A DNA stretch of 64,000 bases from Acidobacteriota bacterium (lineage in GTDB: Bacteria > Acidobacteriota > Vicinamibacteria > Vicinamibacterales > CAVVIG01), in NCBI GenBank assembly GCA_018268955.1, contig JAFDVO010000047.1, positions 1-64,000 of the forward strand, in the 5' to 3' direction. The notes under the pieces were generated by a model. That model searched no databases. It saw only the letters and a list, made by a program, of their open reading frames with translations, and had not been told where the DNA came from. The position numbers and the translations under genes are program-made. Below, one piece after another: positions 1-64,000 of the stretch (its first letter is position 1; every line of letters starts with the position of its first letter).

Positions 1-1
1 C

Positions 2-544
2 GACACCGAGGTGTACTCGAACACTGGCGGCCAGCAGTCGAAGGCCACGCCGACCGCGGCGGCCGCGAAGTTTGCGGTCGCCGGCAAGACCGGAGGCAAG
101 AAGGATCTGGGGCTCATGGCGATGGCCTACGGCCACGTCTACGTCGCGCAGGTCGCCTTCGGCGCAAAGGACTCGCAGACGCTGAAGGCGTTCCAGGAGG
201 CCGAGTCCTACCCCGGACCGTCGGTCATCATCGCCTACAGCCACTGCATCGCGCACGGGTACGACCTGGTGCACGGGCTCGAACACCAGAAGCTCGCAGC
301 CGAGTCCGGCTACTGGCCGCTCTTCCGGTTCGACCCGCGACGTGGCGCGAATGGCGACAGCCCGCTCATGCTCGATTCGGCGGATCCCCGCGCGGCGGTC
401 GAGGCACTGCTCGCCGCCGAGACCCGGTTCCAGCTGACCGACAAGCACGACCACGCGCGGTACACCGAACTGGTGCATCAGATGGAGCACCAGATCAAGC
501 ACCGGTTCGCGCTCTACCACGAACTGGCCCACGTCCACGACTGA
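2..544 (+). CDS. nifJ: Pyruvate:ferredoxin (flavodoxin) oxidoreductase, C-terminal fragment
   Basis: This is the 3' end of a gene that begins before the window; 180 codons are visible and it ends in TGA. The fragment opens with DTEVYSNTGGQ, the thiamine-diphosphate/Mg-binding segment of the C-terminal domain of single-chain PFOR. The family stretches around GPSVIIAYSHC and the closing helical tail follow. PFOR oxidatively decarboxylates pyruvate to acetyl-CoA, CO2 and reduced ferredoxin in the cytoplasm and is usual in anaerobic or micro-oxic metabolism. The downstream plus-strand genes are two universal stress proteins and an ADP-forming acyl-CoA synthetase-like fusion, so its acetyl-CoA product could feed that enzyme. 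The family assignment is firm; completeness cannot be judged. Confidence 0.93.
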   Translation, partial: DTEVYSNTGGQQSKATPTAAAAKFAVAGKTGGKKDLGLMAMAYGHVYVAQVAFGAKDSQTLKAFQEAESYPGPSVIIAYSHCIAHGYDLVHGLEHQKLAAESGYWPLFRFDPRRGANGDSPLMLDSADPRAAVEALLAAETRFQLTDKHDHARYTELVHQMEHQIKHRFALYHELAHVHD

Positions 545-560
545 GCGGCGGTTCACGATC

Positions 561-582
561 GGGCAGGCGTTCCAGCCTGCCC
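561..582 (+). terminator. Hairpin after nifJ (terminator-like)
   Basis: A perfect 8-bp inverted repeat, GGGCAGGC and GCCTGCCC with a 6-nt loop, lies 17 nt after the nifJ stop. No T-run follows, so it is only terminator-like. The rest of the 545-768 gap holds no recognisable gene. Confidence 0.45.
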
Positions 583-768
583 GGTCCCTCCGCTTCCCCC
601 GCCTGAGTCCGTCTCGCGTCCGTCGATCAGAGTCCACTTCCGCGACTCGTCACGGGCAACGCGATTGCCGGGATCCCGGCAATCCAGTTGGCGCTCCAGC
701 CCGAACAGTGCAAAATCAGCCCGTTCAGCGTGGCATATCCCGTGCTCGACTGCTGTATGGAGGGGCGG

Positions 769-1236
769 ATGATCAACCTGAAGAACGTGCTGGTGGCGGT
801 GAACTTCGACGAAACGTCCAACGTCGCCCTGCGGTACGCGCGCAGCCTCGCCAGGAACTTCGGCGCACGGCTGCATGTGCTGCACGTGATGGAGAACCTC
901 TTCCTTCGCCCGATGGCGAACGACCCGCGAGCGATCGAAGCGGGCACGACCCGTCGTCTCCTGGACACCCTCACCGAGGAGGACCGCACCGTCCTGCACG
1001 CCGTGCCGGTGATCAGGAAATCCGACGCCCCTGCGGAAGAGATCGTCAAGTACGCACAGGCCGAGCAGATCGACCTCATCGTCATGGGCACGCACGGTCG
1101 GCCCGGGGTGGCTCACCTGCTGATGGGCAGCGTCGCCGAGAAGGTGGTGCGAACGGCGCCGTGCCCCGTCCTCACGCTCAAGCAGTCGGAGCGCGAGTTC
1201 ATCGTGAACGATGCGACAGAGGCGTCCGCGACGTAG
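769..1236 (+). CDS. Universal stress protein (UspA family)
   Basis: A single-domain Usp of 155 aa beginning MINLKNVLVAVNFDE. The ATP-binding signature G-2X-G-9X-G-S is complete (GTHG, nine residues, GS), followed by the PCPVLTL strand, so it belongs to the nucleotide-binding Usp subgroup. I chose ATG 769 because AGGGGCGG sits just upstream and the Usp fold starts immediately. The in-frame upstream ATG at 757 would only add a few residues overlapping that ribosome site. It is followed 49 nt later by a second Usp, and both lie between PFOR and the acyl-CoA synthetase fusion. A role in stress or energy-limitation response is inferred from the family. Confidence 0.92.
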   Translation: MINLKNVLVAVNFDETSNVALRYARSLARNFGARLHVLHVMENLFLRPMANDPRAIEAGTTRRLLDTLTEEDRTVLHAVPVIRKSDAPAEEIVKYAQAEQIDLIVMGTHGRPGVAHLLMGSVAEKVVRTAPCPVLTLKQSEREFIVNDATEASAT

Positions 1237-1285
1237 CGGACGGTCGCGGTTCTTATCAGGAAGTCGCAGGAAGCGAGGTTTCATC

Positions 1286-1780
1286 ATGATGTCGCTCAAG
1301 AACGTCCTCGTCGCCACCGACTTCGGCGAGGCGTCCGCCGCAGCGCTGAGCTACGGTCGCGAACTGGCGCGCACGTTCGGCGCCACGCTGCACGTCCTGC
1401 ACGTGGCAGACGATGTCTACATGCGCCTGGGCGGCGATGCCTACGTGGCGGTGCTGCCGGAGCTCCAGAAGGACATCGAGAACGCCGCGAATCGTCAGCT
1501 CGACGAACTGCTCATCGACAACGACGCCAAGCCGCTGACGATCAAGAAGGCCGTGGTGACCTCGGCGGCGACGGCAGTGGCGGTCGTGCAGTACGCGCGC
1601 GACATGAACATCGACCTGATCATCGTCGGCACGCACGGGCGCGGGACCATGGCGCACCTCCTGATGGGCAGCGTGGCCGAGCGGATCGTGCGGACGGCGC
1701 CGTGCCCGGTGCTCACCGTGAGGGAGCGTGAACACGACTTCGTCACGCCGGACGCGCTCACGACCATCGCACAGGCCTGA
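1286..1780 (+). CDS. Universal stress protein (UspA family)
   Basis: Second single-domain Usp, about 164 aa, paralogous to the preceding gene. It starts MMSLKNVLVATDFGE and keeps the G-2X-G-9X-G-S nucleotide motif (GTHG, nine residues, GS) and PCPVLTV. The ATG at 1286, or at 1289 directly after it, is preceded by AGGAAGCGAGG, a reasonable ribosome site. The next gene starts two bases after its stop, so the two are almost certainly co-transcribed. The pair looks like a tandem duplication. Confidence 0.92.
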   Translation: MMSLKNVLVATDFGEASAAALSYGRELARTFGATLHVLHVADDVYMRLGGDAYVAVLPELQKDIENAANRQLDELLIDNDAKPLTIKKAVVTSAATAVAVVQYARDMNIDLIIVGTHGRGTMAHLLMGSVAERIVRTAPCPVLTVREREHDFVTPDALTTIAQA

Positions 1781-1782
1781 CC

Positions 1783-4593
1783 ATGCGCGAAGCCACCCCG
1801 CCCGTCCCGGCTGGCGACACGATCGACAGCCCGCGGCTGGTCCTGCGCGACGGGACGGTGGCTTCCGTGCGTCCGTCCTCGTCCGCGGACCGTGACGCGA
1901 TCCGGCGGTTCTTTCATGAGCTGTCTCCGGAGTCGCGCCGCAACCGGTTCTTCACCTCGTCCGAACCGCCGGAGTCGCTCGTCGATCGCATGGCGGATTC
2001 CAGCGATCCCCGGCAGGCGCTCACGCTGCTGGTTCATCGCTTCCGCACGGACGATGTGCGGCCGGTGGCCGTGGCGTCGTACATGGCGGTCAATGCCACG
2101 AACGCGGAGGTGGCGTTCGCGGTTGCGGACACGTTCCAGGGGCGAGGCGTCGCCACCGTGTTGCTCGAGCGCCTGGCGGTCCACGCGACGCGCCACGGGT
2201 TCCGGAAGTTCCAGGCCAGCACGTTCGCGGACAACCACGCGATGCTCGAGGTGTTCAGGGACTCGGGCTTCGAGATCCGGTCGAAGACGACCGCCGGCGT
2301 GGTGGACCTGCAGCTGTCGCTCACGATGTCGGCCGAGGGGGTGCGCTCATCCGAAGAGCGTGAACGGGCCGCGACAGCCGCGTCACTCGCGCCGCTGCTG
2401 AAGCCCGCATCGGTCGCCGTGGTTGGCGTCTCGCGGGACGATCGGACCAGCATCGGCCGTCGGGTCTTCGATGCGCTGCGCGCGGGCGGGTTCACCGGCC
2501 CGATTCACCCGGTCAACCCGCACGCTGACGCGATCGACGGCGTGCCGTGTCATGGCTCCGCGCGAGCACTGCCACGCGGCATTGACCTCGCGGTCATCGC
2601 CGTGCCCGCGCCCCTCGTCCTCGCCGCCGTCGACGACTGCGCGGCAGCGGGCGTCAAGTCGCTGGCCGTCATCTCGGCCGGCTTCGCAGAGGCCGGGGAC
2701 CAGGGACGGGCGCGGCAGGACGAGCTGGTCGAGCGCGTCCGAAACCACGGGATGCGCATGGTGGGGCCCAATTGCATGGGGGTCCTGAATGCGGCCACGG
2801 ACGTCCGGATGAATGCGTCCTTCTCGCCCGCCATGCCCGCGAGCGGACATGTGTCGCTGCTCTCCCAGAGCGGCGCGCTGGGCATTGCCATCATCGAACT
2901 CGCGACGGAGCGTGGCGTCGGCCTGTCCACGTTCGTCAGCGTTGGCAACAAGGCTGACGTGTCCGGCAACGACCTCCTGCAGTATTGGGAGCGCGATTCG
3001 GACACGTCAGTGATGCTGCTGTACCTCGAATCGTTCGGCAATCCGCGGCGCTTCGCGCGGCTCGCCCGCCGCATCGCGCGCAGCAAGCCGATCGTCGCGG
3101 TGAAGGCCGGGCGCACGAGCGCCGGAGTACGTGCCGCTGGCAGCCACACGGCAGCGATGGCGGCGAGTGACGTCGCCGTGAACGCGCTCTTCCAGCAGTC
3201 AGGGGTGATTCGGGCGGACACCATCGACGAGATGTTCGACATTGCCGCCTGCCTCGAGGCGCAGCCGTTGCCCGCAGGCGCCCGGGTCGGGATCGTGACG
3301 AATGCCGGCGGCCCTGGGATCCTGGCGGTGGATGCCTGCGTCGCGGCCGGGTTGCAGGTCGTGGAGTTCGGCGCCGACACGCGGGCGCGTCTCCGTGCGT
3401 TCCTCCCGGCTGAAGCCAACATCAGCAACCCCGTGGACATGATTGCGTCCGCCGGTCCCGCGGAGTTCCGTCGCACCGTCGAGGTCGTCCTGACTGCCGG
3501 CGAAGTGGATGCACTCATCGTGATCTACACGCCTGTGTATCCGGAGACGCAGGCGGCCACGCACGCCGCGATTGCCGCGGGCGTCGCTGCAGGCCGTGCA
3601 GCCGGAGCCACGGGCAAGCCGGTGCTCGCGTGCCTCATGGCGGAACGGGGCACCCTGATGCCAATGGCGGTCGCGAAGGGCTCTGGCGAGCCCTCGGGGG
3701 AGCCACTCGAGCACGTGCCCGTGTACGGATTCCCGGAGAACGCGGCCCGAGCCCTTGGCAGGATCGCCGCGTACGCGGCATGGCGTGCCCAGCCACCGGC
3801 CCTCTATTGGAGCTTCGACGACATCCGGCCGGATGAAGCCCGCGATCTGTGCCGCGCCATCGTGGAGTCCCGCGGCAACGCGTGGCTCACGCCCGAGGAG
3901 ACCCGCCGGGTCCTGCACGCGTTCGGCCTGCCGCTGCTGCCGACCGTCCTCGCGCGGAGCGCGGACGAAGCGGCCGCGCTCGCCGCGGTCTTCGGCTACC
4001 CGGTCGTCGCCAAGCTGCAGGCACGCACCCTGCTGCACAAGAGTGACGTCGGGGCCGTGCAGGTCGGGCTCTCGTCTGAACGGGCCGTGCGGGCCGCCTT
4101 CCGGGAGCTCACGGCCGTTGGCGCCGAGCACGGGCCGGTCCATCCGGTCGATGGCGAAGGGGTGGTCATCCAGCCGATGATCGCGGGTGGCGTCGAGACG
4201 ATGATCGGCATCACGGACGATCCGCTGTTCGGCCCGCTGGTGGCGTTCGGGCTGGGTGGCGTGCACGTCGAAGTGCTGGGGGACGTCCGCTTCCGGATCG
4301 CCCCGCTGACGGATCGCGACGCAGACGCCCTGCTCAGCGGCATCCGGGGATACAAGCTGCTCAAGGGGTACCGCGGGCACGCGCCCGCCGACCTCGACGC
4401 GTTGAGGGAACTGCTCCTCCGCGTCGCGCGCCTCGCCGAAGAGGTGCACGAGATCGCCGAGCTGGACCTGAATCCGGTGATCGCCCTGCCGCCGGGCCAG
4501 GGCTGCCGCATCGTGGACGCACGCATCCGCGTCTCGGGCCGCCGCAGCGTCGCCGCCGCCCCTCCTCCACCGAGCACTCCCACCACCGCGTGA
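1783..4593 (+). CDS. GNAT acetyltransferase fused to ADP-forming acyl-CoA synthetase
   Basis: 936 aa. Residues about 15-180 form an N-terminal GNAT domain (QGRGVATVLLERL is the acetyl-CoA loop). Next come a Rossmann CoA-binding domain (about 200-300), succinyl-CoA-ligase-like domains (about 310-640) and a C-terminal ATP-grasp domain (about 690-905, with LLHKSDVGAVQVGL). The architecture matches acetate-CoA ligase (ADP-forming) and Pat-type protein lysine acetyltransferases with GNAT at the N-terminus. The histidine of the GSHT motif (about residue 455), the family's phosphohistidine position, is present, so the synthetase half may be active. Placed next to PFOR it could make acetate and ATP from acetyl-CoA. 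Protein acetylation is the alternative, and the sequence does not decide between them. Confidence 0.85.
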   Translation: MREATPPVPAGDTIDSPRLVLRDGTVASVRPSSSADRDAIRRFFHELSPESRRNRFFTSSEPPESLVDRMADSSDPRQALTLLVHRFRTDDVRPVAVASYMAVNATNAEVAFAVADTFQGRGVATVLLERLAVHATRHGFRKFQASTFADNHAMLEVFRDSGFEIRSKTTAGVVDLQLSLTMSAEGVRSSEERERAATAASLAPLLKPASVAVVGVSRDDRTSIGRRVFDALRAGGFTGPIHPVNPHADAIDGVPCHGSARALPRGIDLAVIAVPAPLVLAAVDDCAAAGVKSLAVISAGFAEAGDQGRARQDELVERVRNHGMRMVGPNCMGVLNAATDVRMNASFSPAMPASGHVSLLSQSGALGIAIIELATERGVGLSTFVSVGNKADVSGNDLLQYWERDSDTSVMLLYLESFGNPRRFARLARRIARSKPIVAVKAGRTSAGVRAAGSHTAAMAASDVAVNALFQQSGVIRADTIDEMFDIAACLEAQPLPAGARVGIVTNAGGPGILAVDACVAAGLQVVEFGADTRARLRAFLPAEANISNPVDMIASAGPAEFRRTVEVVLTAGEVDALIVIYTPVYPETQAATHAAIAAGVAAGRAAGATGKPVLACLMAERGTLMPMAVAKGSGEPSGEPLEHVPVYGFPENAARALGRIAAYAAWRAQPPALYWSFDDIRPDEARDLCRAIVESRGNAWLTPEETRRVLHAFGLPLLPTVLARSADEAAALAAVFGYPVVAKLQARTLLHKSDVGAVQVGLSSERAVRAAFRELTAVGAEHGPVHPVDGEGVVIQPMIAGGVETMIGITDDPLFGPLVAFGLGGVHVEVLGDVRFRIAPLTDRDADALLSGIRGYKLLKGYRGHAPADLDALRELLLRVARLAEEVHEIAELDLNPVIALPPGQGCRIVDARIRVSGRRSVAAAPPPPSTPTTA

Positions 4594-4601
4594 GGTGAGC
4601 C

Positions 4602-5339
4602 GTGCTGCTCGAAGTGTTCGTCGCCGCCCTCGTCAGCGATCTGGCGACGGGGTTGGGTGCGCTGCCGTTTCTCTACTTCGACCGCTTCGAGCAGCGCTGG
4701 TTCGGCATTGCCGGAGGGGTCGCCAGCGGCATGATGCTGTCGGCCTCGGTGTTCGCACTGGCGGACAAGGCCATTCACCGTGGCGGCGCAATACCCGTCA
4801 TCCTCGGGATGCTCGCGGGAGCCCTCTTCTTTGCCGCGACGGCACGCCTCATCGAACAGCGGCACTGGCACCTCGGAGACTGGAGCGAGCGCGACTCGCG
4901 CAAGTCCATCCTCATGATCACCACGATGTTCGTCCACAGCGTGCCGGAAGGGATCGCCATCGGCGTCGGCTATGCGACTGGCGAACTACGCTTCGGACTG
5001 CTGCTGGCGACCGCCATTGCGGTGCACAATATCCCTGAAGGCACGGCCGTCTCGCTCCCGCTGCGGGAGCGTGGCGCCTCAGTCTGGCGCTGCGCCGGGT
5101 ACGCCGTGCTGACGAGCGTTCCACAACCGATCCTCGCGGTGCCCGCGTTCCTGCTCACCTCGTTCTTCCAGCCGCTCGTGGCGCCGTCGCTCGGCTTCGC
5201 GGGAGGCGCCATGATCTTCCTGGTGATGTCTGAACTCCTGCCCGAGAGCCTCGCCACGTGTTCGAGGACCGAAACGGCGTGGAGCGTGACGCTGGGGCTG
5301 GTCGGGATGCTCGGCGTCACCGCGGCGCTCGGACTCTGA
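4602..5339 (+). CDS. ZIP-family divalent metal transporter
   Basis: 245 aa integral membrane protein with about eight hydrophobic segments. The two ZIP metal-site motifs are clear: HSVPEGIAIG in TM4 and HNIPEGTAVSLPL in TM5, both with the His and Glu that bind metal. The family imports Zn(II), Fe(II) or other divalent metals. The GTG start at 4602 follows GAGGTGAG and lies eight bases after the previous stop, so it is probably in the same operon. There is no His-rich loop of note. Substrate is not predictable, though Ni and Fe demand from the nearby hydrogenase and feoAB make metal uptake relevant. Confidence 0.88.
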   Translation: MLLEVFVAALVSDLATGLGALPFLYFDRFEQRWFGIAGGVASGMMLSASVFALADKAIHRGGAIPVILGMLAGALFFAATARLIEQRHWHLGDWSERDSRKSILMITTMFVHSVPEGIAIGVGYATGELRFGLLLATAIAVHNIPEGTAVSLPLRERGASVWRCAGYAVLTSVPQPILAVPAFLLTSFFQPLVAPSLGFAGGAMIFLVMSELLPESLATCSRTETAWSVTLGLVGMLGVTAALGL

Positions 5340-5361
5340 GGCGAGTCTCGCAATTAGTGAA

Positions 5362-5401
5362 TTGGTGAGTTGGTGAGTTGGTGAATTGGTGAATTGGTGA
5401 G
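5362..5401. repeat. Five tandem 8-bp units TTGGTGA(A/G)
   Basis: Five contiguous octamers TTGGTGAG/TTGGTGAA fill the gap between the ZIP gene and the next coding start. It is one of several short degenerate tandem arrays in this window; a related sequence on the opposite strand occurs near 28741-28787. Confidence 0.9.
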
Positions 5402-5416
5402 GGTGCTTTGACGTGG

Positions 5417-6235
5417 ATGCGTCGTGGTGTCGTGACGGTGTTGGCGTTGCTCGTGCTGGTGCCGTTTGGGGGGAGTGCGGTCTGGAACGGGGCCTCGAAC
5501 ACGCTCGAGCGGGAGCTGGTGCGATCGACGGCCGCGCCACCGGAGATGCCAACCGGAGCGGCTGATCTCCCGGCGCCGGTCGCACGGTTCCTCGCGCACA
5601 CATTCCCGCCAGGACAGCTGCCGATCCGGGCGGCGCAGCTCGAACAGGCGGGCGAGTTCCTCCTCAACGGCGAGTGGAAGCCATTCACGGCGCACCAGGT
5701 GTTCACGTCGGCGCCACCGTCCTTCATGTGGGATGCACGCATCAGCATCGCTCCGCTCGTCTCCGTCTACGTGCGGGACGCGTACATCCGGCGCAGTGCG
5801 TCGATGCGGGCGCGCGTGATGGCCGTCCGCACGGTCGTCGACGCGCGGCCGAGCCCTGAACTCGCCTCCGGCGCCCTGATGCGGTACCTCGGCGAGGCGG
5901 TCTGGTTCCCCACGCGCCTCGTGCCCGGCCGTGGGCTCACATGGACCGGAGTCGACGACACCCACGCCGAGGCCACGCTCGTGGACGGCGACACGACGGT
6001 CTCCCTTCGCTTCACGTTCGACGACAGCGGCGCCGTGACGGAGGTCTACTCACCGGCGCGCTACCGTGAGGTGAACGGTTCGTACGTCAAGACGCCGTGG
6101 CGGGTGCGCGCAATGGGCCAAGAGGTGCTGGGAGGCGTGCGGCTGATGTCACCCGCTGAAGCGGAATGGGTGATGCCGGAGGGACCGCAGCCGTACTGGC
6201 GCGGTCGCGTCACCCACGTGCAGTACTCGTACTGA
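5417..6235 (+). CDS. DUF6544/DUF6920-like secreted or membrane-anchored protein
   Basis: About 272 aa. An N-terminal hydrophobic segment (VVTVLALLVLVPFGG) suggests a signal or anchor. The body contains GEFLLNGEWKPFTAHQVF, PPSFMWDARI and a PTRLVPG strand, which I associate with the DUF6544 family of unknown function. No catalytic residues are recognisable. ATG 5417 is chosen over the TTG at 5408. The coding start sits directly behind an octamer repeat array, and it may read from the ZIP transcript. It ends convergent to the hydrogenase operon. Function is unknown. Confidence 0.7.
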   Translation: MRRGVVTVLALLVLVPFGGSAVWNGASNTLERELVRSTAAPPEMPTGAADLPAPVARFLAHTFPPGQLPIRAAQLEQAGEFLLNGEWKPFTAHQVFTSAPPSFMWDARISIAPLVSVYVRDAYIRRSASMRARVMAVRTVVDARPSPELASGALMRYLGEAVWFPTRLVPGRGLTWTGVDDTHAEATLVDGDTTVSLRFTFDDSGAVTEVYSPARYREVNGSYVKTPWRVRAMGQEVLGGVRLMSPAEAEWVMPEGPQPYWRGRVTHVQYSY

Positions 6236-6360
6236 CGACCGCGTCGGACGCCCGACCGAACGGTCCCAGGCGCACGGCACCGCCCTTCGTATCAGGTGGG
6301 CGAGGGCGAGCGGGGTGCGCCGCCGCGTGTTCCGCGACAGCGTACCGCACGCCCACCACG

Positions 6361-6373
6361 CGCTAGTCTAGCG
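6361..6373. terminator. Palindrome CGCTAGTCTAGCG at convergent gene ends
   Basis: A 6+1+6 perfect palindrome that contains the hypB stop codon and lies between convergent genes. An identical 13-mer occurs at 37179-37191, also between convergent genes. It could form a short hairpin that ends both transcripts, or be a protein-binding site. No T-run is present. Confidence 0.4.
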
Positions 6374-7141
6374 ATGCGCGTGGTGATGATGATGATGGTG
6401 GTGCTCGGCGTGTCCGTCGTGCGCGTCCCCGTGCGCATGATGGTGCGAGGGCGCGGAGACGAGCTTCAGGTCCTCGAGCCACCGCACCCACTCGTCGATG
6501 CCCTGGCCGCTCGTGGCCGATACCGGAATCATCAACGGTTTGGGCATCACCATCGACAGGTTCTCGCGAATGCGGTCGATGCTGATGTCCGGCAGGACGG
6601 AGAGCAGGTCGACCTTCGTGAGCAGCACCAGGTCGGCCTTCCGGAAAATCGTCGGATACTTCAGCGGCTTGTCCTCGCCTTCCGTCACCGACAGCGCCAC
6701 CACGTTCACGTCCTGTCCCAGGTCGTACACGGCCGGACAGACCAGGTTGCCCACGTTCTCGATGAAGAGCACGTCGAGCTCGCGCCAGGGCAGTCGATGC
6801 AGCCCCTTGTGCACCATGTCCGCGTCGAGGTGACAGGCCGATCCGGTGGTGATCGCTTCGGCGGCGATGCCGGCCGCACGCACCCGTCGCGCGTCGTTGT
6901 CCGTCGCGAGGTCCCCCACGAGGACGCCCAGCTTCTTCGACGGCCCCAGCACCCGCGCGGTCGCCTCCAGGACGGCGGTCTTCCCCGCCCCCGGGGACCC
7001 CATCAGGTTGATCACCGCGACCTGGTGATCGTGAAAGTGCTCGCGGTTGTGGCGAGCCGCGCGTTCATTATTGGCAAGAATGCGCTCGTGCACCGCCACA
7101 GGGACGATGTCGCTGTCGCCGCATCCACAGGAATCGCACAT
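6368..7141 (-). CDS. hypB: Hydrogenase nickel incorporation GTPase HypB
   Basis: 257 aa SIMIBI GTPase that delivers nickel to the large hydrogenase subunit. The N-terminus carries the high-affinity metal motif CDSCGCG. The P-loop GSPGAGKT (about residues 48-55), a DLATDNDA switch region, ENVGNLVCP and TKVDL (G4) follow, so all GTPase motifs are intact. The C-terminus is a histidine-rich tail with a run of eight His, at the end opposite to the His-rich region usual in this family. ATG 7141 overlaps the hypA stop as TGATG, implying translational coupling; GTG 7144 is an alternative. It is the last gene of the hydrogenase operon. Confidence 0.97.
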   Translation of the reverse strand: MCDSCGCGDSDIVPVAVHERILANNERAARHNREHFHDHQVAVINLMGSPGAGKTAVLEATARVLGPSKKLGVLVGDLATDNDARRVRAAGIAAEAITTGSACHLDADMVHKGLHRLPWRELDVLFIENVGNLVCPAVYDLGQDVNVVALSVTEGEDKPLKYPTIFRKADLVLLTKVDLLSVLPDISIDRIRENLSMVMPKPLMIPVSATSGQGIDEWVRWLEDLKLVSAPSHHHAHGDAHDGHAEHHHHHHHHAHR

Positions 7142-7482
7142 CACGGCACCTCCAATTCCAGTCGTTCGAGCACTATCTCATCGCCCGAGGCCATCGTCGC
7201 GGGCTTGCCGCACTGATCGCAGGTCAACCGGCGACCCGGCGGGATGTCGCCGTGGCCCTCGGGGCAGCTCCACCGCTCAGGGATCTCCTCGACCTCGAGC
7301 GGCGCCTGCTCGCAGATGGTCTTCACGCGAAACGTGTCGTACGCCGTCTTCAGCAGCGGCACGTCCACACCGGCCGCCCGGCCGATGCGGACGCACACCC
7401 GCTTCACGGCAATCGCCTGACGACGGGCTGCCTGCGACTCGATCTGATCGAACATCGCCTGCACGATGGAGTACTCATGCAT
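7141..7482 (-). CDS. hypA: Hydrogenase nickel metallochaperone HypA (variant zinc finger)
   Basis: 113 aa. It starts MHEYSIVQ; the amino-terminal Met-His-Glu is the nickel site, so ATG 7482 is the right start even though the frame stays open upstream. The structural zinc site is unusual: CPEGH (Cys73, His77) followed by CDQC (Cys88, Cys91). The first CxxC of typical HypA has lost its second Cys, and a His lies one position further on. It works with HypB to insert nickel. It overlaps the crotonase gene by 8 nt upstream and hypB by one base downstream. Confidence 0.95.
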   Translation of the reverse strand: MHEYSIVQAMFDQIESQAARRQAIAVKRVCVRIGRAAGVDVPLLKTAYDTFRVKTICEQAPLEVEEIPERWSCPEGHGDIPPGRRLTCDQCGKPATMASGDEIVLERLELEVP

Positions 7483-8359
7483 GGTGGTCGGCCCCCTGTG
7501 GCCGTGGCCCGGTCGCTGCAGGAAAGCGCGGCGGGCGCTTCTCGAAGAACGCCAGCAGCCCCTCTGCGAATTCAGGACCATTGGCCGCCCGCGCAAGCTC
7601 CTCGAGCTCGCGGTCGAGATGATCGTCGAGCCGGTCCATCCCAGCGGACTGGTTCATCAATTCCTTGGCGATCGCGAACGCACGTGGCGGTCCCTGCGCG
7701 AGCCGCTCGGCCATGGCTGCGACTTCGGCGGCGAAGGGCTCGACCTCGAACACGCGCGTGACGAGCCCGACGTCCCTGGCCTCGTCGGCAGTCAGCCGTG
7801 GGTTGAGGAAGAGCAGTTCGAGCGACCGACGCAGCCCAATGAGCCGCGGCAGCATGAAGGTCGTGCTTTCGGCGCCCGTCAGCGCTGTTTTCGAGTAGGC
7901 CCACTCGAACGAGGCACGCTGCGACGCGACCACGATGTCGCACGCCATGGCGATGCCGAGACCACCCGCGGCCGCGACGCCGTCGACCGCCGCAATAAAT
8001 GGCTTCGGCGCACGGCGGATCTCGGAGATCGCGCTGTGGATGTACTCGAGGATCTGCTTGAACACCTCGCCGTACTGGATCGGTGTCCCCTCCGGCGGGC
8101 GACGGTACTCCGCGCGTGTGAGGTACTCCAGGTCGCCGCTGCTGCCGCCGTTTCGGATGAACTTCAGGTCCGCGCCGCTGCAGAACATGCCGGGCAGCCC
8201 CTGAAGGATCACGACCCTCACGTCCGTGTCCCGCGCCAGGCGAAGCGCTGCGCGCCGAAAGTCCTGCGCGGTCTGCACGTCCATCGCGTTGAAACGCTCG
8301 GGGCGGTTGATGGTAATCACCCCCACCGCGCCACGCTGTTCACTGAGGATCGTCAACAT
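7475..8359 (-). CDS. Crotonase (enoyl-CoA hydratase/isomerase family), candidate HypX C-terminal module
   Basis: 294 aa crotonase-fold protein. It shows RPERFNAMD near the N-terminus, the oxyanion-hole stretch GMFCSGADLKF, AAGGLGIAMACDIVVA, and LTGAES ahead of TTFMLPRLIG. Both acid residues of classical enoyl-CoA hydratase appear absent: Gly in the AAGGLG loop and Tyr in place of the PE motif. Ordinary hydratase activity is therefore doubtful. It sits between a formyltransferase gene and hypA and overlaps hypA by 8 nt. HypX has exactly a formyltransferase-like domain followed by a crotonase domain that releases CO from formyl-CoA, so this gene is a candidate stand-alone CO-releasing module. 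A fatty-acid or CoA-thioester role is the alternative. Confidence 0.85.
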   Translation of the reverse strand: MLTILSEQRGAVGVITINRPERFNAMDVQTAQDFRRAALRLARDTDVRVVILQGLPGMFCSGADLKFIRNGGSSGDLEYLTRAEYRRPPEGTPIQYGEVFKQILEYIHSAISEIRRAPKPFIAAVDGVAAAGGLGIAMACDIVVASQRASFEWAYSKTALTGAESTTFMLPRLIGLRRSLELLFLNPRLTADEARDVGLVTRVFEVEPFAAEVAAMAERLAQGPPRAFAIAKELMNQSAGMDRLDDHLDRELEELARAANGPEFAEGLLAFFEKRPPRFPAATGPRPQGADHHA

Positions 8360-8370
8360 CGTTCATATCC

Positions 8371-8459
8371 CAACTCGGGACTCGGGACTCGGAAGTCAGA
8401 ACCGCACTTCCGACTTCTGACTTCTGCATTCTCACTTCTAACGTCTAACGTCTAACGTC
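8371..8459. repeat. Degenerate 7-bp tandem repeats inside the hyp operon
   Basis: The gap between the formyltransferase and crotonase genes is filled with heptamer-like repeats: ACTCGGG units at 8373 onward, CTTCTGA-like units, and three perfect TAACGTC copies at 8439-8459. It breaks otherwise overlapping gene spacing. No hairpin or gene is seen in it. Confidence 0.85.
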
Positions 8460-8461
8460 CC

Positions 8462-9292
8462 CTATGCGCTTGCCCTCTTGTAGCCGCGCAGCAGTTCGTG
8501 AATGCGCATCGCATCCGGCGGCGTCATGCGCCCCTGCTCGTCGACAAGCCAGGGCATGATGCGCGCGGGGTCCGACGCGCCGAGTTCATCGAGGTCCACT
8601 CGGCCGTCTGCCACCAGCCGCAGCGCCGCGTCGAGGAGCGGACCGGAGGCGTCGCGAATCATCCATTCCTGGTGGGCGTAGGCATACGCCTTCAGCATGT
8701 CGGTCGCGTCCCAATGCCGCGCGCGTGACACGAGCGGCGACACCGGGTACGCCCACGAGCGGACGACCGGTGCGCCGCCGTCGGGTTCATCGTTGACGAG
8801 GTGCACGGTCGCGCTCGTCTCGTGCTGGCCATCGGCAATGGCGTCCCGTACGGCGCGGATGCCCACGTAGGCTGGCCGGTGATCCGCGCGGCGGATGGTC
8901 AGGTCACTGAAGTGCAGGTTCAGAATCCGGTTGCGGAACTGCTCCAGCATGGGGCGGGTCAACAGGTACAGATACCCATCGAGCAGGACCAGGTCAGGAC
9001 GGAAGCCATTCAGCAGGTCCGTCGTGGCCCTGTCGTAGACGCGTCGCGTGTGGAAATCCCGGTACACCTTCGACCCGCGCGCCCCGTAGAAGTCCGCAAT
9101 GCCGTGCTTCACCACGGGAACGCCCTGCGCCGCGATCGCATCGGCGCCAGCCAGGTCCGGCTCGCTCGTCACGGCGCAGACGATTTCGAACGGCATCGCG
9201 TCGCGCTGCTGCGCCTGCAGCAGGTGCAGCAGCCCAGGCGCCCGCCGCGAGCAGAGCACCGCAACCCGGACCGGCGCTTCCCTCGTCAGCAT
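8462..9292 (-). CDS. PurN-like formyltransferase, candidate HypX N-terminal module
   Basis: 276 aa protein of the formyl-tetrahydrofolate-dependent transferase fold. The N-terminal Rossmann strand RVAVLCSRR is followed by RPDLVLLDGYLYLLTRPM and then by the catalytic strip NLHFSDL. The catalytic Asp lies in DEPDGGAPVV. The Asn-x-His and Asp of the PurN active site are therefore present, although the Pro-rich loop after NxH differs. ATG 9292 overlaps the hypE stop by 7 nt, so it is translationally coupled to a hydrogenase maturation gene rather than to purine genes. The inferred role is to move a formyl group from N10-formyl-THF toward formyl-CoA for CO ligand synthesis, together with the adjacent crotonase. 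A purine or other formylation role is not excluded. Confidence 0.85.
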   Translation of the reverse strand: MLTREAPVRVAVLCSRRAPGLLHLLQAQQRDAMPFEIVCAVTSEPDLAGADAIAAQGVPVVKHGIADFYGARGSKVYRDFHTRRVYDRATTDLLNGFRPDLVLLDGYLYLLTRPMLEQFRNRILNLHFSDLTIRRADHRPAYVGIRAVRDAIADGQHETSATVHLVNDEPDGGAPVVRSWAYPVSPLVSRARHWDATDMLKAYAYAHQEWMIRDASGPLLDAALRLVADGRVDLDELGASDPARIMPWLVDEQGRMTPPDAMRIHELLRGYKRASA

Positions 9293-10332
9293 ATGCGTGG
9301 CAGCGGCTCGCCTTCCGGCTCCGCGATGAGACGCCGGCCGAAGGCGGTGTCGAGGACCACCATGCCTGGACGTTCATCCGTGCAGGTGCCGATGATTGCG
9401 GCCTCGCGACCAAGCGGATGGGCACGCAACGCCCGCAGGACCTCTTCGGCGAAGGCGGCCTTGACGCCGATCACGGCCTTGCCCTCGTTGGCGATGAGCA
9501 GCGGATCGACGCCGACCAGCTCGGACACCCCACGCGTTTCCGGCCTTACCGGCAGCGCCTTCTCATCGATCACGATGCCGACGCGGCTCTTCGCGGCCAT
9601 CTCGTGCAGCGCGCTGGCCACGCCACCCCGCGTCGGATCCTTCATCGCGGTGATGACCCGCGGGTCGCGTTTGAGGGCCGCACGGACAAGCCCGTTGAGC
9701 GGCGCCACATCCGACAGCAGCGGCGCATCGAGCGCGAGGCCATGGCGGGTCGCCATCACGGCCATCCCGTGATCGCCGATCGTGCCGGTCACGATGATGC
9801 GGTCACCCACGCTGAGCGTGTTGTCGCGGACGATGAACGGCGTCAGCCCGATGCCGGTCGTGTTGATGACGATCCCGTCGATCTCGCCCTTGCCCATCAC
9901 CTTGGTGTCCCCGGTCAGGATGCGCGCGTGCGCTTCCTCGCAGGCCTGGCGCATCGACGCCAGAATCTGGTCGAGGTCCTTCCGTGGGAAGCCCTCCTCG
10001 AGAATGACGCTGCAGGTCAGCCCCAGCACCTCGGTGACTCCCATCATCGCCAGGTCGTTCACCGTGCCGCAGACAGACAGCCGGCCGATGTCACCACCCG
10101 GGAAGAACGGCGGCTGGATCACGTGCGAGTCCGTGGTCATCACCAGCCAGCGGTCACCCACCCGCACGGCCGCCCCGTCGTCCATCGCCGAGAGGCCGAT
10201 CACGCCCGCCGGTATCTCGGGCTCGAAAGTGAAGGCCTTGTGGAAGGACTCTTCAATCAGGCGGCGCATCGCGCGGCCACCGGCGCCGTGCTTCAGGCCA
10301 ATCCGTTCGTCAGTCGGCACAACGGTGCTCAT
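9286..10332 (-). CDS. hypE: Carbamoyl dehydratase HypE (hydrogenase cyanide ligand synthesis)
   Basis: 348 aa, AIR-synthase-like fold. It has the GLKHGAGGRAMRRLI start, the ATP-binding stretch SAMDDGAAVRVGD, the GGDIGRLSVCGTVNDLAMMG core and MKDPTRGGVAS. It ends in PRIC, placing the C-terminal Cys that is thiocarboxamidated by HypF and dehydrated to thiocyanate. ATG 10332 overlaps the hypD stop as ATGA. Its last codons overlap the start of the formyltransferase gene. It works with HypF, HypC and HypD to build the Fe(CN)2CO unit. Confidence 0.97.
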   Translation of the reverse strand: MSTVVPTDERIGLKHGAGGRAMRRLIEESFHKAFTFEPEIPAGVIGLSAMDDGAAVRVGDRWLVMTTDSHVIQPPFFPGGDIGRLSVCGTVNDLAMMGVTEVLGLTCSVILEEGFPRKDLDQILASMRQACEEAHARILTGDTKVMGKGEIDGIVINTTGIGLTPFIVRDNTLSVGDRIIVTGTIGDHGMAVMATRHGLALDAPLLSDVAPLNGLVRAALKRDPRVITAMKDPTRGGVASALHEMAAKSRVGIVIDEKALPVRPETRGVSELVGVDPLLIANEGKAVIGVKAAFAEEVLRALRAHPLGREAAIIGTCTDERPGMVVLDTAFGRRLIAEPEGEPLPRIC

Positions 10333-11495
10333 GCCATTCCTCCCTCAGGGGTCGGGACGCAGCGGAGGCATCCGTCCGTCGCTGGTGCGCGCAGGTCGGG
10401 AACTCCGCCGTACTGGTGCCAGATCCTGCAGGTGCCTTCGCTGCTCACCATGCAGGCGCCCACCGGCTGGTCGGGCACGCACTCGCGTCCGAACAGCGGG
10501 CAATCGGATGGGGACGCGATGCCGGCCATGATGTTGCCGCAGATGCACTGGCGGACCAGCGTGGATGGGGCGCGATGCCACAGGGCGTTGACGTCGATGG
10601 TGAACCGCTTCCGTGCGTCGACGTGCGCGAACTCGTCACGCAGGCGAAGGTTTCCGTTCGGGATGTGCGCGATGCCGCGCCACCGGCCGCCGATCGGCCT
10701 GAAGACCTTCCAGAGCTGCTCCTGCGCATTCCGGTTGCCTTCGCGCGTGACGCACCGCGGGAACATGTTCGCCACCTCGGCGCGCTTGTCGCGGATCATC
10801 TCGACCAGGCACAGCAGCGCCGCCAGGATGTCCAGCGGCTCGAACCCGGCCACAACGACCGGGATGTGATGCCGGGCCACGAACGGTTCGAAGATGCCTG
10901 ATCCGGTAATCGTCGCGGCGTGTCCAGCTGCCAGGAACCCCTCGACCCTCGTGTCCGGCATCTCGGAGACGATCTCCATCACCGGCGGAATGAACTTGTG
11001 CGCGGAGAGCACGGAGAAGTTCGCCGGCGGGTTGTCGAGCAGCACGGCCGCCGTCGCGACCGCAGTCGTCTCGAACCCCGTGCCGAAGAAGACGACCTCC
11101 TCGCTGCTCTGCCGTGCCAGTTCGACCGCCTGCGCGACGCTGTAGACGACGTCGACCCTGGCGCCAGCGGCGCGGGCGTCGGCGAGCGACCCCGCCGACC
11201 CCGGGACGCGGATCATGTCACCATACGTGGCGACACGCACGCCCTGCAGCGCCAGCGCCACGCCCTCGTCGATCTCGGGCATGTCGGTGATGCACACCGG
11301 GCAGCCAGGCCCCATGATCACGTTGAGCGCACGCGGCAGGGTCGCGCGCAGTCCGAAGCGCGCGATGGCCTGCTCATGGCTGCCGCAGACGTGCATGACC
11401 GACACCGGGTTGCGGCCGATGGCCGACACGGTGCGCTCGAGTGCTTCGCTCAGCTCCCGCGCGCGGGCGGGATCGCGAAATTCAAGCGGGTTCAT
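10329..11495 (-). CDS. hypD: Hydrogenase Fe(CN)2CO assembly scaffold HypD
   Basis: 388 aa iron-sulfur protein. It carries the family motifs MHVCGSHE, GPGCPVCIT, FFGTGFETT and VAGFEPLDIL. A C-terminal Cys-rich segment that binds the 4Fe-4S cluster spans CICGNIMAG, CPLFGREC and the following GTCRIW. Together with HypC it holds the iron while CN and CO ligands are added. It overlaps hypC upstream and hypE downstream by ATGA, so hypC, hypD and hypE form a tightly coupled block. Confidence 0.97.
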   Translation of the reverse strand: MNPLEFRDPARARELSEALERTVSAIGRNPVSVMHVCGSHEQAIARFGLRATLPRALNVIMGPGCPVCITDMPEIDEGVALALQGVRVATYGDMIRVPGSAGSLADARAAGARVDVVYSVAQAVELARQSSEEVVFFGTGFETTAVATAAVLLDNPPANFSVLSAHKFIPPVMEIVSEMPDTRVEGFLAAGHAATITGSGIFEPFVARHHIPVVVAGFEPLDILAALLCLVEMIRDKRAEVANMFPRCVTREGNRNAQEQLWKVFRPIGGRWRGIAHIPNGNLRLRDEFAHVDARKRFTIDVNALWHRAPSTLVRQCICGNIMAGIASPSDCPLFGRECVPDQPVGACMVSSEGTCRIWHQYGGVPDLRAPATDGCLRCVPTPEGGMA

Positions 11496-11779
11496 GACCG
11501 CCCTGCCTCGATCTCGCCGCGCACGTCGGCGGCCATCAGGTCCTCTGGCCCCTGTCCCGTGTTCTCACGGAGCAGCTGCTCGTACAGCTCGAGCGTGGTC
11601 TGCACGTCCTCGCTCGGGATACGACGAATCGCGAAGCCCACGTGGTTGAGCACGTAGTCGCCCACCTGGACCGGCTCGTCGCAGAGATCCAGCCGCACCC
11701 GCCGCTTCACTCCCCAGAAGTCGACCACCGCCGTCATGCCGTCGACCTCCGTGACACATCCCGGAACACCCAGGCACAT
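11492..11779 (-). CDS. hypC: Hydrogenase maturation chaperone HypC
   Basis: 95 aa. It begins MCLGVPG; Cys2 is the iron-ligand carrier residue, which fixes ATG 11779 as the start, and AGGGAGAA lies upstream. The DFWGVKRRVRLDL and GDYVLNHVGFAI strands are typical OB-fold HypC/HybG elements. The last 20 residues are a slightly longer acidic tail than in E. coli HypC. It lies 16 nt after hypF and overlaps hypD. It shuttles the Fe(CN)2CO moiety between HypD and the large subunit. Confidence 0.97.
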   Translation of the reverse strand: MCLGVPGCVTEVDGMTAVVDFWGVKRRVRLDLCDEPVQVGDYVLNHVGFAIRRIPSEDVQTTLELYEQLLRENTGQGPEDLMAADVRGEIEAGRS

Positions 11780-11795
11780 GGTCAGTTCTCCCTCT

Positions 11796-14078
11796 CTACG
11801 AAATCTTGGCGATCGCGTTGGCCGCCACCGCCTGTCCGAGCGCAATCCCGCCGTCGCCTGGCGGCACCTGCGCGTGCAACCGAACGTCGACACCAGTCAG
11901 CGCCTCCCGGATCCCTTCGGCCAGCATCGCGTTCTGGAAACACCCACCGCTCGCGACCACGGGCAGCGGACCGGTCGCGTCCATCACGCGCAGCACCACA
12001 GCCGACGTCGCCGCCGCCAGCGTGTTGTGGAACGCTGCCGCGATGACCGCCGCGGGCACGCCACGCGAAGCATCGTCTACCGCTGCGCGTACAGCCGACC
12101 TGAGGTCCAGCTCCATGAGCGGCTGCCGCTCGTCGATGGTGAACGGGTAGGTTCGCCTCGAAGTGCGGTCCGCCACCTGATTCCACTCGAGCGCGACCTG
12201 CCCTTCGAACGCGGCACGACGCCGGTCCAGGAACAGTGCGCCGAAGGCATCGAAGTACCGTCCCACCCCTCGGGCCCGGCTCACATGCACCCCACGCAGA
12301 ATCAGCTGCCGCATCTGCTCGCGTTCCGCCGCCGACACGGAACGCATGAGGCGTTCGGCAGCGTCCGGCAGCTCGCCGTCGTGGGCGTCCAGCAGCAGCG
12401 CAAGTGCGCCGCGCCAGGGCTCGCGCACGGCCGCGTCACCACCGACCAGCGCAATCGGACGGAACGAGGCGAGCCGCTCGAAACGTGCATGGGTCGCGAC
12501 CAGGATCTCGCCGCCCCAGCTCGTGCCGTCCGTCCCGTAGCCGGTCCCGTCGTACGCAATCCCAATCACCCGCCCGTCCAGGCCGTGCTCCGCCATCGCA
12601 GAGACCACGTGCGCATGGTGGTGCTGCACGCGGATCACACGCTCGGGTCGCTGTTCGGCATACCGCGTGGAGAGATAGTCAGGGTGCAGGTCGCACGCCA
12701 CCAGTTCCGGGCGAATGCCGACGAACCGCTGGAAGCGCTCGATGGCGGTCGTGAACGAGTCGTAGGTCTCCAGGTTCTCGAGGTCCCCGATGTGCGGGCC
12801 GAGAAAGGCCTGGGTCCCGGACGCGAGGCAGAAGGTGTTCTTCAGCAGCGCTCCGGTTGCCAACACCGGAGCCGCGAACGGCGTCCGCACGCTGACCGCG
12901 CGCGGAACGTAGCCGCGCGAGCGCCGGACCAGCAGCGGTCCGCCTGCGACAACGGTCGCGACCGAGTCGTCGCAGCGCGTGTGGATCTCCCGGTCGTGCA
13001 GCAGCAGGACATCCGCAATCGCGCCCAGCCTCAGGCGTGCGTCGTCGTTGGTGAAGGCGATCGGCTCATCCGACAGGTTGCCGGAGGTCATCACCAGAGG
13101 GCAGCCAGCGTCGGCGAGCAGCAGGTGATGCAGAGGCGAGTACGGCAGCATCAGCCCCAGCTGCCCGTTGCGGGGCGCAACGGCTTCGGCCAGGCCGCCA
13201 CCGGGTCGCTTCTCCATCAAGACAATCGGGCGCTCAGGCGAGGTCAGCAGGTCGCGGTGAACCGGAGTGACGACGGCGAGTTCCGAGGCCGCGTCCAGGG
13301 TCGGCACCATCACGGCGAGCGGCTTGGCGTCCCGGTGCTTCCGTTCGCGCAGGCGCCGCACTGCTGGTTCCGACGTTGCGTCGCATGCCAGGTGGAAGCC
13401 GCCGATCCCTTTCACGGCGACGATGAGGCCGCGCCTGAGCGCGGCGGCCGCCTCGCCAATCGCGTCGGCAGATGGCGTCCCGTCGTCCTTGCCAGTCCAC
13501 ACCAGCTCCAGCTGCGGCCCACACACCGGACACGCCGTCGGCTGCGCGTGGAATCGACGGTCGAGCACATCCTCGTATTCGTGGCGGCACGGGCCGCACA
13601 TCTCGAACGGCGCCATCGTGGTCGCTGCGCGGTCGTATGGCGCGTCTGTCGCAATCGTGAACCGCGGACCGCAGTTCGTGCAGTTCGTGAAGGGATATCG
13701 GTACCGCCGGTTGGCCGGATCGAAGATGTCCTTCACGCAGTCGTCGCAGGTGGCGAGGTCGGGCGGGATGGAGACGAGGTGCTCGGCAGCGGACGCGCTC
13801 TGCTCGATGACGAACGCCCGGAGCGGCTCGACCGGGATGGCACTGCACTCGAACCCGGCAATGCGTGCGGCGGGAGGCGGCGAGTCGTGAAGCGCGGCTT
13901 CGAACGCGCGCAGCGTCGGCCCATCGCCGAACGCATCGATCGTCACGCCCGAGGCGTCGTTCCAGACGCGCCCGCGAACGCCCGACTGCTGCGCGACGCG
14001 ATAGACCCAGGGGCGGAACCCGACACCTTGCACGGTGCCCCGAATCCGGATGCGCTTCCCCTCCGCAACGCTGGACAT
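11796..14078 (-). CDS. hypF: Carbamoyltransferase HypF
   Basis: 760 aa. Domains in order: acylphosphatase (RIRGTVQGVGFRPWVYRVA, about residues 10-95), a double zinc-finger region (CDDCVKDIFD, CTNCGPRFT, CGPCRHEY, CPVCGPQ), a YrdC-like domain (KGIGGFHLACDA to about 390) and a Kae1-like carbamoyltransferase domain (VQHHHAHVVSAMAEHG, IAYDGTGYG, VASGGCFQNAML). It transfers carbamoyl from carbamoyl phosphate to the HypE C-terminal Cys for cyanide synthesis. ATG 14078, with GAGG upstream, begins directly at the acylphosphatase domain. A 145-nt spacer separates it from the protease gene upstream; I see no gene in that spacer. Confidence 0.96.
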   Translation of the reverse strand: MSSVAEGKRIRIRGTVQGVGFRPWVYRVAQQSGVRGRVWNDASGVTIDAFGDGPTLRAFEAALHDSPPPAARIAGFECSAIPVEPLRAFVIEQSASAAEHLVSIPPDLATCDDCVKDIFDPANRRYRYPFTNCTNCGPRFTIATDAPYDRAATTMAPFEMCGPCRHEYEDVLDRRFHAQPTACPVCGPQLELVWTGKDDGTPSADAIGEAAAALRRGLIVAVKGIGGFHLACDATSEPAVRRLRERKHRDAKPLAVMVPTLDAASELAVVTPVHRDLLTSPERPIVLMEKRPGGGLAEAVAPRNGQLGLMLPYSPLHHLLLADAGCPLVMTSGNLSDEPIAFTNDDARLRLGAIADVLLLHDREIHTRCDDSVATVVAGGPLLVRRSRGYVPRAVSVRTPFAAPVLATGALLKNTFCLASGTQAFLGPHIGDLENLETYDSFTTAIERFQRFVGIRPELVACDLHPDYLSTRYAEQRPERVIRVQHHHAHVVSAMAEHGLDGRVIGIAYDGTGYGTDGTSWGGEILVATHARFERLASFRPIALVGGDAAVREPWRGALALLLDAHDGELPDAAERLMRSVSAAEREQMRQLILRGVHVSRARGVGRYFDAFGALFLDRRRAAFEGQVALEWNQVADRTSRRTYPFTIDERQPLMELDLRSAVRAAVDDASRGVPAAVIAAAFHNTLAAATSAVVLRVMDATGPLPVVASGGCFQNAMLAEGIREALTGVDVRLHAQVPPGDGGIALGQAVAANAIAKIS

Positions 14079-14223
14079 GACGATGCCTCGTTGAGGGGCA
14101 ATACGTCTGCCACACGGATTCGTCCACTTTTGTGTGGATTTCGTCGTCACTTGCCGGAATCCCGGCGGAGGGACTGCGTCGGGATTCGCGGTGGCGCGGA
14201 ATAACCCACGCACCGCGAGTCCG

Positions 14224-14787
14224 TTACAGCTGAGACGTCGCGAGCGAGCCCGCCGGAGTGACGGGCTGCCACCACGGGGCGTCCACGTCTCCGACGGCGT
14301 CACTCGTCCGCGGACGCACGTCGTCACCGTGCTCGGCGAGCACGCGCGCGACCGCGTCGGCTGCCGGGCTGACCGCTGCCGCGAGTGCAGGACTCAGGTC
14401 GAGGCTCATCTGACAGCTCGACGGCACGACTCCAACGATGGTGATGTGCGCTGGCGCACGACCGGCGAACTCCAGTGTGAGGACGCACTCCTTCACGCCC
14501 GGGTCGTGCGGTCCGATCCGGGCGAACGGCGCGTGCCTGGTGAGATCTGCCTTGTCGTAAATCTTCATCGTGCCGGCGGGGAGGTCCGCCTTCACCGTAT
14601 CGACGAAGACGACGTGGTGCGCATCGGTCAGCCACGGTGTGAGGTCGAGGCCGGGTGTGCCGAGGTCGATCACCTCGACGTCCGGCCCGACGACATACCG
14701 TTGCAGGAATGCCCTGACAACGCTCGGGCCGAACCCATCGTCTCCCATCAGTACGTTGCCAAGACCCAGGACATACGTTCGCGCCAT
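14224..14787 (-). CDS. hybD: Hydrogenase maturation protease (HyaD/HybD family)
   Basis: 187 aa endopeptidase that trims the large-subunit C-terminus after nickel insertion. The start VLGLGNVLMGDDGFGP carries the conserved Asp/Glu nickel-sensing position. VFVDTVKADLPAGT and the DPGVKECVLTLEF region with the metal-binding His (IGPHDPG) follow. The C-terminal tail of about 30 residues is longer than in E. coli HybD. It sits directly downstream of the large-subunit gene it acts on, separated by a 134-nt repeat-rich spacer. ATG 14787 is the start that matches the family N-terminus. Confidence 0.93.
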   Translation of the reverse strand: MARTYVLGLGNVLMGDDGFGPSVVRAFLQRYVVGPDVEVIDLGTPGLDLTPWLTDAHHVVFVDTVKADLPAGTMKIYDKADLTRHAPFARIGPHDPGVKECVLTLEFAGRAPAHITIVGVVPSSCQMSLDLSPALAAAVSPAADAVARVLAEHGDDVRPRTSDAVGDVDAPWWQPVTPAGSLATSQL

Positions 14788-14799
14788 TGACCCGCTCCG

Positions 14800-14921
14800 C
14801 TTCGAGCTTCGAAGAAGTGGCTCAGAACTTCGGGCTCCCGGCTTCGCGGCGGTTCGGCTTCTGGCCAGAAGTCGACAGCGCCCGGAGGCTGAAGCCCGGA
14901 GCCTGGAGCCTGACACGGTTG
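14800..14921. repeat. Degenerate short repeats between large subunit and protease genes
   Basis: Low-complexity sequence built from GGCTTCG/GAGCTTC/GCCCGGAGCCTGGAGCCTG-like heptamer variants. It is one of two such insertions inside the hydrogenase operon. Nothing else is recognisable in this spacer. Confidence 0.7.
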
Positions 14922-16622
14922 CTACAGGGCTTTCACCCGCGCAATCTCGTTGCCTTCGACATCGACAGTGTGAATCGCGCACGCGATACACGGGTCGAAT
15001 GAATGGACCGTCCGCAGCACCTCGAGTGGCCGCTCCGGATCGGCGATCGGGTTGCCGACGAGTGAGGCCTCGTACGGTCCCGCCTGGTCCTGCGCATCGC
15101 GCGGGCCGGCGTTCCACGTGCTTGGCACCACCGCCTGGTAGTTCTTGATCTTGCCGTCCTCGATGACGACCCAGTGCGACAGCGTGCCTCGTGGGGCCTC
15201 ATGGAAGCCGAAGCCCTGCTGCTCGCCTTTCGGGAACACTGGCTCGTTGAAGATGGCGACGTCGCCCTTGCCGATGTTCTCGGCGAGCAACTGCCAGTGC
15301 TTCTGCGCCAGCTCGGAGATGACCGCGCAGCGGATCATGCGCGCGGCATGACGGCCGAGCGTGGAGTGGAGCACGGCCGGCGTCAACTGCGCCCCGGCAA
15401 CCTTGCCCGCGGTCTCGAGCGTCTTCGCCGCCCAGCGCTTCGTGGGCTCGTGTCCCTGCGCGAAGCCGACGAGCACCTGCGCGAGCGGGCCGACCTGCAT
15501 CACCTTGCCGTCAATGCGTGGCGACTTGATCCACGAGTATTTCTTGTTCGCGTCGTACGGCGTGTACTTCGGCACCGTCTCCTCTTCCCACGGGTGCTTC
15601 TGCCACTCGCCGTCGTACCAGGAGTGCGCGATCGACTCGGACACGTTCTTGCGGAAGTACTCGTCCTCGAACGACGTGATCGGCGTGATCTTCGCCAGGT
15701 CGCCGTTGAAGATGGTGCCGCCGGGGAAGTCGAACTGCGTGCCCTTGCTGTCGAGCGGGAGGTCCGGCACGGACAGGTAGTTCGTCACGCCCGAGCCGTG
15801 CTTCAGCCAGTCGGCATACATCGCGCCGATGGCGCAGACGTCCACGAAGTACACCTGCTCGATGAACTGCTGCACCGAGTCGAGCAGGCTCTTCACTTCG
15901 TAGAGCTTTTGCATGTTCAGCGTCGCCTGGTTGTCCAGGTTGATCGCGTTGGCCACGCCGCCCACCGCGAGGTTCTGGATGTTCGGCGTCTTGCTGCCGA
16001 GAATGGCGACAACCTGGTTGACCTTGCGCTGGTAATCGAGCGCCTGGAGGTAGTGCGAGACGGCAAGCAGGTTGACCTCCGGCGACAGCTTCATCGCCGG
16101 GTGCCCCCAGTAGCCGTTGGTGAAGATGCCGAGCTGCCCGCCCTCGACGAACTTCGCGAGACGGCCCTTCACCTGCTCGAACTGCTGGCGGCTGTTCCCG
16201 GGCCAGTCCGAGATGCTCGCGGCGAGCGCGGCGGTCTTCGCCGGGTCCGCCTTGAGCGCCGAGGTGACGTCCACCCAGTCCAGCGCGGAGAGCTGGTAGA
16301 AGTGCACGATGTGGTCGTGCATCGCGTGGGCGGCGATGATGAGGTTCCGGATGTACTGCGCGTTCTTCGGAATCTCGAGCTTCAGCGCGTTCTCGACGGC
16401 CCTCACCGAGGCGATCGCGTGGACCGTCGTGCAGACACCGCAGAACCGCTGTGTGAACACCCAGGCTTCACGCGGGTCACGCCCTTCGAGAATCCGTTCG
16501 ATGCCGCGGAACATCTGACCCGAAGACCAGGCCTTCTTGACCACGCCACCGTCGACCTCGACGTCGATGCGGAGATGGCCCTCGATGCGTGTAATCGGGT
16601 CGACCGTAATGTGCGTACTCAT
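14922..16622 (-). CDS. hybC: [NiFe]-hydrogenase large subunit, group 1c-like (HybC type)
   Basis: 566 aa precursor. Nickel ligands lie in RFCGVC (Cys61, Cys64) and DPCIACAIH (Cys545, Cys548). After His551 comes a 15-residue C-terminal peptide that the protease would remove, the same length as in E. coli HybC. Long runs match HybC from memory, such as HFYQLSALDWVDVTSAL and GIFTNGYWGHPAMKL, which places it with group 1c membrane-bound H2-uptake enzymes. The RICGVC motif has Phe for Ile. Its ATG overlaps the hybB stop (TAATG). It forms the periplasmic dimer with the Tat-exported small subunit and catalyses H2 oxidation to protons and electrons. Confidence 0.97.
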   Translation of the reverse strand: MSTHITVDPITRIEGHLRIDVEVDGGVVKKAWSSGQMFRGIERILEGRDPREAWVFTQRFCGVCTTVHAIASVRAVENALKLEIPKNAQYIRNLIIAAHAMHDHIVHFYQLSALDWVDVTSALKADPAKTAALAASISDWPGNSRQQFEQVKGRLAKFVEGGQLGIFTNGYWGHPAMKLSPEVNLLAVSHYLQALDYQRKVNQVVAILGSKTPNIQNLAVGGVANAINLDNQATLNMQKLYEVKSLLDSVQQFIEQVYFVDVCAIGAMYADWLKHGSGVTNYLSVPDLPLDSKGTQFDFPGGTIFNGDLAKITPITSFEDEYFRKNVSESIAHSWYDGEWQKHPWEEETVPKYTPYDANKKYSWIKSPRIDGKVMQVGPLAQVLVGFAQGHEPTKRWAAKTLETAGKVAGAQLTPAVLHSTLGRHAARMIRCAVISELAQKHWQLLAENIGKGDVAIFNEPVFPKGEQQGFGFHEAPRGTLSHWVVIEDGKIKNYQAVVPSTWNAGPRDAQDQAGPYEASLVGNPIADPERPLEVLRTVHSFDPCIACAIHTVDVEGNEIARVKAL

Positions 16623-17821
16623 TACGCAGCCTGCCTTTCGGGCGCGACCGTGCGGCCGCCGGACAGAATCGGGAAGTTCCTGACGATGAAGACATAGGCG
16701 ATCACTTCAGCCGCAATCAGGCCGACCGTCACCAGGATCTCCGGGACGCTCGGGAAGTACGACCAGTGGGCGCCGGGGTTGAATGCGACGAGGAAGACAT
16801 CGAAGCGGTAGAGCGCGCCGGCAAACATCATCACCATGGCCGACCGGACCAGGTGCCCGATGTCACGCCGGCTCGAGGGCGAGGCCAGCATCACTGCGGG
16901 CGCGAGCAGGAGCGCGAGTTCCAGGATGATCATCAGAGCCCGTGTGTCGAGCACCAGCAGGTCCCCGAGCACGCCACGCACCCCCATGTCCACGAGCCGC
17001 ATGGCGACGACCACCACCTGCAGCGGCACGATCACGCCCGCGAGGCCGGCAAGCATCTCGGTCTCGGGCTTCCGCTTGAAGCCGAGCGCCGAGAACGCCG
17101 ACTCGAAGACCACGACCGCGTAGCCCATCGAGACGCAGGTCATCAGGAAGAACAGCGGCACCAGCGGCGTCCGCCACAGTTCGTGCAGCCGCCAGTTCGC
17201 CAGCAGCATCAGCGTCCCGAGCGACGACTGGTGCATCGTCGGCAGCAGCATTCCGAGCGCGACAATCCAGATGGAGGTCTTCTTCAGGATCGGGATGGCG
17301 GTGTTCGCCAGGGACCGCATGGTCTGGTTCGCCCCGTCCTTGAACCGCTCGAGGAGGTACGGCGCGATCTCGATCCACAGCACCACGACATACGCCATGA
17401 TGCAGAGCGCGATCTCCAGCAGCGCCGAATTGAAGTTCCAGCGCCAGAAGAACAGCGGCACCTTCCAGAGCCCCCACCACCGGCCGACGTCCAGCGCCAC
17501 GCCCATGCCGGCGAGCGTGTAGCCGAGCGCGCTGGTCAGGATGGCAGGGCGCACCAGCGGTGAGTACTGCCCCTTGTTGCGGATGTAGACGAGGATGGCG
17601 ACCGCGTACCCACCGCAGGCGAGCGCCGTGCCGGTGACCACGTCGAACGCGATCCACAGCCCGAAGGGATAGCCGTCGTTCATCGCCGTCGTCGCGCCAA
17701 GCCCGGCGATCAGGCGCCACGCGATCATCAGCGCGCCGATGCCGAAGAGGCCGACGACGAGCCGCATCGAGGGCGTCATCAGGCGCCCGCCGACCGGAGC
17801 AGCGGCAACATGTGCGTTCAT
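16622..17821 (-). CDS. hybB: NrfD/HybB-type membrane subunit of the hydrogenase
   Basis: 399 aa with about ten hydrophobic helices and little else. The order in the operon (FeS protein, this gene, large subunit) and motifs such as GLWIAFDVVTGTALACGGY and LSALGY-like helices identify the NrfD/PsrC family member HybB. It carries no cofactor; it provides the quinone site, receiving electrons from the HybA-like ferredoxin subunit. In Hyb-type enzymes this module can also couple proton movement. It overlaps the large-subunit start by one base and begins three bases after the hybA stop. Confidence 0.93.
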   Translation of the reverse strand: MNAHVAAAPVGGRLMTPSMRLVVGLFGIGALMIAWRLIAGLGATTAMNDGYPFGLWIAFDVVTGTALACGGYAVAILVYIRNKGQYSPLVRPAILTSALGYTLAGMGVALDVGRWWGLWKVPLFFWRWNFNSALLEIALCIMAYVVVLWIEIAPYLLERFKDGANQTMRSLANTAIPILKKTSIWIVALGMLLPTMHQSSLGTLMLLANWRLHELWRTPLVPLFFLMTCVSMGYAVVVFESAFSALGFKRKPETEMLAGLAGVIVPLQVVVVAMRLVDMGVRGVLGDLLVLDTRALMIILELALLLAPAVMLASPSSRRDIGHLVRSAMVMMFAGALYRFDVFLVAFNPGAHWSYFPSVPEILVTVGLIAAEVIAYVFIVRNFPILSGGRTVAPERQAA

Positions 17822-17824
17822 ACG

Positions 17825-18703
17825 TCAGGCCTCCGGCTTCTCTGCGCTGCGCCGGTTGCGCAGCATCACCATGCCGAGCGCCCCGTAGAGCACCACCGGC
17901 GCGATGAACCCCTTGTAGACGGTGTGCTGGATCGAGCGGGCCAGTTCCGGCGCGGGCCGGTCGTCGAGCGCCGGCAGGCCCAGCTTGTCGAACGGCACGT
18001 GGGAGATGTAGAGGCACTGCGTCCCACCTGCCTCGGTTTCCCCGTAGACCCGGGGCTGGTACTTGTCCGGTTCGGCAGCAATGCGCCGCTTCGCTTCCTG
18101 CAGCAGGTCCGCCCGCTTCCCGAAGATGACGGCGTGGCGCGGGCAGACTTCCGTGCACGCAGGCTCCTGCCCATCGGCCAGGCGCTCACGACACAGCTCG
18201 CACTTCACGATCTGCGGCGTGTTCGACGACCACTGGAACTTGGGGACGTTGAACGGGCAGGCGATCTCGCAGTAGCGGCAGCCGACACAGTAGTCGACGT
18301 TGTACTTGACGATGCCGTTCGGCCCCTTCGTGAGCGCGCCGATCATGCAGGCAGAGACGCACGCGGGGTCGATGCAGTGCATGCACTGCGCCTTCATGAA
18401 CGATTCGCCCTCGTCGCCCTTGTACAGCTTGATCACCGTCTTCGCGTGCGCGCTGAGCGACAGCGGGGCGTTGTAGCGCGCGTCGATACCCGCGGTGTCC
18501 GGCTCGAGGTGATTGGCTTCCTGGCACTTCACGACGCAGGTCTTGCAGCCGATGCAGAGGGTCGCGTCGTAGAGCAGGCCGAGTGCGTCAGCCGGCGCTT
18601 CGAGCGGAGCGGCGGCTGCGGGCGTCGTCGTGGCGGAGGCTCCCGCCACGGCGGCGCCGCCGGCAAGCATGGTCTTGAGTGCTGTGCGCCGCGTGATACC
18701 CAT
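17825..18703 (-). CDS. hybA: HybA-like periplasmic 4Fe-4S ferredoxin subunit
   Basis: 292 aa. The N-terminus MGITRRTALKTMLAGGA is a twin-arginine type signal. Four Cys clusters are visible: CIGCKTC with a following C, CMHC with CVSAC, CVGCRYCEIAC, and CELC with CTEVC, sufficient for four 4Fe-4S centres. A C-terminal transmembrane helix (GFIAPVVLYGALGMVML) anchors it, as in HybA. It relays electrons from the small subunit to HybB. Only two bases separate it from the small-subunit gene. Confidence 0.95.
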   Translation of the reverse strand: MGITRRTALKTMLAGGAAVAGASATTTPAAAAPLEAPADALGLLYDATLCIGCKTCVVKCQEANHLEPDTAGIDARYNAPLSLSAHAKTVIKLYKGDEGESFMKAQCMHCIDPACVSACMIGALTKGPNGIVKYNVDYCVGCRYCEIACPFNVPKFQWSSNTPQIVKCELCRERLADGQEPACTEVCPRHAVIFGKRADLLQEAKRRIAAEPDKYQPRVYGETEAGGTQCLYISHVPFDKLGLPALDDRPAPELARSIQHTVYKGFIAPVVLYGALGMVMLRNRRSAEKPEA

Positions 18704-18705
18704 GG

Positions 18706-19833
18706 CTACACCCCCGCTTTCGGCAGCGACGATGGCGGCTCGTCAGGCGCCTGGGAGAGCTTCTTCGAGGCCACATACCCGCCACCGACGAGCGCGCCGA
18801 CGATGGCGCCGCCAACGGCAGTCGCCACGGGGCTGATCGTCCCCTGGTTCGCGTTGATGGGCGGATAGGTGTCGGGCGGAGTCGGGCGGAAGATCTGGAC
18901 GGTCTGGTGCATCGGCATGCGGAACCCGATCTTCTGCTCCGTGCACCCGAAGCACGGGTGTCCGAGGCCGATGGGCCACGCGTCCACCACCTCGCCGAAA
19001 TGCATGACCGAGCAGTTCGCGTGCGTCGCCGGTCCTTTGCACCCCAACTTGTAGAGGCAGTACCCGAGGCGGTGCCCTTCGTCGCCGTACTTCTCGGCGA
19101 AGCGGCCCGCATCGAAGTGCGCGCGCCGTGGGCAGTGCTCGTGGATGGTGCGGCCATACGCGAACTTCGGCCGGTTCTCCTCGTCGAGTTCCGGGAGCGT
19201 CCCGTAGGTCGCGTACTGGAGCACGGTGCCGAGCAGGTTGTACGGGTTCGCGGGGCACCCGGGGATGTTCACCACGGTCTTGCCCTTCAGCACGGCATGC
19301 GCGGGCGACGCACCGGTCGGGTTCGGATCCGCCGACGGCACACCGCCCCACGAGGCGCACGAGCCGATCGCGATGACCGCACCGGCCTTGCCGGCCACGT
19401 CATTCACGATCTCGAGTGCCGTGCGGCCGCCGATCATGCAGTAGATGCCGTCCTCTTTCGTGGGGATCGCCCCTTCGACGATGCAGACGAACTTGCCCGC
19501 GTTCTTCTCCACCGCCGCCTTGAGGGCAGCTTCGGCCTGATGACCCGCGGCCGCAAAGAGCGTTTCGTGATAGTCGAGCGAGATGAGGTCGAGAATGAGC
19601 TCGTCGACACCGGGATGCGAGGTGCGGAGCAGCGACTCGGTGCAGCCCGTACATTCCTGGAACTGGAGCCAGATCACCGACGGCTTCGCGCCACGCTCCG
19701 CGGCCTTGACGAAGTCCTCGGCCGCAAGCGGGCCAAGGCCGACAGCCGCCGCCGCCATGGAGCAGAAGCGCACGAAGTCACGACGGGAGACTTCGCCGAC
19801 GCCCGGGGAGTCGAGAGAGAACGAAGCAAACAA
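18706..19833 (-). CDS. hybO: [NiFe]-hydrogenase small subunit (HybO type), Tat-exported
   Basis: 375 aa. It has a Tat signal (SRRDFVRFC then a hydrophobic stretch). Cluster ligands follow: ECTGCTESLLR near the mature N-terminus, IGSCASWGG, IPGCPANPYN, and the medial/distal region with CPRRAHFDAG, CLYKLGCKGP and CFGCTEQ. A C-terminal hydrophobic segment (ATAVGGAIVGALVGGG) anchors it. I chose the TTG start at 19833 because GGAGG lies five bases before it and the signal begins soon after; no ATG or GTG fits better. It is the first gene of the hydrogenase operon. It carries electrons from the NiFe site to HybA. Confidence 0.95.
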   Translation of the reverse strand: MFASFSLDSPGVGEVSRRDFVRFCSMAAAAVGLGPLAAEDFVKAAERGAKPSVIWLQFQECTGCTESLLRTSHPGVDELILDLISLDYHETLFAAAGHQAEAALKAAVEKNAGKFVCIVEGAIPTKEDGIYCMIGGRTALEIVNDVAGKAGAVIAIGSCASWGGVPSADPNPTGASPAHAVLKGKTVVNIPGCPANPYNLLGTVLQYATYGTLPELDEENRPKFAYGRTIHEHCPRRAHFDAGRFAEKYGDEGHRLGYCLYKLGCKGPATHANCSVMHFGEVVDAWPIGLGHPCFGCTEQKIGFRMPMHQTVQIFRPTPPDTYPPINANQGTISPVATAVGGAIVGALVGGGYVASKKLSQAPDEPPSSLPKAGV

Positions 19834-19918
19834 AGGACACCTCCAAGCGAGGGAGACGCCGGCCAAACGATGCACACCCGCCGGGCACGCGGGCATGTGT
19901 GGATGCGACCTCCTATCG

Positions 19919-19935
19919 AGCAACGGGGGTGCCAG
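19919..19935 (-). promoter_or_regulatory. Sigma-54 (-24/-12) promoter for the hydrogenase operon
   Basis: On the minus strand the sequence reads CTGGCACCCCCGTTGCT. TGGCAC and TTGC are separated by 5 bp, matching the RpoN consensus at all invariant -24/-12 positions. It would start transcription near 19908, giving a leader of about 75 nt before the small-subunit TTG. Sigma-54 control is known for other hydrogenase operons. The required activator is not in the window. Confidence 0.7.
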
Positions 19936-20292
19936 TGACGGTGCTTTGAAAACCAACGTTTTTGTTCGGATTCTGCAAACTATGATCCTGCGCGTCACAA
20001 GCGTCTGCGAGTTTCCGGCGCTCAGCAGGATCGCGGCTGGCGGGTTCTCCCGCAGCCGGGGAACCGGCGCCGATCTTCCGTCGGGCGCAGGCGAACGATC
20101 GCTGGGGACAGCTCGTGCGGGTACGTGTGATCGGCGAGTGGGGCACCATGCCGATCAACGCGGCAGAGCGGGGGGAGGTGCAGGGCGCTGGGCCCACGGT
20201 GGTGGGCGACGGCCATTGGCCACCGTCACGCGCCGACGTGGCGGCGCTGCGGTGCTGACCGCACAGCCCACCAGGGTGGGTGGGGTGTCTGA
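19936..20292. other. Intergenic region between Hsp20 and hydrogenase operon
   Basis: About 350 bp without a gene. It would hold the enhancer-binding site of the sigma-54 activator and the end of the hsp20 transcript. Two small hairpins are visible: GCCCAC/GTGGGC near 20190-20205 and CCCACC/GGTGGG near 20270-20283. The second lies just after the hsp20 stop on the minus strand. I found no clear activator palindrome. Confidence 0.5.
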
Positions 20293-20814
20293 CTACGCAG
20301 CCTTGGTCCCGGCCGGTTCGGTTACCGGCCCGGCGATCTCGATCTTCTTCTTCTTCTCCTCGACCTTGACCATCGGCATGGTGATTTCGAGCACACCGTC
20401 ATGCATGGTGGCCTTGGCCAGTTCGGGATTCACGCCTTCGGGCAGCGGCACCGCCCTGTAGAAGGTGCCGTAGGTCCGTTCGGTCCTGACGTAGCCCTCC
20501 TTCTTCTCTTCCGCTTCGTGCTTGCGTTCTCCGCGGATGACCAGGTGGTCTTCCGCCACCTCGAGGGTGATCTCCTCCTTCTTCATGCCGGGCACGTCGA
20601 CCTTGACGAGGAGCTCATTCGGTTTGGTCACCATCTCCATCGTCGGCGTCCACATGGCGGCGGGTGTGCGCTCGAAGAACGGTTTCTCGAAGCCGAAGCG
20701 ATCGAAGAGCGTGTCGAATTCACGGCTCAGGCGATCGAGCATCGGGAAGCCAAACGAGCGTTCGAATGGGGTGAGCGGGGTCGACTCGACCTTGACCGGT
20801 TTGTTGGTGGCCAT
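20293..20814 (-). CDS. Small heat shock protein, Hsp20/alpha-crystallin family
   Basis: 173 aa ATP-independent holdase chaperone. The alpha-crystallin domain runs from about residue 55 to 150 with VKVDVPGMKKEEI, LVIRGERKHE and the GVLEITMPM signature. The N-terminal arm has hydrophobic and Phe residues, and the tail ends in a Lys/Glu-rich stretch. AGGAAAGAAGGG precedes the ATG at 20814. It lies between the hydrogenase operon and the iron/heme genes and looks monocistronic. Confidence 0.95.
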   Translation of the reverse strand: MATNKPVKVESTPLTPFERSFGFPMLDRLSREFDTLFDRFGFEKPFFERTPAAMWTPTMEMVTKPNELLVKVDVPGMKKEEITLEVAEDHLVIRGERKHEAEEKKEGYVRTERTYGTFYRAVPLPEGVNPELAKATMHDGVLEITMPMVKVEEKKKKIEIAGPVTEPAGTKAA

Positions 20815-21231
20815 GACGCCCTTCTTTCCTGGCGCGCTGCCTCCCTCCTGTCGTCAGCGTGTCATGTCGAGTATGAAGCGCGGCGCCGAGCGGCTCGCCC
20901 CGGATGCTGCCGGCAGCGTTCGGATCGATCGGGCAGATGTCGTGTCCGTCGTTGCGCGGGTGACTGCGGCGGTGCCGGTATTGCCCGACGCCATCGCAGT
21001 CATCCAGCGCGTGACCGAGGCACTGTGGGGGTCCGCCCGAACGTTCCGCCCAGTCGGCGCCACTCGTAGGCGCTGCACGACGCGCGCCTGCGCGGCGGCG
21101 TCAGACGGTTCCCCGCAACGCACGGATGTGCAGCCAGTTAGCGGGAACGCACTCGAAGGGCGAGACGCGTCATGCCGGACGCTCGTCGCACGCAACGCCG
21201 CCGTACCGGCAGACCGACGGAAAACGGGCGC
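20815..21231. other. Intergenic region, no gene recognised
   Basis: About 417 bp between the Hsp20 start and the radical SAM gene end, both on the minus strand. It should contain the hsp20 promoter. No convincing coding sequence, hairpin with T-run, HrcA CIRCE element or repeat array is visible. Confidence 0.5.
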
Positions 21232-22401
21232 TTACGCCGGAGTGAGTCTGATGGTGCGGGTCGGGCCGGTACCCGCGCGCGGCGCCGTCCCGTCGGGCTG
21301 ATACAGGCAGAACGGCTCTTCCGCCATGAAGTTGCCGGTTGCCGCGTAGGCCCGCGCACGACACCCACCGCAGATCGCCTCGTAGCGACACACGCCGCAC
21401 TTGCCTTCGAAGGCGTCCGGCGAGCGCAGCGTCTGGAAGACCGGCGACCCGTTCCAGATGTCAGCGAACGGCTGGGTCCGCGTGTCACCCGCAGCCACGG
21501 GAAGGTAGCCACAGGGATAGACCTGCCCGACGTGCGAGATGAAGCAGACGCTCGTCCCAGCCAGGCAGCCGCGTGTCATCGCGGAGAGGTGCTGTCCGTG
21601 TCCCCCATGGCCGTGCAGCAGCGTCGGCGCCGCCTTGGCGCGGGTGCCTGGCGCGATGAAGGTCTCGCTGTAGTCCCCCTGCTGTCGTGCGGCTTCGAGC
21701 CGCTGGGCACGGATGCGGTAGTAGTGCGGCGCACAGGTCGCCTTCAGGTCGATCGGGCAGGTCCTCGCCTGCTCGTCGAACCAGTGCAGCACCCGCTCGT
21801 ACTCGTCGGCCGGCAGCATCTGCGCGGGCGCGATCTCCAGGCCGCAGCCGACCGGCACCAGCATGAACAGGTGGAGGGCATCCGCGCCCAATGAGAGCGC
21901 CAGGTCGAGCATCCGCGGGAGTTCGTCGACGTTGTGCTTCGCGACCGTCGAGTTGATCTGCACGGACACGCCCTCGTCGCGCAGCAGGCGGATCCCGTTC
22001 AGCGCGCGCGCATGCGACCCTTCCAGGTTGCGGAACCGGTCATGCGTCCCTGCCGTCGCACCGTCAAGGCTGATCGCGACCCGTGAGATGCCGACGTCGG
22101 CAATCCGCGCCGCGTACCTGGCGTCGATGAGCGTGCCGTTGGTCGCCAATGCCATGCGGAACCCGCTCTCCGCGCCGTACTCGGCGATGTCGAAGATGTC
22201 GGGTCGGAAGAGCGGCTCGCCGCCCGAGAGCACCATGACCGGCCTCGAGACGCGGGCGATCCCGTCGATGAGGTCGAACGCCTGGCGGGTGCTCAGTTCG
22301 TCAGGGCCCAGCGAGCGCTGTGGCACGGCGCGGCAGTGCCGGCAGCTCAGGTTGCAGGCCTTCGTGGTTTCCCAGAACACGAGACGCAGTGGCGACGCCA
22401 T
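21232..22401 (-). CDS. Radical SAM/SPASM enzyme of the AhbC/AhbD/NirJ type
   Basis: 389 aa. The radical SAM 4Fe-4S motif is CNLSCRHC (CxxxCxxC) near residue 16. LSGGEPLFRPD and SLDGATAGTHD are SAM-domain motifs. The C-terminal SPASM region carries CGVC and CGGCRARAYAATG ending in FCLYQPDG, typical of heme-biosynthetic radical SAM proteins. These act on siroheme-derived porphyrins (alternative heme b route) or on heme d1 precursors. GGAGGAG precedes ATG 22401. It follows feoB-feoA closely (4 nt after feoA), linking iron uptake with a tetrapyrrole-type step. Which reaction it performs cannot be read from sequence alone. Confidence 0.82.
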   Translation of the reverse strand: MASPLRLVFWETTKACNLSCRHCRAVPQRSLGPDELSTRQAFDLIDGIARVSRPVMVLSGGEPLFRPDIFDIAEYGAESGFRMALATNGTLIDARYAARIADVGISRVAISLDGATAGTHDRFRNLEGSHARALNGIRLLRDEGVSVQINSTVAKHNVDELPRMLDLALSLGADALHLFMLVPVGCGLEIAPAQMLPADEYERVLHWFDEQARTCPIDLKATCAPHYYRIRAQRLEAARQQGDYSETFIAPGTRAKAAPTLLHGHGGHGQHLSAMTRGCLAGTSVCFISHVGQVYPCGYLPVAAGDTRTQPFADIWNGSPVFQTLRSPDAFEGKCGVCRYEAICGGCRARAYAATGNFMAEEPFCLYQPDGTAPRAGTGPTRTIRLTPA

Positions 22402-22405
22402 GACG

Positions 22406-22669
22406 CTACTCCTCCGCGGGCTTGACGAGAATCGTGTCAGCAACCGCTCGCTCGACGGCAAGCTCGGTCTGGTCGCACAGGAACACGATCCCGGGAAACG
22501 TCTGCAGGACGGTGATCGGTGCCCCGGCGGTCACGCCGAGCGCAACGAGCCGGTCCACCCGATCGCCGCCGTGCGGCTGCACGCGGTGCACCGTGGCGTG
22601 GGTGCCTGCGGCGAGCGATGACAACGGGCGGACCCGATCAGAACCGGATACCAAACGCATCGAAGACAT
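22406..22669 (-). CDS. feoA: FeoA-like SH3-domain protein of Fe(II) uptake
   Basis: About 87 aa with the FeoA/SH3 fold: LSSLAAGTHATVHRV, RLVALGVTAGAPITVLQ, and a final TILVKPAEE. It regulates or assembles FeoB in the cytoplasm. The start is uncertain: ATG 22669 or 22660 overlap the feoB end by about 30 nt, while a TTG at 22624 would lie just after it. Gene order is unusual, with feoA after feoB rather than before. It is followed by the radical SAM gene. Confidence 0.85.
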   Translation of the reverse strand: MSSMRLVSGSDRVRPLSSLAAGTHATVHRVQPHGGDRVDRLVALGVTAGAPITVLQTFPGIVFLCDQTELAVERAVADTILVKPAEE

Positions 22670-24431
22670 AGTGGAGTCCGGCGCCGGTGAACACGGCGAT
22701 GGGCGTGATCACGCCAAGCAGCGTGAAGGCGACCTTCGCTCCGCGCTCCTTGATGATCATCAGGAAGTTGGCCACGCACGGGATGAACAGCGTCATCACC
22801 GTGAGCGCCACCACCGCCTGCACACCCGTGAGGGCGCCGCTCTGTGCCAGGTGGAACAGGCCGGCCGCGCCGTAGTCGCGCCGGAGGAATCCCATCATGA
22901 GGATCTGGGCGGTCTCTGGAGGCAGGCCCAGGAGCCCGGTCACGATGGGACGCCCGGCGGCGGCGATCGCATCCAGCGCATGCAGCCGGTCCAACCCGAA
23001 GAGCAGGAGCGTGCCGACGAGGAACAGCGGCACCGCCTCGCCCAGATACCACCAGACACGCATGCGGGTCTTGGTCAGCAGGTTGCGCAGCTTCGGCAAC
23101 CGAATCGGCGGGAGCTCCATGATGAAGTCCGAGCGCTCGCCCCGCAGCAGCCGACCCGCAAGCCAGCCGACCACGAACATCTGCAGGAGGACCACACCGA
23201 AGAGCGTCAGGAGCGCGCCGAACGACACACCGCCAAGGATGCCGAGGATGGTCGCGAGCTGTGCGGAGCACGGGATGCCGAGTGCCAGCAGGAGGATCGC
23301 AATCAGCCGCTCCTTTGGCGTCGCGAGGATGCGCGTGGTCATCGTCGCCATGGTGTCGCAGCCGAGGCCGAGCACCATCGGGAGTACCGCCTTCCCGTTC
23401 AGCCCCATCGCCCGGAAAATGCGGTCGCTGAAGACCGCGAGCCGCGGGATGTAGCCGCTGTCCTCGAGGAAGCCGAAAAGCAGGAAGAAGGTGGTCACGA
23501 CCGGCAGCACGATGGCGATCGCGTACGTCAGCCCCATCGTGATCAGTCCGTACTGGCCGACCAGCAGGTCGTGCACGAACGCGAACGGCAGCGTGCGGTC
23601 GACCAACCACGTCGCGGCCTGATTCACGTGCTGACCGAAGACGTCCTGTTCAAGGAACCCGACGAGCGTCTGCGCGCCGAACACCCCAACGAACAGGTAC
23701 ATGACGTAGAGCACCAGCGCGAGGATCGGGATGCCGGTGATGGGACTGCGCGTCGCACGCGACAACGCCTCCTGAGCGCGAGCGATTGACAGGGCGCTCA
23801 CAGTCCGCACCCGGCCGCTCACCTCGTGTGCCCAGGCGGCGCGGGCCGCGGCATCACGCAGGTGCGGCACCTGAAGGGCGGTGGCATCCGGCAGCAGGTC
23901 GCGCAGGGTCTGGAGGCCTCGGCCTTCGATCGCCACCATCTCGACGACAGGCACGCCAAGCTCCGTTGACAGCGCCTCCGCGTTCACGACGATACCGCGG
24001 GCCAGCGCTTCGTCCACCATGTTCAGCGCGACGATGACCGGCTTCCTGAAGGTGGCGAGCTCAGCGGTGAGCATCAGCGCGCGACGGATGTTCCTCGCGT
24101 CGGCGACCTGGATGATCAGGTCGGCCTCACCGCGCTCCAGCACCTGGCTGGTGATCCGTTCGTCCTCGCTGATGGCCCCGCTGAGCGCGTTCACCCCTGG
24201 TGTGTCGACGAGATCGCAGACCTCCGCGCCGACAAGCGCGCGGCCGCGCGTCACCGACACGGTCGTCCCCGGATAGTTCGACACGGTCGCGTAACGGCCC
24301 GTCAACGCGCCGAACACGACGCTCTTGCCGACGTTTGGGTTCCCAACCAGCGCGAGCCGCAGCGGACGCGCGCGCAGCCGCAGCATCCGCCGCTCAATCG
24401 TGGGTTGCTCGTGGACGACGTGACAGGACAT
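22638..24431 (-). CDS. feoB: Fe(II) transporter FeoB
   Basis: About 597 aa, shorter than E. coli FeoB (773 aa). The N-terminal G domain has GNPNVGKS, a YPGTTV switch, DTPG and NMVDEA (G4-like). The core membrane region follows, with gating motifs GLGCDTMATMTTR and LGIPCSAQL, and about eight helices in all. Start ATG 24431 is tentative because no strong ribosome site is seen; ATG 24386 would still precede the G domain. It imports ferrous iron across the inner membrane, probably under low oxygen, feeding hydrogenase and cytochrome assembly. Confidence 0.95.
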   Translation of the reverse strand: MSCHVVHEQPTIERRMLRLRARPLRLALVGNPNVGKSVVFGALTGRYATVSNYPGTTVSVTRGRALVGAEVCDLVDTPGVNALSGAISEDERITSQVLERGEADLIIQVADARNIRRALMLTAELATFRKPVIVALNMVDEALARGIVVNAEALSTELGVPVVEMVAIEGRGLQTLRDLLPDATALQVPHLRDAAARAAWAHEVSGRVRTVSALSIARAQEALSRATRSPITGIPILALVLYVMYLFVGVFGAQTLVGFLEQDVFGQHVNQAATWLVDRTLPFAFVHDLLVGQYGLITMGLTYAIAIVLPVVTTFFLLFGFLEDSGYIPRLAVFSDRIFRAMGLNGKAVLPMVLGLGCDTMATMTTRILATPKERLIAILLLALGIPCSAQLATILGILGGVSFGALLTLFGVVLLQMFVVGWLAGRLLRGERSDFIMELPPIRLPKLRNLLTKTRMRVWWYLGEAVPLFLVGTLLLFGLDRLHALDAIAAAGRPIVTGLLGLPPETAQILMMGFLRRDYGAAGLFHLAQSGALTGVQAVVALTVMTLFIPCVANFLMIIKERGAKVAFTLLGVITPIAVFTGAGLHYVFDAFGIRF

Positions 24432-24537
24432 GGACGCCGACACGAGGGGGCAAGGGCGGTGCCGCGAGGGCGAGGACCACAACGGTCCGATTTCAGGCGG
24501 TTTTTCGACAGCCTGCGGATATCCGTCGAGTGCGGGT

Positions 24538-24553
24538 CGCGGAATCTTCCGCG
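24538..24553. promoter_or_regulatory. Perfect palindrome upstream of feoB
   Basis: CGCGGAATCTTCCGCG is an uninterrupted 16-bp palindrome about 105 bp upstream of the feoB start. It may be an operator for a dimeric regulator. It does not resemble an AT-rich Fur box. Confidence 0.35.
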
Positions 24554-24597
24554 CTCATCGGGGAGAAATCTGAAGGTGCTGCTGCCGAACAAACGAA

Positions 24598-24639
24598 CAC
24601 CCGCTGGACGGAGCGGAGGGAGTGGCCGTCCAACGGGTG
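24598..24639 (-). terminator. Large hairpin between cytochrome operon and feoB
   Basis: Two 14-nt arms pair with a single C-A mismatch around a 14-nt loop (arms 24598-24611 and 24626-24639). On the minus strand it is followed by a T-rich stretch (TTCGTTTGTTCGG). It lies about 290 nt past the cytochrome operon stop and 166 nt before feoB. It may terminate the upstream operon or form a feoB leader. The 24640-24928 stretch shows no gene. Confidence 0.45.
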
Positions 24640-24928
24640 CTCTGAGCGGGCCGTCTGACCCGCTGGTCTGACCCGATGCGGGGTGGAGCTGCGAAATCCA
24701 TCCGTCGCATCGTGAACGGCGCGTGAGCGCCGGTGTCCCTGTCGACAACCAGATGCCGGTCGCTGTCAGGAACCCGGCACCTCTGCGTCGTTCGTCCAGT
24801 TGAGGTGCATCTTCCGTTCCCGCCCGCCTCCGCGGTACCTAAACCCTGACGCTTCGGCGGGAAGCCCTCTCGCCAGAATCAGTTCGCGCGTCGGCGAGAC
24901 GCGTCGAACGGTCGTCTTCCATCTGCCG

Positions 24929-26305
24929 TCATTCGATGTTGTGGCAGGTGTCGCATTCCTGCCCAATCGCCTTGCCGTCCTTCGTCTTGTGGCTGTCGTC
25001 ATGGCAGCGGAAGCAGCCCGGCGAGTCCATGTGGCCGATGTTGTTCAGGTAGGTGCCGAACTGCACGTTCATGTTCGGAAACACATTGCGTCGGTAGACC
25101 CGCTCGGCGGCCGCGACGGCGCGCTCCACGTCCTGGCGGCGCGCGTTGTACACGTCGGGTTGCTGCGTGCGATAGAACTCACGCAAGCCGGCGGCGATGC
25201 TGTCAGCGGCAGCGTCCTGCGTCGGGTACGAGGCCTTCACGAGGCGGACCGCTTCGCGCCGGACGAACGGCAGCGTCTTCGGCATTTCGCCAGTGGCCAG
25301 CGCAGAATCGACAGCGCGCTCGGCCGTCGGCGCCATCGGATGGCTCGGACGGTTGTGGCAGTCGATGCAGTCCATGCGACGGCGTTCGCCCTTGGCAAGC
25401 TGATCGGGCGTCACCCCTTCGGCGAAGTACTCGCGGACCGCCCCGTTGGCGTCAGTGAGCTTCACGTACGGGATCACCTGGCGCTTCTCGTCGGTGGTGA
25501 TGTACTCGATGTTCGTGGCCGGGTTCGTGTGCCAGTGAATGCCGGTGGCCCCGCCGGTCCTGGCGCTCCCGCCTCCGACCTTCATCTGCAGCGTGGTGAC
25601 CGACTCCGTGTTCTTCTCGTCGTCTGCGTACTCGGCGACGCGGCGCACGAGGTCGCCATGGAACTTCTCCGGCCAGTGGCACTGCTCGCAGACCTCGCGT
25701 GCGGGGCGGAGGTTCTGGACGGGCGAGGGGATCGGGCGCGAGTAACTGTTCCGCGTCACGGCGACCACCTGCCGCAACCCGGAGACCTTCGACCGCGCGA
25801 ACCAGGACGCGCCAGGACCGATGTGGCACTGGACGCAGGTGACGCGCGAGTGCGGACCATCCTGGTACGCGGTGAACTCGGGACGCATCACCTCGTGGCA
25901 GACCTGCCCGCAGAACTGCACCGAGTCCATGTACTCGATGCCGCGGTACGCCGCGAGCGACACGATGACGACATTCGCCATGGTCAGCGCGAAGATCCCG
26001 ACGGCGATGCGCCGCTGGGATGGCTGGTTCAGGTCGATGCGCGGCCAGTGCGCAGCGCTCGGGGGCAGTCCGCGGTCGCGCCGCCGCTTCTCGAGCCAGG
26101 CGCCGATCGGGATCATGACGAGCCCGACCAGGAAGAACGTTGGCAGGACGAGGAAGAAGACGATGCCGATGTAGGGGTTGGTGTGAAGGCCGAAGAGGTC
26201 GGCCAGGAACACCACCAGGAAGGTCACCGCCGTAACGGTGGTCAGCCACATGCCGACCACCGAAATGGGGCTGCGGATCAGGCGAATGTCGGTCGATGAC
26301 GGCAT
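24929..26305 (-). CDS. NapC/NirT-like membrane hexaheme cytochrome c
   Basis: 458 aa. Three hydrophobic segments (about 14-38, 46-68 and 100-120) precede a periplasmic domain with heme motifs. The first is CGQVCH (CX3CH, Cys132-His137). Five CxxCH follow: CVQCH, CEQCH, CIDCH, CFRCH and CDTCH. That suggests six hemes. Related membrane cytochromes pass electrons between quinol and periplasmic partners. I chose ATG 26305, four bases after the cytochrome b stop with GGACGAGG upstream; ATG 26341 overlaps that gene. It is the last gene of a cytochrome c/cytochrome b operon. Substrate and direction are unknown. Confidence 0.85.
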   Translation of the reverse strand: MPSSTDIRLIRSPISVVGMWLTTVTAVTFLVVFLADLFGLHTNPYIGIVFFLVLPTFFLVGLVMIPIGAWLEKRRRDRGLPPSAAHWPRIDLNQPSQRRIAVGIFALTMANVVIVSLAAYRGIEYMDSVQFCGQVCHEVMRPEFTAYQDGPHSRVTCVQCHIGPGASWFARSKVSGLRQVVAVTRNSYSRPIPSPVQNLRPAREVCEQCHWPEKFHGDLVRRVAEYADDEKNTESVTTLQMKVGGGSARTGGATGIHWHTNPATNIEYITTDEKRQVIPYVKLTDANGAVREYFAEGVTPDQLAKGERRRMDCIDCHNRPSHPMAPTAERAVDSALATGEMPKTLPFVRREAVRLVKASYPTQDAAADSIAAGLREFYRTQQPDVYNARRQDVERAVAAAERVYRRNVFPNMNVQFGTYLNNIGHMDSPGCFRCHDDSHKTKDGKAIGQECDTCHNIE

Positions 26306-26309
26306 GCGG

Positions 26310-27128
26310 TCAGCCTCGTCCCTGTATGAGGGCCAGGACAATGAGGACGACGACCACGACGCCCGTGGAGACGACCACCGCAGCGAAGATGCGTGCTGAC
26401 GGGATCACCCAGCTCGGCGCGGGCCCGACCTCGATCGCCGCAAGCCCTCCACTCGCGGCGAGCTGATCGTACTCGGCTGGACGCTCTTCGCGCAGTTCGT
26501 GCTCGGAGAGACGTCCGGTGAAGATGACGGGATCCAGCGGGAACTTCTCCGGACGCATGTGCGTGTTGAAGAAGTGCACCGTGAAGATGAAGACCACGGC
26601 CAGCAGCGCTTCCTCGCCGTGAATCAGCAGCGCGATGTTGAAGAGCCAGCCGGGCAGGATCCTGGCGAAGGCGGTGGGGAACCAGAGCAGCAGCCCCGAG
26701 AACCCGATGATGCCCATGCCCCAGAAGACCGCCCAGTAGTCGAACTTCTCCCAGTACGTGTAGCGCCCGAACTTCGGGCGCTCGCCCAGCCCGAGGAACC
26801 ACTTGAAGTGCCCGATCATCTCGCTGATGTCGCGCGGCTGCGGCACCATCGAGGACGGTCCCCACAGGGCTCCGAAGTCGCGATCGATGACGAGTTGCTT
26901 GAGCACGCGCACGAGGTGCACGAGGAACACGAGGATCAGGATGGTCGCCGACACCCGGTGCAGCCGACCGGCGATGTGGATTCCGCCCATCAGCGTCGCG
27001 AGGATGACGGCCCAGCGCGACTCCCCGAAGAGCAACGGGAGCCCGGTGGCCGCGAGGCCGAGGAAGCTCAACATCAGGAAACCGTGCAGCACACGGTTCG
27101 TGGCATCGAATCGTCGATACGTGGCCAT
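26310..27128 (-). CDS. Cytochrome b (formate dehydrogenase gamma/b561-like)
   Basis: 272 aa with about five hydrophobic helices. Candidate heme-ligating His are in NRVLHGFLML, GGIHIAGRLHRVSA, LVHLVR and LIHGEEALLAVVFIFTVHFF. The pattern fits di-heme cytochrome b subunits that exchange electrons with the quinone pool. A short hydrophobic C-terminal helix (VVVSTGVVVVVLIVLAL) ends the protein. It lies between a nine-heme and a six-heme cytochrome, which is why I read the three as one electron-transfer complex. Confidence 0.82.
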   Translation of the reverse strand: MATYRRFDATNRVLHGFLMLSFLGLAATGLPLLFGESRWAVILATLMGGIHIAGRLHRVSATILILVFLVHLVRVLKQLVIDRDFGALWGPSSMVPQPRDISEMIGHFKWFLGLGERPKFGRYTYWEKFDYWAVFWGMGIIGFSGLLLWFPTAFARILPGWLFNIALLIHGEEALLAVVFIFTVHFFNTHMRPEKFPLDPVIFTGRLSEHELREERPAEYDQLAASGGLAAIEVGPAPSWVIPSARIFAAVVVSTGVVVVVLIVLALIQGRG

Positions 27129-27146
27129 GGGTCTACTCTCCGCGCC

Positions 27147-28148
27147 TCACTGCCGGCGGCGGCGTTCCTTCAGCCCGCGGCTGAACCACAGCACGGTGTG
27201 GACGCCGAAGAAGCCGAACACCGAAATCAGGAGGCCGTCCATGAACTTCCCCGTGTAGTAGAGCGACGCGCTGCGCGCCTTGTCGTGACGGTCTGCGTGC
27301 GGGTCGTACTGGGCGAAGTTCTCGTTGGCGGAGGGGTGGCACTTCTGGCAGGTGGTGACGCGATTTGCCGCGTTCACCATCGAGCGCGCGTCGGCTTTCG
27401 GGAAGATGTCGTGGGCGCCGTGGCAGTCCGCACAGGTCGCCACGCGCACGAAGCCCAGGCGGGTGACCTGGCCGTGGAAGGTATCCCGGTAGGTCCGCAT
27501 CGATTCGGCGTGGCAAGTACCGCACTCCGCGGTGACGGACAGTCGGGCAGCGTCGGTGTCGGTGCGCTGGATGCCGTGGGCGGTGTGGCAGTCTGCGCAC
27601 ACCGGAGCGGCGTCGTTGCCGGCGTCGCGCTTCGTCGCGTGGATCCCGACCCGGTACTTGTCGAGCACGCCCTGATGGCAGGAGCCACAGGTCGCCGGAA
27701 TGTTCGCCCGGAACACGCGGCTCGTCTTGTCGTCCGTGCCGCGAATGTCGTGCGTGCCGTGGCAGTCCGCACAGGCCGGCGCGACGGCAAGCCCTGCTTT
27801 TTCCTTGGCCCAGGAATGGATGCTGTCGTGGTACTTGGCGCCTTCCTCGTCGTGACAGCTCGCGCAGTTCACCTTCGCCAGCTTCTCCGGGTGCGGGAAC
27901 TCCTGAATGGTCGCCAGGTCCTTATGGCAATCCACACATTCCAGCGGGCCGTGCTTGGAGTCGGCGAATACCTTCTGGTCGACGGCGACCGAGGTGCCGT
28001 TCTCGCGCTTGGCCTCCGCATCCCCGTGACAGGCGAGGCAGTCATCGTTGGCGGGCGCCTTCGGGGGTTGCGCCTGCGCGCCAGCGGTCGACGCCGACCC
28101 GAGAAACAGCAGGATTGTCGCGAGAGCAAGACCGAGCCGACGAGCCAT
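27147..28148 (-). CDS. Nine-heme cytochrome c with C-terminal membrane anchor
   Basis: 333 aa. A signal peptide (MARRLGLALATILLFLGSAS) is followed by nine CxxCH motifs: CLACH, CVDCH, CASCH, CADCH, CGSCH, CADCH, CGTCH, CADCH and CQKCH. A C-terminal helix (GLLISVFGFFGVHTVLWF) with a basic end anchors it in the membrane. AGGAG precedes ATG 28148. Spacing of the pairs resembles doubled tetraheme/cytochrome c3-like modules, as in multiheme quinol-linked cytochromes. It starts 92 nt after the monoheme cytochrome stop and is followed by the cytochrome b gene. Confidence 0.88.
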   Translation of the reverse strand: MARRLGLALATILLFLGSASTAGAQAQPPKAPANDDCLACHGDAEAKRENGTSVAVDQKVFADSKHGPLECVDCHKDLATIQEFPHPEKLAKVNCASCHDEEGAKYHDSIHSWAKEKAGLAVAPACADCHGTHDIRGTDDKTSRVFRANIPATCGSCHQGVLDKYRVGIHATKRDAGNDAAPVCADCHTAHGIQRTDTDAARLSVTAECGTCHAESMRTYRDTFHGQVTRLGFVRVATCADCHGAHDIFPKADARSMVNAANRVTTCQKCHPSANENFAQYDPHADRHDKARSASLYYTGKFMDGLLISVFGFFGVHTVLWFSRGLKERRRRQ

Positions 28149-28240
28149 GATGGCGAACTCCTGATGCGACCACGGACCTGGGAGGTCCGTGGTCCGCACG
28201 ACCGGGCACCTGGGGGGCAGCGCCCGATCAGAAGGTGTCG

Positions 28241-28567
28241 CTACTTCTTGAGCGACTGCAGGTAGGCAACGAGGTTGTCGAGATCTTCCTTCGGCAGCGT
28301 GTAGTTCTTCATCTCGGGCTTGCGGGTCGCGCCCGACTTCGCGGTCATGCCCTTCGCGTCGACCATCCACGAGCGGATCTCATCAGCCTTGAGCTTGCTG
28401 CCGACGTCGTCGAGCGCCCCTTTCGCGTTGCCCTTCCCTGCGACGGAATGGCACAGCGAGCACTTCTGCGCCGTGTAAACCGCCTCACCCTTGGCCTTGT
28501 CCTGTGCCGAGGCGACGCTCGCCAGACCCAGCAGGAGCACCGCTCCAATTGCAACTGAACGAATCAT
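28241..28567 (-). CDS. Class I cytochrome c, periplasmic monoheme
   Basis: 108 aa. It has a signal peptide (MIRSVAIGAVLLLGLASVASA), heme motif CSLCH, and a likely Met ligand in KPEMKNYTLP, followed by the LDNLVAYLQSL helix. It is a soluble electron carrier. It leads the multiheme/cytochrome b operon and is probably its electron acceptor or donor. Confidence 0.92.
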   Translation of the reverse strand: MIRSVAIGAVLLLGLASVASAQDKAKGEAVYTAQKCSLCHSVAGKGNAKGALDDVGSKLKADEIRSWMVDAKGMTAKSGATRKPEMKNYTLPKEDLDNLVAYLQSLKK

Positions 28568-28740
28568 GGGTTTCCCCTCCCTTGCGAGTCCACAGACAGC
28601 AAGCGCACTGCCAGTGCCTCGCCTCGAAGAAAGTACCAGAAACTGGCCAGTTTCGCCCAGTCAGCTCACCAGCCGGACTCCCAGCGGTGCCGAATTTCCG
28701 GCAACACCGCGAGACAATCCCCGAGCGCCAACTTCACCAC

Positions 28741-28787
28741 GTCACCAACTCACCAACAGACCAATTCTCCAATTCTCCGATGCCGAG
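28741..28787. repeat. Degenerate repeats, complement of the 5362 octamer family
   Basis: CACCAACTCACCAACAGACCAATTCTCCAATTC-like sequence: ACCAACTC/ACCAATTC octamer variants that are the complement of the TTGGTGAG units at 5362-5401. It lies in the 28568-28802 gap upstream of the monoheme cytochrome. The rest of that gap shows no gene. Confidence 0.6.
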
Positions 28788-28802
28788 AACAGTCACTCCC
28801 GA

Positions 28803-29843
28803 TCACTTTCCCTGCTGGCTGACCACGAACGGCTGGCCGGCGATGCGAATCGTCCCGGTGCGGTCAGCCTTGTTGCGGTTCCGTTCGACAGAGATGCGCG
28901 TGCTCCCGGATCCCGTACCGGTCGACATACCGGACACGTCGATCCACGCGTCCACCTGCTGCACGGTCCACGCGCAGCCCGCCTGGGTGGCGACGCTCAC
29001 GTCGAGGGTTCGGCCGGCGGCACCGACCTGTGCGGACGACGGGGAGAGCGTGTAGGTGCACGGGGGCTGGGGCGTTGGCGAGGGCGACGGGCCCGGTGTG
29101 GGTGACGGAGCCGGGCTCGGCGTCGGCGTGGGTGTCGGTGACGGCGCTGGCGACGGCGTGGGGCCTGGCCCGGGCATGGGCGCCGGCACCGGTGTTGTCG
29201 GTGTCACCGCATCCTGCTCGATCGAGACGCTCACGCCGGCAACCATCATGGTGGCGTTTCGCGCGGCGCCGCTATTGGAATCGACCCGCACACTGGTGCT
29301 GCCGCTGCCCGCGTGTGGCGCGGAGTCCGCGTGCAGCCAGGCTGCTTCGGCGGTGGCGCTCCACGCACAGCGCGTCGATCCGGTCTCCACCCGGAACGAC
29401 AGGGTTCCGCCCGTCGATGGTGAGTTGGCTTCGGCGGGCGTCACGGAGAAGCGGCACGGGCTGCCGTCCTGCGCGACGGTGACCTCGGCATCGTTGACGA
29501 CCACGGTGCCCTGGCGCACCGCCGGGTCGGCGTTGACCGAGACGCGGAACGCCACTTCTCCCTCGCCCTGGCCCCGAGGCGTGCCGGTGAAGGTCACCCA
29601 TTCTGCGCGGCTTGCCACGTCCCACGCGCAGTCGCGGGTCGTCGACACGGTCAGCGTGGCGGAGCCTCCGGAGGCGGGCAACGTACCCGGGGCGACTGCT
29701 GCCGTCACCTGACAGCGGGTCGCCGAGGGGGCGCTCAGGGATACATCGGTGGAACTGCAGGAGGCGGAGAGCAGCGCAGCTGCACACACCACCAACGGTG
29801 GCAGCCAGGCGCGGCCAATCGAAACGGCATGTCCGCGGTTCAT
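28803..29843 (-). CDS. BACON-domain protein with Pro-rich linker
   Basis: 346 aa. An N-terminal hydrophobic segment ends LLSASCSS, an imperfect lipobox. Three BACON-like beta-sandwich repeats follow, recognisable by CAWDVAS, CAWSATAEAAWL and CAWTVQQVDAWIDVSG. Between the second and third is a long Pro/Ser/Thr linker made of PTPSPAPSP-like repeats. BACON domains occur in secreted carbohydrate- or mucin-binding proteins of Bacteroidota and Acidobacteriota. No catalytic domain is present. It appears monocistronic; role unknown beyond cell-surface binding. Confidence 0.8.
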   Translation of the reverse strand: MNRGHAVSIGRAWLPPLVVCAAALLSASCSSTDVSLSAPSATRCQVTAAVAPGTLPASGGSATLTVSTTRDCAWDVASRAEWVTFTGTPRGQGEGEVAFRVSVNADPAVRQGTVVVNDAEVTVAQDGSPCRFSVTPAEANSPSTGGTLSFRVETGSTRCAWSATAEAAWLHADSAPHAGSGSTSVRVDSNSGAARNATMMVAGVSVSIEQDAVTPTTPVPAPMPGPGPTPSPAPSPTPTPTPSPAPSPTPGPSPSPTPQPPCTYTLSPSSAQVGAAGRTLDVSVATQAGCAWTVQQVDAWIDVSGMSTGTGSGSTRISVERNRNKADRTGTIRIAGQPFVVSQQGK

Positions 29844-30005
29844 TGGCGCCTGCGGAGTGCAACGCCTCTGCCGTACGGCACGGCGCCCGACCGGCGCAGA
29901 GCGCCAGCATTCCTCACGGAAGACGCGGATCGGGGCCGTGGACGCGTCCGGTTTTTGATCGGCGTCCGGTCCGAAAACCCTACTCAGCGTTGACGAGCGT
30001 CAGCC

Positions 30006-30458
30006 TCACGCAGGCAGCCGGCCGAGCAGTCCCTCGAGCGCGCGGTGCACCCTGTGGATTCCGGTCGGCTGCGCGTGCATGAGGATGCATTCACCCATCA
30101 CCGCGTCGATGCCGAGCTGGGTGCAAAGCTCGGCGAGATACGGAGACTCGGCGCCCTGCTGCACCCAGACGCGACTGATGCCAGCGGCCGCCGCATCGCG
30201 CACGACCGTTACGGCATCCGCCGGTGAGACGCTCACGATGACCCCACCGACCGCTTCTGGGAGATCGCCGAGCCTCCTGAAGCATCGGACCCCGTCGATC
30301 ACGTCAGCAACCGGATGTACGGGGTACACGTGCAGGCCCTTCGCACGCAGCTCACGAAGGATGACGTTGCCGAACTTCTCACCAGAGCGCGACACGCCCA
30401 CGAGCGCGAGCGCTGGCTGAGCCAGGAACGTCTCAACAGACCGACGCGATGCGCGCAT
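30006..30458 (-). CDS. CoA-binding protein (Rossmann, YccU-like)
   Basis: 150 aa. The sequence ALALVGVSRSGEKFGNVI, VYPVHP and VWVQQGAES define the small CoA-binding family, the same Rossmann fold as the second domain of the 1783-4593 fusion protein. No ATP-grasp partner is adjacent. It begins a run of small stress-type genes (CBS protein next on the same strand). Its role is unknown. Confidence 0.85.
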   Translation of the reverse strand: MRASRRSVETFLAQPALALVGVSRSGEKFGNVILRELRAKGLHVYPVHPVADVIDGVRCFRRLGDLPEAVGGVIVSVSPADAVTVVRDAAAAGISRVWVQQGAESPYLAELCTQLGIDAVMGECILMHAQPTGIHRVHRALEGLLGRLPA

Positions 30459-30479
30459 GGCGACGACCTCTGCCTTTGC

Positions 30480-30935
30480 TCACCACCGCCCCGCCCCGAC
30501 GTGCACCTTCTTGTGCGGCACCTTGTGGGACAGCGTGGCCCGCTCGTTGTGGGTCGGCCGCTCGCCGCCCTTGCCGAGCAACCGCAGCAGGTCGGAGGTG
30601 GTGATGATCCCGACCAGCTTGCTGCCCTGCATCACGGGGAGACACCCGATGGTGCGACCCTCCATCAGGTTCGCCGCCTTGCGCACCGTCTCGCCCTTCT
30701 CGATGGTGGCAACCGGCGCGGACATCACTTCTGCGACGGTCATCGCTGCCGCAGCCGACGGCAGCCGCCGCCGAGGCGCGATATCGCGGTCCGACAGCAC
30801 GCCGACCACCTTGTCCTTCTCAGTGACGACCAGGTGGTGCATGCCCTGCGTTTTCATGAGGTGCCACGCGTCCGCCGCACCCATCGTCGGCGCAACCGTT
30901 CGCACCTGTTCGCTCATTGCTTCGAAGACCCGCAT
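30480..30935 (-). CDS. CBS-pair domain protein
   Basis: 151 aa, essentially one Bateman module of two CBS motifs (GVLSDRDIA near residue 45 and GIITTSDLLRLL near residue 110). Such proteins bind adenine nucleotides and report energy charge. The frame stays open far upstream, but GGAGG before ATG 30935 and the CBS start MRVFEAM fix the start. A basic C-terminal tail (HKVPHKKVHVG) follows. It lies divergent from the tandem Usp gene at 31197; the 260-bp gap must hold both promoters. It resembles hypoxic-response CBS proteins in context. Confidence 0.88.
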   Translation of the reverse strand: MRVFEAMSEQVRTVAPTMGAADAWHLMKTQGMHHLVVTEKDKVVGVLSDRDIAPRRRLPSAAAAMTVAEVMSAPVATIEKGETVRKAANLMEGRTIGCLPVMQGSKLVGIITTSDLLRLLGKGGERPTHNERATLSHKVPHKKVHVGAGRW

Positions 30936-31196
30936 AACGCCTCCGTCCTCGCCGCTACCGCGAGGCGCCCAACCGCGCGCCTTCCGAAGGCAGCCGCGTT
31001 CCCGGTGAGTTGGTCCCGTACTCACGCAGGGCTGCAAGGGACGATCCTCGCGCGCAATCCGAACGGAGCGCGTCATTTCGAGCGGCCGCGCCGATTTCCC
31101 GTCACGGCGGCCTCCTGCACACCGCGAGCGCATCGGTTCTGGCCCCGTGCGACACTGGCACCGATCGTGGTCGCGTAGACACATGGGAGGTCGGCC

Positions 31197-32132
31197 ATGC
31201 GTAAAGCTGGCAGGGCTCTGTTCGCGTCGGTTCTCTGTCCCGTCGATTTCTCCGAGCACTCCGCCCTCGCGCTGCGCTACGCCGCGTCCATCGCGCGTCG
31301 CGGCGGCGGCACGCTCCACGTGCTCTTCGTCAATGATCCCCTTCTCGTCGCGGCGGCGGCCGCCGCTTACAACCGTGCGGCCCTGGGCGCGGCCAGCCAC
31401 GCGGAGCTCCAGCGATTCGTCGGCGAGACGCTGCCCGCGCGCACGATCGGGCGGGCGCGCCTCGAGGTCGAGACGGCGCTCGGTCCTCCGGCGCGCGAGA
31501 TCCTGCGGGCCACGCAGCAGCGCCACCACGATCTCGTCGTCCTCGGCACGAAGGGGCTCAATGCCGCTCGCCGGCTGTTTCTCGGCTCGACGACGATGGA
31601 GGTGCTGCGGCGGGCGCGCGTGCCGGTGCTCGCGGTTCCTCCGGCGGATGCCGATGCCACCGCCCGCGTGACGGTCGACGCGGCGTGGCCGGGACGGACG
31701 CTCGTCGGCGCAATCGAGTTCGGACCCCACGCCGCCGAAGACGTCCTCCGTGCCGCGGATGTCGCTCGGTGGTTCCGCACGCACCTCATGCTCGCCCACG
31801 TCGTCCCGATCCCGAGCATCCCGCCGTGGCTGTCTGCTGACGTTGACGAGCACCTGCGTCACAACTGCGCGAAGGCGGATGCCGCCCTTGGGGCGCTGCG
31901 CGGTGAGATTCGCGGAGTCCGCTCGACCGCCATCGTGCGGGTCGGCCATCCACCGGACCAGATTGCCGCCATCGCGGCAGACTACCGTGCGGGACTCATC
32001 GTCATGGGCCTGCGCGGAGAGGCAGGCCTGTTTGGGGAGCCGGCCGGCGCGTACGCGTACCAGGTGCTGCGCCACGGCGTCGCGCCGGTGTTGGCGCTGC
32101 CCGACAGACGACGGGCGTCGACGCGCGGCTGA
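31197..32132 (+). CDS. Tandem universal stress protein (two Usp domains)
   Basis: 311 aa. The first Usp domain (about 1-145) carries a complete nucleotide motif (GTKG, nine residues, GS). The second (about 155-305) has the degenerate form GLRG, nine residues, GA. GGGAGG precedes ATG 31197. It is divergent from a CBS-pair gene, a pairing also met in hypoxia and dormancy regulons. ATP binding by the first domain is likely. Confidence 0.92.
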   Translation: MRKAGRALFASVLCPVDFSEHSALALRYAASIARRGGGTLHVLFVNDPLLVAAAAAAYNRAALGAASHAELQRFVGETLPARTIGRARLEVETALGPPAREILRATQQRHHDLVVLGTKGLNAARRLFLGSTTMEVLRRARVPVLAVPPADADATARVTVDAAWPGRTLVGAIEFGPHAAEDVLRAADVARWFRTHLMLAHVVPIPSIPPWLSADVDEHLRHNCAKADAALGALRGEIRGVRSTAIVRVGHPPDQIAAIAADYRAGLIVMGLRGEAGLFGEPAGAYAYQVLRHGVAPVLALPDRRRASTRG

Positions 32133-32265
32133 TCAGCGGGTTGCAGCCTGGGCAGTCGCGTACCGGAATCGGATGCTGGCATTTGGGTTGCGGGGAATTT
32201 CCGACCGGTAAGGCGGGCCGGCGGGCGCTACCCGTCGGCCGCAAACCGGTGAGAGGCAGGGTGTC

Positions 32266-32511
32266 ATGAGCCAGTGGTCACTGCACACCGACGACCCGCT
32301 GCTCGCCCGGATCCGTAGCGAGTTCCTCGAGATGCCGGGGCTGAGCCTGACGATCCCACAAGCCAGTCGCCTGTGGAACCTCGATCCGCAGACGTCGCAG
32401 CTCGCGTTGGAAATGCTGGTGCACGCAGGCGTCCTGCAGTGCACGGACGACGGCCGCTTCATGGCGGCCGGCGACGGGGTCGGCAGCGCGCCGACAGACT
32501 ACGCCAGCTGA
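32266..32511 (+). CDS. Small winged-helix-like protein
   Basis: 81 aa. The segment LTIPQASRLWNLDPQTSQLALEML followed by VLQCTDDGRF reads like a recognition helix and wing of a small helix-turn-helix domain seen in many short bacterial proteins. GAGAGGCAGGGTGTC precedes the ATG. It follows the tandem Usp gene by 133 bp and may be co-transcribed. It may be a small DNA-binding regulator; no target is known. Confidence 0.65.
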   Translation: MSQWSLHTDDPLLARIRSEFLEMPGLSLTIPQASRLWNLDPQTSQLALEMLVHAGVLQCTDDGRFMAAGDGVGSAPTDYAS

Positions 32512-32547
32512 TCGCAGCCGCTGTGCGGGCGTCTGCTGGGACGCGGC

Positions 32548-32988
32548 TCAGTGTGCGGCACCCGTCCCGACCGCGGACGCCTGCAGCGACTCGATGTAGC
32601 GCACGAGGTTCTCGATCCGCACCTGCACCATCGTGTCGTTGGGCTCGAATGCCCGGAAGATGGTGCCCCAGACCGGCATGTCCGCCGTGCCGTGGACGTT
32701 GTTCCTGCCGCCCCCCTTCGTGATGACCTCGCGTACCGCGTCGCGGGGGAACACCCCACCGTGATTCAACGAGAGCACCGTCAGGTCCGACGCCGGCATG
32801 CGCATCGCGGCGTTCGCCGGGCGCCCCTTCGCGTCGAGCCCGTGGCAGTTCGAGCAGTAGAAGCGGTACAGCTCGGAGCCCACCGTTGTCTTCTGCAGCA
32901 TTGGTTCGCGTGGAACCGGACGGTCCTGGGCACCAGCTCCACCGATCAGTACGCCCACCGCCAGCATGGCGAGTGCGATTGCGCGCAT
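32548..32988 (-). CDS. Periplasmic cytochrome c, monoheme
   Basis: 146 aa. A signal peptide (MRAIALAMLAVGVLIGGAGA) precedes CSNCHG, a single heme motif, and ADMPVWG supplies the likely Met ligand. The C-terminal ENLVRYIESLQ helix completes a class I fold. AGGAGG lies close before ATG 32988. It lies next to a conserved hypothetical secreted gene on the same strand. Its redox partner is unknown. Confidence 0.9.
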   Translation of the reverse strand: MRAIALAMLAVGVLIGGAGAQDRPVPREPMLQKTTVGSELYRFYCSNCHGLDAKGRPANAAMRMPASDLTVLSLNHGGVFPRDAVREVITKGGGRNNVHGTADMPVWGTIFRAFEPNDTMVQVRIENLVRYIESLQASAVGTGAAH

Positions 32989-33021
32989 GATGCGCCTCCT
33001 TCCCATCCTTCTCGGGCGAAG

Positions 33022-34077
33022 TCAGGCGAGCGGCGGGGGATCCCCGCTCTCGAGCCGGCGCTTCAGCCCTCCGAGTACCTCGACCGCTTCCGAACGGATT
33101 CGGCCCTCCACGGTTCGACGCACCAGACCGCCGTACCACGTATTCAACAAATCGACAGCCGACTGGTTGACGTATACCAAGTAGGTTGCCTGGTCATCCC
33201 GAACCAGGCTCGTGAAGCTCCATGCGCCGTCGGTGTAGTGCGTGGCGAACACCTGCCGACCGATGACCAGCACCTCGGGCTCCGTGATGCGCGTGCCTCG
33301 CACGATCGTCACGTGCGTGATGCTGATGATGGGCTTCCCGGCGTACGCGTCCTTCGACCAGTAGAGGAACGATTCCGAGGACGCCGGACGCCCGCGTGGA
33401 AAGCTCCTGACCTGCTCGGCCAGCTGCGGCCAGTTCGACCCGAGGAAAGCCGGAGGCTCGGGACCGTCACTGAGCCCGTGTCTCAGGTACGCCTCGGCCC
33501 GCGCGACCACGAGGGTTCGAAACGCCGCATCCACGGCAACGTCGCGCGCAGCCTTCGATCGCCCGGCCGCGTCCACGGCCGCGCGGAGCCGCAGAATCTC
33601 ATCCGGGCGCAGCTTCACGTCGCAGTCCGACGGGCGGCACCGCGCGAGATCGTCCAGATCCACGCGGTCGAGGGTCAGCTCTGAGAGGTCCGCCAGTGAC
33701 GGAGTCTCGGAGAACCGCCCGATCTGCCGGACAGCGGGGCTCCTCTTCAGGGCTGCGATATTCCTGATCCACGCGACGAGCCGGTCTGGCTCGATACGCA
33801 CGGGGACGGTCGCGACGATGCCGACGTTCCCGTCTGGCGCAGGCACTGTGCGCGCGATCGCCGAGCCGCGCAGGAGCGACTGCCTCTCCACGGCCCCGAA
33901 CTGCAAGGTTGGCTGGAAGAACGCGAACGGATCCAGCACCGCCAGCGCGGCGACCATCATCGTCGGCGCAACGGCTGTCCGCTTCCGCACGGCACGCCCT
34001 GCTTTCCCTGCGGACCCTCCGCAGGTCGTCCGCCGCTGTTCCTGATCGTGCCGGAAATCCGTCGTTCCCGGCTCCAT
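33022..34077 (-). CDS. Conserved hypothetical protein
   Basis: Up to 351 aa. After a hydrophobic stretch (TMMVAALAVLDPFAFF) comes a body with VRIEPDRLVAWIRNI, a CRPSDCDVKL motif and FLYWSKDAYAGKPIISITHV. I know this as a conserved family of unknown function in proteobacteria and acidobacteria; no enzyme motif is seen. The start is uncertain: ATG 34077 has no clear ribosome site, and ATG at about 33960 (MMVAAL) would begin at the hydrophobic segment. It lies just upstream of the cytochrome c gene and may share its transcript. Confidence 0.6.
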   Translation of the reverse strand: MEPGTTDFRHDQEQRRTTCGGSAGKAGRAVRKRTAVAPTMMVAALAVLDPFAFFQPTLQFGAVERQSLLRGSAIARTVPAPDGNVGIVATVPVRIEPDRLVAWIRNIAALKRSPAVRQIGRFSETPSLADLSELTLDRVDLDDLARCRPSDCDVKLRPDEILRLRAAVDAAGRSKAARDVAVDAAFRTLVVARAEAYLRHGLSDGPEPPAFLGSNWPQLAEQVRSFPRGRPASSESFLYWSKDAYAGKPIISITHVTIVRGTRITEPEVLVIGRQVFATHYTDGAWSFTSLVRDDQATYLVYVNQSAVDLLNTWYGGLVRRTVEGRIRSEAVEVLGGLKRRLESGDPPPLA

Positions 34078-34311
34078 GCGGAGATGCTGCAGGAGTCCTG
34101 CCTTCGGGAACGATGATGTTTATCGGCTGCGTCGGCGTCGCACGTCCTGTCACGGTCTCCGGCAGGTGACTGGCCCGTGCGGCGTGCATCGATTGTCCGC
34201 TTCGGCTGAACCGACGGTCACGAAACGGACACCCCAGCCGAGCGGCCGGGTGATTGGCGCGCAAAATCCGCCGGCGCGACTGGCCGTTGGCTTGCAACAA
34301 CCTCGAGCACC

Positions 34312-34509
34312 ATGGCCGCCCGCAAAGTGCTCGACCGGCAACCTGGCTCCACACCCGACGTCCGACGCGAAGGGGACAGCCTCACCTTCATGCTCGAGGT
34401 CGCCGGGGCTCCCGAGCGCATCAAGCTGGTGCTGCGCTGCACGCAGACCGACATCTTCGCGTCGGTCGTGCAGGTGGGCGAGGCGCCCGGCTCCAGCCAG
34501 CCGTCCTGA
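34312..34509 (+). CDS. Small hypothetical protein
   Basis: 65 aa, with a middle part (DSLTFMLEVAGAPERIKLVL) that could form a small beta structure. No family is recognised and no good ribosome site precedes ATG 34312. It ends three bases before the convergent CBS gene. Supported only by an open frame with plausible composition. Confidence 0.3.
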   Translation: MAARKVLDRQPGSTPDVRREGDSLTFMLEVAGAPERIKLVLRCTQTDIFASVVQVGEAPGSSQPS

Positions 34510-34512
34510 AGA

Positions 34513-34968
34513 CTAGACGTCGCTGACGCGCGGGCGTGAGATGATCAGCCGCAGCGCCTCGACCAGCGCCGCCGGCGTTGGGATGCCGCGTGCCTGTGGC
34601 GCGCGCACGAGGTCGTCCACGGAGATCACGCCGCGGAGATGACGACGGGCGTCGAGGACGGGAAGACGCCTCACGTGGTGGGCCGACATCAGATCGAGCA
34701 CGGCCTGCAATCCGTCCTCTTCCGTGCAGCCAATCACCTCGGTGGTCATCGCATCCCGCGCCGACAGCCGCGAGGCGCCGCGGCTCGGGTGATTGAGCAT
34801 CGCCATGGCGACGTCGCGATCAGTGATCACGCCGCACACGACGCCGCGGCCGTTCACGACCGGCGCCCAGCCGCACTCGCGCTCGCGCATCAGCAGCAGC
34901 ACCGTCATCAGGTCGTCATCCGGCGCACACGCGCCGATATCCGTCTTCATCAGATCGCGAACCCTCAC
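34513..34968 (-). CDS. CBS-pair domain protein
   Basis: 151 aa, a second Bateman module with GVITDRDVAMAML and GVISVDDLVRAP. The GTG start at 34968 is preceded by GGAGG at ideal spacing and begins right at the CBS fold (VRVRDLMKTD); upstream residues in the open frame are not family-like. It has the same length as the CBS protein at 30480, suggesting a paralogue pair. It is divergent from the diadenylate-cyclase-fold gene at 35120, sharing a 151-bp regulatory gap. The likely ligand is an adenine nucleotide. Confidence 0.87.
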   Translation of the reverse strand: MRVRDLMKTDIGACAPDDDLMTVLLLMRERECGWAPVVNGRGVVCGVITDRDVAMAMLNHPSRGASRLSARDAMTTEVIGCTEEDGLQAVLDLMSAHHVRRLPVLDARRHLRGVISVDDLVRAPQARGIPTPAALVEALRLIISRPRVSDV

Positions 34969-35119
34969 GCAGACCTCCGGGATGCCGAGTACGCGTGCAA
35001 TCTCGCGGCCCACACTCGCGCTGCGCGCTAAGCGGCTCCCCTGCGCAGGCTTGCCGCTCGCGCACGCGTTCACCGCGTGGGCCCCTGCCGGATCTCCGGC
35101 GCTGTGTGATACTCGCGTC

Positions 35120-36259
35120 ATGCAGGAGCCTCGCTATCCGGCTGCACGCGAGATCGCGCCGGTGATCGAATCGCACTTTGCCAGCGTGCTTGCCGCAGCG
35201 TCACCGATCGAGGGCGAGCGCGTGGCCGCGCCCCCAACACGCGAGGACATCGAGGCGCTGGTCGACGCGGCGTTCTGGGCGAGCCTCCGTCGCGAGGAGA
35301 ACCTGCTGCCACGCATCTCGCTCGCGCTCGTCCCGCGAGAGGAAGCCGTCCAGCCGCTGCTCTTCGCCACTCCGCTCCCACTCGCGCCGGTTGCCCTCGT
35401 TCGTGTGGCGCCAGCCGTCGAACGGCGCGGCATTCATCTCGGGGTCGCGCGCGCTGGCACCCGCCTGCAGGTCTGGGGCACCACGCGCGTCGTTCCATCG
35501 TACGGACTCATCCTCGAAGTGGCGGGCCCCGGACTGCTCGTGATCAAGCATCACCGCGGGGACGGCGGCAAGTACGTGAACGTCGCCGTCCTCGAAGCCG
35601 ACCGGATCCTGCTCATCGACGACGGCGCGCTGAAGACGCCGGACTGCCCGGCGGTCATCGGGTCGCTGCTCGGAACCGAACTGGCGCCACGACCCGGCCG
35701 CGCGCCCACCGGCGTGCTGGTCGAACTCGCCGTGTCGATGCGGGCGCACGGGCGAGGGGGGATGATGCTCGTGGTTCCCGCGGGTTCGACCGCCTGGCGC
35801 GAGTCCATCGTGCAGCCGATGGCGTACGCGGTGGACCCGGTCTACAGCGGTCTCGCCGAGCTCGTACGCCGCGCGCCGCGTGAACGTCACTCTCGCGAGT
35901 GGCAGGACGAGATGGAGGATGCGGTCGCGGCGGTCGCAGGGCTCACCGCTGTCGATGGCGCCACCATCGTGGACGACCGGTACAACCTGCTCGCGTTCGG
36001 CGCCAAGATCTCGAGGCGGGACGGGTGCCCGCTCGTCGAGCAGACCGCCATTACAGAGCCGATCGTGGGCGGCGAGTCGAGGATCCTCCATCCCTCTCGA
36101 CTCGGCGGCACCCGGCATCTGTCGGCCGCGCAGTTCGTGCACGATCAGCGCGATGCGCTCGCGCTCGTCGCGTCACAGGACGGCCGCTTCACGGTGTTCT
36201 CCTGGTCACCCTGCGAGCAGATGGTGCACGGACGCAGGGTCGAGACACTGCTCCTCTGA
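35120..36259 (+). CDS. Diadenylate cyclase (DisA_N/DAC)-fold protein with altered RHR motif
   Basis: 379 aa. The N-terminal about 250 residues look like the sensor domain found in DAC proteins of the DACNV class. The C-terminal part holds DGATIV (Asp279) and GGTRHLSA (Thr331-Arg332-His333-Leu334) followed by RDALALVASQDGRFTVF, which aligns with the DGA and GTRHRAA motifs of c-di-AMP cyclases. Arg-His-Arg is changed to Arg-His-Leu, so cyclase activity is uncertain. ATG 35120 has a weak ribosome site. It is divergent from a CBS-pair gene, and some CBS proteins bind c-di-AMP. A non-catalytic nucleotide sensor is the alternative. Confidence 0.65.
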   Translation: MQEPRYPAAREIAPVIESHFASVLAAASPIEGERVAAPPTREDIEALVDAAFWASLRREENLLPRISLALVPREEAVQPLLFATPLPLAPVALVRVAPAVERRGIHLGVARAGTRLQVWGTTRVVPSYGLILEVAGPGLLVIKHHRGDGGKYVNVAVLEADRILLIDDGALKTPDCPAVIGSLLGTELAPRPGRAPTGVLVELAVSMRAHGRGGMMLVVPAGSTAWRESIVQPMAYAVDPVYSGLAELVRRAPRERHSREWQDEMEDAVAAVAGLTAVDGATIVDDRYNLLAFGAKISRRDGCPLVEQTAITEPIVGGESRILHPSRLGGTRHLSAAQFVHDQRDALALVASQDGRFTVFSWSPCEQMVHGRRVETLLL

Positions 36260-36289
36260 CGTCCCACTGGCGATCGCTGATTCCTCATT

Positions 36290-36332
36290 GCCAATTGCTG
36301 AAGTACACAGCGATTAGCATTCAGCAATTGGC
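36290..36332. promoter_or_regulatory. 13-bp perfect inverted repeat before the 2OG dioxygenase gene
   Basis: GCCAATTGCTGAA and its exact complement TTCAGCAATTGGC are separated by 17 bp (GTACACAGCGATTAGCA). It is AT-richer than its surroundings and sits 25 bp before ATG 36358. It could be an operator, a terminator of the upstream gene without T-run, or part of the intergenic repeat family. Confidence 0.5.
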
Positions 36333-36357
36333 GTTCTGGAGCGTTAAGATTCTTGCG

Positions 36358-37104
36358 ATGTCCGCCCAGACCAGCTCGAGTTTCGACGCGATCACCAACG
36401 CTGTCCACACCGACGGCTTCTCCTTCGTGGAAGGCACGGCGATGCGCAGCATCCTGGAGCGATTCGGTGCGCTCACGGACTGGGAGGCCTTCGGCCAGAG
36501 CTGGGGACGCCTGGAGCTCGATACCTACATGGCGGACGGGGGTCGCTACCGCCGGCGGCGCCATGCGGTGTTCGCAGCGCCTGCCTCGGGGGCCATCACG
36601 CGGAAGCCGCACCAGCCGCACTACCAGAGCCTCGACTACAACCCGCTGCATGGTGGGATCGAGCGCTGGTTCGAGCCGATCGAGCCCGCGCTGGGCTCCG
36701 GTGCGAGCCTCACGACGATTCTCGAGTTCTGTCGGTCGACGTTCAGCGGCCTCGCGCCAGCGATCCGGGCGTGGCACGTCGAGGTGCACCAGTTCCGGAT
36801 TGAGGCGCGCCCAGCGGAAGTCGGCAGGCCGACGCCCGAAGGCCTGCACAAAGACGGTGTCGACTACGTCCTGGTGCTGCTGATCAATCGCGAGAACATC
36901 GCGAGCGGCATGACCACCATCCACGCGGACGGCGGTCATCTGCTCGGACAGTTCACGCTCACTGCCCCATTCGACGCCGCGATCGTCGACGATCATCGCG
37001 TGGCGCACGGCGTCACGCCGGTCCAGGCGCTCGACCCTTCCAAGCCGGCACATCGCGACGTGCTCGTCGTCACCTTCCGCGATCAGGCGTCGACGCGAGG
37101 ATAG
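36358..37104 (+). CDS. 2-oxoglutarate/Fe(II) dioxygenase family protein
   Basis: 248 aa. GLHKDGVDY contains the iron-binding His-x-Asp and DDHRVAHGV the distal His, followed by an Arg (HRDVLVVTF) suited to bind 2-oxoglutarate. This is the PF10014-type 2OG-Fe dioxygenase family, some members of which hydroxylate amino acids. The substrate cannot be told. ATG 36358 starts behind the inverted repeat at 36290-36332 with no clear ribosome site. It ends convergent to a heme-binding protein gene. Confidence 0.8.
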   Translation: MSAQTSSSFDAITNAVHTDGFSFVEGTAMRSILERFGALTDWEAFGQSWGRLELDTYMADGGRYRRRRHAVFAAPASGAITRKPHQPHYQSLDYNPLHGGIERWFEPIEPALGSGASLTTILEFCRSTFSGLAPAIRAWHVEVHQFRIEARPAEVGRPTPEGLHKDGVDYVLVLLINRENIASGMTTIHADGGHLLGQFTLTAPFDAAIVDDHRVAHGVTPVQALDPSKPAHRDVLVVTFRDQASTRG

Positions 37105-37178
37105 TCGCCCGGTTCGGAATGAGGACCTGGGGACTCGCGCGGCCAACCGCGGGTTCGAACTCAGCGCGCGCGCAGGGC

Positions 37179-37191
37179 CGCTAGTCTAGCG
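37179..37191. terminator. Second copy of palindrome CGCTAGTCTAGCG
   Basis: Identical to the 13-mer at 6361-6373, again in a gap between convergent genes (75 bp after the dioxygenase stop). A small hairpin or binding site at gene ends is inferred. Confidence 0.4.
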
Positions 37192-37262
37192 CTTCAGCGT
37201 ACCGCCTTGCTGAAGCTCGTGCATTGCTGCATTACTGCAGTCGTGCATTCCGCAGCATCACT

Positions 37263-37326
37263 GCGTTGTTGCGTTGCTGCGTTGTTGCGTTACCGCGTTG
37301 TTGCGTTACCGCGTTAGAGCGTTTAC
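37263..37326. repeat. Eight tandem 8-bp units GCGTTNNN
   Basis: Octamers GCGTTGTT, GCGTTGCT, GCGTTGTT, GCGTTACC, GCGTTGTT, GCGTTACC, GCGTTAGA and GCGTTTAC run head to tail. The array extends a few bases into the end of the heme-binding gene. A looser GCATTGCTGCATTACTGC run precedes it from about 37222. Confidence 0.9.
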
Positions 37327-37796
37327 TGCGTCACTGCGTTAGCCGCAGTAGCCGCCTTGGCTTCAGCCACCTTGCAGATCGTCTCCACGTCGCCTGGCCG
37401 CAGCTTCGCGTCCGGGTGCTGGACGGTGTAGATCCACATCGGCATCTCGCCCTTCTTCACCTGCTCACACGCTTCCTCGAGCTTCCGCTGCTGCTTGCGC
37501 GCGGGATAGGTGCCGAACTCCGAGATGTTCAGTTCACGGCGGCCTTCCTTCACGTCGTGCGCCACCAACCAAGACACGGGAGCCACGTGGCTGTACCACG
37601 GCCACGTCGTGTCGTTCGAGTGGCAGTCGCGGCACGACCGGTTCATCACCTCCAGCGCCGCCGCCGCATCGGGACGCGCGGCGGCCAGGGTCTTCGCCGG
37701 ATCCGTCTGGGGATTGGTCTTCGCCGGGACAATCGCCTGTGCCACGACGAACAGCACCACGAGTCCGCCCACAATCTTTCCGCTGCTGATGCGCAT
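37323..37796 (-). CDS. Heme-binding (Haem_bd) protein
   Basis: 157 aa. A short N-terminal hydrophobic segment (IVGGLVVLFVVAQAIV) acts as signal or anchor. CRDCHSNDTTWPWYS is the cytochrome-c-type heme motif of the Haem_bd family (PF14376), and MPMWIYTVQHPDAKL is its second conserved strip. It is a periplasmic heme protein of unknown partner. The C-terminus runs into the octamer repeat array. It lies 183 bp before the PQQ dehydrogenase end on the same strand. Confidence 0.88.
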   Translation of the reverse strand: MRISSGKIVGGLVVLFVVAQAIVPAKTNPQTDPAKTLAAARPDAAAALEVMNRSCRDCHSNDTTWPWYSHVAPVSWLVAHDVKEGRRELNISEFGTYPARKQQRKLEEACEQVKKGEMPMWIYTVQHPDAKLRPGDVETICKVAEAKAATAANAVTQ

Positions 37797-37913
37797 GTCT
37801 GGTCTGCCCTCCAGCTCAGTTTAGGGGAGGCACATGAGGGGAAGATGTGAAACGACCGTGGCAGCGCAGTCGAATCGGCAATCGCAAACTGGCACGTGGC
37901 AATTGGCACTGTG

Positions 37914-37956
37914 AAATGAAAAAAGGGCGGCCCGTGGTGATCACGAGCCGCCCTTT
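37914..37956 (-). terminator. Rho-independent terminator of the PQQ dehydrogenase gene
   Basis: On the minus strand AAAGGGCGGC pairs with GCCGCCCTTT (arms 37922-37931 and 37947-37956), with a further CGTG/CACG pairing inside, followed by TTTTTTCATTTC. It is the clearest intrinsic terminator in the window and lies 24 nt after the stop at 37980. Confidence 0.88.
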
Positions 37957-37979
37957 CGGTCGCCTGACGTGCTGTGTGC

Positions 37980-40073
37980 CTAGTTGCCGAGACGGTAGAC
38001 GATCACCTCGCCGGGGAAGCCGGGGCCGGCAATCGACACGGTGATGTACTGCTTGCCATCGAGCATGTAGGTCATCGGCGAGCCGGTCTGCGGCGCCGGC
38101 ATGAAGACCGCGCCGACCTCCTTGCCGGTCGCCTTGTCGTAGGCGCGCAGCATCGCGCCGCGGCCGTTGGGTGTGGCAGCGAAGCCGCCCTCGCCGGCGA
38201 TCACGAGCGCCTTGGTCGTCAGCACGCCAATGCGGCCCTGACGGCCGGTCCGCGGGATGGTGAGCCCCTTGAGCGCCGGGTGGTTCTTGATGTTGTCCGG
38301 CGTCTCGCCGTGCGCAACCTGCCAGACCTTCGTGCCCTCGTTGAGGTTCAGCGCAGTGATGGTCGCGTATGGCGGCTTCAGCAGTGGGAGCCCCTGGACC
38401 GTCAGGCCACCACCACCCTCACCACCGCCACCGCCGCCCGCGGGACGGGCGCCGGCCGCCGCGTTGGGATCGCGCGCGGTGCCCATGACGTAGTTCATGT
38501 CCGAGCGGCCGCCCTCAGGCTTCACGAGACCGAGCGACTGACCGCCGGAGTTCGAGAAGATGTAGAGGGTGTTCGTTTCGGGATCAAGCGAACCGCCCTG
38601 CCAGTTCGCACCACCGGTGACCACCGGGGAGATGAGCGTCCCGAGCGGCCGGGGCCAGGTGCTCGCGACCGGCGGCGTGAACAGCGGACCGAGCTTGTAG
38701 TTCGCGGCAATCTTCTTCGCCTGCTCGCGCAGTTCCGGCGTGAAGTCGATCAGGTCGTCCTCGCTGACGCCCTGACGCTCGAAGGCCGGCGGCTTCGTGA
38801 CGAACGGCTGCGTCGGCGAGTACCACTCGCCGGGCACGTCGCCCTTCTCCACCGGACGCTCCTCGATCGGCCACACTGGCTGGCCGGTCGCGCGGTCGAA
38901 CACATAGACCCAACCCTGCTTGGTCGGCTGCGCGAGCGCCTTGATCTGCTTCCCGTTGACCGTGATGTTGGCCAGAATCGGGGCGCACGGGATGTCCATG
39001 TCCCAGATCCCATGGTGCACGAGCTGGTAGTGCCACTTACGGACGCCGGTCTTCACGTCGACCGCGACGACGCTCTCGCCGAAGAGACCGTTGCCGGGGC
39101 GATGACCACCGTAGTAGTCGCCCGTCGGCAGTTCGACCGGCAGGTAGACGAGACCGAGTTCAGGATCGGCGCTCATCTGCGCCCACGACCCGGTATTGCC
39201 GGTGTAGGACCACGAGTCGCCTTCCCACGTGTCGTTGCCGAACTCGCCGGGGCGCGGGATCGTGTGGAAGATCCACAGCCGCTTGCCGGTCTTCGCATCG
39301 AAGCCGCGGACGTAGCCCTTCTGGTTGCTCTTGCTCTTGGGCACGCTGCCGGCCAGGTGCGCCGCACCGATGATGACCACGTCGTTGACGATGATCGGTG
39401 CCGAGTGCAGGCCGACCTCACCCGTGATCGGGTCCATCGGCTGGTCGTCGTTCTCCTTCAGGTCGACGATGCCCGCCTTGCCGAACGTGGGCACCGGGTC
39501 GCCGGTCTTCGCGTTCAGCGCGACCATCTGGTAGCCGGGCGTGACGTAGATGATCCGCTCTTCCTTGCCGTCGGTCCAGTACGAGACGCCGCGGCCGGAC
39601 AGCTGACGAGGCGCGGACTCACCACGCTTGCCCTCGTTCATGCTGTACATCCAGATCATCTCGCCGGTCTTCGCGTCAGCGGCGACGACGGCGCGGCGGG
39701 TCCCGGCGGTGAAGTACAGGACGCCTTTGACCATCAGCGGCGTGGTCTGGAGCTGGTACTCGGGACGAGGACCGAGCATCTCGGTCTTGAACCGGAATGC
39801 GACCTCGAGCTTGTTGAAGTTGTCGGCGTTGATCTGGTCGAGCGCGGAGTAGCGCGTGCTGGAGAGGTCGCCACCGTAGGTCTGCCACTCGCCGTTCGCC
39901 GTGTTGTACACGTGCGGCGGGGTCGCAGGCGTGGCCGCGGCGCGCGCCGCCGGGCGGGCAGCGGGCCGGCCCTGCGCAGACTGGCCTTGTCCAATCGTGG
40001 GTACGGTCGCCCACAGCACCAGGGCGGCCACCGGACCGAGGCCGACGGCCCAGCGCCAAGTATTTCGCTTCAT
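37980..40073 (-). CDS. PQQ-dependent dehydrogenase (glucose/alcohol dehydrogenase-like beta-propeller)
   Basis: 697 aa. A signal region ends near PTIGQGQSA, then an eight-bladed quinoprotein propeller begins with EWQTYGGDLSSTRYSALDQI. GVSYWTDG, VHHGIWDMDIPCAPIL and GGANWQGGSLDP are motifs of PQQ enzymes. A glycine loop (GGGGGGEGGGG) interrupts a late blade. No heme domain is fused, so electrons must pass to a separate carrier; the adjacent heme/copper protein is a candidate. AGGAGCAG precedes ATG 40073, and the family start was chosen over the upstream in-frame ATG at 40121. Substrate is unknown. Confidence 0.85.
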   Translation of the reverse strand: MKRNTWRWAVGLGPVAALVLWATVPTIGQGQSAQGRPAARPAARAAATPATPPHVYNTANGEWQTYGGDLSSTRYSALDQINADNFNKLEVAFRFKTEMLGPRPEYQLQTTPLMVKGVLYFTAGTRRAVVAADAKTGEMIWMYSMNEGKRGESAPRQLSGRGVSYWTDGKEERIIYVTPGYQMVALNAKTGDPVPTFGKAGIVDLKENDDQPMDPITGEVGLHSAPIIVNDVVIIGAAHLAGSVPKSKSNQKGYVRGFDAKTGKRLWIFHTIPRPGEFGNDTWEGDSWSYTGNTGSWAQMSADPELGLVYLPVELPTGDYYGGHRPGNGLFGESVVAVDVKTGVRKWHYQLVHHGIWDMDIPCAPILANITVNGKQIKALAQPTKQGWVYVFDRATGQPVWPIEERPVEKGDVPGEWYSPTQPFVTKPPAFERQGVSEDDLIDFTPELREQAKKIAANYKLGPLFTPPVASTWPRPLGTLISPVVTGGANWQGGSLDPETNTLYIFSNSGGQSLGLVKPEGGRSDMNYVMGTARDPNAAAGARPAGGGGGGEGGGGLTVQGLPLLKPPYATITALNLNEGTKVWQVAHGETPDNIKNHPALKGLTIPRTGRQGRIGVLTTKALVIAGEGGFAATPNGRGAMLRAYDKATGKEVGAVFMPAPQTGSPMTYMLDGKQYITVSIAGPGFPGEVIVYRLGN

Positions 40074-40142
40074 CAACTGCTCCTTGTCCTCGTTCAACCG
40101 GTCTGGAATGAGAGGCGACACATTCTAGAACAATTGGTCCGC

Positions 40143-41372
40143 TCAGTGTTGCTGGTTGCCGCTCGGCGCGGCCCCCTTCGGGACCTCCCGGACGGTGCCG
40201 AAAAAGCCGATCATCATCTCCTCCCAGGTCTGGTCGCCCCAACGCACGGCCTGGTTCGGATCGGGGTTGAACTTGTTGTTCGCGGAGTTGTCGTAGTGGG
40301 CGATCACCTCGAGCCGGGTTCCCTTCGGCAGCAGCTTCGGCTCGGCAAGGTCATAGGTAATCTGCCAGTTGAAGTCGTACTTCGGCACGCGCAACAGGGT
40401 TTCGTCGCGGCCATCGGGGTAATGCGCCACGTAGGTCATGTCCTTCCCGCGGACGTGCATGTGCGGGGTCAGGGACGTCAGGAGCGTGTCCTGCACCAGG
40501 AGGTTCACGCCACGCACCTCGTAGTTGGAATCGTTCGGTGGGATCGTGAAGCGCGGGTTCAGCACCAGCCCGCCGGCCGCCTGCCGCACCGGCGGCTCCT
40601 TCGCGAAGATCACGCCGACCTCGGTCCGGTCGGTCGCGGCGGTGCCGTTCGTCGTGTAATGCATCTGCAGGACGATGTCGTGGTGGCCGTGAATCAGGCG
40701 GGCGACACCGTCCGGGAACACCACACCCGGCTTGTTCGGCGTGACGCCGCCGATGTTGTTCGGGCCGAGCACGCCGCCCTGGCTGATCGGCTGATCGCTC
40801 GGCTGCGTGTACGCGATCACGTGGTGCACCTGCGCGCGCGCGCCAGGCTTGATCTCGATCGCCTTGATCCAGCGGTCCTCGGGGAGGTTCACCGGAATCC
40901 GGATGTACTGGTACTCGACGGCGCCGGTCGCGGGGATCGTGAACGGCTCGGTCATCGAGAACACCATGTCGGGCGTCCCGATGGTCCACCCTTCGGCGAG
41001 GTGCGGCAGCGAGGGCAGATCCTTGTCGTCGCCTTTCGGCACGCCGCCGTCAGCCCAGCGCGCGATGATGTCCACTTCGCGGTCGGTCAGGCGCGGATCG
41101 TTGCGGAAGTGCCCGACCGCCGGGTCCGCATTCCACGGCGGCATCTGCCGCGCCATCACGCGCTGCTTCATCACGCGGGCGTACGGGCGCGCGTCCTGAT
41201 ACGTCACCAGCGACATCGGCGCGAACATCGTCGGGCGGTGGCACTCGACGCAGTGCTTGTAGAGGACCGGGGCGACGTCCCTGGTGAAGGTGGGCGTGGG
41301 TTCCGCCGCCGAGGCAGGCGACGCCGGGCCCGCGAGGCAGAGCAGCACGGCACCGAGTACGAGCTTTCTCAC
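40143..41372 (-). CDS. Monoheme cytochrome fused to copper type II monooxygenase-like domain
   Basis: 409 aa. A signal peptide (MRKLVLGAVLLCLAGPASPASA) is followed by CVECHRPTMFAPMSL, a heme c site (Cys41, Cys44) typical of PSCyt1-type domains. The C-terminal about 270 residues show QVHHVIAY, HGHHDIVLQMHY and LTPHMHVRGKDM, whose histidines match the Cu-binding His of ascorbate-dependent monooxygenases (PHM/DBM). It is therefore a heme/copper protein; oxygenase activity is inferred. GTG 41372 has AGGAGG at ideal spacing. It lies 69 bp before the PQQ gene start, in the same direction, so the two are probably co-transcribed. Confidence 0.78.
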   Translation of the reverse strand: MRKLVLGAVLLCLAGPASPASAAEPTPTFTRDVAPVLYKHCVECHRPTMFAPMSLVTYQDARPYARVMKQRVMARQMPPWNADPAVGHFRNDPRLTDREVDIIARWADGGVPKGDDKDLPSLPHLAEGWTIGTPDMVFSMTEPFTIPATGAVEYQYIRIPVNLPEDRWIKAIEIKPGARAQVHHVIAYTQPSDQPISQGGVLGPNNIGGVTPNKPGVVFPDGVARLIHGHHDIVLQMHYTTNGTAATDRTEVGVIFAKEPPVRQAAGGLVLNPRFTIPPNDSNYEVRGVNLLVQDTLLTSLTPHMHVRGKDMTYVAHYPDGRDETLLRVPKYDFNWQITYDLAEPKLLPKGTRLEVIAHYDNSANNKFNPDPNQAVRWGDQTWEEMMIGFFGTVREVPKGAAPSGNQQH

Positions 41373-41542
41373 GAGCGTCCTCCTGGAAGGTCCGCGACAC
41401 CCTGGGTTGGTTGGACCGGTATTGTCGCACGGCCCCGCCAGAGGCCCGGACTCGGGACTGTGAACTCGGGACTGAGGGTTGGGGATAAGCCGGACGGGCC
41501 CCGAAGCCGAACGCCTCCCGCACGCCGGAGCCGACAAGCCCC

Positions 41543-41570
41543 GAGCCCGGAGCCCGGAGCCCGGAGCCCG
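41543..41570. repeat. Four perfect GAGCCCG heptamers
   Basis: Four tandem copies of GAGCCCG at 41543-41570. GGACTCGGGACT/GTGAACTCGGGACTG-like heptamer variants lie around 41450-41480. The array lies in the gap between divergent genes (41373-41611). Confidence 0.9.
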
Positions 41571-41611
41571 AGAGGAACGCCTCCTGCAGCGTCGGGCGGC
41601 GGAGGTGAAGG

Positions 41612-42103
41612 ATGCGACGGACGATTGGAGCGATGTGCATGGCTGGGGGTCTGGTCCTCTCAGCAAGCCCACAGGCGCAGCAGGGGCCGCCCGGCACAAC
41701 GGACACGATCACCCTGACAGGCTGCCTCGACCGCGCGCCGAATGGCATTTACCAGCTGAAGAACGCGCGGCTCGCTCCGCTCGGACAGACCGACACGGTC
41801 GGCACAACCGGCACGACCGCGAGCGGCACCGGCACGAGCAACCCGACCAGCGCTGCCCGCGCGGCGGTCACGGCAGAGCCAGCCACGTGGATGCTGAAGA
41901 GCACCAGCGATCTGGCGCCGCATGTGGGGCACGAGGTCCGGGTCACCGGTCGCCCCGGTGAATCGCGCCGCACGAGCGACGATACGGCGACAACATCTCC
42001 CCCGACCACAACGTCGACCGGTGCACGCGTCAAAGCTCCAGGGGAGCAGGACCGTGCGCTCGAGGTCCAGGCCGTGACGATGATCGCCCGGACGTGTTCG
42101 TAG
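41612..42103 (+). CDS. Secreted hypothetical protein with OB-like segment
   Basis: 163 aa. A signal peptide (MRRTIGAMCMAGGLVLSASPQAQ) is followed by LTGCLDRAPNGIYQLKNA and APHVGHEVRVTGRP, a pattern of small periplasmic or secreted OB-fold proteins common in acidobacteria. A Thr-rich low-complexity stretch sits mid-protein (GTTGTTASGTGTSNPT). GGAGGTGAAGG ideally precedes ATG 41612. No function is known. Confidence 0.75.
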   Translation: MRRTIGAMCMAGGLVLSASPQAQQGPPGTTDTITLTGCLDRAPNGIYQLKNARLAPLGQTDTVGTTGTTASGTGTSNPTSAARAAVTAEPATWMLKSTSDLAPHVGHEVRVTGRPGESRRTSDDTATTSPPTTTSTGARVKAPGEQDRALEVQAVTMIARTCS

Positions 42104-42196
42104 GTAATCGGTTGCCTGTTCGGGTGGGGCGCCGCGGTCGTTGCTACCCGTAATACTCCTTTGTATTGCGACCATCGACCGTGAATTGGGGGCACG

Positions 42197-43213
42197 ATGG
42201 AGGGAAACTCAGGCACGCCGTTTGTAAAGGCCGAGACACCCGGCATGCGGACCGCCAAGGTTGCTGACTCACGCGCGCTACCCCAGACCCGCTCTGAACT
42301 GCAGACGTGGGTCCACGAGCACCTGCGGCTCACGCATGAGTCGGAAGGCGCCCTCCTGTCTGCGATCGACGCGGTGTTCACACGCCACGAACGGCTGTGG
42401 CAGGAATCAAAACAGGAAGCGATTCAGGCGCTGACAGCCGCGTTTGGCGAGAAGATGGCGCGCGCCACGCACGAGCTGCAGGCGAAGGATGCGACGGTCC
42501 AGAGCATCTCCCGCTATTTCGAGCAGCTCGTCGCTGACCTGACCGACAAGTCCAATCGCGATCCGAAGACCCGGCTGATGAACTTCCGCCGCTTCACCGA
42601 GCAGCTCGAGTCCTTCCTCGCCCTCGAACAGCGTGGCCGGTGGTGTGCGGTCGGCCTCGTCGATATCACCGGCTTCAAGTGGTACAACGACGCCCTCGGG
42701 CACGCGGTCGGCGACCGGATCATCGAGCGGGTCGCACAGTTGCTCCGCGAACAGGTGCGTTCCGAGGACCTCCTCGCGCAGGAGCGGCCAGGGACGGAAC
42801 CGCGCGAGCTCCACGCCAGGCTCGGCGGCGACGAGTTCTGCTTCCTCATTCCGGACCTGGCGGAATACCACCAGGCCTACGCCGTCGCGGAGCGGTTCCG
42901 TGAGGCCGTCGAGCGCTTTGCGTGGACCAACGAGGACGCGCGGCTCGCGGTGCAGCCCGTGCGGGTCGACGTCGGCGTTGTCTGCCTGCGGCTCGGTCGC
43001 GTGTCCGAGCGCCGGTTCGTGGCGAGGCGCCTGGCCGGCGAGCTGATTCAGCGGGCCGACAAGTTGATGTACGAGGCGAAGGGCGAGCGCGCGAGCCACA
43101 TCTACCTGGTGCGCGCGCGCGTCGCGGACGGCGAACTGGTCGACCTCTCAGACGACGAGGTGGACGACCCGCCCGCGGAGCCGGAACAGGACGCGCCGGA
43201 CAGCAACGCCTAG
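42197..43213 (+). CDS. Diguanylate cyclase (GGDEF) with N-terminal helical region
   Basis: 338 aa soluble protein. Residues about 30-120 are helical, possibly a dimerising or sensory coiled region. The GGDEF domain (about 120-305) has RLGGDEFCFL intact, an LVDITGFKWYNDALGHAVGDR metal/substrate strip and LMYEAKGE at the end, so c-di-GMP synthesis is likely. The acidic C-terminal tail (DDEVDDPPAEPEQDAPD) is unusual. No receiver or sensor domain is recognised. Confidence 0.88.
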   Translation: MEGNSGTPFVKAETPGMRTAKVADSRALPQTRSELQTWVHEHLRLTHESEGALLSAIDAVFTRHERLWQESKQEAIQALTAAFGEKMARATHELQAKDATVQSISRYFEQLVADLTDKSNRDPKTRLMNFRRFTEQLESFLALEQRGRWCAVGLVDITGFKWYNDALGHAVGDRIIERVAQLLREQVRSEDLLAQERPGTEPRELHARLGGDEFCFLIPDLAEYHQAYAVAERFREAVERFAWTNEDARLAVQPVRVDVGVVCLRLGRVSERRFVARRLAGELIQRADKLMYEAKGERASHIYLVRARVADGELVDLSDDEVDDPPAEPEQDAPDSNA

Positions 43214-43334
43214 CGCATCGACGGCACTCGCCACGTCGCCAACTCACCGATTCGCGAATGCACCAATTGCTTTGAGCGCCGCGGACGTTCCAACGGTGCT
43301 GCCCTCCGTGCTACACTTCGATGTTCCCCCGCAC

Positions 43335-43412
43335 GGTGGATATAGCTCAATTGGTTAGAGCGCCGGACTGTGGCTCCGGAGGCTGCGGGTTCAAGTCCCG
43401 TTATCCACCCCA
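43335..43412 (+). tRNA. trnH: tRNA-His (anticodon GTG)
   Basis: The acceptor stem GTGGATA pairs with TATCCAC, the D-arm is GCTC/GAGC, and the anticodon loop CTGTGGC sits on stem CCGGA/TCCGG, giving anticodon GTG (His). The T-arm is GCGGG-TTCAAGT-CCCGT. An extra G at 43335 opposite discriminator C43409 is the G-1:C73 pair specific to tRNA-His. CCA is encoded at 43410-43412. Confidence 0.97.
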
Positions 43413-43576
43413 CTCACACTCATTTCACAGAGGCTCTCGGCCGTGGGCGTCCCGCTCGAGCGACGTCGCGCCTTCCTCCCCCTCTATCGAGCCGTCTCCA
43501 CATCCAGGTGATTGCGAATCGGCCGCAACGCGTGCAGACTCTGCGCTGACGCGCGTCCGCGTCGAGGGAGGCACCG

Positions 43577-44662
43577 GTGAAACACCTGCTGTCACGTGCC
43601 GTGGTCACGGCCTTTGTGGGGAGTTGTGCGCTCGGCATCCTGGAGGCGCAGAATGCGGGTACTCCGGCCCGCCCTGCGCAGGGGAACGCACAGGCGCCGA
43701 ACGCCGACCCGTACTTCAACAACGCCGCCGCAGGCACCACGACCTTCCCGCTTGCCGCGCCTGCCGGTGCGGACAGCAAGGCGATCACGACGGCGCCGCA
43801 GGGTGCTGTGAACCAGGGGCTTTTCACGCCGGGCGCCTGGAAGTACGGCACCGCCTTCGACCCGCCGCCCAACTCGAAGATCTGGAATCCGGTGAAGCTG
43901 AAGATGCTGCAGGGTGGCAAGGTGACGGGCGGCACGCTGTTCAGCGCCACCGACCCGTCAACCTACTGCGCCATTGCAAACGCCGGCTACGATTTCATCT
44001 GGACCGAGATGCAGCACTCGTCCAACGACTGGCAGACCATCGCGAAGATGTGGGCGACCTGTCCGCACGCGAAGGCCGTCCCGGGCGTGCGCGTCGCCTA
44101 CACGGACGAACGCGAAATCCAGCATGCCCTCGATGCTGGCGCGCTCGTGCTCGTGGTGCCGACGGTCGACACGGTCGAAGAGGCGATCGAAGCGAGGAAC
44201 TGGGCGTACTTCCCGCCGCTCGGCCGTCGCAGCAACGGCGGCGGCCAGGCATTCGATCCGGCGGTGTGGGGCGGCGTGCCCGGCGGCTACCGCAACACCA
44301 TCAACGACAACATCGTCCTCATCCTGATGATCGAGACGCTCGAAGGGCTGAAGAACGCCGACGCCATCGCGAAGGTGCCCGGCGTGACGGCGGTGTTCGC
44401 GGCGAGCGGCGACCTTGGGAACTTCTCGGGCTACCGCCAGGGCACCCCGGATTACGAGCGCGCGATCAACATCGTGCACGACGCGGCGGTCAAGGCGGGC
44501 GTGCGGCTGTGCGGCCCGTTCGCCTGGCGCGATCGGCCGGACTTCACGTGTTTCCAGGCCGGCAGCGAGACAGCGGCGATCGCCCGCGGCGCCGCCGCCG
44601 AACTCGGCCCGCTCGCCAACACGCAACCGGTGCCCGAGGTCGGACCCTACTCCCGGCGGTGA
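43577..44662 (+). CDS. Exported HpcH/HpaI-family aldolase
   Basis: 361 aa. The fold of HpcH/HpaI class II aldolases is visible: a metal/pyruvate site in YDFIWTEMQHS, RVAYTDEREIQHALDAGALVLVVP, YFPPLGRRS, LILMIETLEGLKNAD and FAASGDLGNFSG, with the metal-binding Glu and Asp kept. An N-terminal signal peptide (VVTAFVGSCALGILEAQ) and an about 80-residue linker precede the barrel, so this one is exported, unlike usual cytosolic members. The GTG start 43577 follows GGGAGG. The reaction (retro-aldol of a 2-keto-3-deoxy acid) and why it is outside are unknown. Confidence 0.82.
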   Translation: MKHLLSRAVVTAFVGSCALGILEAQNAGTPARPAQGNAQAPNADPYFNNAAAGTTTFPLAAPAGADSKAITTAPQGAVNQGLFTPGAWKYGTAFDPPPNSKIWNPVKLKMLQGGKVTGGTLFSATDPSTYCAIANAGYDFIWTEMQHSSNDWQTIAKMWATCPHAKAVPGVRVAYTDEREIQHALDAGALVLVVPTVDTVEEAIEARNWAYFPPLGRRSNGGGQAFDPAVWGGVPGGYRNTINDNIVLILMIETLEGLKNADAIAKVPGVTAVFAASGDLGNFSGYRQGTPDYERAINIVHDAAVKAGVRLCGPFAWRDRPDFTCFQAGSETAAIARGAAAELGPLANTQPVPEVGPYSRR

Positions 44663-44679
44663 GCACGAAGACGCGCTGA

Positions 44680-44692
44680 CCGGAAACTCCGG
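44680..44692. terminator. Short hairpin between convergent genes
   Basis: CCGGA-AAC-TCCGG lies in the 30-bp gap between the aldolase and response regulator ends and could stop both transcripts. No T-run is present. Confidence 0.4.
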
Positions 44693-45385
44693 CTATCCCG
44701 CGAACTTGTAGCCGAAGCCGTGGATGGTGAGGATATGGACCGGCAGCTTCGGGTTCGCCTCGATCTTCTGCCGCAGGCCGGCGACGTGCACGTCCACGGT
44801 GCGCGTCATCGGCGTCGCCTCGTACCCCCACACGTCCGCCAGCAGCGCATCGCGCGACAGCGTCTCCCCGCGATGCTCGATGAAGTGTTTCAGCAGCTTG
44901 AGCTCACGGGCGGATAGATCGACGGGTACGCCGGCGCGTGTCACCTCCATGCGTCGAAAGTCCACCACGAGGTCGCCACAGCGGTACGTATTGCTGCCGG
45001 GCTGCGGCCCAGAGGGACGACGACGCAGCACGGCCTCGAGTCGCGCCAGCAGCTCGATCGTCTCGAACGGCTTGGTGAGGTAGTCGTCGGCGCCAAGCTT
45101 CAGGCCGACGACCTTGTCGGCGACCTGCCCCCTGGCGGTCAGCATGAGGACGGGCGTCTGCACGCCGCGCTGCCGGAGCGAGCGGCACACGTCAAGGCCG
45201 TTCATGCGCGGCAGCATCACGTCGAGCACGATGACGTCGTGCGCCTGCGCCATCGCGCGCGACAGGCCGTCCTCGCCGTCGGACGCCGTCTCGACGACGT
45301 AGCCCTCACTGACGAGACGATCGGTCAGCGTGAGCCGGAGGCCCGGCTCGTCCTCCACGAGCAGCAGGCGCGGAGCGTAGCTCAC
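44693..45385 (-). CDS. OmpR-family response regulator
   Basis: 230 aa. Receiver domain (1-120) with phospho-acceptor Asp55 in VIVLDVMLPRMNG and the conserved Lys in TKPFE. The C-terminal winged helix (about 130-230) includes LSARELKLLKHFIEHRGETLSR and HILTIHGFGYKF. The GTG start at 45385 lies one base after the kinase stop and follows GGAGG. It forms a two-component system with the kinase. Target genes are probably in the divergent lolA-like/TonB pair, but that is inferred. Confidence 0.95.
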   Translation of the reverse strand: MSYAPRLLLVEDEPGLRLTLTDRLVSEGYVVETASDGEDGLSRAMAQAHDVIVLDVMLPRMNGLDVCRSLRQRGVQTPVLMLTARGQVADKVVGLKLGADDYLTKPFETIELLARLEAVLRRRPSGPQPGSNTYRCGDLVVDFRRMEVTRAGVPVDLSARELKLLKHFIEHRGETLSRDALLADVWGYEATPMTRTVDVHVAGLRQKIEANPKLPVHILTIHGFGYKFAG

Positions 45386-45386
45386 G

Positions 45387-47204
45387 TCAGGCCTCCTCCG
45401 ACTGTGGAGGGGCGGCGGGCAGTTCGATGGTCAACACCGTACCGCCGCCGTGGCGCGGCGCGACGCGCACATGCCCCCCATGCGCGTCCACGATCTTCTG
45501 CACGACGCTGAGCCCGACGCCGCTGCCGCGCACCTGCGAGTCCACGGCCCGTCGGCCGCGAAAGAACGGTTCGAACACATGCGGGATGTCTTCGTCGTCG
45601 ATGCCGATGCCCCGATCGGAGACGGCTATCCGCAGCGTGTCGCCGGAGGACGCGACATCGACCTCCACGCGGCTGCCGGGCCGGCTGTACTTGACGGCAT
45701 TGGCCAGCGCGTTGTGGAGCGCCGACGCGAGCGCGTCGGCGTCGCCAACCGTGCGGCCGACACCGGGCGCGCCGTGCACGTCGATGCCGATGCCCTGCTC
45801 GGCGGCGTCGGCCGATGCGGTCGCAACGGCACGGTCCACGATGTCGCGTGCGTCGAGAGAGCGGCGGTTCCTGATGAGCGTGCCCGCGCTCATGCCGGCG
45901 AAGTCCATGACCCGTTCGACCATATCCGAGAGGCGACGTCCTTCACTGCGTATCAGCGCGGCGTATTGCGGGACGCTGTCCGGCGCCACGACGCCGTCGG
46001 CCAGGTTCTCCGCTGCCGATCGGATCACGGCCAGCGGCGTGCGGAGTTCGTGCGAGACCGACGCCACGAACTCGAGCTGCTGGCGGGCGATCCGCTGCTC
46101 GCGCACACCGGCAACGAGCAGGAGCGCCAGTCCTGCGCCGAGCACACCCAGCACGCCAAGGCTCACCGCGAGATTGCGCGCCCGCGACCGCGCGATCACA
46201 GCGTCGAGCGATCCCTGCTTTGCCTGCAGCGCCAGCGTCCACGTCGCGCCCTGACGCACGGTGTGCGCGGCAGTCGGGGAGGCGTCCGCCCCTTCGTCGG
46301 TCGCACCACGCCTCACGATCGTGAGCGACACGCGGTCCTTCATCGGCGCCGACCGCTCCCCTGCCGCATCATCGGCGGCCCGCACACTCTGCGCCCAGAC
46401 GAGGTCGCCCAGCCGCAGGGCAAACAGGTCCGAGGTGAAGTCGGTCGCTGCCAGATCGACCGGCGCGCCCGAGCGGTAGATGGTTCGCCGATCGCTCCTG
46501 TTGATCACGGCGACGTTGAACTCGGCGCCGAGAGCGTCGCCAAACTGCTGGGCGACGAGCGGCGCGATCAGCCGTGACCGGACCTGGTCCCGATCGAGCC
46601 AGACGATGATGGCGTGCCACGGCTCCTCAATCGGCGCCCGCTTCACGATGACGTCCCCTGGCTGCGGCTCGATGCGCGGCACGGGAGGCGTCACCGGCAC
46701 GATGAACCCGGGCAGGTCCCCGTCAACCGGGTTGTCGAAGCGGCCGGGCAGGAGCGGCAACCCGGGTACGGCGGTCCGGGGCATGGCGTCGAGGCGTCCG
46801 CGCAGGAGGGTCAGTTCCGGCGGCCAGTTCGTGTGTTCCAGTGCGCGCGACTGGCGGTCCAGCCGCTGCAACGAGCCCGCGTCACCAGGCTCCGCAACGT
46901 AAATCTCGCGGATGGCCGCACCAGTTGACGTCGTTGACGCGGCCCTCGTCGCCGCGTCGGCCAGCGCCGCCGCACGATCGCGCTCGAAAGCCACGGCGTC
47001 CACCTGCAGCGCCACGAAGGTGCGTGACAGATCCCGATCGACGGCCGCGGCGACCTCCGCGCCGCGTGTCCGCAGGCTGGCCTGGAGCCGGTCGCGCTCG
47101 GCGCGGCTGACATCCGCCACCCAGCGGTACTGCAGGGTCGCCAGCACGGCGAGCAGGCCGACCAGCGCCACGGCGATGGCCACGTGCCAGGGCCTCGATC
47201 TCAC
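45387..47204 (-). CDS. Membrane sensor histidine kinase
   Basis: 605 aa. Two transmembrane segments (about 7-28 and 345-368) enclose a 310-residue periplasmic sensor of no recognised family. The HisKA domain follows with the phospho-acceptor His385 in SHELRTPL, then HATPase_c with NALANAVKYS, DRGIGIDDEDIPHVFEPFFRG and GSGVGLSVV. It is the partner of the OmpR-type regulator directly downstream. The signal sensed is unknown. Confidence 0.93.
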   Translation of the reverse strand: MRSRPWHVAIAVALVGLLAVLATLQYRWVADVSRAERDRLQASLRTRGAEVAAAVDRDLSRTFVALQVDAVAFERDRAAALADAATRAASTTSTGAAIREIYVAEPGDAGSLQRLDRQSRALEHTNWPPELTLLRGRLDAMPRTAVPGLPLLPGRFDNPVDGDLPGFIVPVTPPVPRIEPQPGDVIVKRAPIEEPWHAIIVWLDRDQVRSRLIAPLVAQQFGDALGAEFNVAVINRSDRRTIYRSGAPVDLAATDFTSDLFALRLGDLVWAQSVRAADDAAGERSAPMKDRVSLTIVRRGATDEGADASPTAAHTVRQGATWTLALQAKQGSLDAVIARSRARNLAVSLGVLGVLGAGLALLLVAGVREQRIARQQLEFVASVSHELRTPLAVIRSAAENLADGVVAPDSVPQYAALIRSEGRRLSDMVERVMDFAGMSAGTLIRNRRSLDARDIVDRAVATASADAAEQGIGIDVHGAPGVGRTVGDADALASALHNALANAVKYSRPGSRVEVDVASSGDTLRIAVSDRGIGIDDEDIPHVFEPFFRGRRAVDSQVRGSGVGLSVVQKIVDAHGGHVRVAPRHGGGTVLTIELPAAPPQSEEA

Positions 47205-47244
47205 ATGCTCAATCTACGCGAAAATCCCCGCCTCTCCCGGAGGC

Positions 47245-47259
47245 TTTACACCTCTTACA
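47245..47259. promoter_or_regulatory. Direct repeats TTACA in the divergent regulatory gap
   Basis: TTTACA and CTTACA (TTACA at 47246-47250 and 47255-47259) lie in the 126-bp gap between the kinase gene and the lolA-like gene. OmpR-class regulators bind direct repeats, though usually with about 11-bp phase rather than the 9 bp here. Confidence 0.35.
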
Positions 47260-47330
47260 AAACGATTGCTCCGCGCTAACAACTCTCGCGGGCGGCCGCC
47301 GTCATACTCCTCGACGGGGGTGACAGGGTG

Positions 47331-48212
47331 ATGAGCCGGGTGATCGGAAACCTCATGATGATGGCGCTGTCCGTTGGGGGGTTCGGCCAGCAGGGCGACG
47401 GCCGGGCCGCCGAGTTGCTGCGGCAGGCACGTGCGGCCCTCGGTGGAGAGGCTGCACTGGAGCGGGTCTCTGGCCTGAGCGCACGCGGCACGATCACGCG
47501 TGCCGCCGGCGATGTCCAGCTCAGTGGCGACATGACCGTTGAATTCCAACTACCTGACCGCATGCTCCGGGTCGACAGCCTGTCGCCAGATGGAGGGCTG
47601 ACGCTCGTCTCGGAGCAGGGGTTCTCCGGCGATGACCTGCTGCGAGCCACCCGCACGCTCAACGCACCCCCAGGCGCCGTCATCCGCACGCCGCCCCCGC
47701 CACAACGAGGGAGCGCCGCCGAGGCCGAGGCGCTCAGGGCCGCCCGTGCCGACCTCACCCGGCTGGCCCTCGCCCTGCTGCTGCGGGCACCGGCATCGCA
47801 GCCCGTTGATTTCACCTACGCGGGGCAGGCCGAGGCACCGGACGGCTCGGCCGACGTGCTGGACGTCAAGGGACGTGGGCATGCGTTTGCCGCACAGCTG
47901 TTCCTCGATCGCCAGACGCACCTGCCCCTGATGCTCGTCTATCGCGGCGTGGCGCCGCGCATGGTGATCCGCACGGACCGCGGCCAGCGGTCGCCCGGCG
48001 ATCCCGACCCGCGAACGACGCCACCGCCCTCGCCGCCTCCTGCGGACGTCGTGGACATCACGTTGTACCTGGATGACTACCGGCGCGTGGAAGGCATACT
48101 CCTGCCTCACCACGTCACCAGATCGGTCGGGGGCGCCGTGAGCGAGGAGTGGCGGTTTTCGGAGTTCCGCGTGAACCCCACGTTCAAGCCAGGCACGTTC
48201 GATTGGCGGTAG
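47331..48212 (+). CDS. Secreted LolA/outer-membrane lipoprotein-sorting-like protein
   Basis: 293 aa. A hydrophobic N-terminus (VIGNLMMMALSVGGFG) acts as export signal. The repeated pattern GTITRAAGDVQLSGDMTVEFQLPDRMLR and later YAGQAEAPDGSADVLDVKG is typical of LolA/LppX-like half-barrel proteins of acidobacteria. A Pro-rich loop (PPPSPPPAD) precedes the final strands ending TFKPGTFDW. The start is ATG 47331 or GTG 47328. It is encoded 14 bp before the TonB-receptor-like gene, so they are likely partners at the outer membrane. Confidence 0.72.
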   Translation: MSRVIGNLMMMALSVGGFGQQGDGRAAELLRQARAALGGEAALERVSGLSARGTITRAAGDVQLSGDMTVEFQLPDRMLRVDSLSPDGGLTLVSEQGFSGDDLLRATRTLNAPPGAVIRTPPPPQRGSAAEAEALRAARADLTRLALALLLRAPASQPVDFTYAGQAEAPDGSADVLDVKGRGHAFAAQLFLDRQTHLPLMLVYRGVAPRMVIRTDRGQRSPGDPDPRTTPPPSPPPADVVDITLYLDDYRRVEGILLPHHVTRSVGGAVSEEWRFSEFRVNPTFKPGTFDWR

Positions 48213-48226
48213 ATCGGCATCCCGCC

Positions 48227-50827
48227 ATGCGAACGTCTGCTGTCCTCCTGCCCGTCGTGCTGTGGTCGATGATGAGCGGTGCCGCCGGCGCGCAGCCCGC
48301 CGGTCCCACCATCACGATCACCGTGGTCGACCCGACCGGTGGCGTGATCGTCGGCGCCCACGTGACGGTCACGCCCGAGCACGGCAACGCCCTCGAGGCC
48401 GAGACGGGACAGTACGGCACGGCACAGGTCCGGCTCGAACGAGCGGCACGGGTCGCCATTCGGGCCGAATTGCCAGGGTTCCAGCCGGCGACGGTCGATT
48501 CGGTGTCCGTGCGGCGCGACATCCGACGCACGCTGCGGCTCGCGTTGCCGATCGTGAAGGAATCAGTGGAGGTGGGCCGCGACCCGCGCGAACGCGCGAG
48601 CGATCCGCGCAGCGACGCATTCGCCGCCGTGCTCGGCGCTGCGGAGATCAGGGAGCTCCCGGACGACGCCGACGAGATGGAGCGGGTCCTGAAGGACATG
48701 GCCGGGCCGGGGGCGGTGATCCGCGTCAACGGGTTCCGCGGGGGCCGGCTGCCGCCGAAGGACCAGATCGCGCAGATCCGGTTCCGCCGGAACATGTTCG
48801 CGGCGGACGTCCACGAACCGGGCGTCATCTCCGTGGAGATCGTCACCAAGCCCGGGCTTGGCGCGTGGACCGGCTCGAGTACCGTCGGCCTGCGGGACGG
48901 CGCGCTGAACGCCCGGAACGCGTTCGCCCCTGTGAAGCCTGACGAGCATTTGACGCGAGGACAGGCGTCGGCCAGCGGCCCGCTGTGGAAGAAGCGCACC
49001 TCCCTGGCGGTGTCGGCCGACCGGACCAGTGCGTTCGACAGCCAGGCGGTGTCTGGCGTCACGCCGTGGGGTCCGCTCGCCAGCGCGATTGCGCGGCCGC
49101 TTGATGTGACCAACGCGTCGGTGCGGATGGAGCACGCGCTCAGCGCGTCGCAGCAGGCCAGGCTCGAAGTGCAGCACGCGTCCACCGGCCAGGAGAACCT
49201 CGGGGTCGGCACATTCGATCTGCCGTCCCGCGCGTACGACCAGCACCGGAGCGAGGCGGTCGCACGCGGCTCCATCGCAGGAGGGGTCGGCACGTGGGGC
49301 TACAACGAGGCCCGACTCTCGTGGCAGCGCGGGACAACGCGCTGGGCGTCGCGCACGGATGCACCGACTGTCCTGGTGCTGAACGCATTCACCGATGGCG
49401 GAGCCCAGGTCCAGGGTGCGCGCGCTGCAGCGACGCTGGAGGCATCCGACGATCTCGACATCACCCGCGGTCACCACGCGTGGCGGGCCGGGTTCCTCCT
49501 GACGCGCGCATCGCAGGACTCGACGGAACAGCGCAACGCCCTCGGCACCTACACGTTCGGGACGCTCCAGGACTTCGTGGCCGGCACGCCGGCCACGTTC
49601 ACGCGGACGGTCGGCGACCCAGCGGCTCGGCTCACGCAGCTCCAGTTCGCCTCGTACGTGCAGGACGACGTCCGCGTCAGCCCGAGGTTGACGCTGAGCG
49701 CAGGCGTTCGCCAGGAATGGCAGGACCGGATCGGAGGACTTCACCTGGGCCCTCGCGGTGGCGTCGCGTGGTCTCCATTCAGGAGTGGCCGCGTGACGGT
49801 GCGGGGCGGCGCCGGCCTCTTCTTCGACTGGTTCGACGCCGATGCTGCGCTTCGCGCGCGGCAACTCGACGGCGCCCATCAGCGGATCGAAACGGTGCTC
49901 GCCCCGCAGTTCCCCCTTGCGAGCGATCAGGCCGCGAATGCGGTGCTTTCGAACGGCCGCGTCCGGCTGGCGTCGCGGCTCTCGCAACCGACGATCCTCG
50001 AGGTGAATGCGGGGGTCGAGCGCACATTCGGGCCAGTGCGCCTCGCCGTGCAGGGGATTCATCGCCGCGGGTCACACGAGCTGCGCGGCATCGACGCAAA
50101 CGCGCCATCGAACGGCATCCGGCCCGATCCGAACGCCGGCCCGATCACCGAGATCCGCTCGGTCGCCAGGAGCGGAGCGGAGGCCGTGAACCTCACGATC
50201 AACGTCGTGCAGCCCGAGCGCCACCTGTTTGCGGCCGCCACCTACACGCTCGCCCGCGCCTGGAACGAGGCGGATTCCCCCTTCTCGTTGTCGGCGGATG
50301 CCGGCCGCCTCGGGGCCGAGCGCGGACCGTCGCTCACAGACGCGCGGCACAGACTCATGGCGTTCCTCAGCGCCCCCCTCGCCAGGTCGTTGACAGCCGG
50401 CGTCTCGATCGTGGCCCGATCGGCCCTGCCGTACGACATCACCACCGGCCGTGACGACAACGGCGATACGCTCTTGACCGATCGTCCGTCCGGCGTCACG
50501 CGCAACGCAGGACGGGGCCGGGCGAGCGTCGACATCAGCACGCGCGTGGCCTGGCGGACCGCGTTCGGCAAGGTACGGTCGGCACCGCCCTCCGGTCCGC
50601 AGGTACGGATCGTCCGTGGCGATGGGGACACCAACCCACTCGCAGACATGCCCGCGGGTGAACGCGCAGGACGCTTCGGCCTCGAGTTCTATGCGCAGGC
50701 GTTCAACCTCCTCAACCGGCTGAACGCGTCGTCATTCGGGTCCGTGGTCGCGTCACCGCTCTTCGGCCGTGCGGTGGCCGCGTCGGCGCCCAGGCGTGTC
50801 GAGGTCGGCGTGCGCTTTTCGTCCTGA
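48227..50827 (+). CDS. Carboxypeptidase-regulatory-like TonB-dependent receptor
   Basis: 866 aa. A signal peptide (about 1-22) is followed by a carboxypeptidase-regulatory-like beta-sandwich (ITITVVDPTGGVIVGAHVTVTP, about 27-105). A plug-like region (about 115-230) contains IRVNGFRGGRLPPKDQI. The rest is a beta-barrel with repeated amphipathic strands and ends in aromatic VEVGVRFSS. This is the OAR-type receptor architecture abundant in Acidobacteriota. No TonB box is obvious. The ligand is unknown. It is downstream of and probably co-expressed with the LolA-like gene. Confidence 0.83.
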   Translation: MRTSAVLLPVVLWSMMSGAAGAQPAGPTITITVVDPTGGVIVGAHVTVTPEHGNALEAETGQYGTAQVRLERAARVAIRAELPGFQPATVDSVSVRRDIRRTLRLALPIVKESVEVGRDPRERASDPRSDAFAAVLGAAEIRELPDDADEMERVLKDMAGPGAVIRVNGFRGGRLPPKDQIAQIRFRRNMFAADVHEPGVISVEIVTKPGLGAWTGSSTVGLRDGALNARNAFAPVKPDEHLTRGQASASGPLWKKRTSLAVSADRTSAFDSQAVSGVTPWGPLASAIARPLDVTNASVRMEHALSASQQARLEVQHASTGQENLGVGTFDLPSRAYDQHRSEAVARGSIAGGVGTWGYNEARLSWQRGTTRWASRTDAPTVLVLNAFTDGGAQVQGARAAATLEASDDLDITRGHHAWRAGFLLTRASQDSTEQRNALGTYTFGTLQDFVAGTPATFTRTVGDPAARLTQLQFASYVQDDVRVSPRLTLSAGVRQEWQDRIGGLHLGPRGGVAWSPFRSGRVTVRGGAGLFFDWFDADAALRARQLDGAHQRIETVLAPQFPLASDQAANAVLSNGRVRLASRLSQPTILEVNAGVERTFGPVRLAVQGIHRRGSHELRGIDANAPSNGIRPDPNAGPITEIRSVARSGAEAVNLTINVVQPERHLFAAATYTLARAWNEADSPFSLSADAGRLGAERGPSLTDARHRLMAFLSAPLARSLTAGVSIVARSALPYDITTGRDDNGDTLLTDRPSGVTRNAGRGRASVDISTRVAWRTAFGKVRSAPPSGPQVRIVRGDGDTNPLADMPAGERAGRFGLEFYAQAFNLLNRLNASSFGSVVASPLFGRAVAASAPRRVEVGVRFSS

Positions 50828-51353
50828 GCGTGGGACAATCATCGAGACGGGCGTCCCGCGCGGAGCATCGCGTTCGCGCGCTCCCGCTGTAGACGGGGCG
50901 CTACAAAAGTCGCGAAGCCTCCTGAATTCGGGATTTCGGGCACCTGACACGAGCGGACAACGGGGCGCAGGAGGCGATCGGCCCCACGCGATCCATGCAC
51001 GGTGAACGTGTAACGTTCACGGTCCGGCACCCGATCCTCTCGAACCTGTCATCTTCACTGACAGCATCGTAATCGCCCTCGCGTACGTGTCGACCCCGCG
51101 CGCCGTTGCCCGCGAGGGGTCCGTGGCGAGCGGTAGCGCGCAATCGTGCGCGCTGGGGCAGCAGCCCACGACCCGCGTCTCTCGACGCGGCTCGCGCGCG
51201 CGCCGCGCGCTCCGACCATGTTCGGCCTCGGCCGTTCCGGCGTTTCCCTTACAAGCGCCCAAGAGTTGGCTTTTCGTTTGCTCAGCTTCAGTACAGGTAC
51301 CCCCTCTTGATCCCTGGATTCGACAGCACCGTAGCCGCGACGGGTGAACTGCC
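50828..51353. other. 526-bp intergenic region
   Basis: No gene or RNA family is recognised between the receptor and the HD-GYP gene. A perfect hairpin or operator, GTGAACGT-GTA-ACGTTCAC, lies at 51002-51020. Promoters of the HD-GYP gene must lie here. I looked for a c-di-GMP riboswitch core and did not find one. Confidence 0.5.
51002..51020. promoter_or_regulatory. Perfect inverted repeat GTGAACGT-GTA-ACGTTCAC
   Basis: Two 8-bp arms with a 3-bp centre, about 340 bp upstream of the HD-GYP gene. It resembles a dimeric-regulator operator in form; the regulator is unknown. Confidence 0.4.
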
Positions 51354-53786
51354 GTGAAGCAGTTGACGCCCGCCGCGCGGCTCTACGTGACCGCCGTGAT
51401 CGCGGCGGCAACGGCCATCCTGGCGATCCGGATCCCGGGGATGACGTTCCACCAGCCGTGGCTGTTCGCCACGCTGTTCGTCCTCTCGTGCGCGAGCGCG
51501 GCGATGAAGATCACGCTGCCGCTCACCACCAACGTCTCGACGATGTCGGTGTCGTACGCCATCGACTTCGCATCGCTGCTGCTCCTTGGGTGGGACCAGA
51601 CGCTGCTCGTCGCCGCCGCAAGCGCCTTCAGCCAGTGCGTCCTCAACAGCAAGGATCGCCAGCCGCTGTATCGCACGCTCTTCAGCATGGCGGCCCTGGT
51701 CGTCACGGTCGCGGGCGCCGGCGTCGCCTTCGAATGGCTCTCCGCGCCTGACGGGGCCGACGCGATCACGGCGGTGGCCCGGCCGCTCGTCGGCGCGGCC
51801 ACCGTCTATTTCCTGCTGAACACCGGGCTCATCGCCATCGCGATCGCGCTGGCCTCCCGGCAGCCGATCTTCAACATCTGGCAGACCAACTTCCTCTGGA
51901 GTGCGCCGAGCTACTTCGTAGGCGCCGGTGCCGCGTGGCTGGCGGCGTGGTCGATCAACCGCGCGGGGTTCTGGGTGGCGCCCCTGACGTTCGCGCCCAT
52001 TTACCTGACGTACCGGACCTACCGGGTCTATCTCAGTCGGCTCGAGACGCAGCAGCACCTGCAGGAAACGTCCGACCTGCATCTCGCAACCATCGAAGCG
52101 CTGGCCGCTGCGATCGACGCGAAGGACCAGATGACCCGCGTGCACGTGCGGCGGGTGCAGGCGTACGCTGCTGGCCTGGCGGAGGCGATCGGCCTGTCGC
52201 CAACCGAGATCCAGGCCGTGCGCACCGCCGCGCTCCTGCACGACATCGGCAAGCTCGCCATCCCCGCGCACATCCTGTCGAAGCCGGGACCGCTGTCACC
52301 GGAGGAGTTCGCCAAGGTCCGCATCCATCCACAGATTGGTGCGGAGATCATCTCGACGATCCCCTTTCCCTACCCCGTTGCGCCGATTGTGCTCAGCCAT
52401 CACGAGCGCTGGGACGGCACGGGCTATCCACAGGCCCTGAAGGGCGAGGCGATTCCGATCGGCGCCCGCATCATCAGCCTGGTGGACTACTTCGACGTCG
52501 TCACCTCTCACCGCCCGTACCACGCCGCCTTGTCGACCGACAGCGCCCTTGCCCTCATGCGGCACGAGGCCGGGCGAGCGCTCGACCCGGCGCTGGTGGA
52601 GATCTTCATCGAGAAGCTGCCGGAGTTCGCGAGCCGCTTCGAGGTGCAGAATCCGGCGCAGTCGACCGGCGCACCCGCGGTGGCGAGCGCACCGGCTGGG
52701 GCGGAGCCGAACGCATTCGAGAACATCGCGCTGGCGCACCAGGAGATCTACGCGCTCTACGAAATCGCACAGTCCATGGGGACGACGCTCACCCTGTCGG
52801 ACACGATGGCGCTGGTGGCGGACAAGCTGTCGGCGCTGGTTCCGTGGTCCGGCTGCGCGCTGTTCCTCCTGGATGCGGAGACCGGCGAACTCCGCTGCCG
52901 CTGTGCCATGGGCGACGAAGCTGCGGCCCTGCTCGACGCACGCATGCAGACGGGCGAGGGCCTCTCCGGCTGGGTGGCCCAGCATCGTCGGCCGCTCGTC
53001 AACGCGAATCCGCGCGTCGAGTTCGAGGCGGCCGGCGTCCCGCCGTCGCACGCGCTCGCATCCGCAATCGTGGCACCGCTGCAGCTCGGCGAACGGGTGA
53101 TTGGCTCACTCGCGCTGTTCGACACGGCGGCCGATCGCTACACGGACGATCATCGCCGGCTCCTCGGCCGGATCGCGGAACAGGCCGCCGCGGTGATCAG
53201 CAACGCCCTCGTCTTCGAGCAGACGCAGGAAGATTCGCTGACCGACCCGCTCACGAACCTGCCCAACCGGCGTTCGATGATGGCCCGCCTGACCAGCGAG
53301 ATCAGCCGTGCCGAGCGGCTGCAGGGCGAGCTCTCGGTCGTCGTGCTGGACGTCGACGACTTCAAGCGGATCAACGATTCGTACGGCCACGCCGTCGGGG
53401 ACGAGGTCCTGCGCGAGGTCGCCCATGTTCTGCTGGGCTCGCTGCGGTCGTACGACATGTGCGTCCGCTTCGCGGGCGACGAGTTCGTGGTCGTCCTTGG
53501 CGACTGCCCTCCTGACGCGGCAGAGCTGAAGCGGCAGGAACTGCAGCGCCGGATCCAGGAGATCGCGATCCAGGTCGACGGAAGCGTCATCCGGGTCGGC
53601 GCAAGCGCCGGCGCGGCCAACTACCCCCACGACGGCCAGACCTACGACGCCCTGCTCGCCACCGCCGATCGGCGGATGTACGCAGACAAGGCGCATCGCC
53701 GCAACTACTCGCTGCAGTTCGAGCCACAGCCGGAGCCGTGGAAGCCACCGGTCTCCGGCGCCGTCCGTCCTACTCGTCCGAACTGA
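51354..53786 (+). CDS. Membrane HD-GYP / GAF / GGDEF c-di-GMP protein
   Basis: 810 aa. About seven to eight hydrophobic helices occupy residues 10-225 (MASE-like sensor). The HD-GYP domain (about 240-420) is complete: HDIGKLAIP, HHERWDGTGYP. A GAF domain (about 460-620, LVPWSGCALFLLDAETGEL) and a GGDEF domain (about 630-790) follow. The GGDEF signature reads AGDEF (RFAGDEFVVVLG), a variant that can still be active, and the DVDDFKRINDSYGH metal strip is intact. It may both degrade and make c-di-GMP. Signal and partner genes are not evident. Confidence 0.92.
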   Translation: MKQLTPAARLYVTAVIAAATAILAIRIPGMTFHQPWLFATLFVLSCASAAMKITLPLTTNVSTMSVSYAIDFASLLLLGWDQTLLVAAASAFSQCVLNSKDRQPLYRTLFSMAALVVTVAGAGVAFEWLSAPDGADAITAVARPLVGAATVYFLLNTGLIAIAIALASRQPIFNIWQTNFLWSAPSYFVGAGAAWLAAWSINRAGFWVAPLTFAPIYLTYRTYRVYLSRLETQQHLQETSDLHLATIEALAAAIDAKDQMTRVHVRRVQAYAAGLAEAIGLSPTEIQAVRTAALLHDIGKLAIPAHILSKPGPLSPEEFAKVRIHPQIGAEIISTIPFPYPVAPIVLSHHERWDGTGYPQALKGEAIPIGARIISLVDYFDVVTSHRPYHAALSTDSALALMRHEAGRALDPALVEIFIEKLPEFASRFEVQNPAQSTGAPAVASAPAGAEPNAFENIALAHQEIYALYEIAQSMGTTLTLSDTMALVADKLSALVPWSGCALFLLDAETGELRCRCAMGDEAAALLDARMQTGEGLSGWVAQHRRPLVNANPRVEFEAAGVPPSHALASAIVAPLQLGERVIGSLALFDTAADRYTDDHRRLLGRIAEQAAAVISNALVFEQTQEDSLTDPLTNLPNRRSMMARLTSEISRAERLQGELSVVVLDVDDFKRINDSYGHAVGDEVLREVAHVLLGSLRSYDMCVRFAGDEFVVVLGDCPPDAAELKRQELQRRIQEIAIQVDGSVIRVGASAGAANYPHDGQTYDALLATADRRMYADKAHRRNYSLQFEPQPEPWKPPVSGAVRPTRPN

Positions 53787-54006
53787 CGTCGGACGGCCCG
53801 GACCCGAGTTCGTCCGGCTCGTTCATCGCTCCCACCACATCCGGCGACAACCGTCCGCTCGCCGCATGCTCGGGCTTCACACGCGGCATCTCAGGCGGCT
53901 CAGGCCGCTCTGTCGGACCGCCGGGTTCCGGTCCGCCACCACCAATCGTCCCGCTCGTCGAGCCATCAAGCGGTCCGCCCTTGTCTCCTGGGTATCTCTG
54001 GCGCAT
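53770..54006 (-). CDS. Small Pro/Gly-rich acidic hypothetical protein
   Basis: 78 aa, rich in Pro, Gly, Glu and Asp (GGGGPEPGGPTERPEPPEMP). It overlaps the end of the HD-GYP gene by 17 bp on the opposite strand. No ribosome site precedes ATG 54006 and no family is recognised. It may be a disordered protein or a chance frame. Confidence 0.3.
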   Translation of the reverse strand: MRQRYPGDKGGPLDGSTSGTIGGGGPEPGGPTERPEPPEMPRVKPEHAASGRLSPDVVGAMNEPDELGSGPSDVSSDE

Positions 54007-54035
54007 ACGTGTACTGTGAGCAACGTGGATGCCCG

Positions 54036-54174
54036 ATTCGGGGCTGGGAACTCGGAGCTCGGAGCTCGGAACTCGGGACTAGGAACTCGGGCTCAGGCTC
54101 GGGACTGGCAACTGGGGACTGGGGATTGGAGCGAGGCTCTGGGCTCGGCTCTGGGCTTCGGGCTTCGGGCTTCG
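54036..54174. repeat. Degenerate 7-bp tandem repeats before grpE
   Basis: Runs of GGAACTCGGAGCTCGGAG-like and GGGACTGG-like heptamer variants, ending with three perfect GGCTTCG copies at 54154-54174. It is the same style of array as at 8371, 14800 and 41543. No gene is seen in the 54007-54250 gap. A TATAAA box sits at 54245-54250 directly before grpE. Confidence 0.85.
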
Positions 54175-54250
54175 GGCCGGTCGGCTTCCGGTGCGCTAGC
54201 CTGAGGCCGACATCCCAGAAGCCTGAAGCCCGGAGCGCTTCGCCTATAAA

Positions 54251-54865
54251 ATGCTCTCCGTGAGCGACCCGAGAGAGCCTGAAGTGAAAGTGGTGGACCG
54301 GCGCTGGTGGGCGCGGCAGAGCGCAGAACCCGCAGCTCCCGTGGCGGCCGAAGAGAGCGGCGCCTCCCTTCGCAAGCCGACCGTCGTCGAGGAATTGGAG
54401 ACGCAGCTGATGCGCGCCAACGATCAGCTGCAGGCGGTGCTCAGCGAGCATCGGCGCGCGTCGGAGGAATTCGAGCAGATCAAGGTTCGGATCCGGCGCG
54501 ACACCGCGCGCGAAGTGGAGCGCGGGCGACGAGCCGTGCTCGTCGAAATGCTCGACGTGGTCGACAACCTCGACCGCGCCATTGGCGCCGCGCGCGAGTC
54601 TTCGAGTACCGACGCATCGGAGACGCTGCTGCGCGGCGTGGAACTGGTGCGGGAGCAGTTCCTGTCCAAGCTCGAATCGTTCGGAGTGACTCGCCTGCAT
54701 GCGCTCGGCGAACACTTCGACCCGCAGCGGCATGAAGCGGTGTCAATCGCCCCGGTGACGGACCCCTCGCAGGAGGGCCTCGTCGTCGCGGTCGTGAAGG
54801 AAGGCTACGCGGTCGGCGATGAACTCCTTCGTCCCGCCGTGGTCGTCGTGGCATCCCGTGGCTGA
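54251..54865 (+). CDS. grpE: GrpE nucleotide exchange factor
   Basis: About 204 aa. A long N-terminal helix (about 45-115, including ELETQLMRANDQLQAVL and DTAREVERGRRAVL) is followed by MLDVVDNLDRAIGAA and a beta domain ending in EGLVVAVVKEGYAVGDELLRPAVVVVASRG. It exchanges ADP for ATP on DnaK. dnaK and dnaJ are not adjacent here. The start could be ATG 54251 or GTG 54260; the TATAAA at 54245 so close to the ATG suggests a later start or a leaderless message. Confidence 0.93.
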   Translation: MLSVSDPREPEVKVVDRRWWARQSAEPAAPVAAEESGASLRKPTVVEELETQLMRANDQLQAVLSEHRRASEEFEQIKVRIRRDTAREVERGRRAVLVEMLDVVDNLDRAIGAARESSSTDASETLLRGVELVREQFLSKLESFGVTRLHALGEHFDPQRHEAVSIAPVTDPSQEGLVVAVVKEGYAVGDELLRPAVVVVASRG

Positions 54866-55577
54866 CGCGCCGGACCTCGTCGAGCGGCGGCAGAAGTACA
54901 TAGAGCGTCAGATCGCGCTGAACCGCGGTGACGTGAACGTGAAGTTCCGCGGCCAGCCGCCACAAGGCACTGGCGCGACGAACCGCCACGGCATGCCGAA
55001 GCTGCCGGTCGGCCAGCACGAAGTCCGCAACTGGCCCGTGCTCGATCTTGGCGATCTGCCGGACGTGACCACGTCGACGTGGAGCCTCGAGGTCACTGGC
55101 CTCGTCGAGAACCCGTTCTCCCTCACCTGGGACCAGTTCATGGCGCTGCCGCAGGTGGAGGACGTCAGCGACTTCCACTGCGTCACCACATGGAGCCGCT
55201 ACGACAACCGCTGGCGCGGCGTGCGCTTCTCCACGCTTGCCGAACTCGCCGTGCCGACGGCCGACGCGAAGTTCGTGCTCTGCACCGGCGCCGACGTGAT
55301 GCCCGGCAGCGTCATCCCGTACACCACGAACCTTCCGCTCGAACGGGCCGTTGAGGACGATGTGTTGCTCGTGCACACGTGGGAGGGTAAGCCGCTACCA
55401 CACGAGCACGGCGGACCGGTGCGCATGATCACGCCGAAGCTGTACGCGTGGAAGGGCACGAAGTGGATCCGGAGGATCGAGTTCCTCGCGCGCAACCAGC
55501 GTGGCTTCTGGGAACTGCGTGGCTACTCGAACTCCGCGGAGCCCTGGTTCAACGACCGCTACTCCACACCTGACTAG
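54858..55577 (+). CDS. YedY/sulfite-oxidase-family molybdenum cofactor oxidoreductase
   Basis: 239 aa, Oxidored_molyb fold. The conserved Cys108 in DFHCVTTWSRYDNRWRGV is the Mo ligand. HEHGGPVRMITPKLYAWKGTKWI is the second family strip. No Tat or other signal is visible, so this member appears cytoplasmic. The GTG start at 54858 overlaps the grpE stop by 8 nt; ATG 54819 is an alternative deeper in grpE. Neither has a strong ribosome site, fitting translational coupling. The substrate, perhaps a sulfoxide or sulfite, is unknown. Confidence 0.85.
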   Translation: MADAPDLVERRQKYIERQIALNRGDVNVKFRGQPPQGTGATNRHGMPKLPVGQHEVRNWPVLDLGDLPDVTTSTWSLEVTGLVENPFSLTWDQFMALPQVEDVSDFHCVTTWSRYDNRWRGVRFSTLAELAVPTADAKFVLCTGADVMPGSVIPYTTNLPLERAVEDDVLLVHTWEGKPLPHEHGGPVRMITPKLYAWKGTKWIRRIEFLARNQRGFWELRGYSNSAEPWFNDRYSTPD

Positions 55578-55661
55578 CACGCGTCAGCGGCTGTCTGACG
55601 CGCCCCACCTGCCCCACCTGCCCCACCCGCCCCGAGTGAGCGAAGCAAGTCGAGGGGTGGC

Positions 55662-57877
55662 ATGCCGATTGATGCTCGACCGGACGTGCGAGTCTGGCCG
55701 GGTCAACCGTATCCACTTGGCGCCACATGGAATGGCGTCGGCGTCAACTTCGCGCTGTTCTCTGCGCATGCGACACGCGTGGAGCTGTGCCTCTTCGATG
55801 CGGCGGATTCCAGCCGCGAAGTGGCGCGCATCGACCTTCCCGAGCAGACCGACATGGTCTGGCACGGCTTCCTTCCGGACGTCCGGCCCAACCAGCTCTA
55901 CGGGTACCGCGTCCACGGCCCGTACGATCCGCCGCACGGACACCGTTTCAATCCCAACAAGGTTGTCATGGATCCGTACGCGAAATCGGTGGCGCGGACG
56001 ATCCGCTGGTCGGATGAGCTGTTTGGCTATCGGGTCGGCGATCCTGCAGAGGACCTGTCCTTCGACGATCGCGACAGCGCGGCGTACGCGCCGCTTGCCG
56101 CGGTGGTGGACCCCGCGTTCACGTGGGGCGGCGACGCGCCGCTGCGGACGCCGTGGCACAACACCGTCATCTACGAGATGCACGTGCGCGGGTTCACGAT
56201 GCGGCATCCGGACACCCCGGAGCACCTGCGCGGCACCTACGAGGCGCTGACCACCGAGCCGGCGCTGCGTCACCTCAAGGAACTCGGCGTCACGGCTGTC
56301 GAGCTGATGCCGGTCCACCACCACGCCCGCGATCGGCACCTCGAGGAGCGGGGCCTCACGAATTACTGGGGCTACAACAGCTACGGCTACTTCGCACCCG
56401 AGCGCCGCTTCGCTGCCTCACGCACACCGGCGGGGGCGGTGCGTGAGTTCAAGCGGATGGTGCGCGCGCTTCACGCCGCGGGGCTCGAGGTGATCCTGGA
56501 CGTGGTCTACAACCACACCGCCGAGGGCAACCACCTTGGCCCGACGCTCTCGCTGAAGGGCATCGACAACGCCTCGTACTACCGCCTGGTGAGCGACAAC
56601 GCGCGCTACTACATGGACTTCACCGGCTGCGGGAACACGCTCAACATGCAGAGCCCGCAGGTGCTGCAGCTCATCATGGACAGCCTGCGGTACTGGGTGC
56701 TCGAGATGCACGTCGACGGCTTCCGCTTCGACCTTGCGAGCGCGCTCGCGCGCGAGCTGTACGACGTCGACCGGCTGGCGAGCTTCTTCGACATCATCCA
56801 CCAGGATCCGGTGCTCTCCCAGGTGAAGCTCATCGCCGAACCGTGGGACCTCGGTGCAGGCGGTTACCAGGTCGGCAACTTCCCGGTGCTCTGGACGGAG
56901 TGGAACGGCAAGTACCGCGACACCGTGCGGCGCTTCTGGCGCGGCGACGGAGGCACGGTATCGGAACTGGCCACGCGCCTCTCCGGCAGCAACGACCTGT
57001 ACGCGCAGAGCGGCCGCAAGCCGTACGCGAGCATCAACTTCGTCACCGCGCACGATGGCTTCACGCTCGCGGACCTCGTCAGCTACAACGACAAGCACAA
57101 CGAGGCGAACGGCGAGGACAACCGCGACGGCGAGAGCAACAACCTGAGCTGGAACTGCGGGGCGGAAGGGCCGACCGACGACGCGCAGATCAACGCGCTG
57201 CGGCAGCGGCAGGTGCGGAACTTCCTCGCCACGTTGATGCTGTCGCAGGGTGTCCCGATGATCAGCCACGGGGACGAACTGGGCCGTACGCAGCAAGGGA
57301 ACAACAACGCGTACTGCCAGGACAACGAGCTCACCTGGATCGACTGGGACCTCAACGACGACCAGAAGGCGCTCTGCCAGTTCGTCCGCAAGGTGATCCG
57401 TTTCCGGCTGTCGCAGCCGGCACTCCTGCGACGCAAGTACTTCCAGGGGCGGAGCATTCGCGGCGGCAAGGACGTCGCCTGGTTCGCGCCGGACGGGCGC
57501 GAGATGACCGACGAGGCCTGGAGCGCCGACTTCGTCCGCAGCATCGGCATGGTGCTCTCGGGCACGGGCATCGAAGAGCTCGATGAGCACGGCGAGCCGA
57601 TCATCGGCGACACGCTCCTCATCCTGCTGAATGCGCACCACGATCGCGTGTCGTTCACGCTTCCGGACCTCGATCCGAGCCACAAGTGGGAGCGGGTGTT
57701 CGACACGGTCGATCCGCACATATCTCCGCGTGCCTGCAAGCCGGGCGCACGCTACCCGCTCGAGGGGCGCTCCGTGGCGGTCTTCAAGGTGACGCCGCCG
57801 CTGCTCGAACGCCGACGCGGACTCACGATACCGGAGGCGGCGACCGTACCGACCGAGCCGGTGCTGATCGAGGGGTG

Positions 57878-57878
<1 letters not shown>
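55662..57878 (+). CDS. glgX: Glycogen debranching enzyme GlgX
   Basis: 738 aa GH13 enzyme that hydrolyses alpha-1,6 branches. An N-terminal CBM48-like domain begins [22 protein letters not shown]. The catalytic nucleophile Asp357 lies in DGFRFDLA, acid/base Glu393 in AEPWD, and the third carboxylate in [19 protein letters not shown]; all are intact. The start ATG 55662 follows GAGGGG. It heads a three-gene alpha-glucan cluster. The stop overlaps the glgE start as TGATG. Confidence 0.95.
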
Positions 57879-60082
<2,204 letters not shown>

Positions 60083-60228
60083 GAGCGCCGGCCTGGCGGG
60101 GCAGGCAGGGCTGCGGGCTGGCCGGGCAGGCAGGTCAGTCGGGCAGTAAGGGCTGAGGGCTGGCCGGGCTGGTCGGGTCGAGGGCTGGCCGGGCAGCCAA
60201 AGAGAAATCGTAGGCGTCACGCTTCAGC
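60083..60228. repeat. Low-complexity spacer between glgE and treS
   Basis: About 120 bp of GGCTGGCCGGGCAGGCAGG-like repeats with variable unit length, followed by an AAAGAGAAATC stretch before the hairpin at 60214-60235. No gene is present in it. Confidence 0.6.
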
Positions 60229-60235
60229 GTGACGC
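60214..60235. terminator. Perfect hairpin GCGTCACGCT-TC-AGCGTGACGC
   Basis: 10-bp arms with a 2-nt loop, just before treS. It may terminate part of the glgE transcript or control treS translation. It also argues against the GTG at 60229 as the treS start, since that codon lies in the hairpin arm. Confidence 0.5.
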
Positions 60236-60258
60236 GTGGAAGAGACACACACACGCGC

Positions 60259-63200
60259 ATGGCTGAGACGCTCGCAGACGATCCCCTCTGGTACAAGGAC
60301 GCGGTCATCTACCAGGCCCACGTCAAGTCGTTCTTCGACAGCAACAACGACGGCATCGGCGACTTCCAGGGGCTCACGCAGAAGCTCGACTATCTCCAGT
60401 CGCTCGGGATCACCTGCATCTGGCTGCTGCCCTTCTATCCGTCGCCGCTGAAGGACGACGGGTACGACATCGCGGACTACACGAGCGTCCACCCGAGCTA
60501 CGGCACCATCGACGACTTCAAGGCGTTCGTCGACGCCGCGCACACTCGCGGCATTCGCGTGTTGATCGAGTTGGTGGTCAACCACACCTCCGATCAGCAT
60601 CCGTGGTTTCAGCGGGCACGACACGCGCCGGCCGGCTCGTGGGAGCGGGAGTTCTACGTCTGGAGTGACACCGACACGAAGTTCCCCGAGACGCGCATCA
60701 TCTTCACGGACACCGAGAAGTCCAACTGGGCGTTCGACCCGGTCGCGAAGCAGTACTACTGGCATCGCTTCTTCTCGCACCAGCCGGACCTGAATCACAA
60801 CAACCCGGCGGTCGTCGAGGCGGTCATCGACGTGATGCGTTTCTGGCTGGACCTCGGCGTCGACGCCCTGCGGCTCGATGCGGTGCCGTATCTCTGCGTG
60901 CGGGAGGGCACGAACAACGAGAACCTGCCGGAAACGCACGACGTCCTCAAGCGCATCCGCCGCGAGCTGGACGCGCGGTATCGGGACCGCATGCTGCTGG
61001 CCGAAGCGAACCAGTGGCCCGCAGACGTGCGGGACTACTTCGGCGACGGCGACGAATGCCACATGGCGTTCCACTTCCCGCTGATGCCGCGCATGTTCAT
61101 GGCGCTCCGGCAGGAGGATCGCCACGCGGTCACGGAAATCCTGAACCAGACGCCCGACCTGCCGTCGAACTGCCAGTGGGCGCTCTTCCTGCGGAACCAC
61201 GACGAGCTGACGCTCGAGATGGTGACCGACGAAGAGCGGGACTACATGTACCAGGCGTACGCCGCCGACCCGCAGATGCGGCTCAACGTCGGCATCCGTC
61301 GTCGCCTCGCGCCGCTCGTCGAGAACAGCCGCCGGCGGATCGAGCTGCTGAACATGCTGCTGTTCTCCATGCCGGGCACGCCGATCGTCTACTACGGCGA
61401 CGAGATCGGGATGGGCGACAACATCTATCTCGGCGACCGCAACGGCGTCCGCACGCCGATGCAGTGGAGTGGCGACCGCAACGGCGGGTTCTCCAGGGCC
61501 GATACGGCGAGGCTCTTCGCCCCGCCCATCGTCGATCCGGTCTACGGCTACCAGTCCGTGAACGTCGAGGCGCACGAGCGCGCGCCATTCTCGCTCCTCA
61601 ACTGGATGAAGCGGCTGATTGCGCTGCGGCGGCAGCACCGCGTCTTCGGGCGCGGCACGATCGAGTTCCTGCCGTGCGCCAATCGCAAGGTCCTCGCGTA
61701 CGTCCGCCGCAGCGAGGACGAGACGGTGCTGGTGCTCGCCAACCTCTCGCGCACGCTCCAGCCCGCGGAGATCGATCTCTCCTTCTGCGCCGGGCTCACG
61801 CCGGTGGAGATGTTCGGGCTGACCGAATTCCCGAAGGTGGAGCCCGATCGTCCCGCCTTCTTCACCCTCGCCCCCTATGGCACCTACTGGTTCTCACTGG
61901 TGCCGCAGCCCATGCAGGTCACCCAGCAGCTCGCCCGCACGACAGGGGAGGCACAGACGACGGTCGAGGGACTGCCGGCGCTGCTCATGGGGGTCACGTG
62001 GGACACGGTCTTCGACTCGGCGATGCGGCAGTTCATCGAGCGCCAGGCACTGCGCCCGTTCCTGCAGCGGCAGCGGTGGTTCGCATCCAAGGCACGCGCG
62101 ATCGCCGACGCCCGCTTCACCGACTGGCTCCTGCTCCGCGGCGGGCCGGTGCCCGCGTTCGTCACGCTCGTCTCTGTCACGTACACGTCCGGCGACCCTG
62201 AACAGTACGTCGTCCCGCTGGCCATGCTGACCGGCGACGATGCGGTGCGCGTGGCGAACGAGACGCCGTCGCTCGTCCTTGCCCGCATCACCGGCGCGCG
62301 CAAGGGGGTCATCGTCGACGCGCTGGTCGACGATGATGTCTGCAATCGGCTGGTGCGGTTGGCGACGGGTGATGCGCAGGTTGCGGGCCGACGGGCAAGC
62401 ATGCGCGGCGTGCCGTCCGCGGCCGTTGACCTGTCGGGCGATCTCCGCTGGGTGCGTGCCGCCATCGACCAGAGCAACAGCGTCCTGTTCCTGGGCGATC
62501 GGTACGTGCTGAAGCTCTTCCGGCGGATCGAAGAAGGCCTGAACCCCGAGTTCGAGATCAGCGAGGCGTTGGCGAAGCAGGGCTTCGCGCATACGCCGCG
62601 CCTGCGGGGGGCGGTCGCTGTCGAACGCCGGGACCATGCCCCAGGTGCGATCGCGGTCGTGCAGGACGTGGTCGCACATCAGGGCACCGGCTGGAGCTTC
62701 ACGATCGACGAACTGAAGCGGTACTACGAGCGGGTGGTCGCGCGGACCAGTCGCATGGAGGGCGAGCCGCCAGCCGCGGATGCGGACCCCACCGCGATGC
62801 GCGCCTCCACGGAGCCGCCGCCGTTCTTTGCCGCACTCGAACGCTGGTATCTCGCGGCCGCGGAGACGCTGGGCAGGCGCACCGCCGAACTCCATCGTGC
62901 GCTCGCGGGCGCGCCGGGTGATGACTTCACGCCCGAGCCGTTCGACCGCGAACACCTCCTCTCGTTCGCCTCGGACGTGAGCGACAGCTCCGAACGGGTG
63001 CTCGCGCAGTTGCGGGACGCACTCCCCACGCTGCCGGAGGAGACGAGAAGCGCGGCGGAGCAGCTGCTCGCGACGCGCGACGACCTGCTCGCGTCCGTGC
63101 GCGATGTCACGCAGCTCACGAACGCGGGCCTTCGTATTCGCGTCCACGGCGACTATCACCTGGGCCAGGTGCTGCGCACGGAAGCGGACTTCGTGATCCT

Positions 63201-63594
63201 CGATTTCGAGGGGGAGCCTGCCCGCACGCTCGCGGAGCGACGCGCGCGCCACTCACCGCTGAAGGACGTCGCCGGTATGCTGCGCTCGTTCGACTACGCG
63301 GCGCACGCCGCCCTGCTGGCGTTCACGCAGGTGTCCCCCGCCACCGCGTCGCAGTTGCGTCCATGGGCGGAGACCTGGCGCCACTGGGTGAGCCGCGCCT
63401 TCCTGGATGGCTACCGCGATGCGCTGGCCGACACTGCCCTGCTGCCATCCGGCGTCTCGTTCGACGTGCTCCTCCAGGCGCTGATCATCGACAAGGCGAT
63501 TTATGAGGTGGGGTACGAACTGAACAACAGGCCCGAGTGGGCGCGTATCCCACTGCAGGCGCTTGTGGCCATGGCGTCCAGTTTGCAGAGGTAG
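60259..63594 (+). CDS. treS: Trehalose synthase fused to maltokinase
   Basis: 1111 aa. The N-terminal GH13 domain (about 1-545) is trehalose synthase: [22 protein letters not shown], nucleophile Asp207 in [18 protein letters not shown] and [13 protein letters not shown]. It interconverts trehalose and maltose. The C-terminal part (about 570-1111) is a maltokinase of the aminoglycoside-phosphotransferase-like fold, with [13 protein letters not shown] (catalytic loop) and ILDFEGEP (metal Asp). It would phosphorylate maltose to maltose-1-phosphate for GlgE. ATG 60259 has GGAAGAGA upstream. The fused form is known in this pathway. Confidence 0.94.
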
Positions 63595-63610
63595 CTCGCG
63601 TTCACGCGGC

Positions 63611-63616
63611 TATAAT
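63611..63616 (+). promoter_or_regulatory. TATAAT -10 box before the DUF2934 gene
   Basis: TATAAT lies 70 bp before ATG 63686, just after the treS end. No good -35 hexamer is seen at 16-18 bp, so it could be extended or regulated, or a chance match. Confidence 0.45.
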
Positions 63617-63685
63617 GTTCGTTCTAACTGCAACGAGCGGCCTGCCCTGGGCTGGTCGCATGCGGGTACGTACGAGGACGTTTTC

Positions 63686-64000
63686 ATGGCTAAGAAGACC
63701 GCAACTCCACGCTCGAAGACCACCACGCCGCAGGCTGACGCCACGGACGTCGTCGCTGCTGCTCCGAAGCCGCGCGCAAAACGCGCTGCGAAACCTGCGG
63801 CGTCGCCTGTTGTCGCCGAACCAGACACGCTTGTGCAGCCCCAGGTGGACGAGACGACACTCGTGTCGGACGAGTGGGAGCCGAGCGACGAGGAGATTCG
63901 CGTGCGCGCGTACCACCGGTACCTCGAGCGTGGCGGCGAGCACGGCATGGACTTTGAGGACTGGATTCAGGCGCGGCACGAGTTGAAGAACAAGCGATAG
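63686..64000 (+). CDS. DUF2934 protein
   Basis: 104 aa. The N-terminal half is Lys/Ala/Pro-rich and disordered (KKTATPRSKTTTP, KPRAKRAAKPA). The C-terminal about 40 residues form the DUF2934 motif EEIRVRAYHRYLERGG followed by DFEDWIQARHEL. DUF2934 proteins are small and of unknown function. The ATG at 63686 starts the basic region. The stop codon is the last three bases of the window, so the gene is complete. Confidence 0.88.
   Translation: MAKKTATPRSKTTTPQADATDVVAAAPKPRAKRAAKPAASPVVAEPDTLVQPQVDETTLVSDEWEPSDEEIRVRAYHRYLERGGEHGMDFEDWIQARHELKNKR

Follow-up and report, generated by a model that had tools for sequence, protein, structure and literature searches.

To our knowledge, formation of the CO ligand of [NiFe]-hydrogenase has been demonstrated for no enzyme other than HypX. 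The protein converts formyl-THF and CoA into formyl-CoA, which in turn yields CO and CoA (reviewed in PMC12134894). In the A. aeolicus enzyme, Tyr416 and Glu426 have been proposed to decarbonylate formyl-CoA, and C. necator mutants at the equivalent Tyr/Glu residues are HypX-minus (PMC6802093). Where organisms that lack HypX obtain their CO is an open question (PMC12134894), and no account of a split HypX was found in the open-access literature searched.

The stretch of DNA analysed here (the window, 64,000 nucleotides) is contig C41 of a 4.77-Mb Acidobacteriota genome that is 99.5% complete. Between hypE and hypA it carries one gene for a formyltransferase, FTR, and one for a crotonase, ECH. 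The pair shares with HypX/HoxX (C. necator; A. aeolicus 6J0P) the formyltransferase and crotonase folds and the location in a hyp operon, and in Sulfurimonas a fused HypX occupies the same slot, hypE-hypX-hypA. ECH has the catalytic Tyr and Glu of HypX, and FTR has its His and Asp. Unlike HypX, the pair consists of two genes 102 nt apart and not of one polypeptide, FTR is of the PurN type and lacks an OB subdomain, whereas the HypX N-domain is of the Fmt/FDH type and has one, and ECH can occur without a formyltransferase. Because the genes are unfused and the formyltransferase comes from another subfamily, the pair is HypX-like rather than a member of HypX.

The hyp operon and its surroundings

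The genes of the operon are arranged on the minus strand in the order hypF-C-D-E-FTR-ECH-A-B (Table 1). Pfam/NCBIfam searches identify the neighbours of FTR and ECH as HypA, B, C, D, E and F, the maturation protease and the [NiFe] large subunit. Upstream of the hyp genes, on the same strand, lie the small subunit, an FeS protein, a membrane subunit and the large subunit of a Hyd-2-type [NiFe]-hydrogenase, together with the maturation protease. The earlier note had described a formyltransferase and a crotonase as two genes of this operon; their coordinates, strand and neighbours are borne out, and the overlaps of the FTR start with the hypE stop and of the ECH end with the hypA start are present.

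Table 1. Positions of the FTR and ECH genes, their key codons and the neighbouring hyp and hydrogenase genes in the window
Feature	Position	Strand	Remark
FTR: PurN-type formyltransferase, 276 aa; proposed formyl-THF:CoA formyltransferase	8462..9292	-	between hypE and ECH
ECH: stand-alone crotonase, 294 aa; proposed formyl-CoA decarbonylase	7475..8359	-	between FTR and hypA
ECH Tyr155 codon	7895..7897	-	aligns with HypX Tyr416 (A. aeolicus) / Tyr439 (C. necator); column of the second hydratase Glu in classical crotonases
ECH Glu164 codon, in GAES	7868..7870	-	aligns with HypX Glu426/Glu449
FTR Asn125 codon (catalytic Asn of N-x-H, by alignment)	8918..8920	-	
FTR His127 codon (catalytic His, by alignment)	8912..8914	-	
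FTR Asp130 codon (H-x-x-D)	8903..8905	-	invariant in 16/16 FTRs; Leu in 18/18 PurN
FTR Asp171 codon (catalytic Asp, by alignment)	8780..8782	-	corresponds to PurN Asp144 / HypX Asp109
Repeat-rich spacer, 102 nt, FTR to ECH	8360..8461	.	
hypE	9286..10332	-	stop overlaps FTR start by 7 nt
hypA	7141..7482	-	start overlaps ECH end by 8 nt
hypB	6368..7144	-	
hypD	10329..11495	-	
hypC	11492..11779	-	
hypF	11796..14105	-	likely start; ORF runs on upstream to 14327
Hydrogenase maturation protease, HyaD/HybD type	14224..14790	-	
[NiFe]-hydrogenase large subunit, Hyd-2 (HybC) type	14922..16622	-	
[NiFe]-hydrogenase small subunit, Hyd-2 (HybO) type	18706..19998	-	start uncertain; proximal-cluster motif CTGCTES

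Short degenerate tandem repeats occur at 8380-8461, within the spacer between FTR and ECH (example unit gacgttagacgttagacgttaga), and at 5352-5400, 37260-37346 and 54038-54120, mostly in apparent intergenic spacers. The regions around the hydrogenase (688-5339 and 20293-27128) encode two universal stress proteins, a GNAT plus CoA-ligase/ATP-grasp fusion, a ZIP transporter and Hsp20, as well as a radical SAM/SPASM protein, FeoB, a NapC-like multihaem cytochrome and cytochrome b561. From this predicted gene content, the surroundings look like a low-oxygen or energy-stress island.

The hydrogenase itself is of the standard 4-Cys Hyd-2 (HybOABC) type, and its small subunit carries CTGCTES and not the extra-cysteine form of O2-tolerant enzymes. 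A parallel had been drawn with HypX of aerobic hydrogenase producers; it holds for the HypX Tyr/Glu signature found in ECH, but not for the hydrogenase, which is not of the O2-tolerant kind. Heme-copper oxidase-type proteins are encoded in 16/16 genomes tested, with five matches in this genome, so the hosts can probably meet oxygen. A possible role of the FTR/ECH system is in maturation at low oxygen, as opposed to full air.

Family assignment and catalytic residues

FTR matches Formyl_trans_N (2.6e-21; Pfam/NCBIfam), and its nearest named family is PurN, with a score of 79.6 bits that lies well under the TIGR00639 cut-off of 150.1. In hhalign comparisons it aligns with PurN at E 5.6e-32, as against 5e-4 with the HypX N-domain. 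A fold search with its AlphaFold model (pLDDT 79.8) returned PurN structures as the best matches (VIA Z up to 22.0) and Fmt, FDH and ArnA as weaker ones (Z about 14-16); HypX is absent among the listed VIA matches, which proves nothing by itself. The C-terminal part of the model is mainly helical, and the six-stranded barrel that forms the OB subdomain of the HypX N-domain is not seen in it. By these sequence and model comparisons, FTR is a PurN relative and not of the HypX N-domain type, and this difference in subfamily argues that the formyltransferase half was recruited independently.

With PurN, the GAR transformylase, FTR shares the fold and the catalytic Asn-His-Asp; Asn125, His127 and Asp171 are all present, in agreement with the Asn-x-His and Asp recognized earlier. 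It differs from PurN in the GSN phosphate-binding loop and in an insertion of about 8 residues after the catalytic His, at the start of which stands the invariant Asp130 (His+3). The GAR-phosphate loop SGRGSN is found in 18/18 PurN sequences and in 0 of the FTRs that cover the region, where CSxRAPG or a similar stretch takes the place of GSN. The lack of this loop suggests that the acceptor of FTR is probably not GAR. Moreover, a separate PurN-type match is present in each of nine closely related FTR-bearing genomes, so a PurN-type gene coexists with FTR in the same genome. Against the HypX triad His74/Asp80/Asp109, His127 and Asp171 of FTR align, whereas an invariant Asp stands at His+3 and not at His+6, in an active-site loop (129-144) that has a pLDDT under 50 and is unreliable in the model; FTR also keeps the Asn of N-x-H, which HypX lacks. 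As a conjecture, Asp130 may play a role similar to that of HypX Asp80, which holds the catalytic His.

ECH matches ECH_1 (5.6e-48; Pfam/NCBIfam) and falls under every equivalog cut-off shown. Its nearest relatives by similarity are enoyl-CoA hydratase/PaaG and PRK07511-like crotonases, with which it shares the crotonase fold. Unlike them, it lacks both hydratase glutamates, having Gly135 and Tyr155 at the columns of Glu144 and Glu164 of the rat enzyme, and carries Gly162-Ala163-Glu164 ahead of LPR in place of Pro-Asp-Gly or a similar segment; both features had been read correctly in the earlier note. Both hydratase Glu residues are present in L036, a canonical crotonase paralog from this genome. 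The Tyr plus Gly-x-Glu signature at the HypX catalytic columns is present in 17/17 ECH and 11/11 HypX C-domains and in 0/35 other aligned crotonases. HypX residue numbering was verified by alignment to PDB chain 6j0p, and the C. necator pHG1 sequence was taken from NZ_CP039289. Seven of the best-matching plasmid sequences for the motif segment all have Asp instead of Glu (signature 0/7), which brings the other crotonases to 0/42 in total. The warning that GAES also occurs in generic members of the subfamily is therefore not supported, since GAE is found in none of these 42 and is not generic in this sample. Several HypX proteins (Kitasatospora, Acaryochloris, Mycetohabitans, Sulfurimonas) lack a one-residue insertion and have the same motif spacing as ECH.

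The similarity of ECH to HypX extends beyond the motif. When a HypX C-domain HMM was run over 52 crotonases, the first 14 places all went to the ECH family, and with the motif region masked the ECH mean was 43.6 versus 31.1 bits; identity between ECH and the HypX C-domain is 28-30%. The profile comparison that had been suggested for both proteins thus sides FTR with PurN and ranks ECH on top. In a maximum-likelihood tree from which the motif columns were removed, ECH and HypX share one side of a branch with support of 93/100, and the alternative tree, in which ECH groups with other crotonases, has a p-AU of 0.49 and is not rejected. Common origin and convergence of ECH and the HypX C-domain are both compatible with these AU tests. 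Of the proposal that the system is independent or ancestral, the independent origin stands for the formyltransferase, as a member of the PurN subfamily; for the crotonase, the best tree favours kinship with HypX without rejecting the alternatives. The AlphaFold model of ECH is poor (pLDDT 62.7) and was left out of the fold search.

Occurrence across Acidobacteriota genomes

Two surveys were carried out, one of 60 relatives and one of 396 Acidobacteriota genomes, most of which are MAGs. True FTR orthologs (E < 1e-60) occur in 8/60 relatives; seven of these have an intact ECH after FTR, and in the eighth, G024, only the first 66 codons of ECH remain. The two are separate ORFs in the relatives examined, and the order hypE-FTR-ECH-hypA-hypB is kept wherever the contig reaches far enough. 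Over the 396 genomes, a search with the FTR profile yields 11 clear members and one weak, unrelated match. A candidate FTR in G378 (E 3e-21) was discarded, as only its middle part aligns and no hyp genes lie nearby. The ECH profile finds 13/396 genomes from 8 families, with members well set off from other crotonases (E <= 1e-130 versus 1e-59 and worse), and every ECH copy sits inside a hyp operon. HypD is present in 13/13 ECH genomes, compared with 185/396 in the whole sample (Fisher p 4e-5, not corrected for relatedness).

Over both surveys, FTR and intact ECH adjoin in 13 genomes and in two operon orders. The second order, hypD-FTR-ECH-hypE, is found in one family (G070, G096, G108) and indicates that FTR and ECH moved as a unit. 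At ten loci, their pairwise distances correlate with r = 0.93, more closely than those of any other operon pair tested. Identity to the window proteins is 62-72% for ECH and 42-55% for FTR, and the recurrence of the arrangement in many genomes and several families across this range argues for more than chance. Finding the pair in genomes without [NiFe]-hydrogenases had been named as counter-evidence, and an intact pair was never found without HypD; like HypX, it is encoded with hyp genes, and it is confined to HypD genomes save for one degenerate FTR (G098). In three genomes with a related HypD (63-73% identity), neither FTR nor ECH lies at the hyp locus, which suggests that the pair is accessory, as HypX is.

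The statement that no fused hypX accompanies the pair holds well past the window. In this genome the sole match to full-length C. necator HypX is ECH, and fused HypX was found in none of the ECH-bearing genomes of the 396-genome sample. Fused HypX occurs in 2/396 Acidobacteriota genomes, neither of which has ECH, numbers too small to judge exclusion. Both proteins (L094 and L095, in G205 and G064) are 55-56% identical to C. necator HypX.

A contig scan with the FTR alignment and strict patterns returned seven loci, all from Acidobacteria MAGs. In a plasmid search, FTR gave PurN-like matches only and ECH gave no crotonase above 41%. The best plasmid relative of HypD (10329-11495) is L023 from the haloarchaeon Natrarchaeobaculum sulfurireducens, at 59% identity, and other plasmid-borne HypD proteins reach about 38%. 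This similarity suggests a hyp cluster lineage common to Acidobacteria and Natrialbaceae, perhaps by transfer. In the plasmid hyp operon of N. sulfurireducens, FTR and ECH are both absent.

Proposed function and unequal retention of the two genes

The reading preferred here, with a probability of roughly 0.7, is that FTR and ECH jointly work as a HypX-like formyl-THF decarbonylase made of two proteins and produce the CO ligand of the Fe(CN)2CO site, with a formyltransferase half recruited independently from PurN and with ECH as the core element. This reading is based on the operon location, recurrence and co-inheritance of the pair, the absence of fused HypX and the common catalytic-residue signature. 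In the first step, FTR would move a formyl group from N10-formyl-THF to the CoA thiol by means of Asn125, His127 and Asp171; CoA is a putative acceptor. ECH would then bind formyl-CoA in its crotonase fold and release CO and CoA, with Tyr155/Glu164 as the general base, by likeness to the role proposed for HypX Tyr416/Glu426. Finally, the HypC-HypD scaffold encoded by neighbouring genes would take up the CO. Several points count against this reading: Hyd-2 of E. coli matures without HypX and the hydrogenase here is of the Hyd-2 type; in genomes that have ECH and no working FTR, formyl-CoA would need another enzyme; three genomes with a related HypD have neither gene at the hyp locus; the tree is also compatible with separate origins of ECH and the HypX C-domain; and the FTR model is unreliable in the active-site loop.

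The two genes are not retained equally. In three genomes (G030, G315, G323), ECH lies in the hyp operon and no FTR was found, and in a fourth (G086) ECH is in the operon and an FTR copy lacking the catalytic Asn and Asp lies elsewhere. Among the surveyed FTR copies, no functional-looking one was seen without ECH. Of the FTRs that adjoin an intact ECH, 13/13 retain Asn125, His127 and Asp171, and of the others 3/3 carry changes (p 0.0018, from a small and related sample); in these three (L029, L057, L059), Asp171 is changed in all and Asn125 in two as well. ECH thus persists in four genomes without a working FTR and appears to be the core part, and loss of FTR residues away from intact ECH is the pattern expected if FTR is useful only with ECH, while ECH can draw on another source of formyl-CoA. 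As an equivalent of HypX, the pair is accordingly upheld by operon and signature, but it is not obligate. A wider but more tentative proposal, for which the odds are somewhat less than even, makes ECH a stand-alone formyl-CoA decarbonylase that is served by a PurN-derived partner in some lineages and by another formyl-CoA source in others, that supplies CO to a standard, oxygen-sensitive-type Hyd-2, and that could either be the ancestor of HypX before fusion or have been invented in parallel.

Three loci illustrate how FTR departs from the intact arrangement. At L029 (2213-3910, G024:C258), which has the 66-codon ECH, hypA is undetected before hypB and Asp171 of FTR is replaced by Glu, a state that reflects either degeneration or an assembly error. 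L057 (6812-10517, G098:C2) is a hypF-FTR-hypB remnant in a 99% complete genome with no detectable HypD; its FTR, without the catalytic Asn and Asp, is an apparent relic in a genome that has apparently lost hydrogenase maturation. At L059 (8073-9211, G086:C45), a second hypC-like gene adjoins the degenerate FTR paralog (Asn and Asp lost), away from the main hyp operon, and the locus is possibly repurposed or decaying.

The genomes that have ECH and no working FTR, the want of a functional-looking FTR without ECH and the better conservation of ECH speak for a different division of labour, in which ECH alone releases CO, using formyl-CoA that mostly has other cellular sources, and FTR adds to the supply without being essential. 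This is unlikely, given that no other source of formyl-CoA was identified and that FTR stands intact right beside ECH and is co-inherited with it in 13 genomes; the absence of FTR from three near-complete assemblies could also partly be due to gaps. It is quite unlikely, too, that the two genes belong to the operon for another purpose, with FTR acting as a PurU-like formyl-THF hydrolase or formylating another acceptor and ECH working on an unrelated acyl-CoA. FTR does score against PurN and, more weakly, PurU models, crotonases are functionally diverse, and CoA is a putative acceptor. However, ECH is strictly tied to hyp operons, its HypX Tyr/Glu signature appears in no other sampled crotonase, and the pair comprises exactly the two activities that are fused in HypX. 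That a housekeeping PurN and a beta-oxidation gene merely happen to sit in the operon is highly improbable: both proteins come from large common superfamilies, but a separate PurN exists in FTR-bearing genomes, synteny conserved over several families and two gene orders contradicts chance linkage, and the two evolve in a correlated manner.

The most likely conclusion, drawn from sequence comparison, is that in several soil and groundwater Acidobacteria separate FTR and ECH proteins together do the job of HypX. If this is true, evolution would have found a second way of making the CO ligand of the hydrogenase iron. A two-gene version would mean that the formyl-CoA route can do without a fused protein and would allow its half-reactions to be studied apart, with a stand-alone crotonase available for the unusual decarbonylation of formyl-CoA. 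Genomes with ECH only would point to a third arrangement, and a crotonase with Tyr/Gly-x-Glu in a hyp operon would provide an annotation rule for finding further CO-ligand systems.
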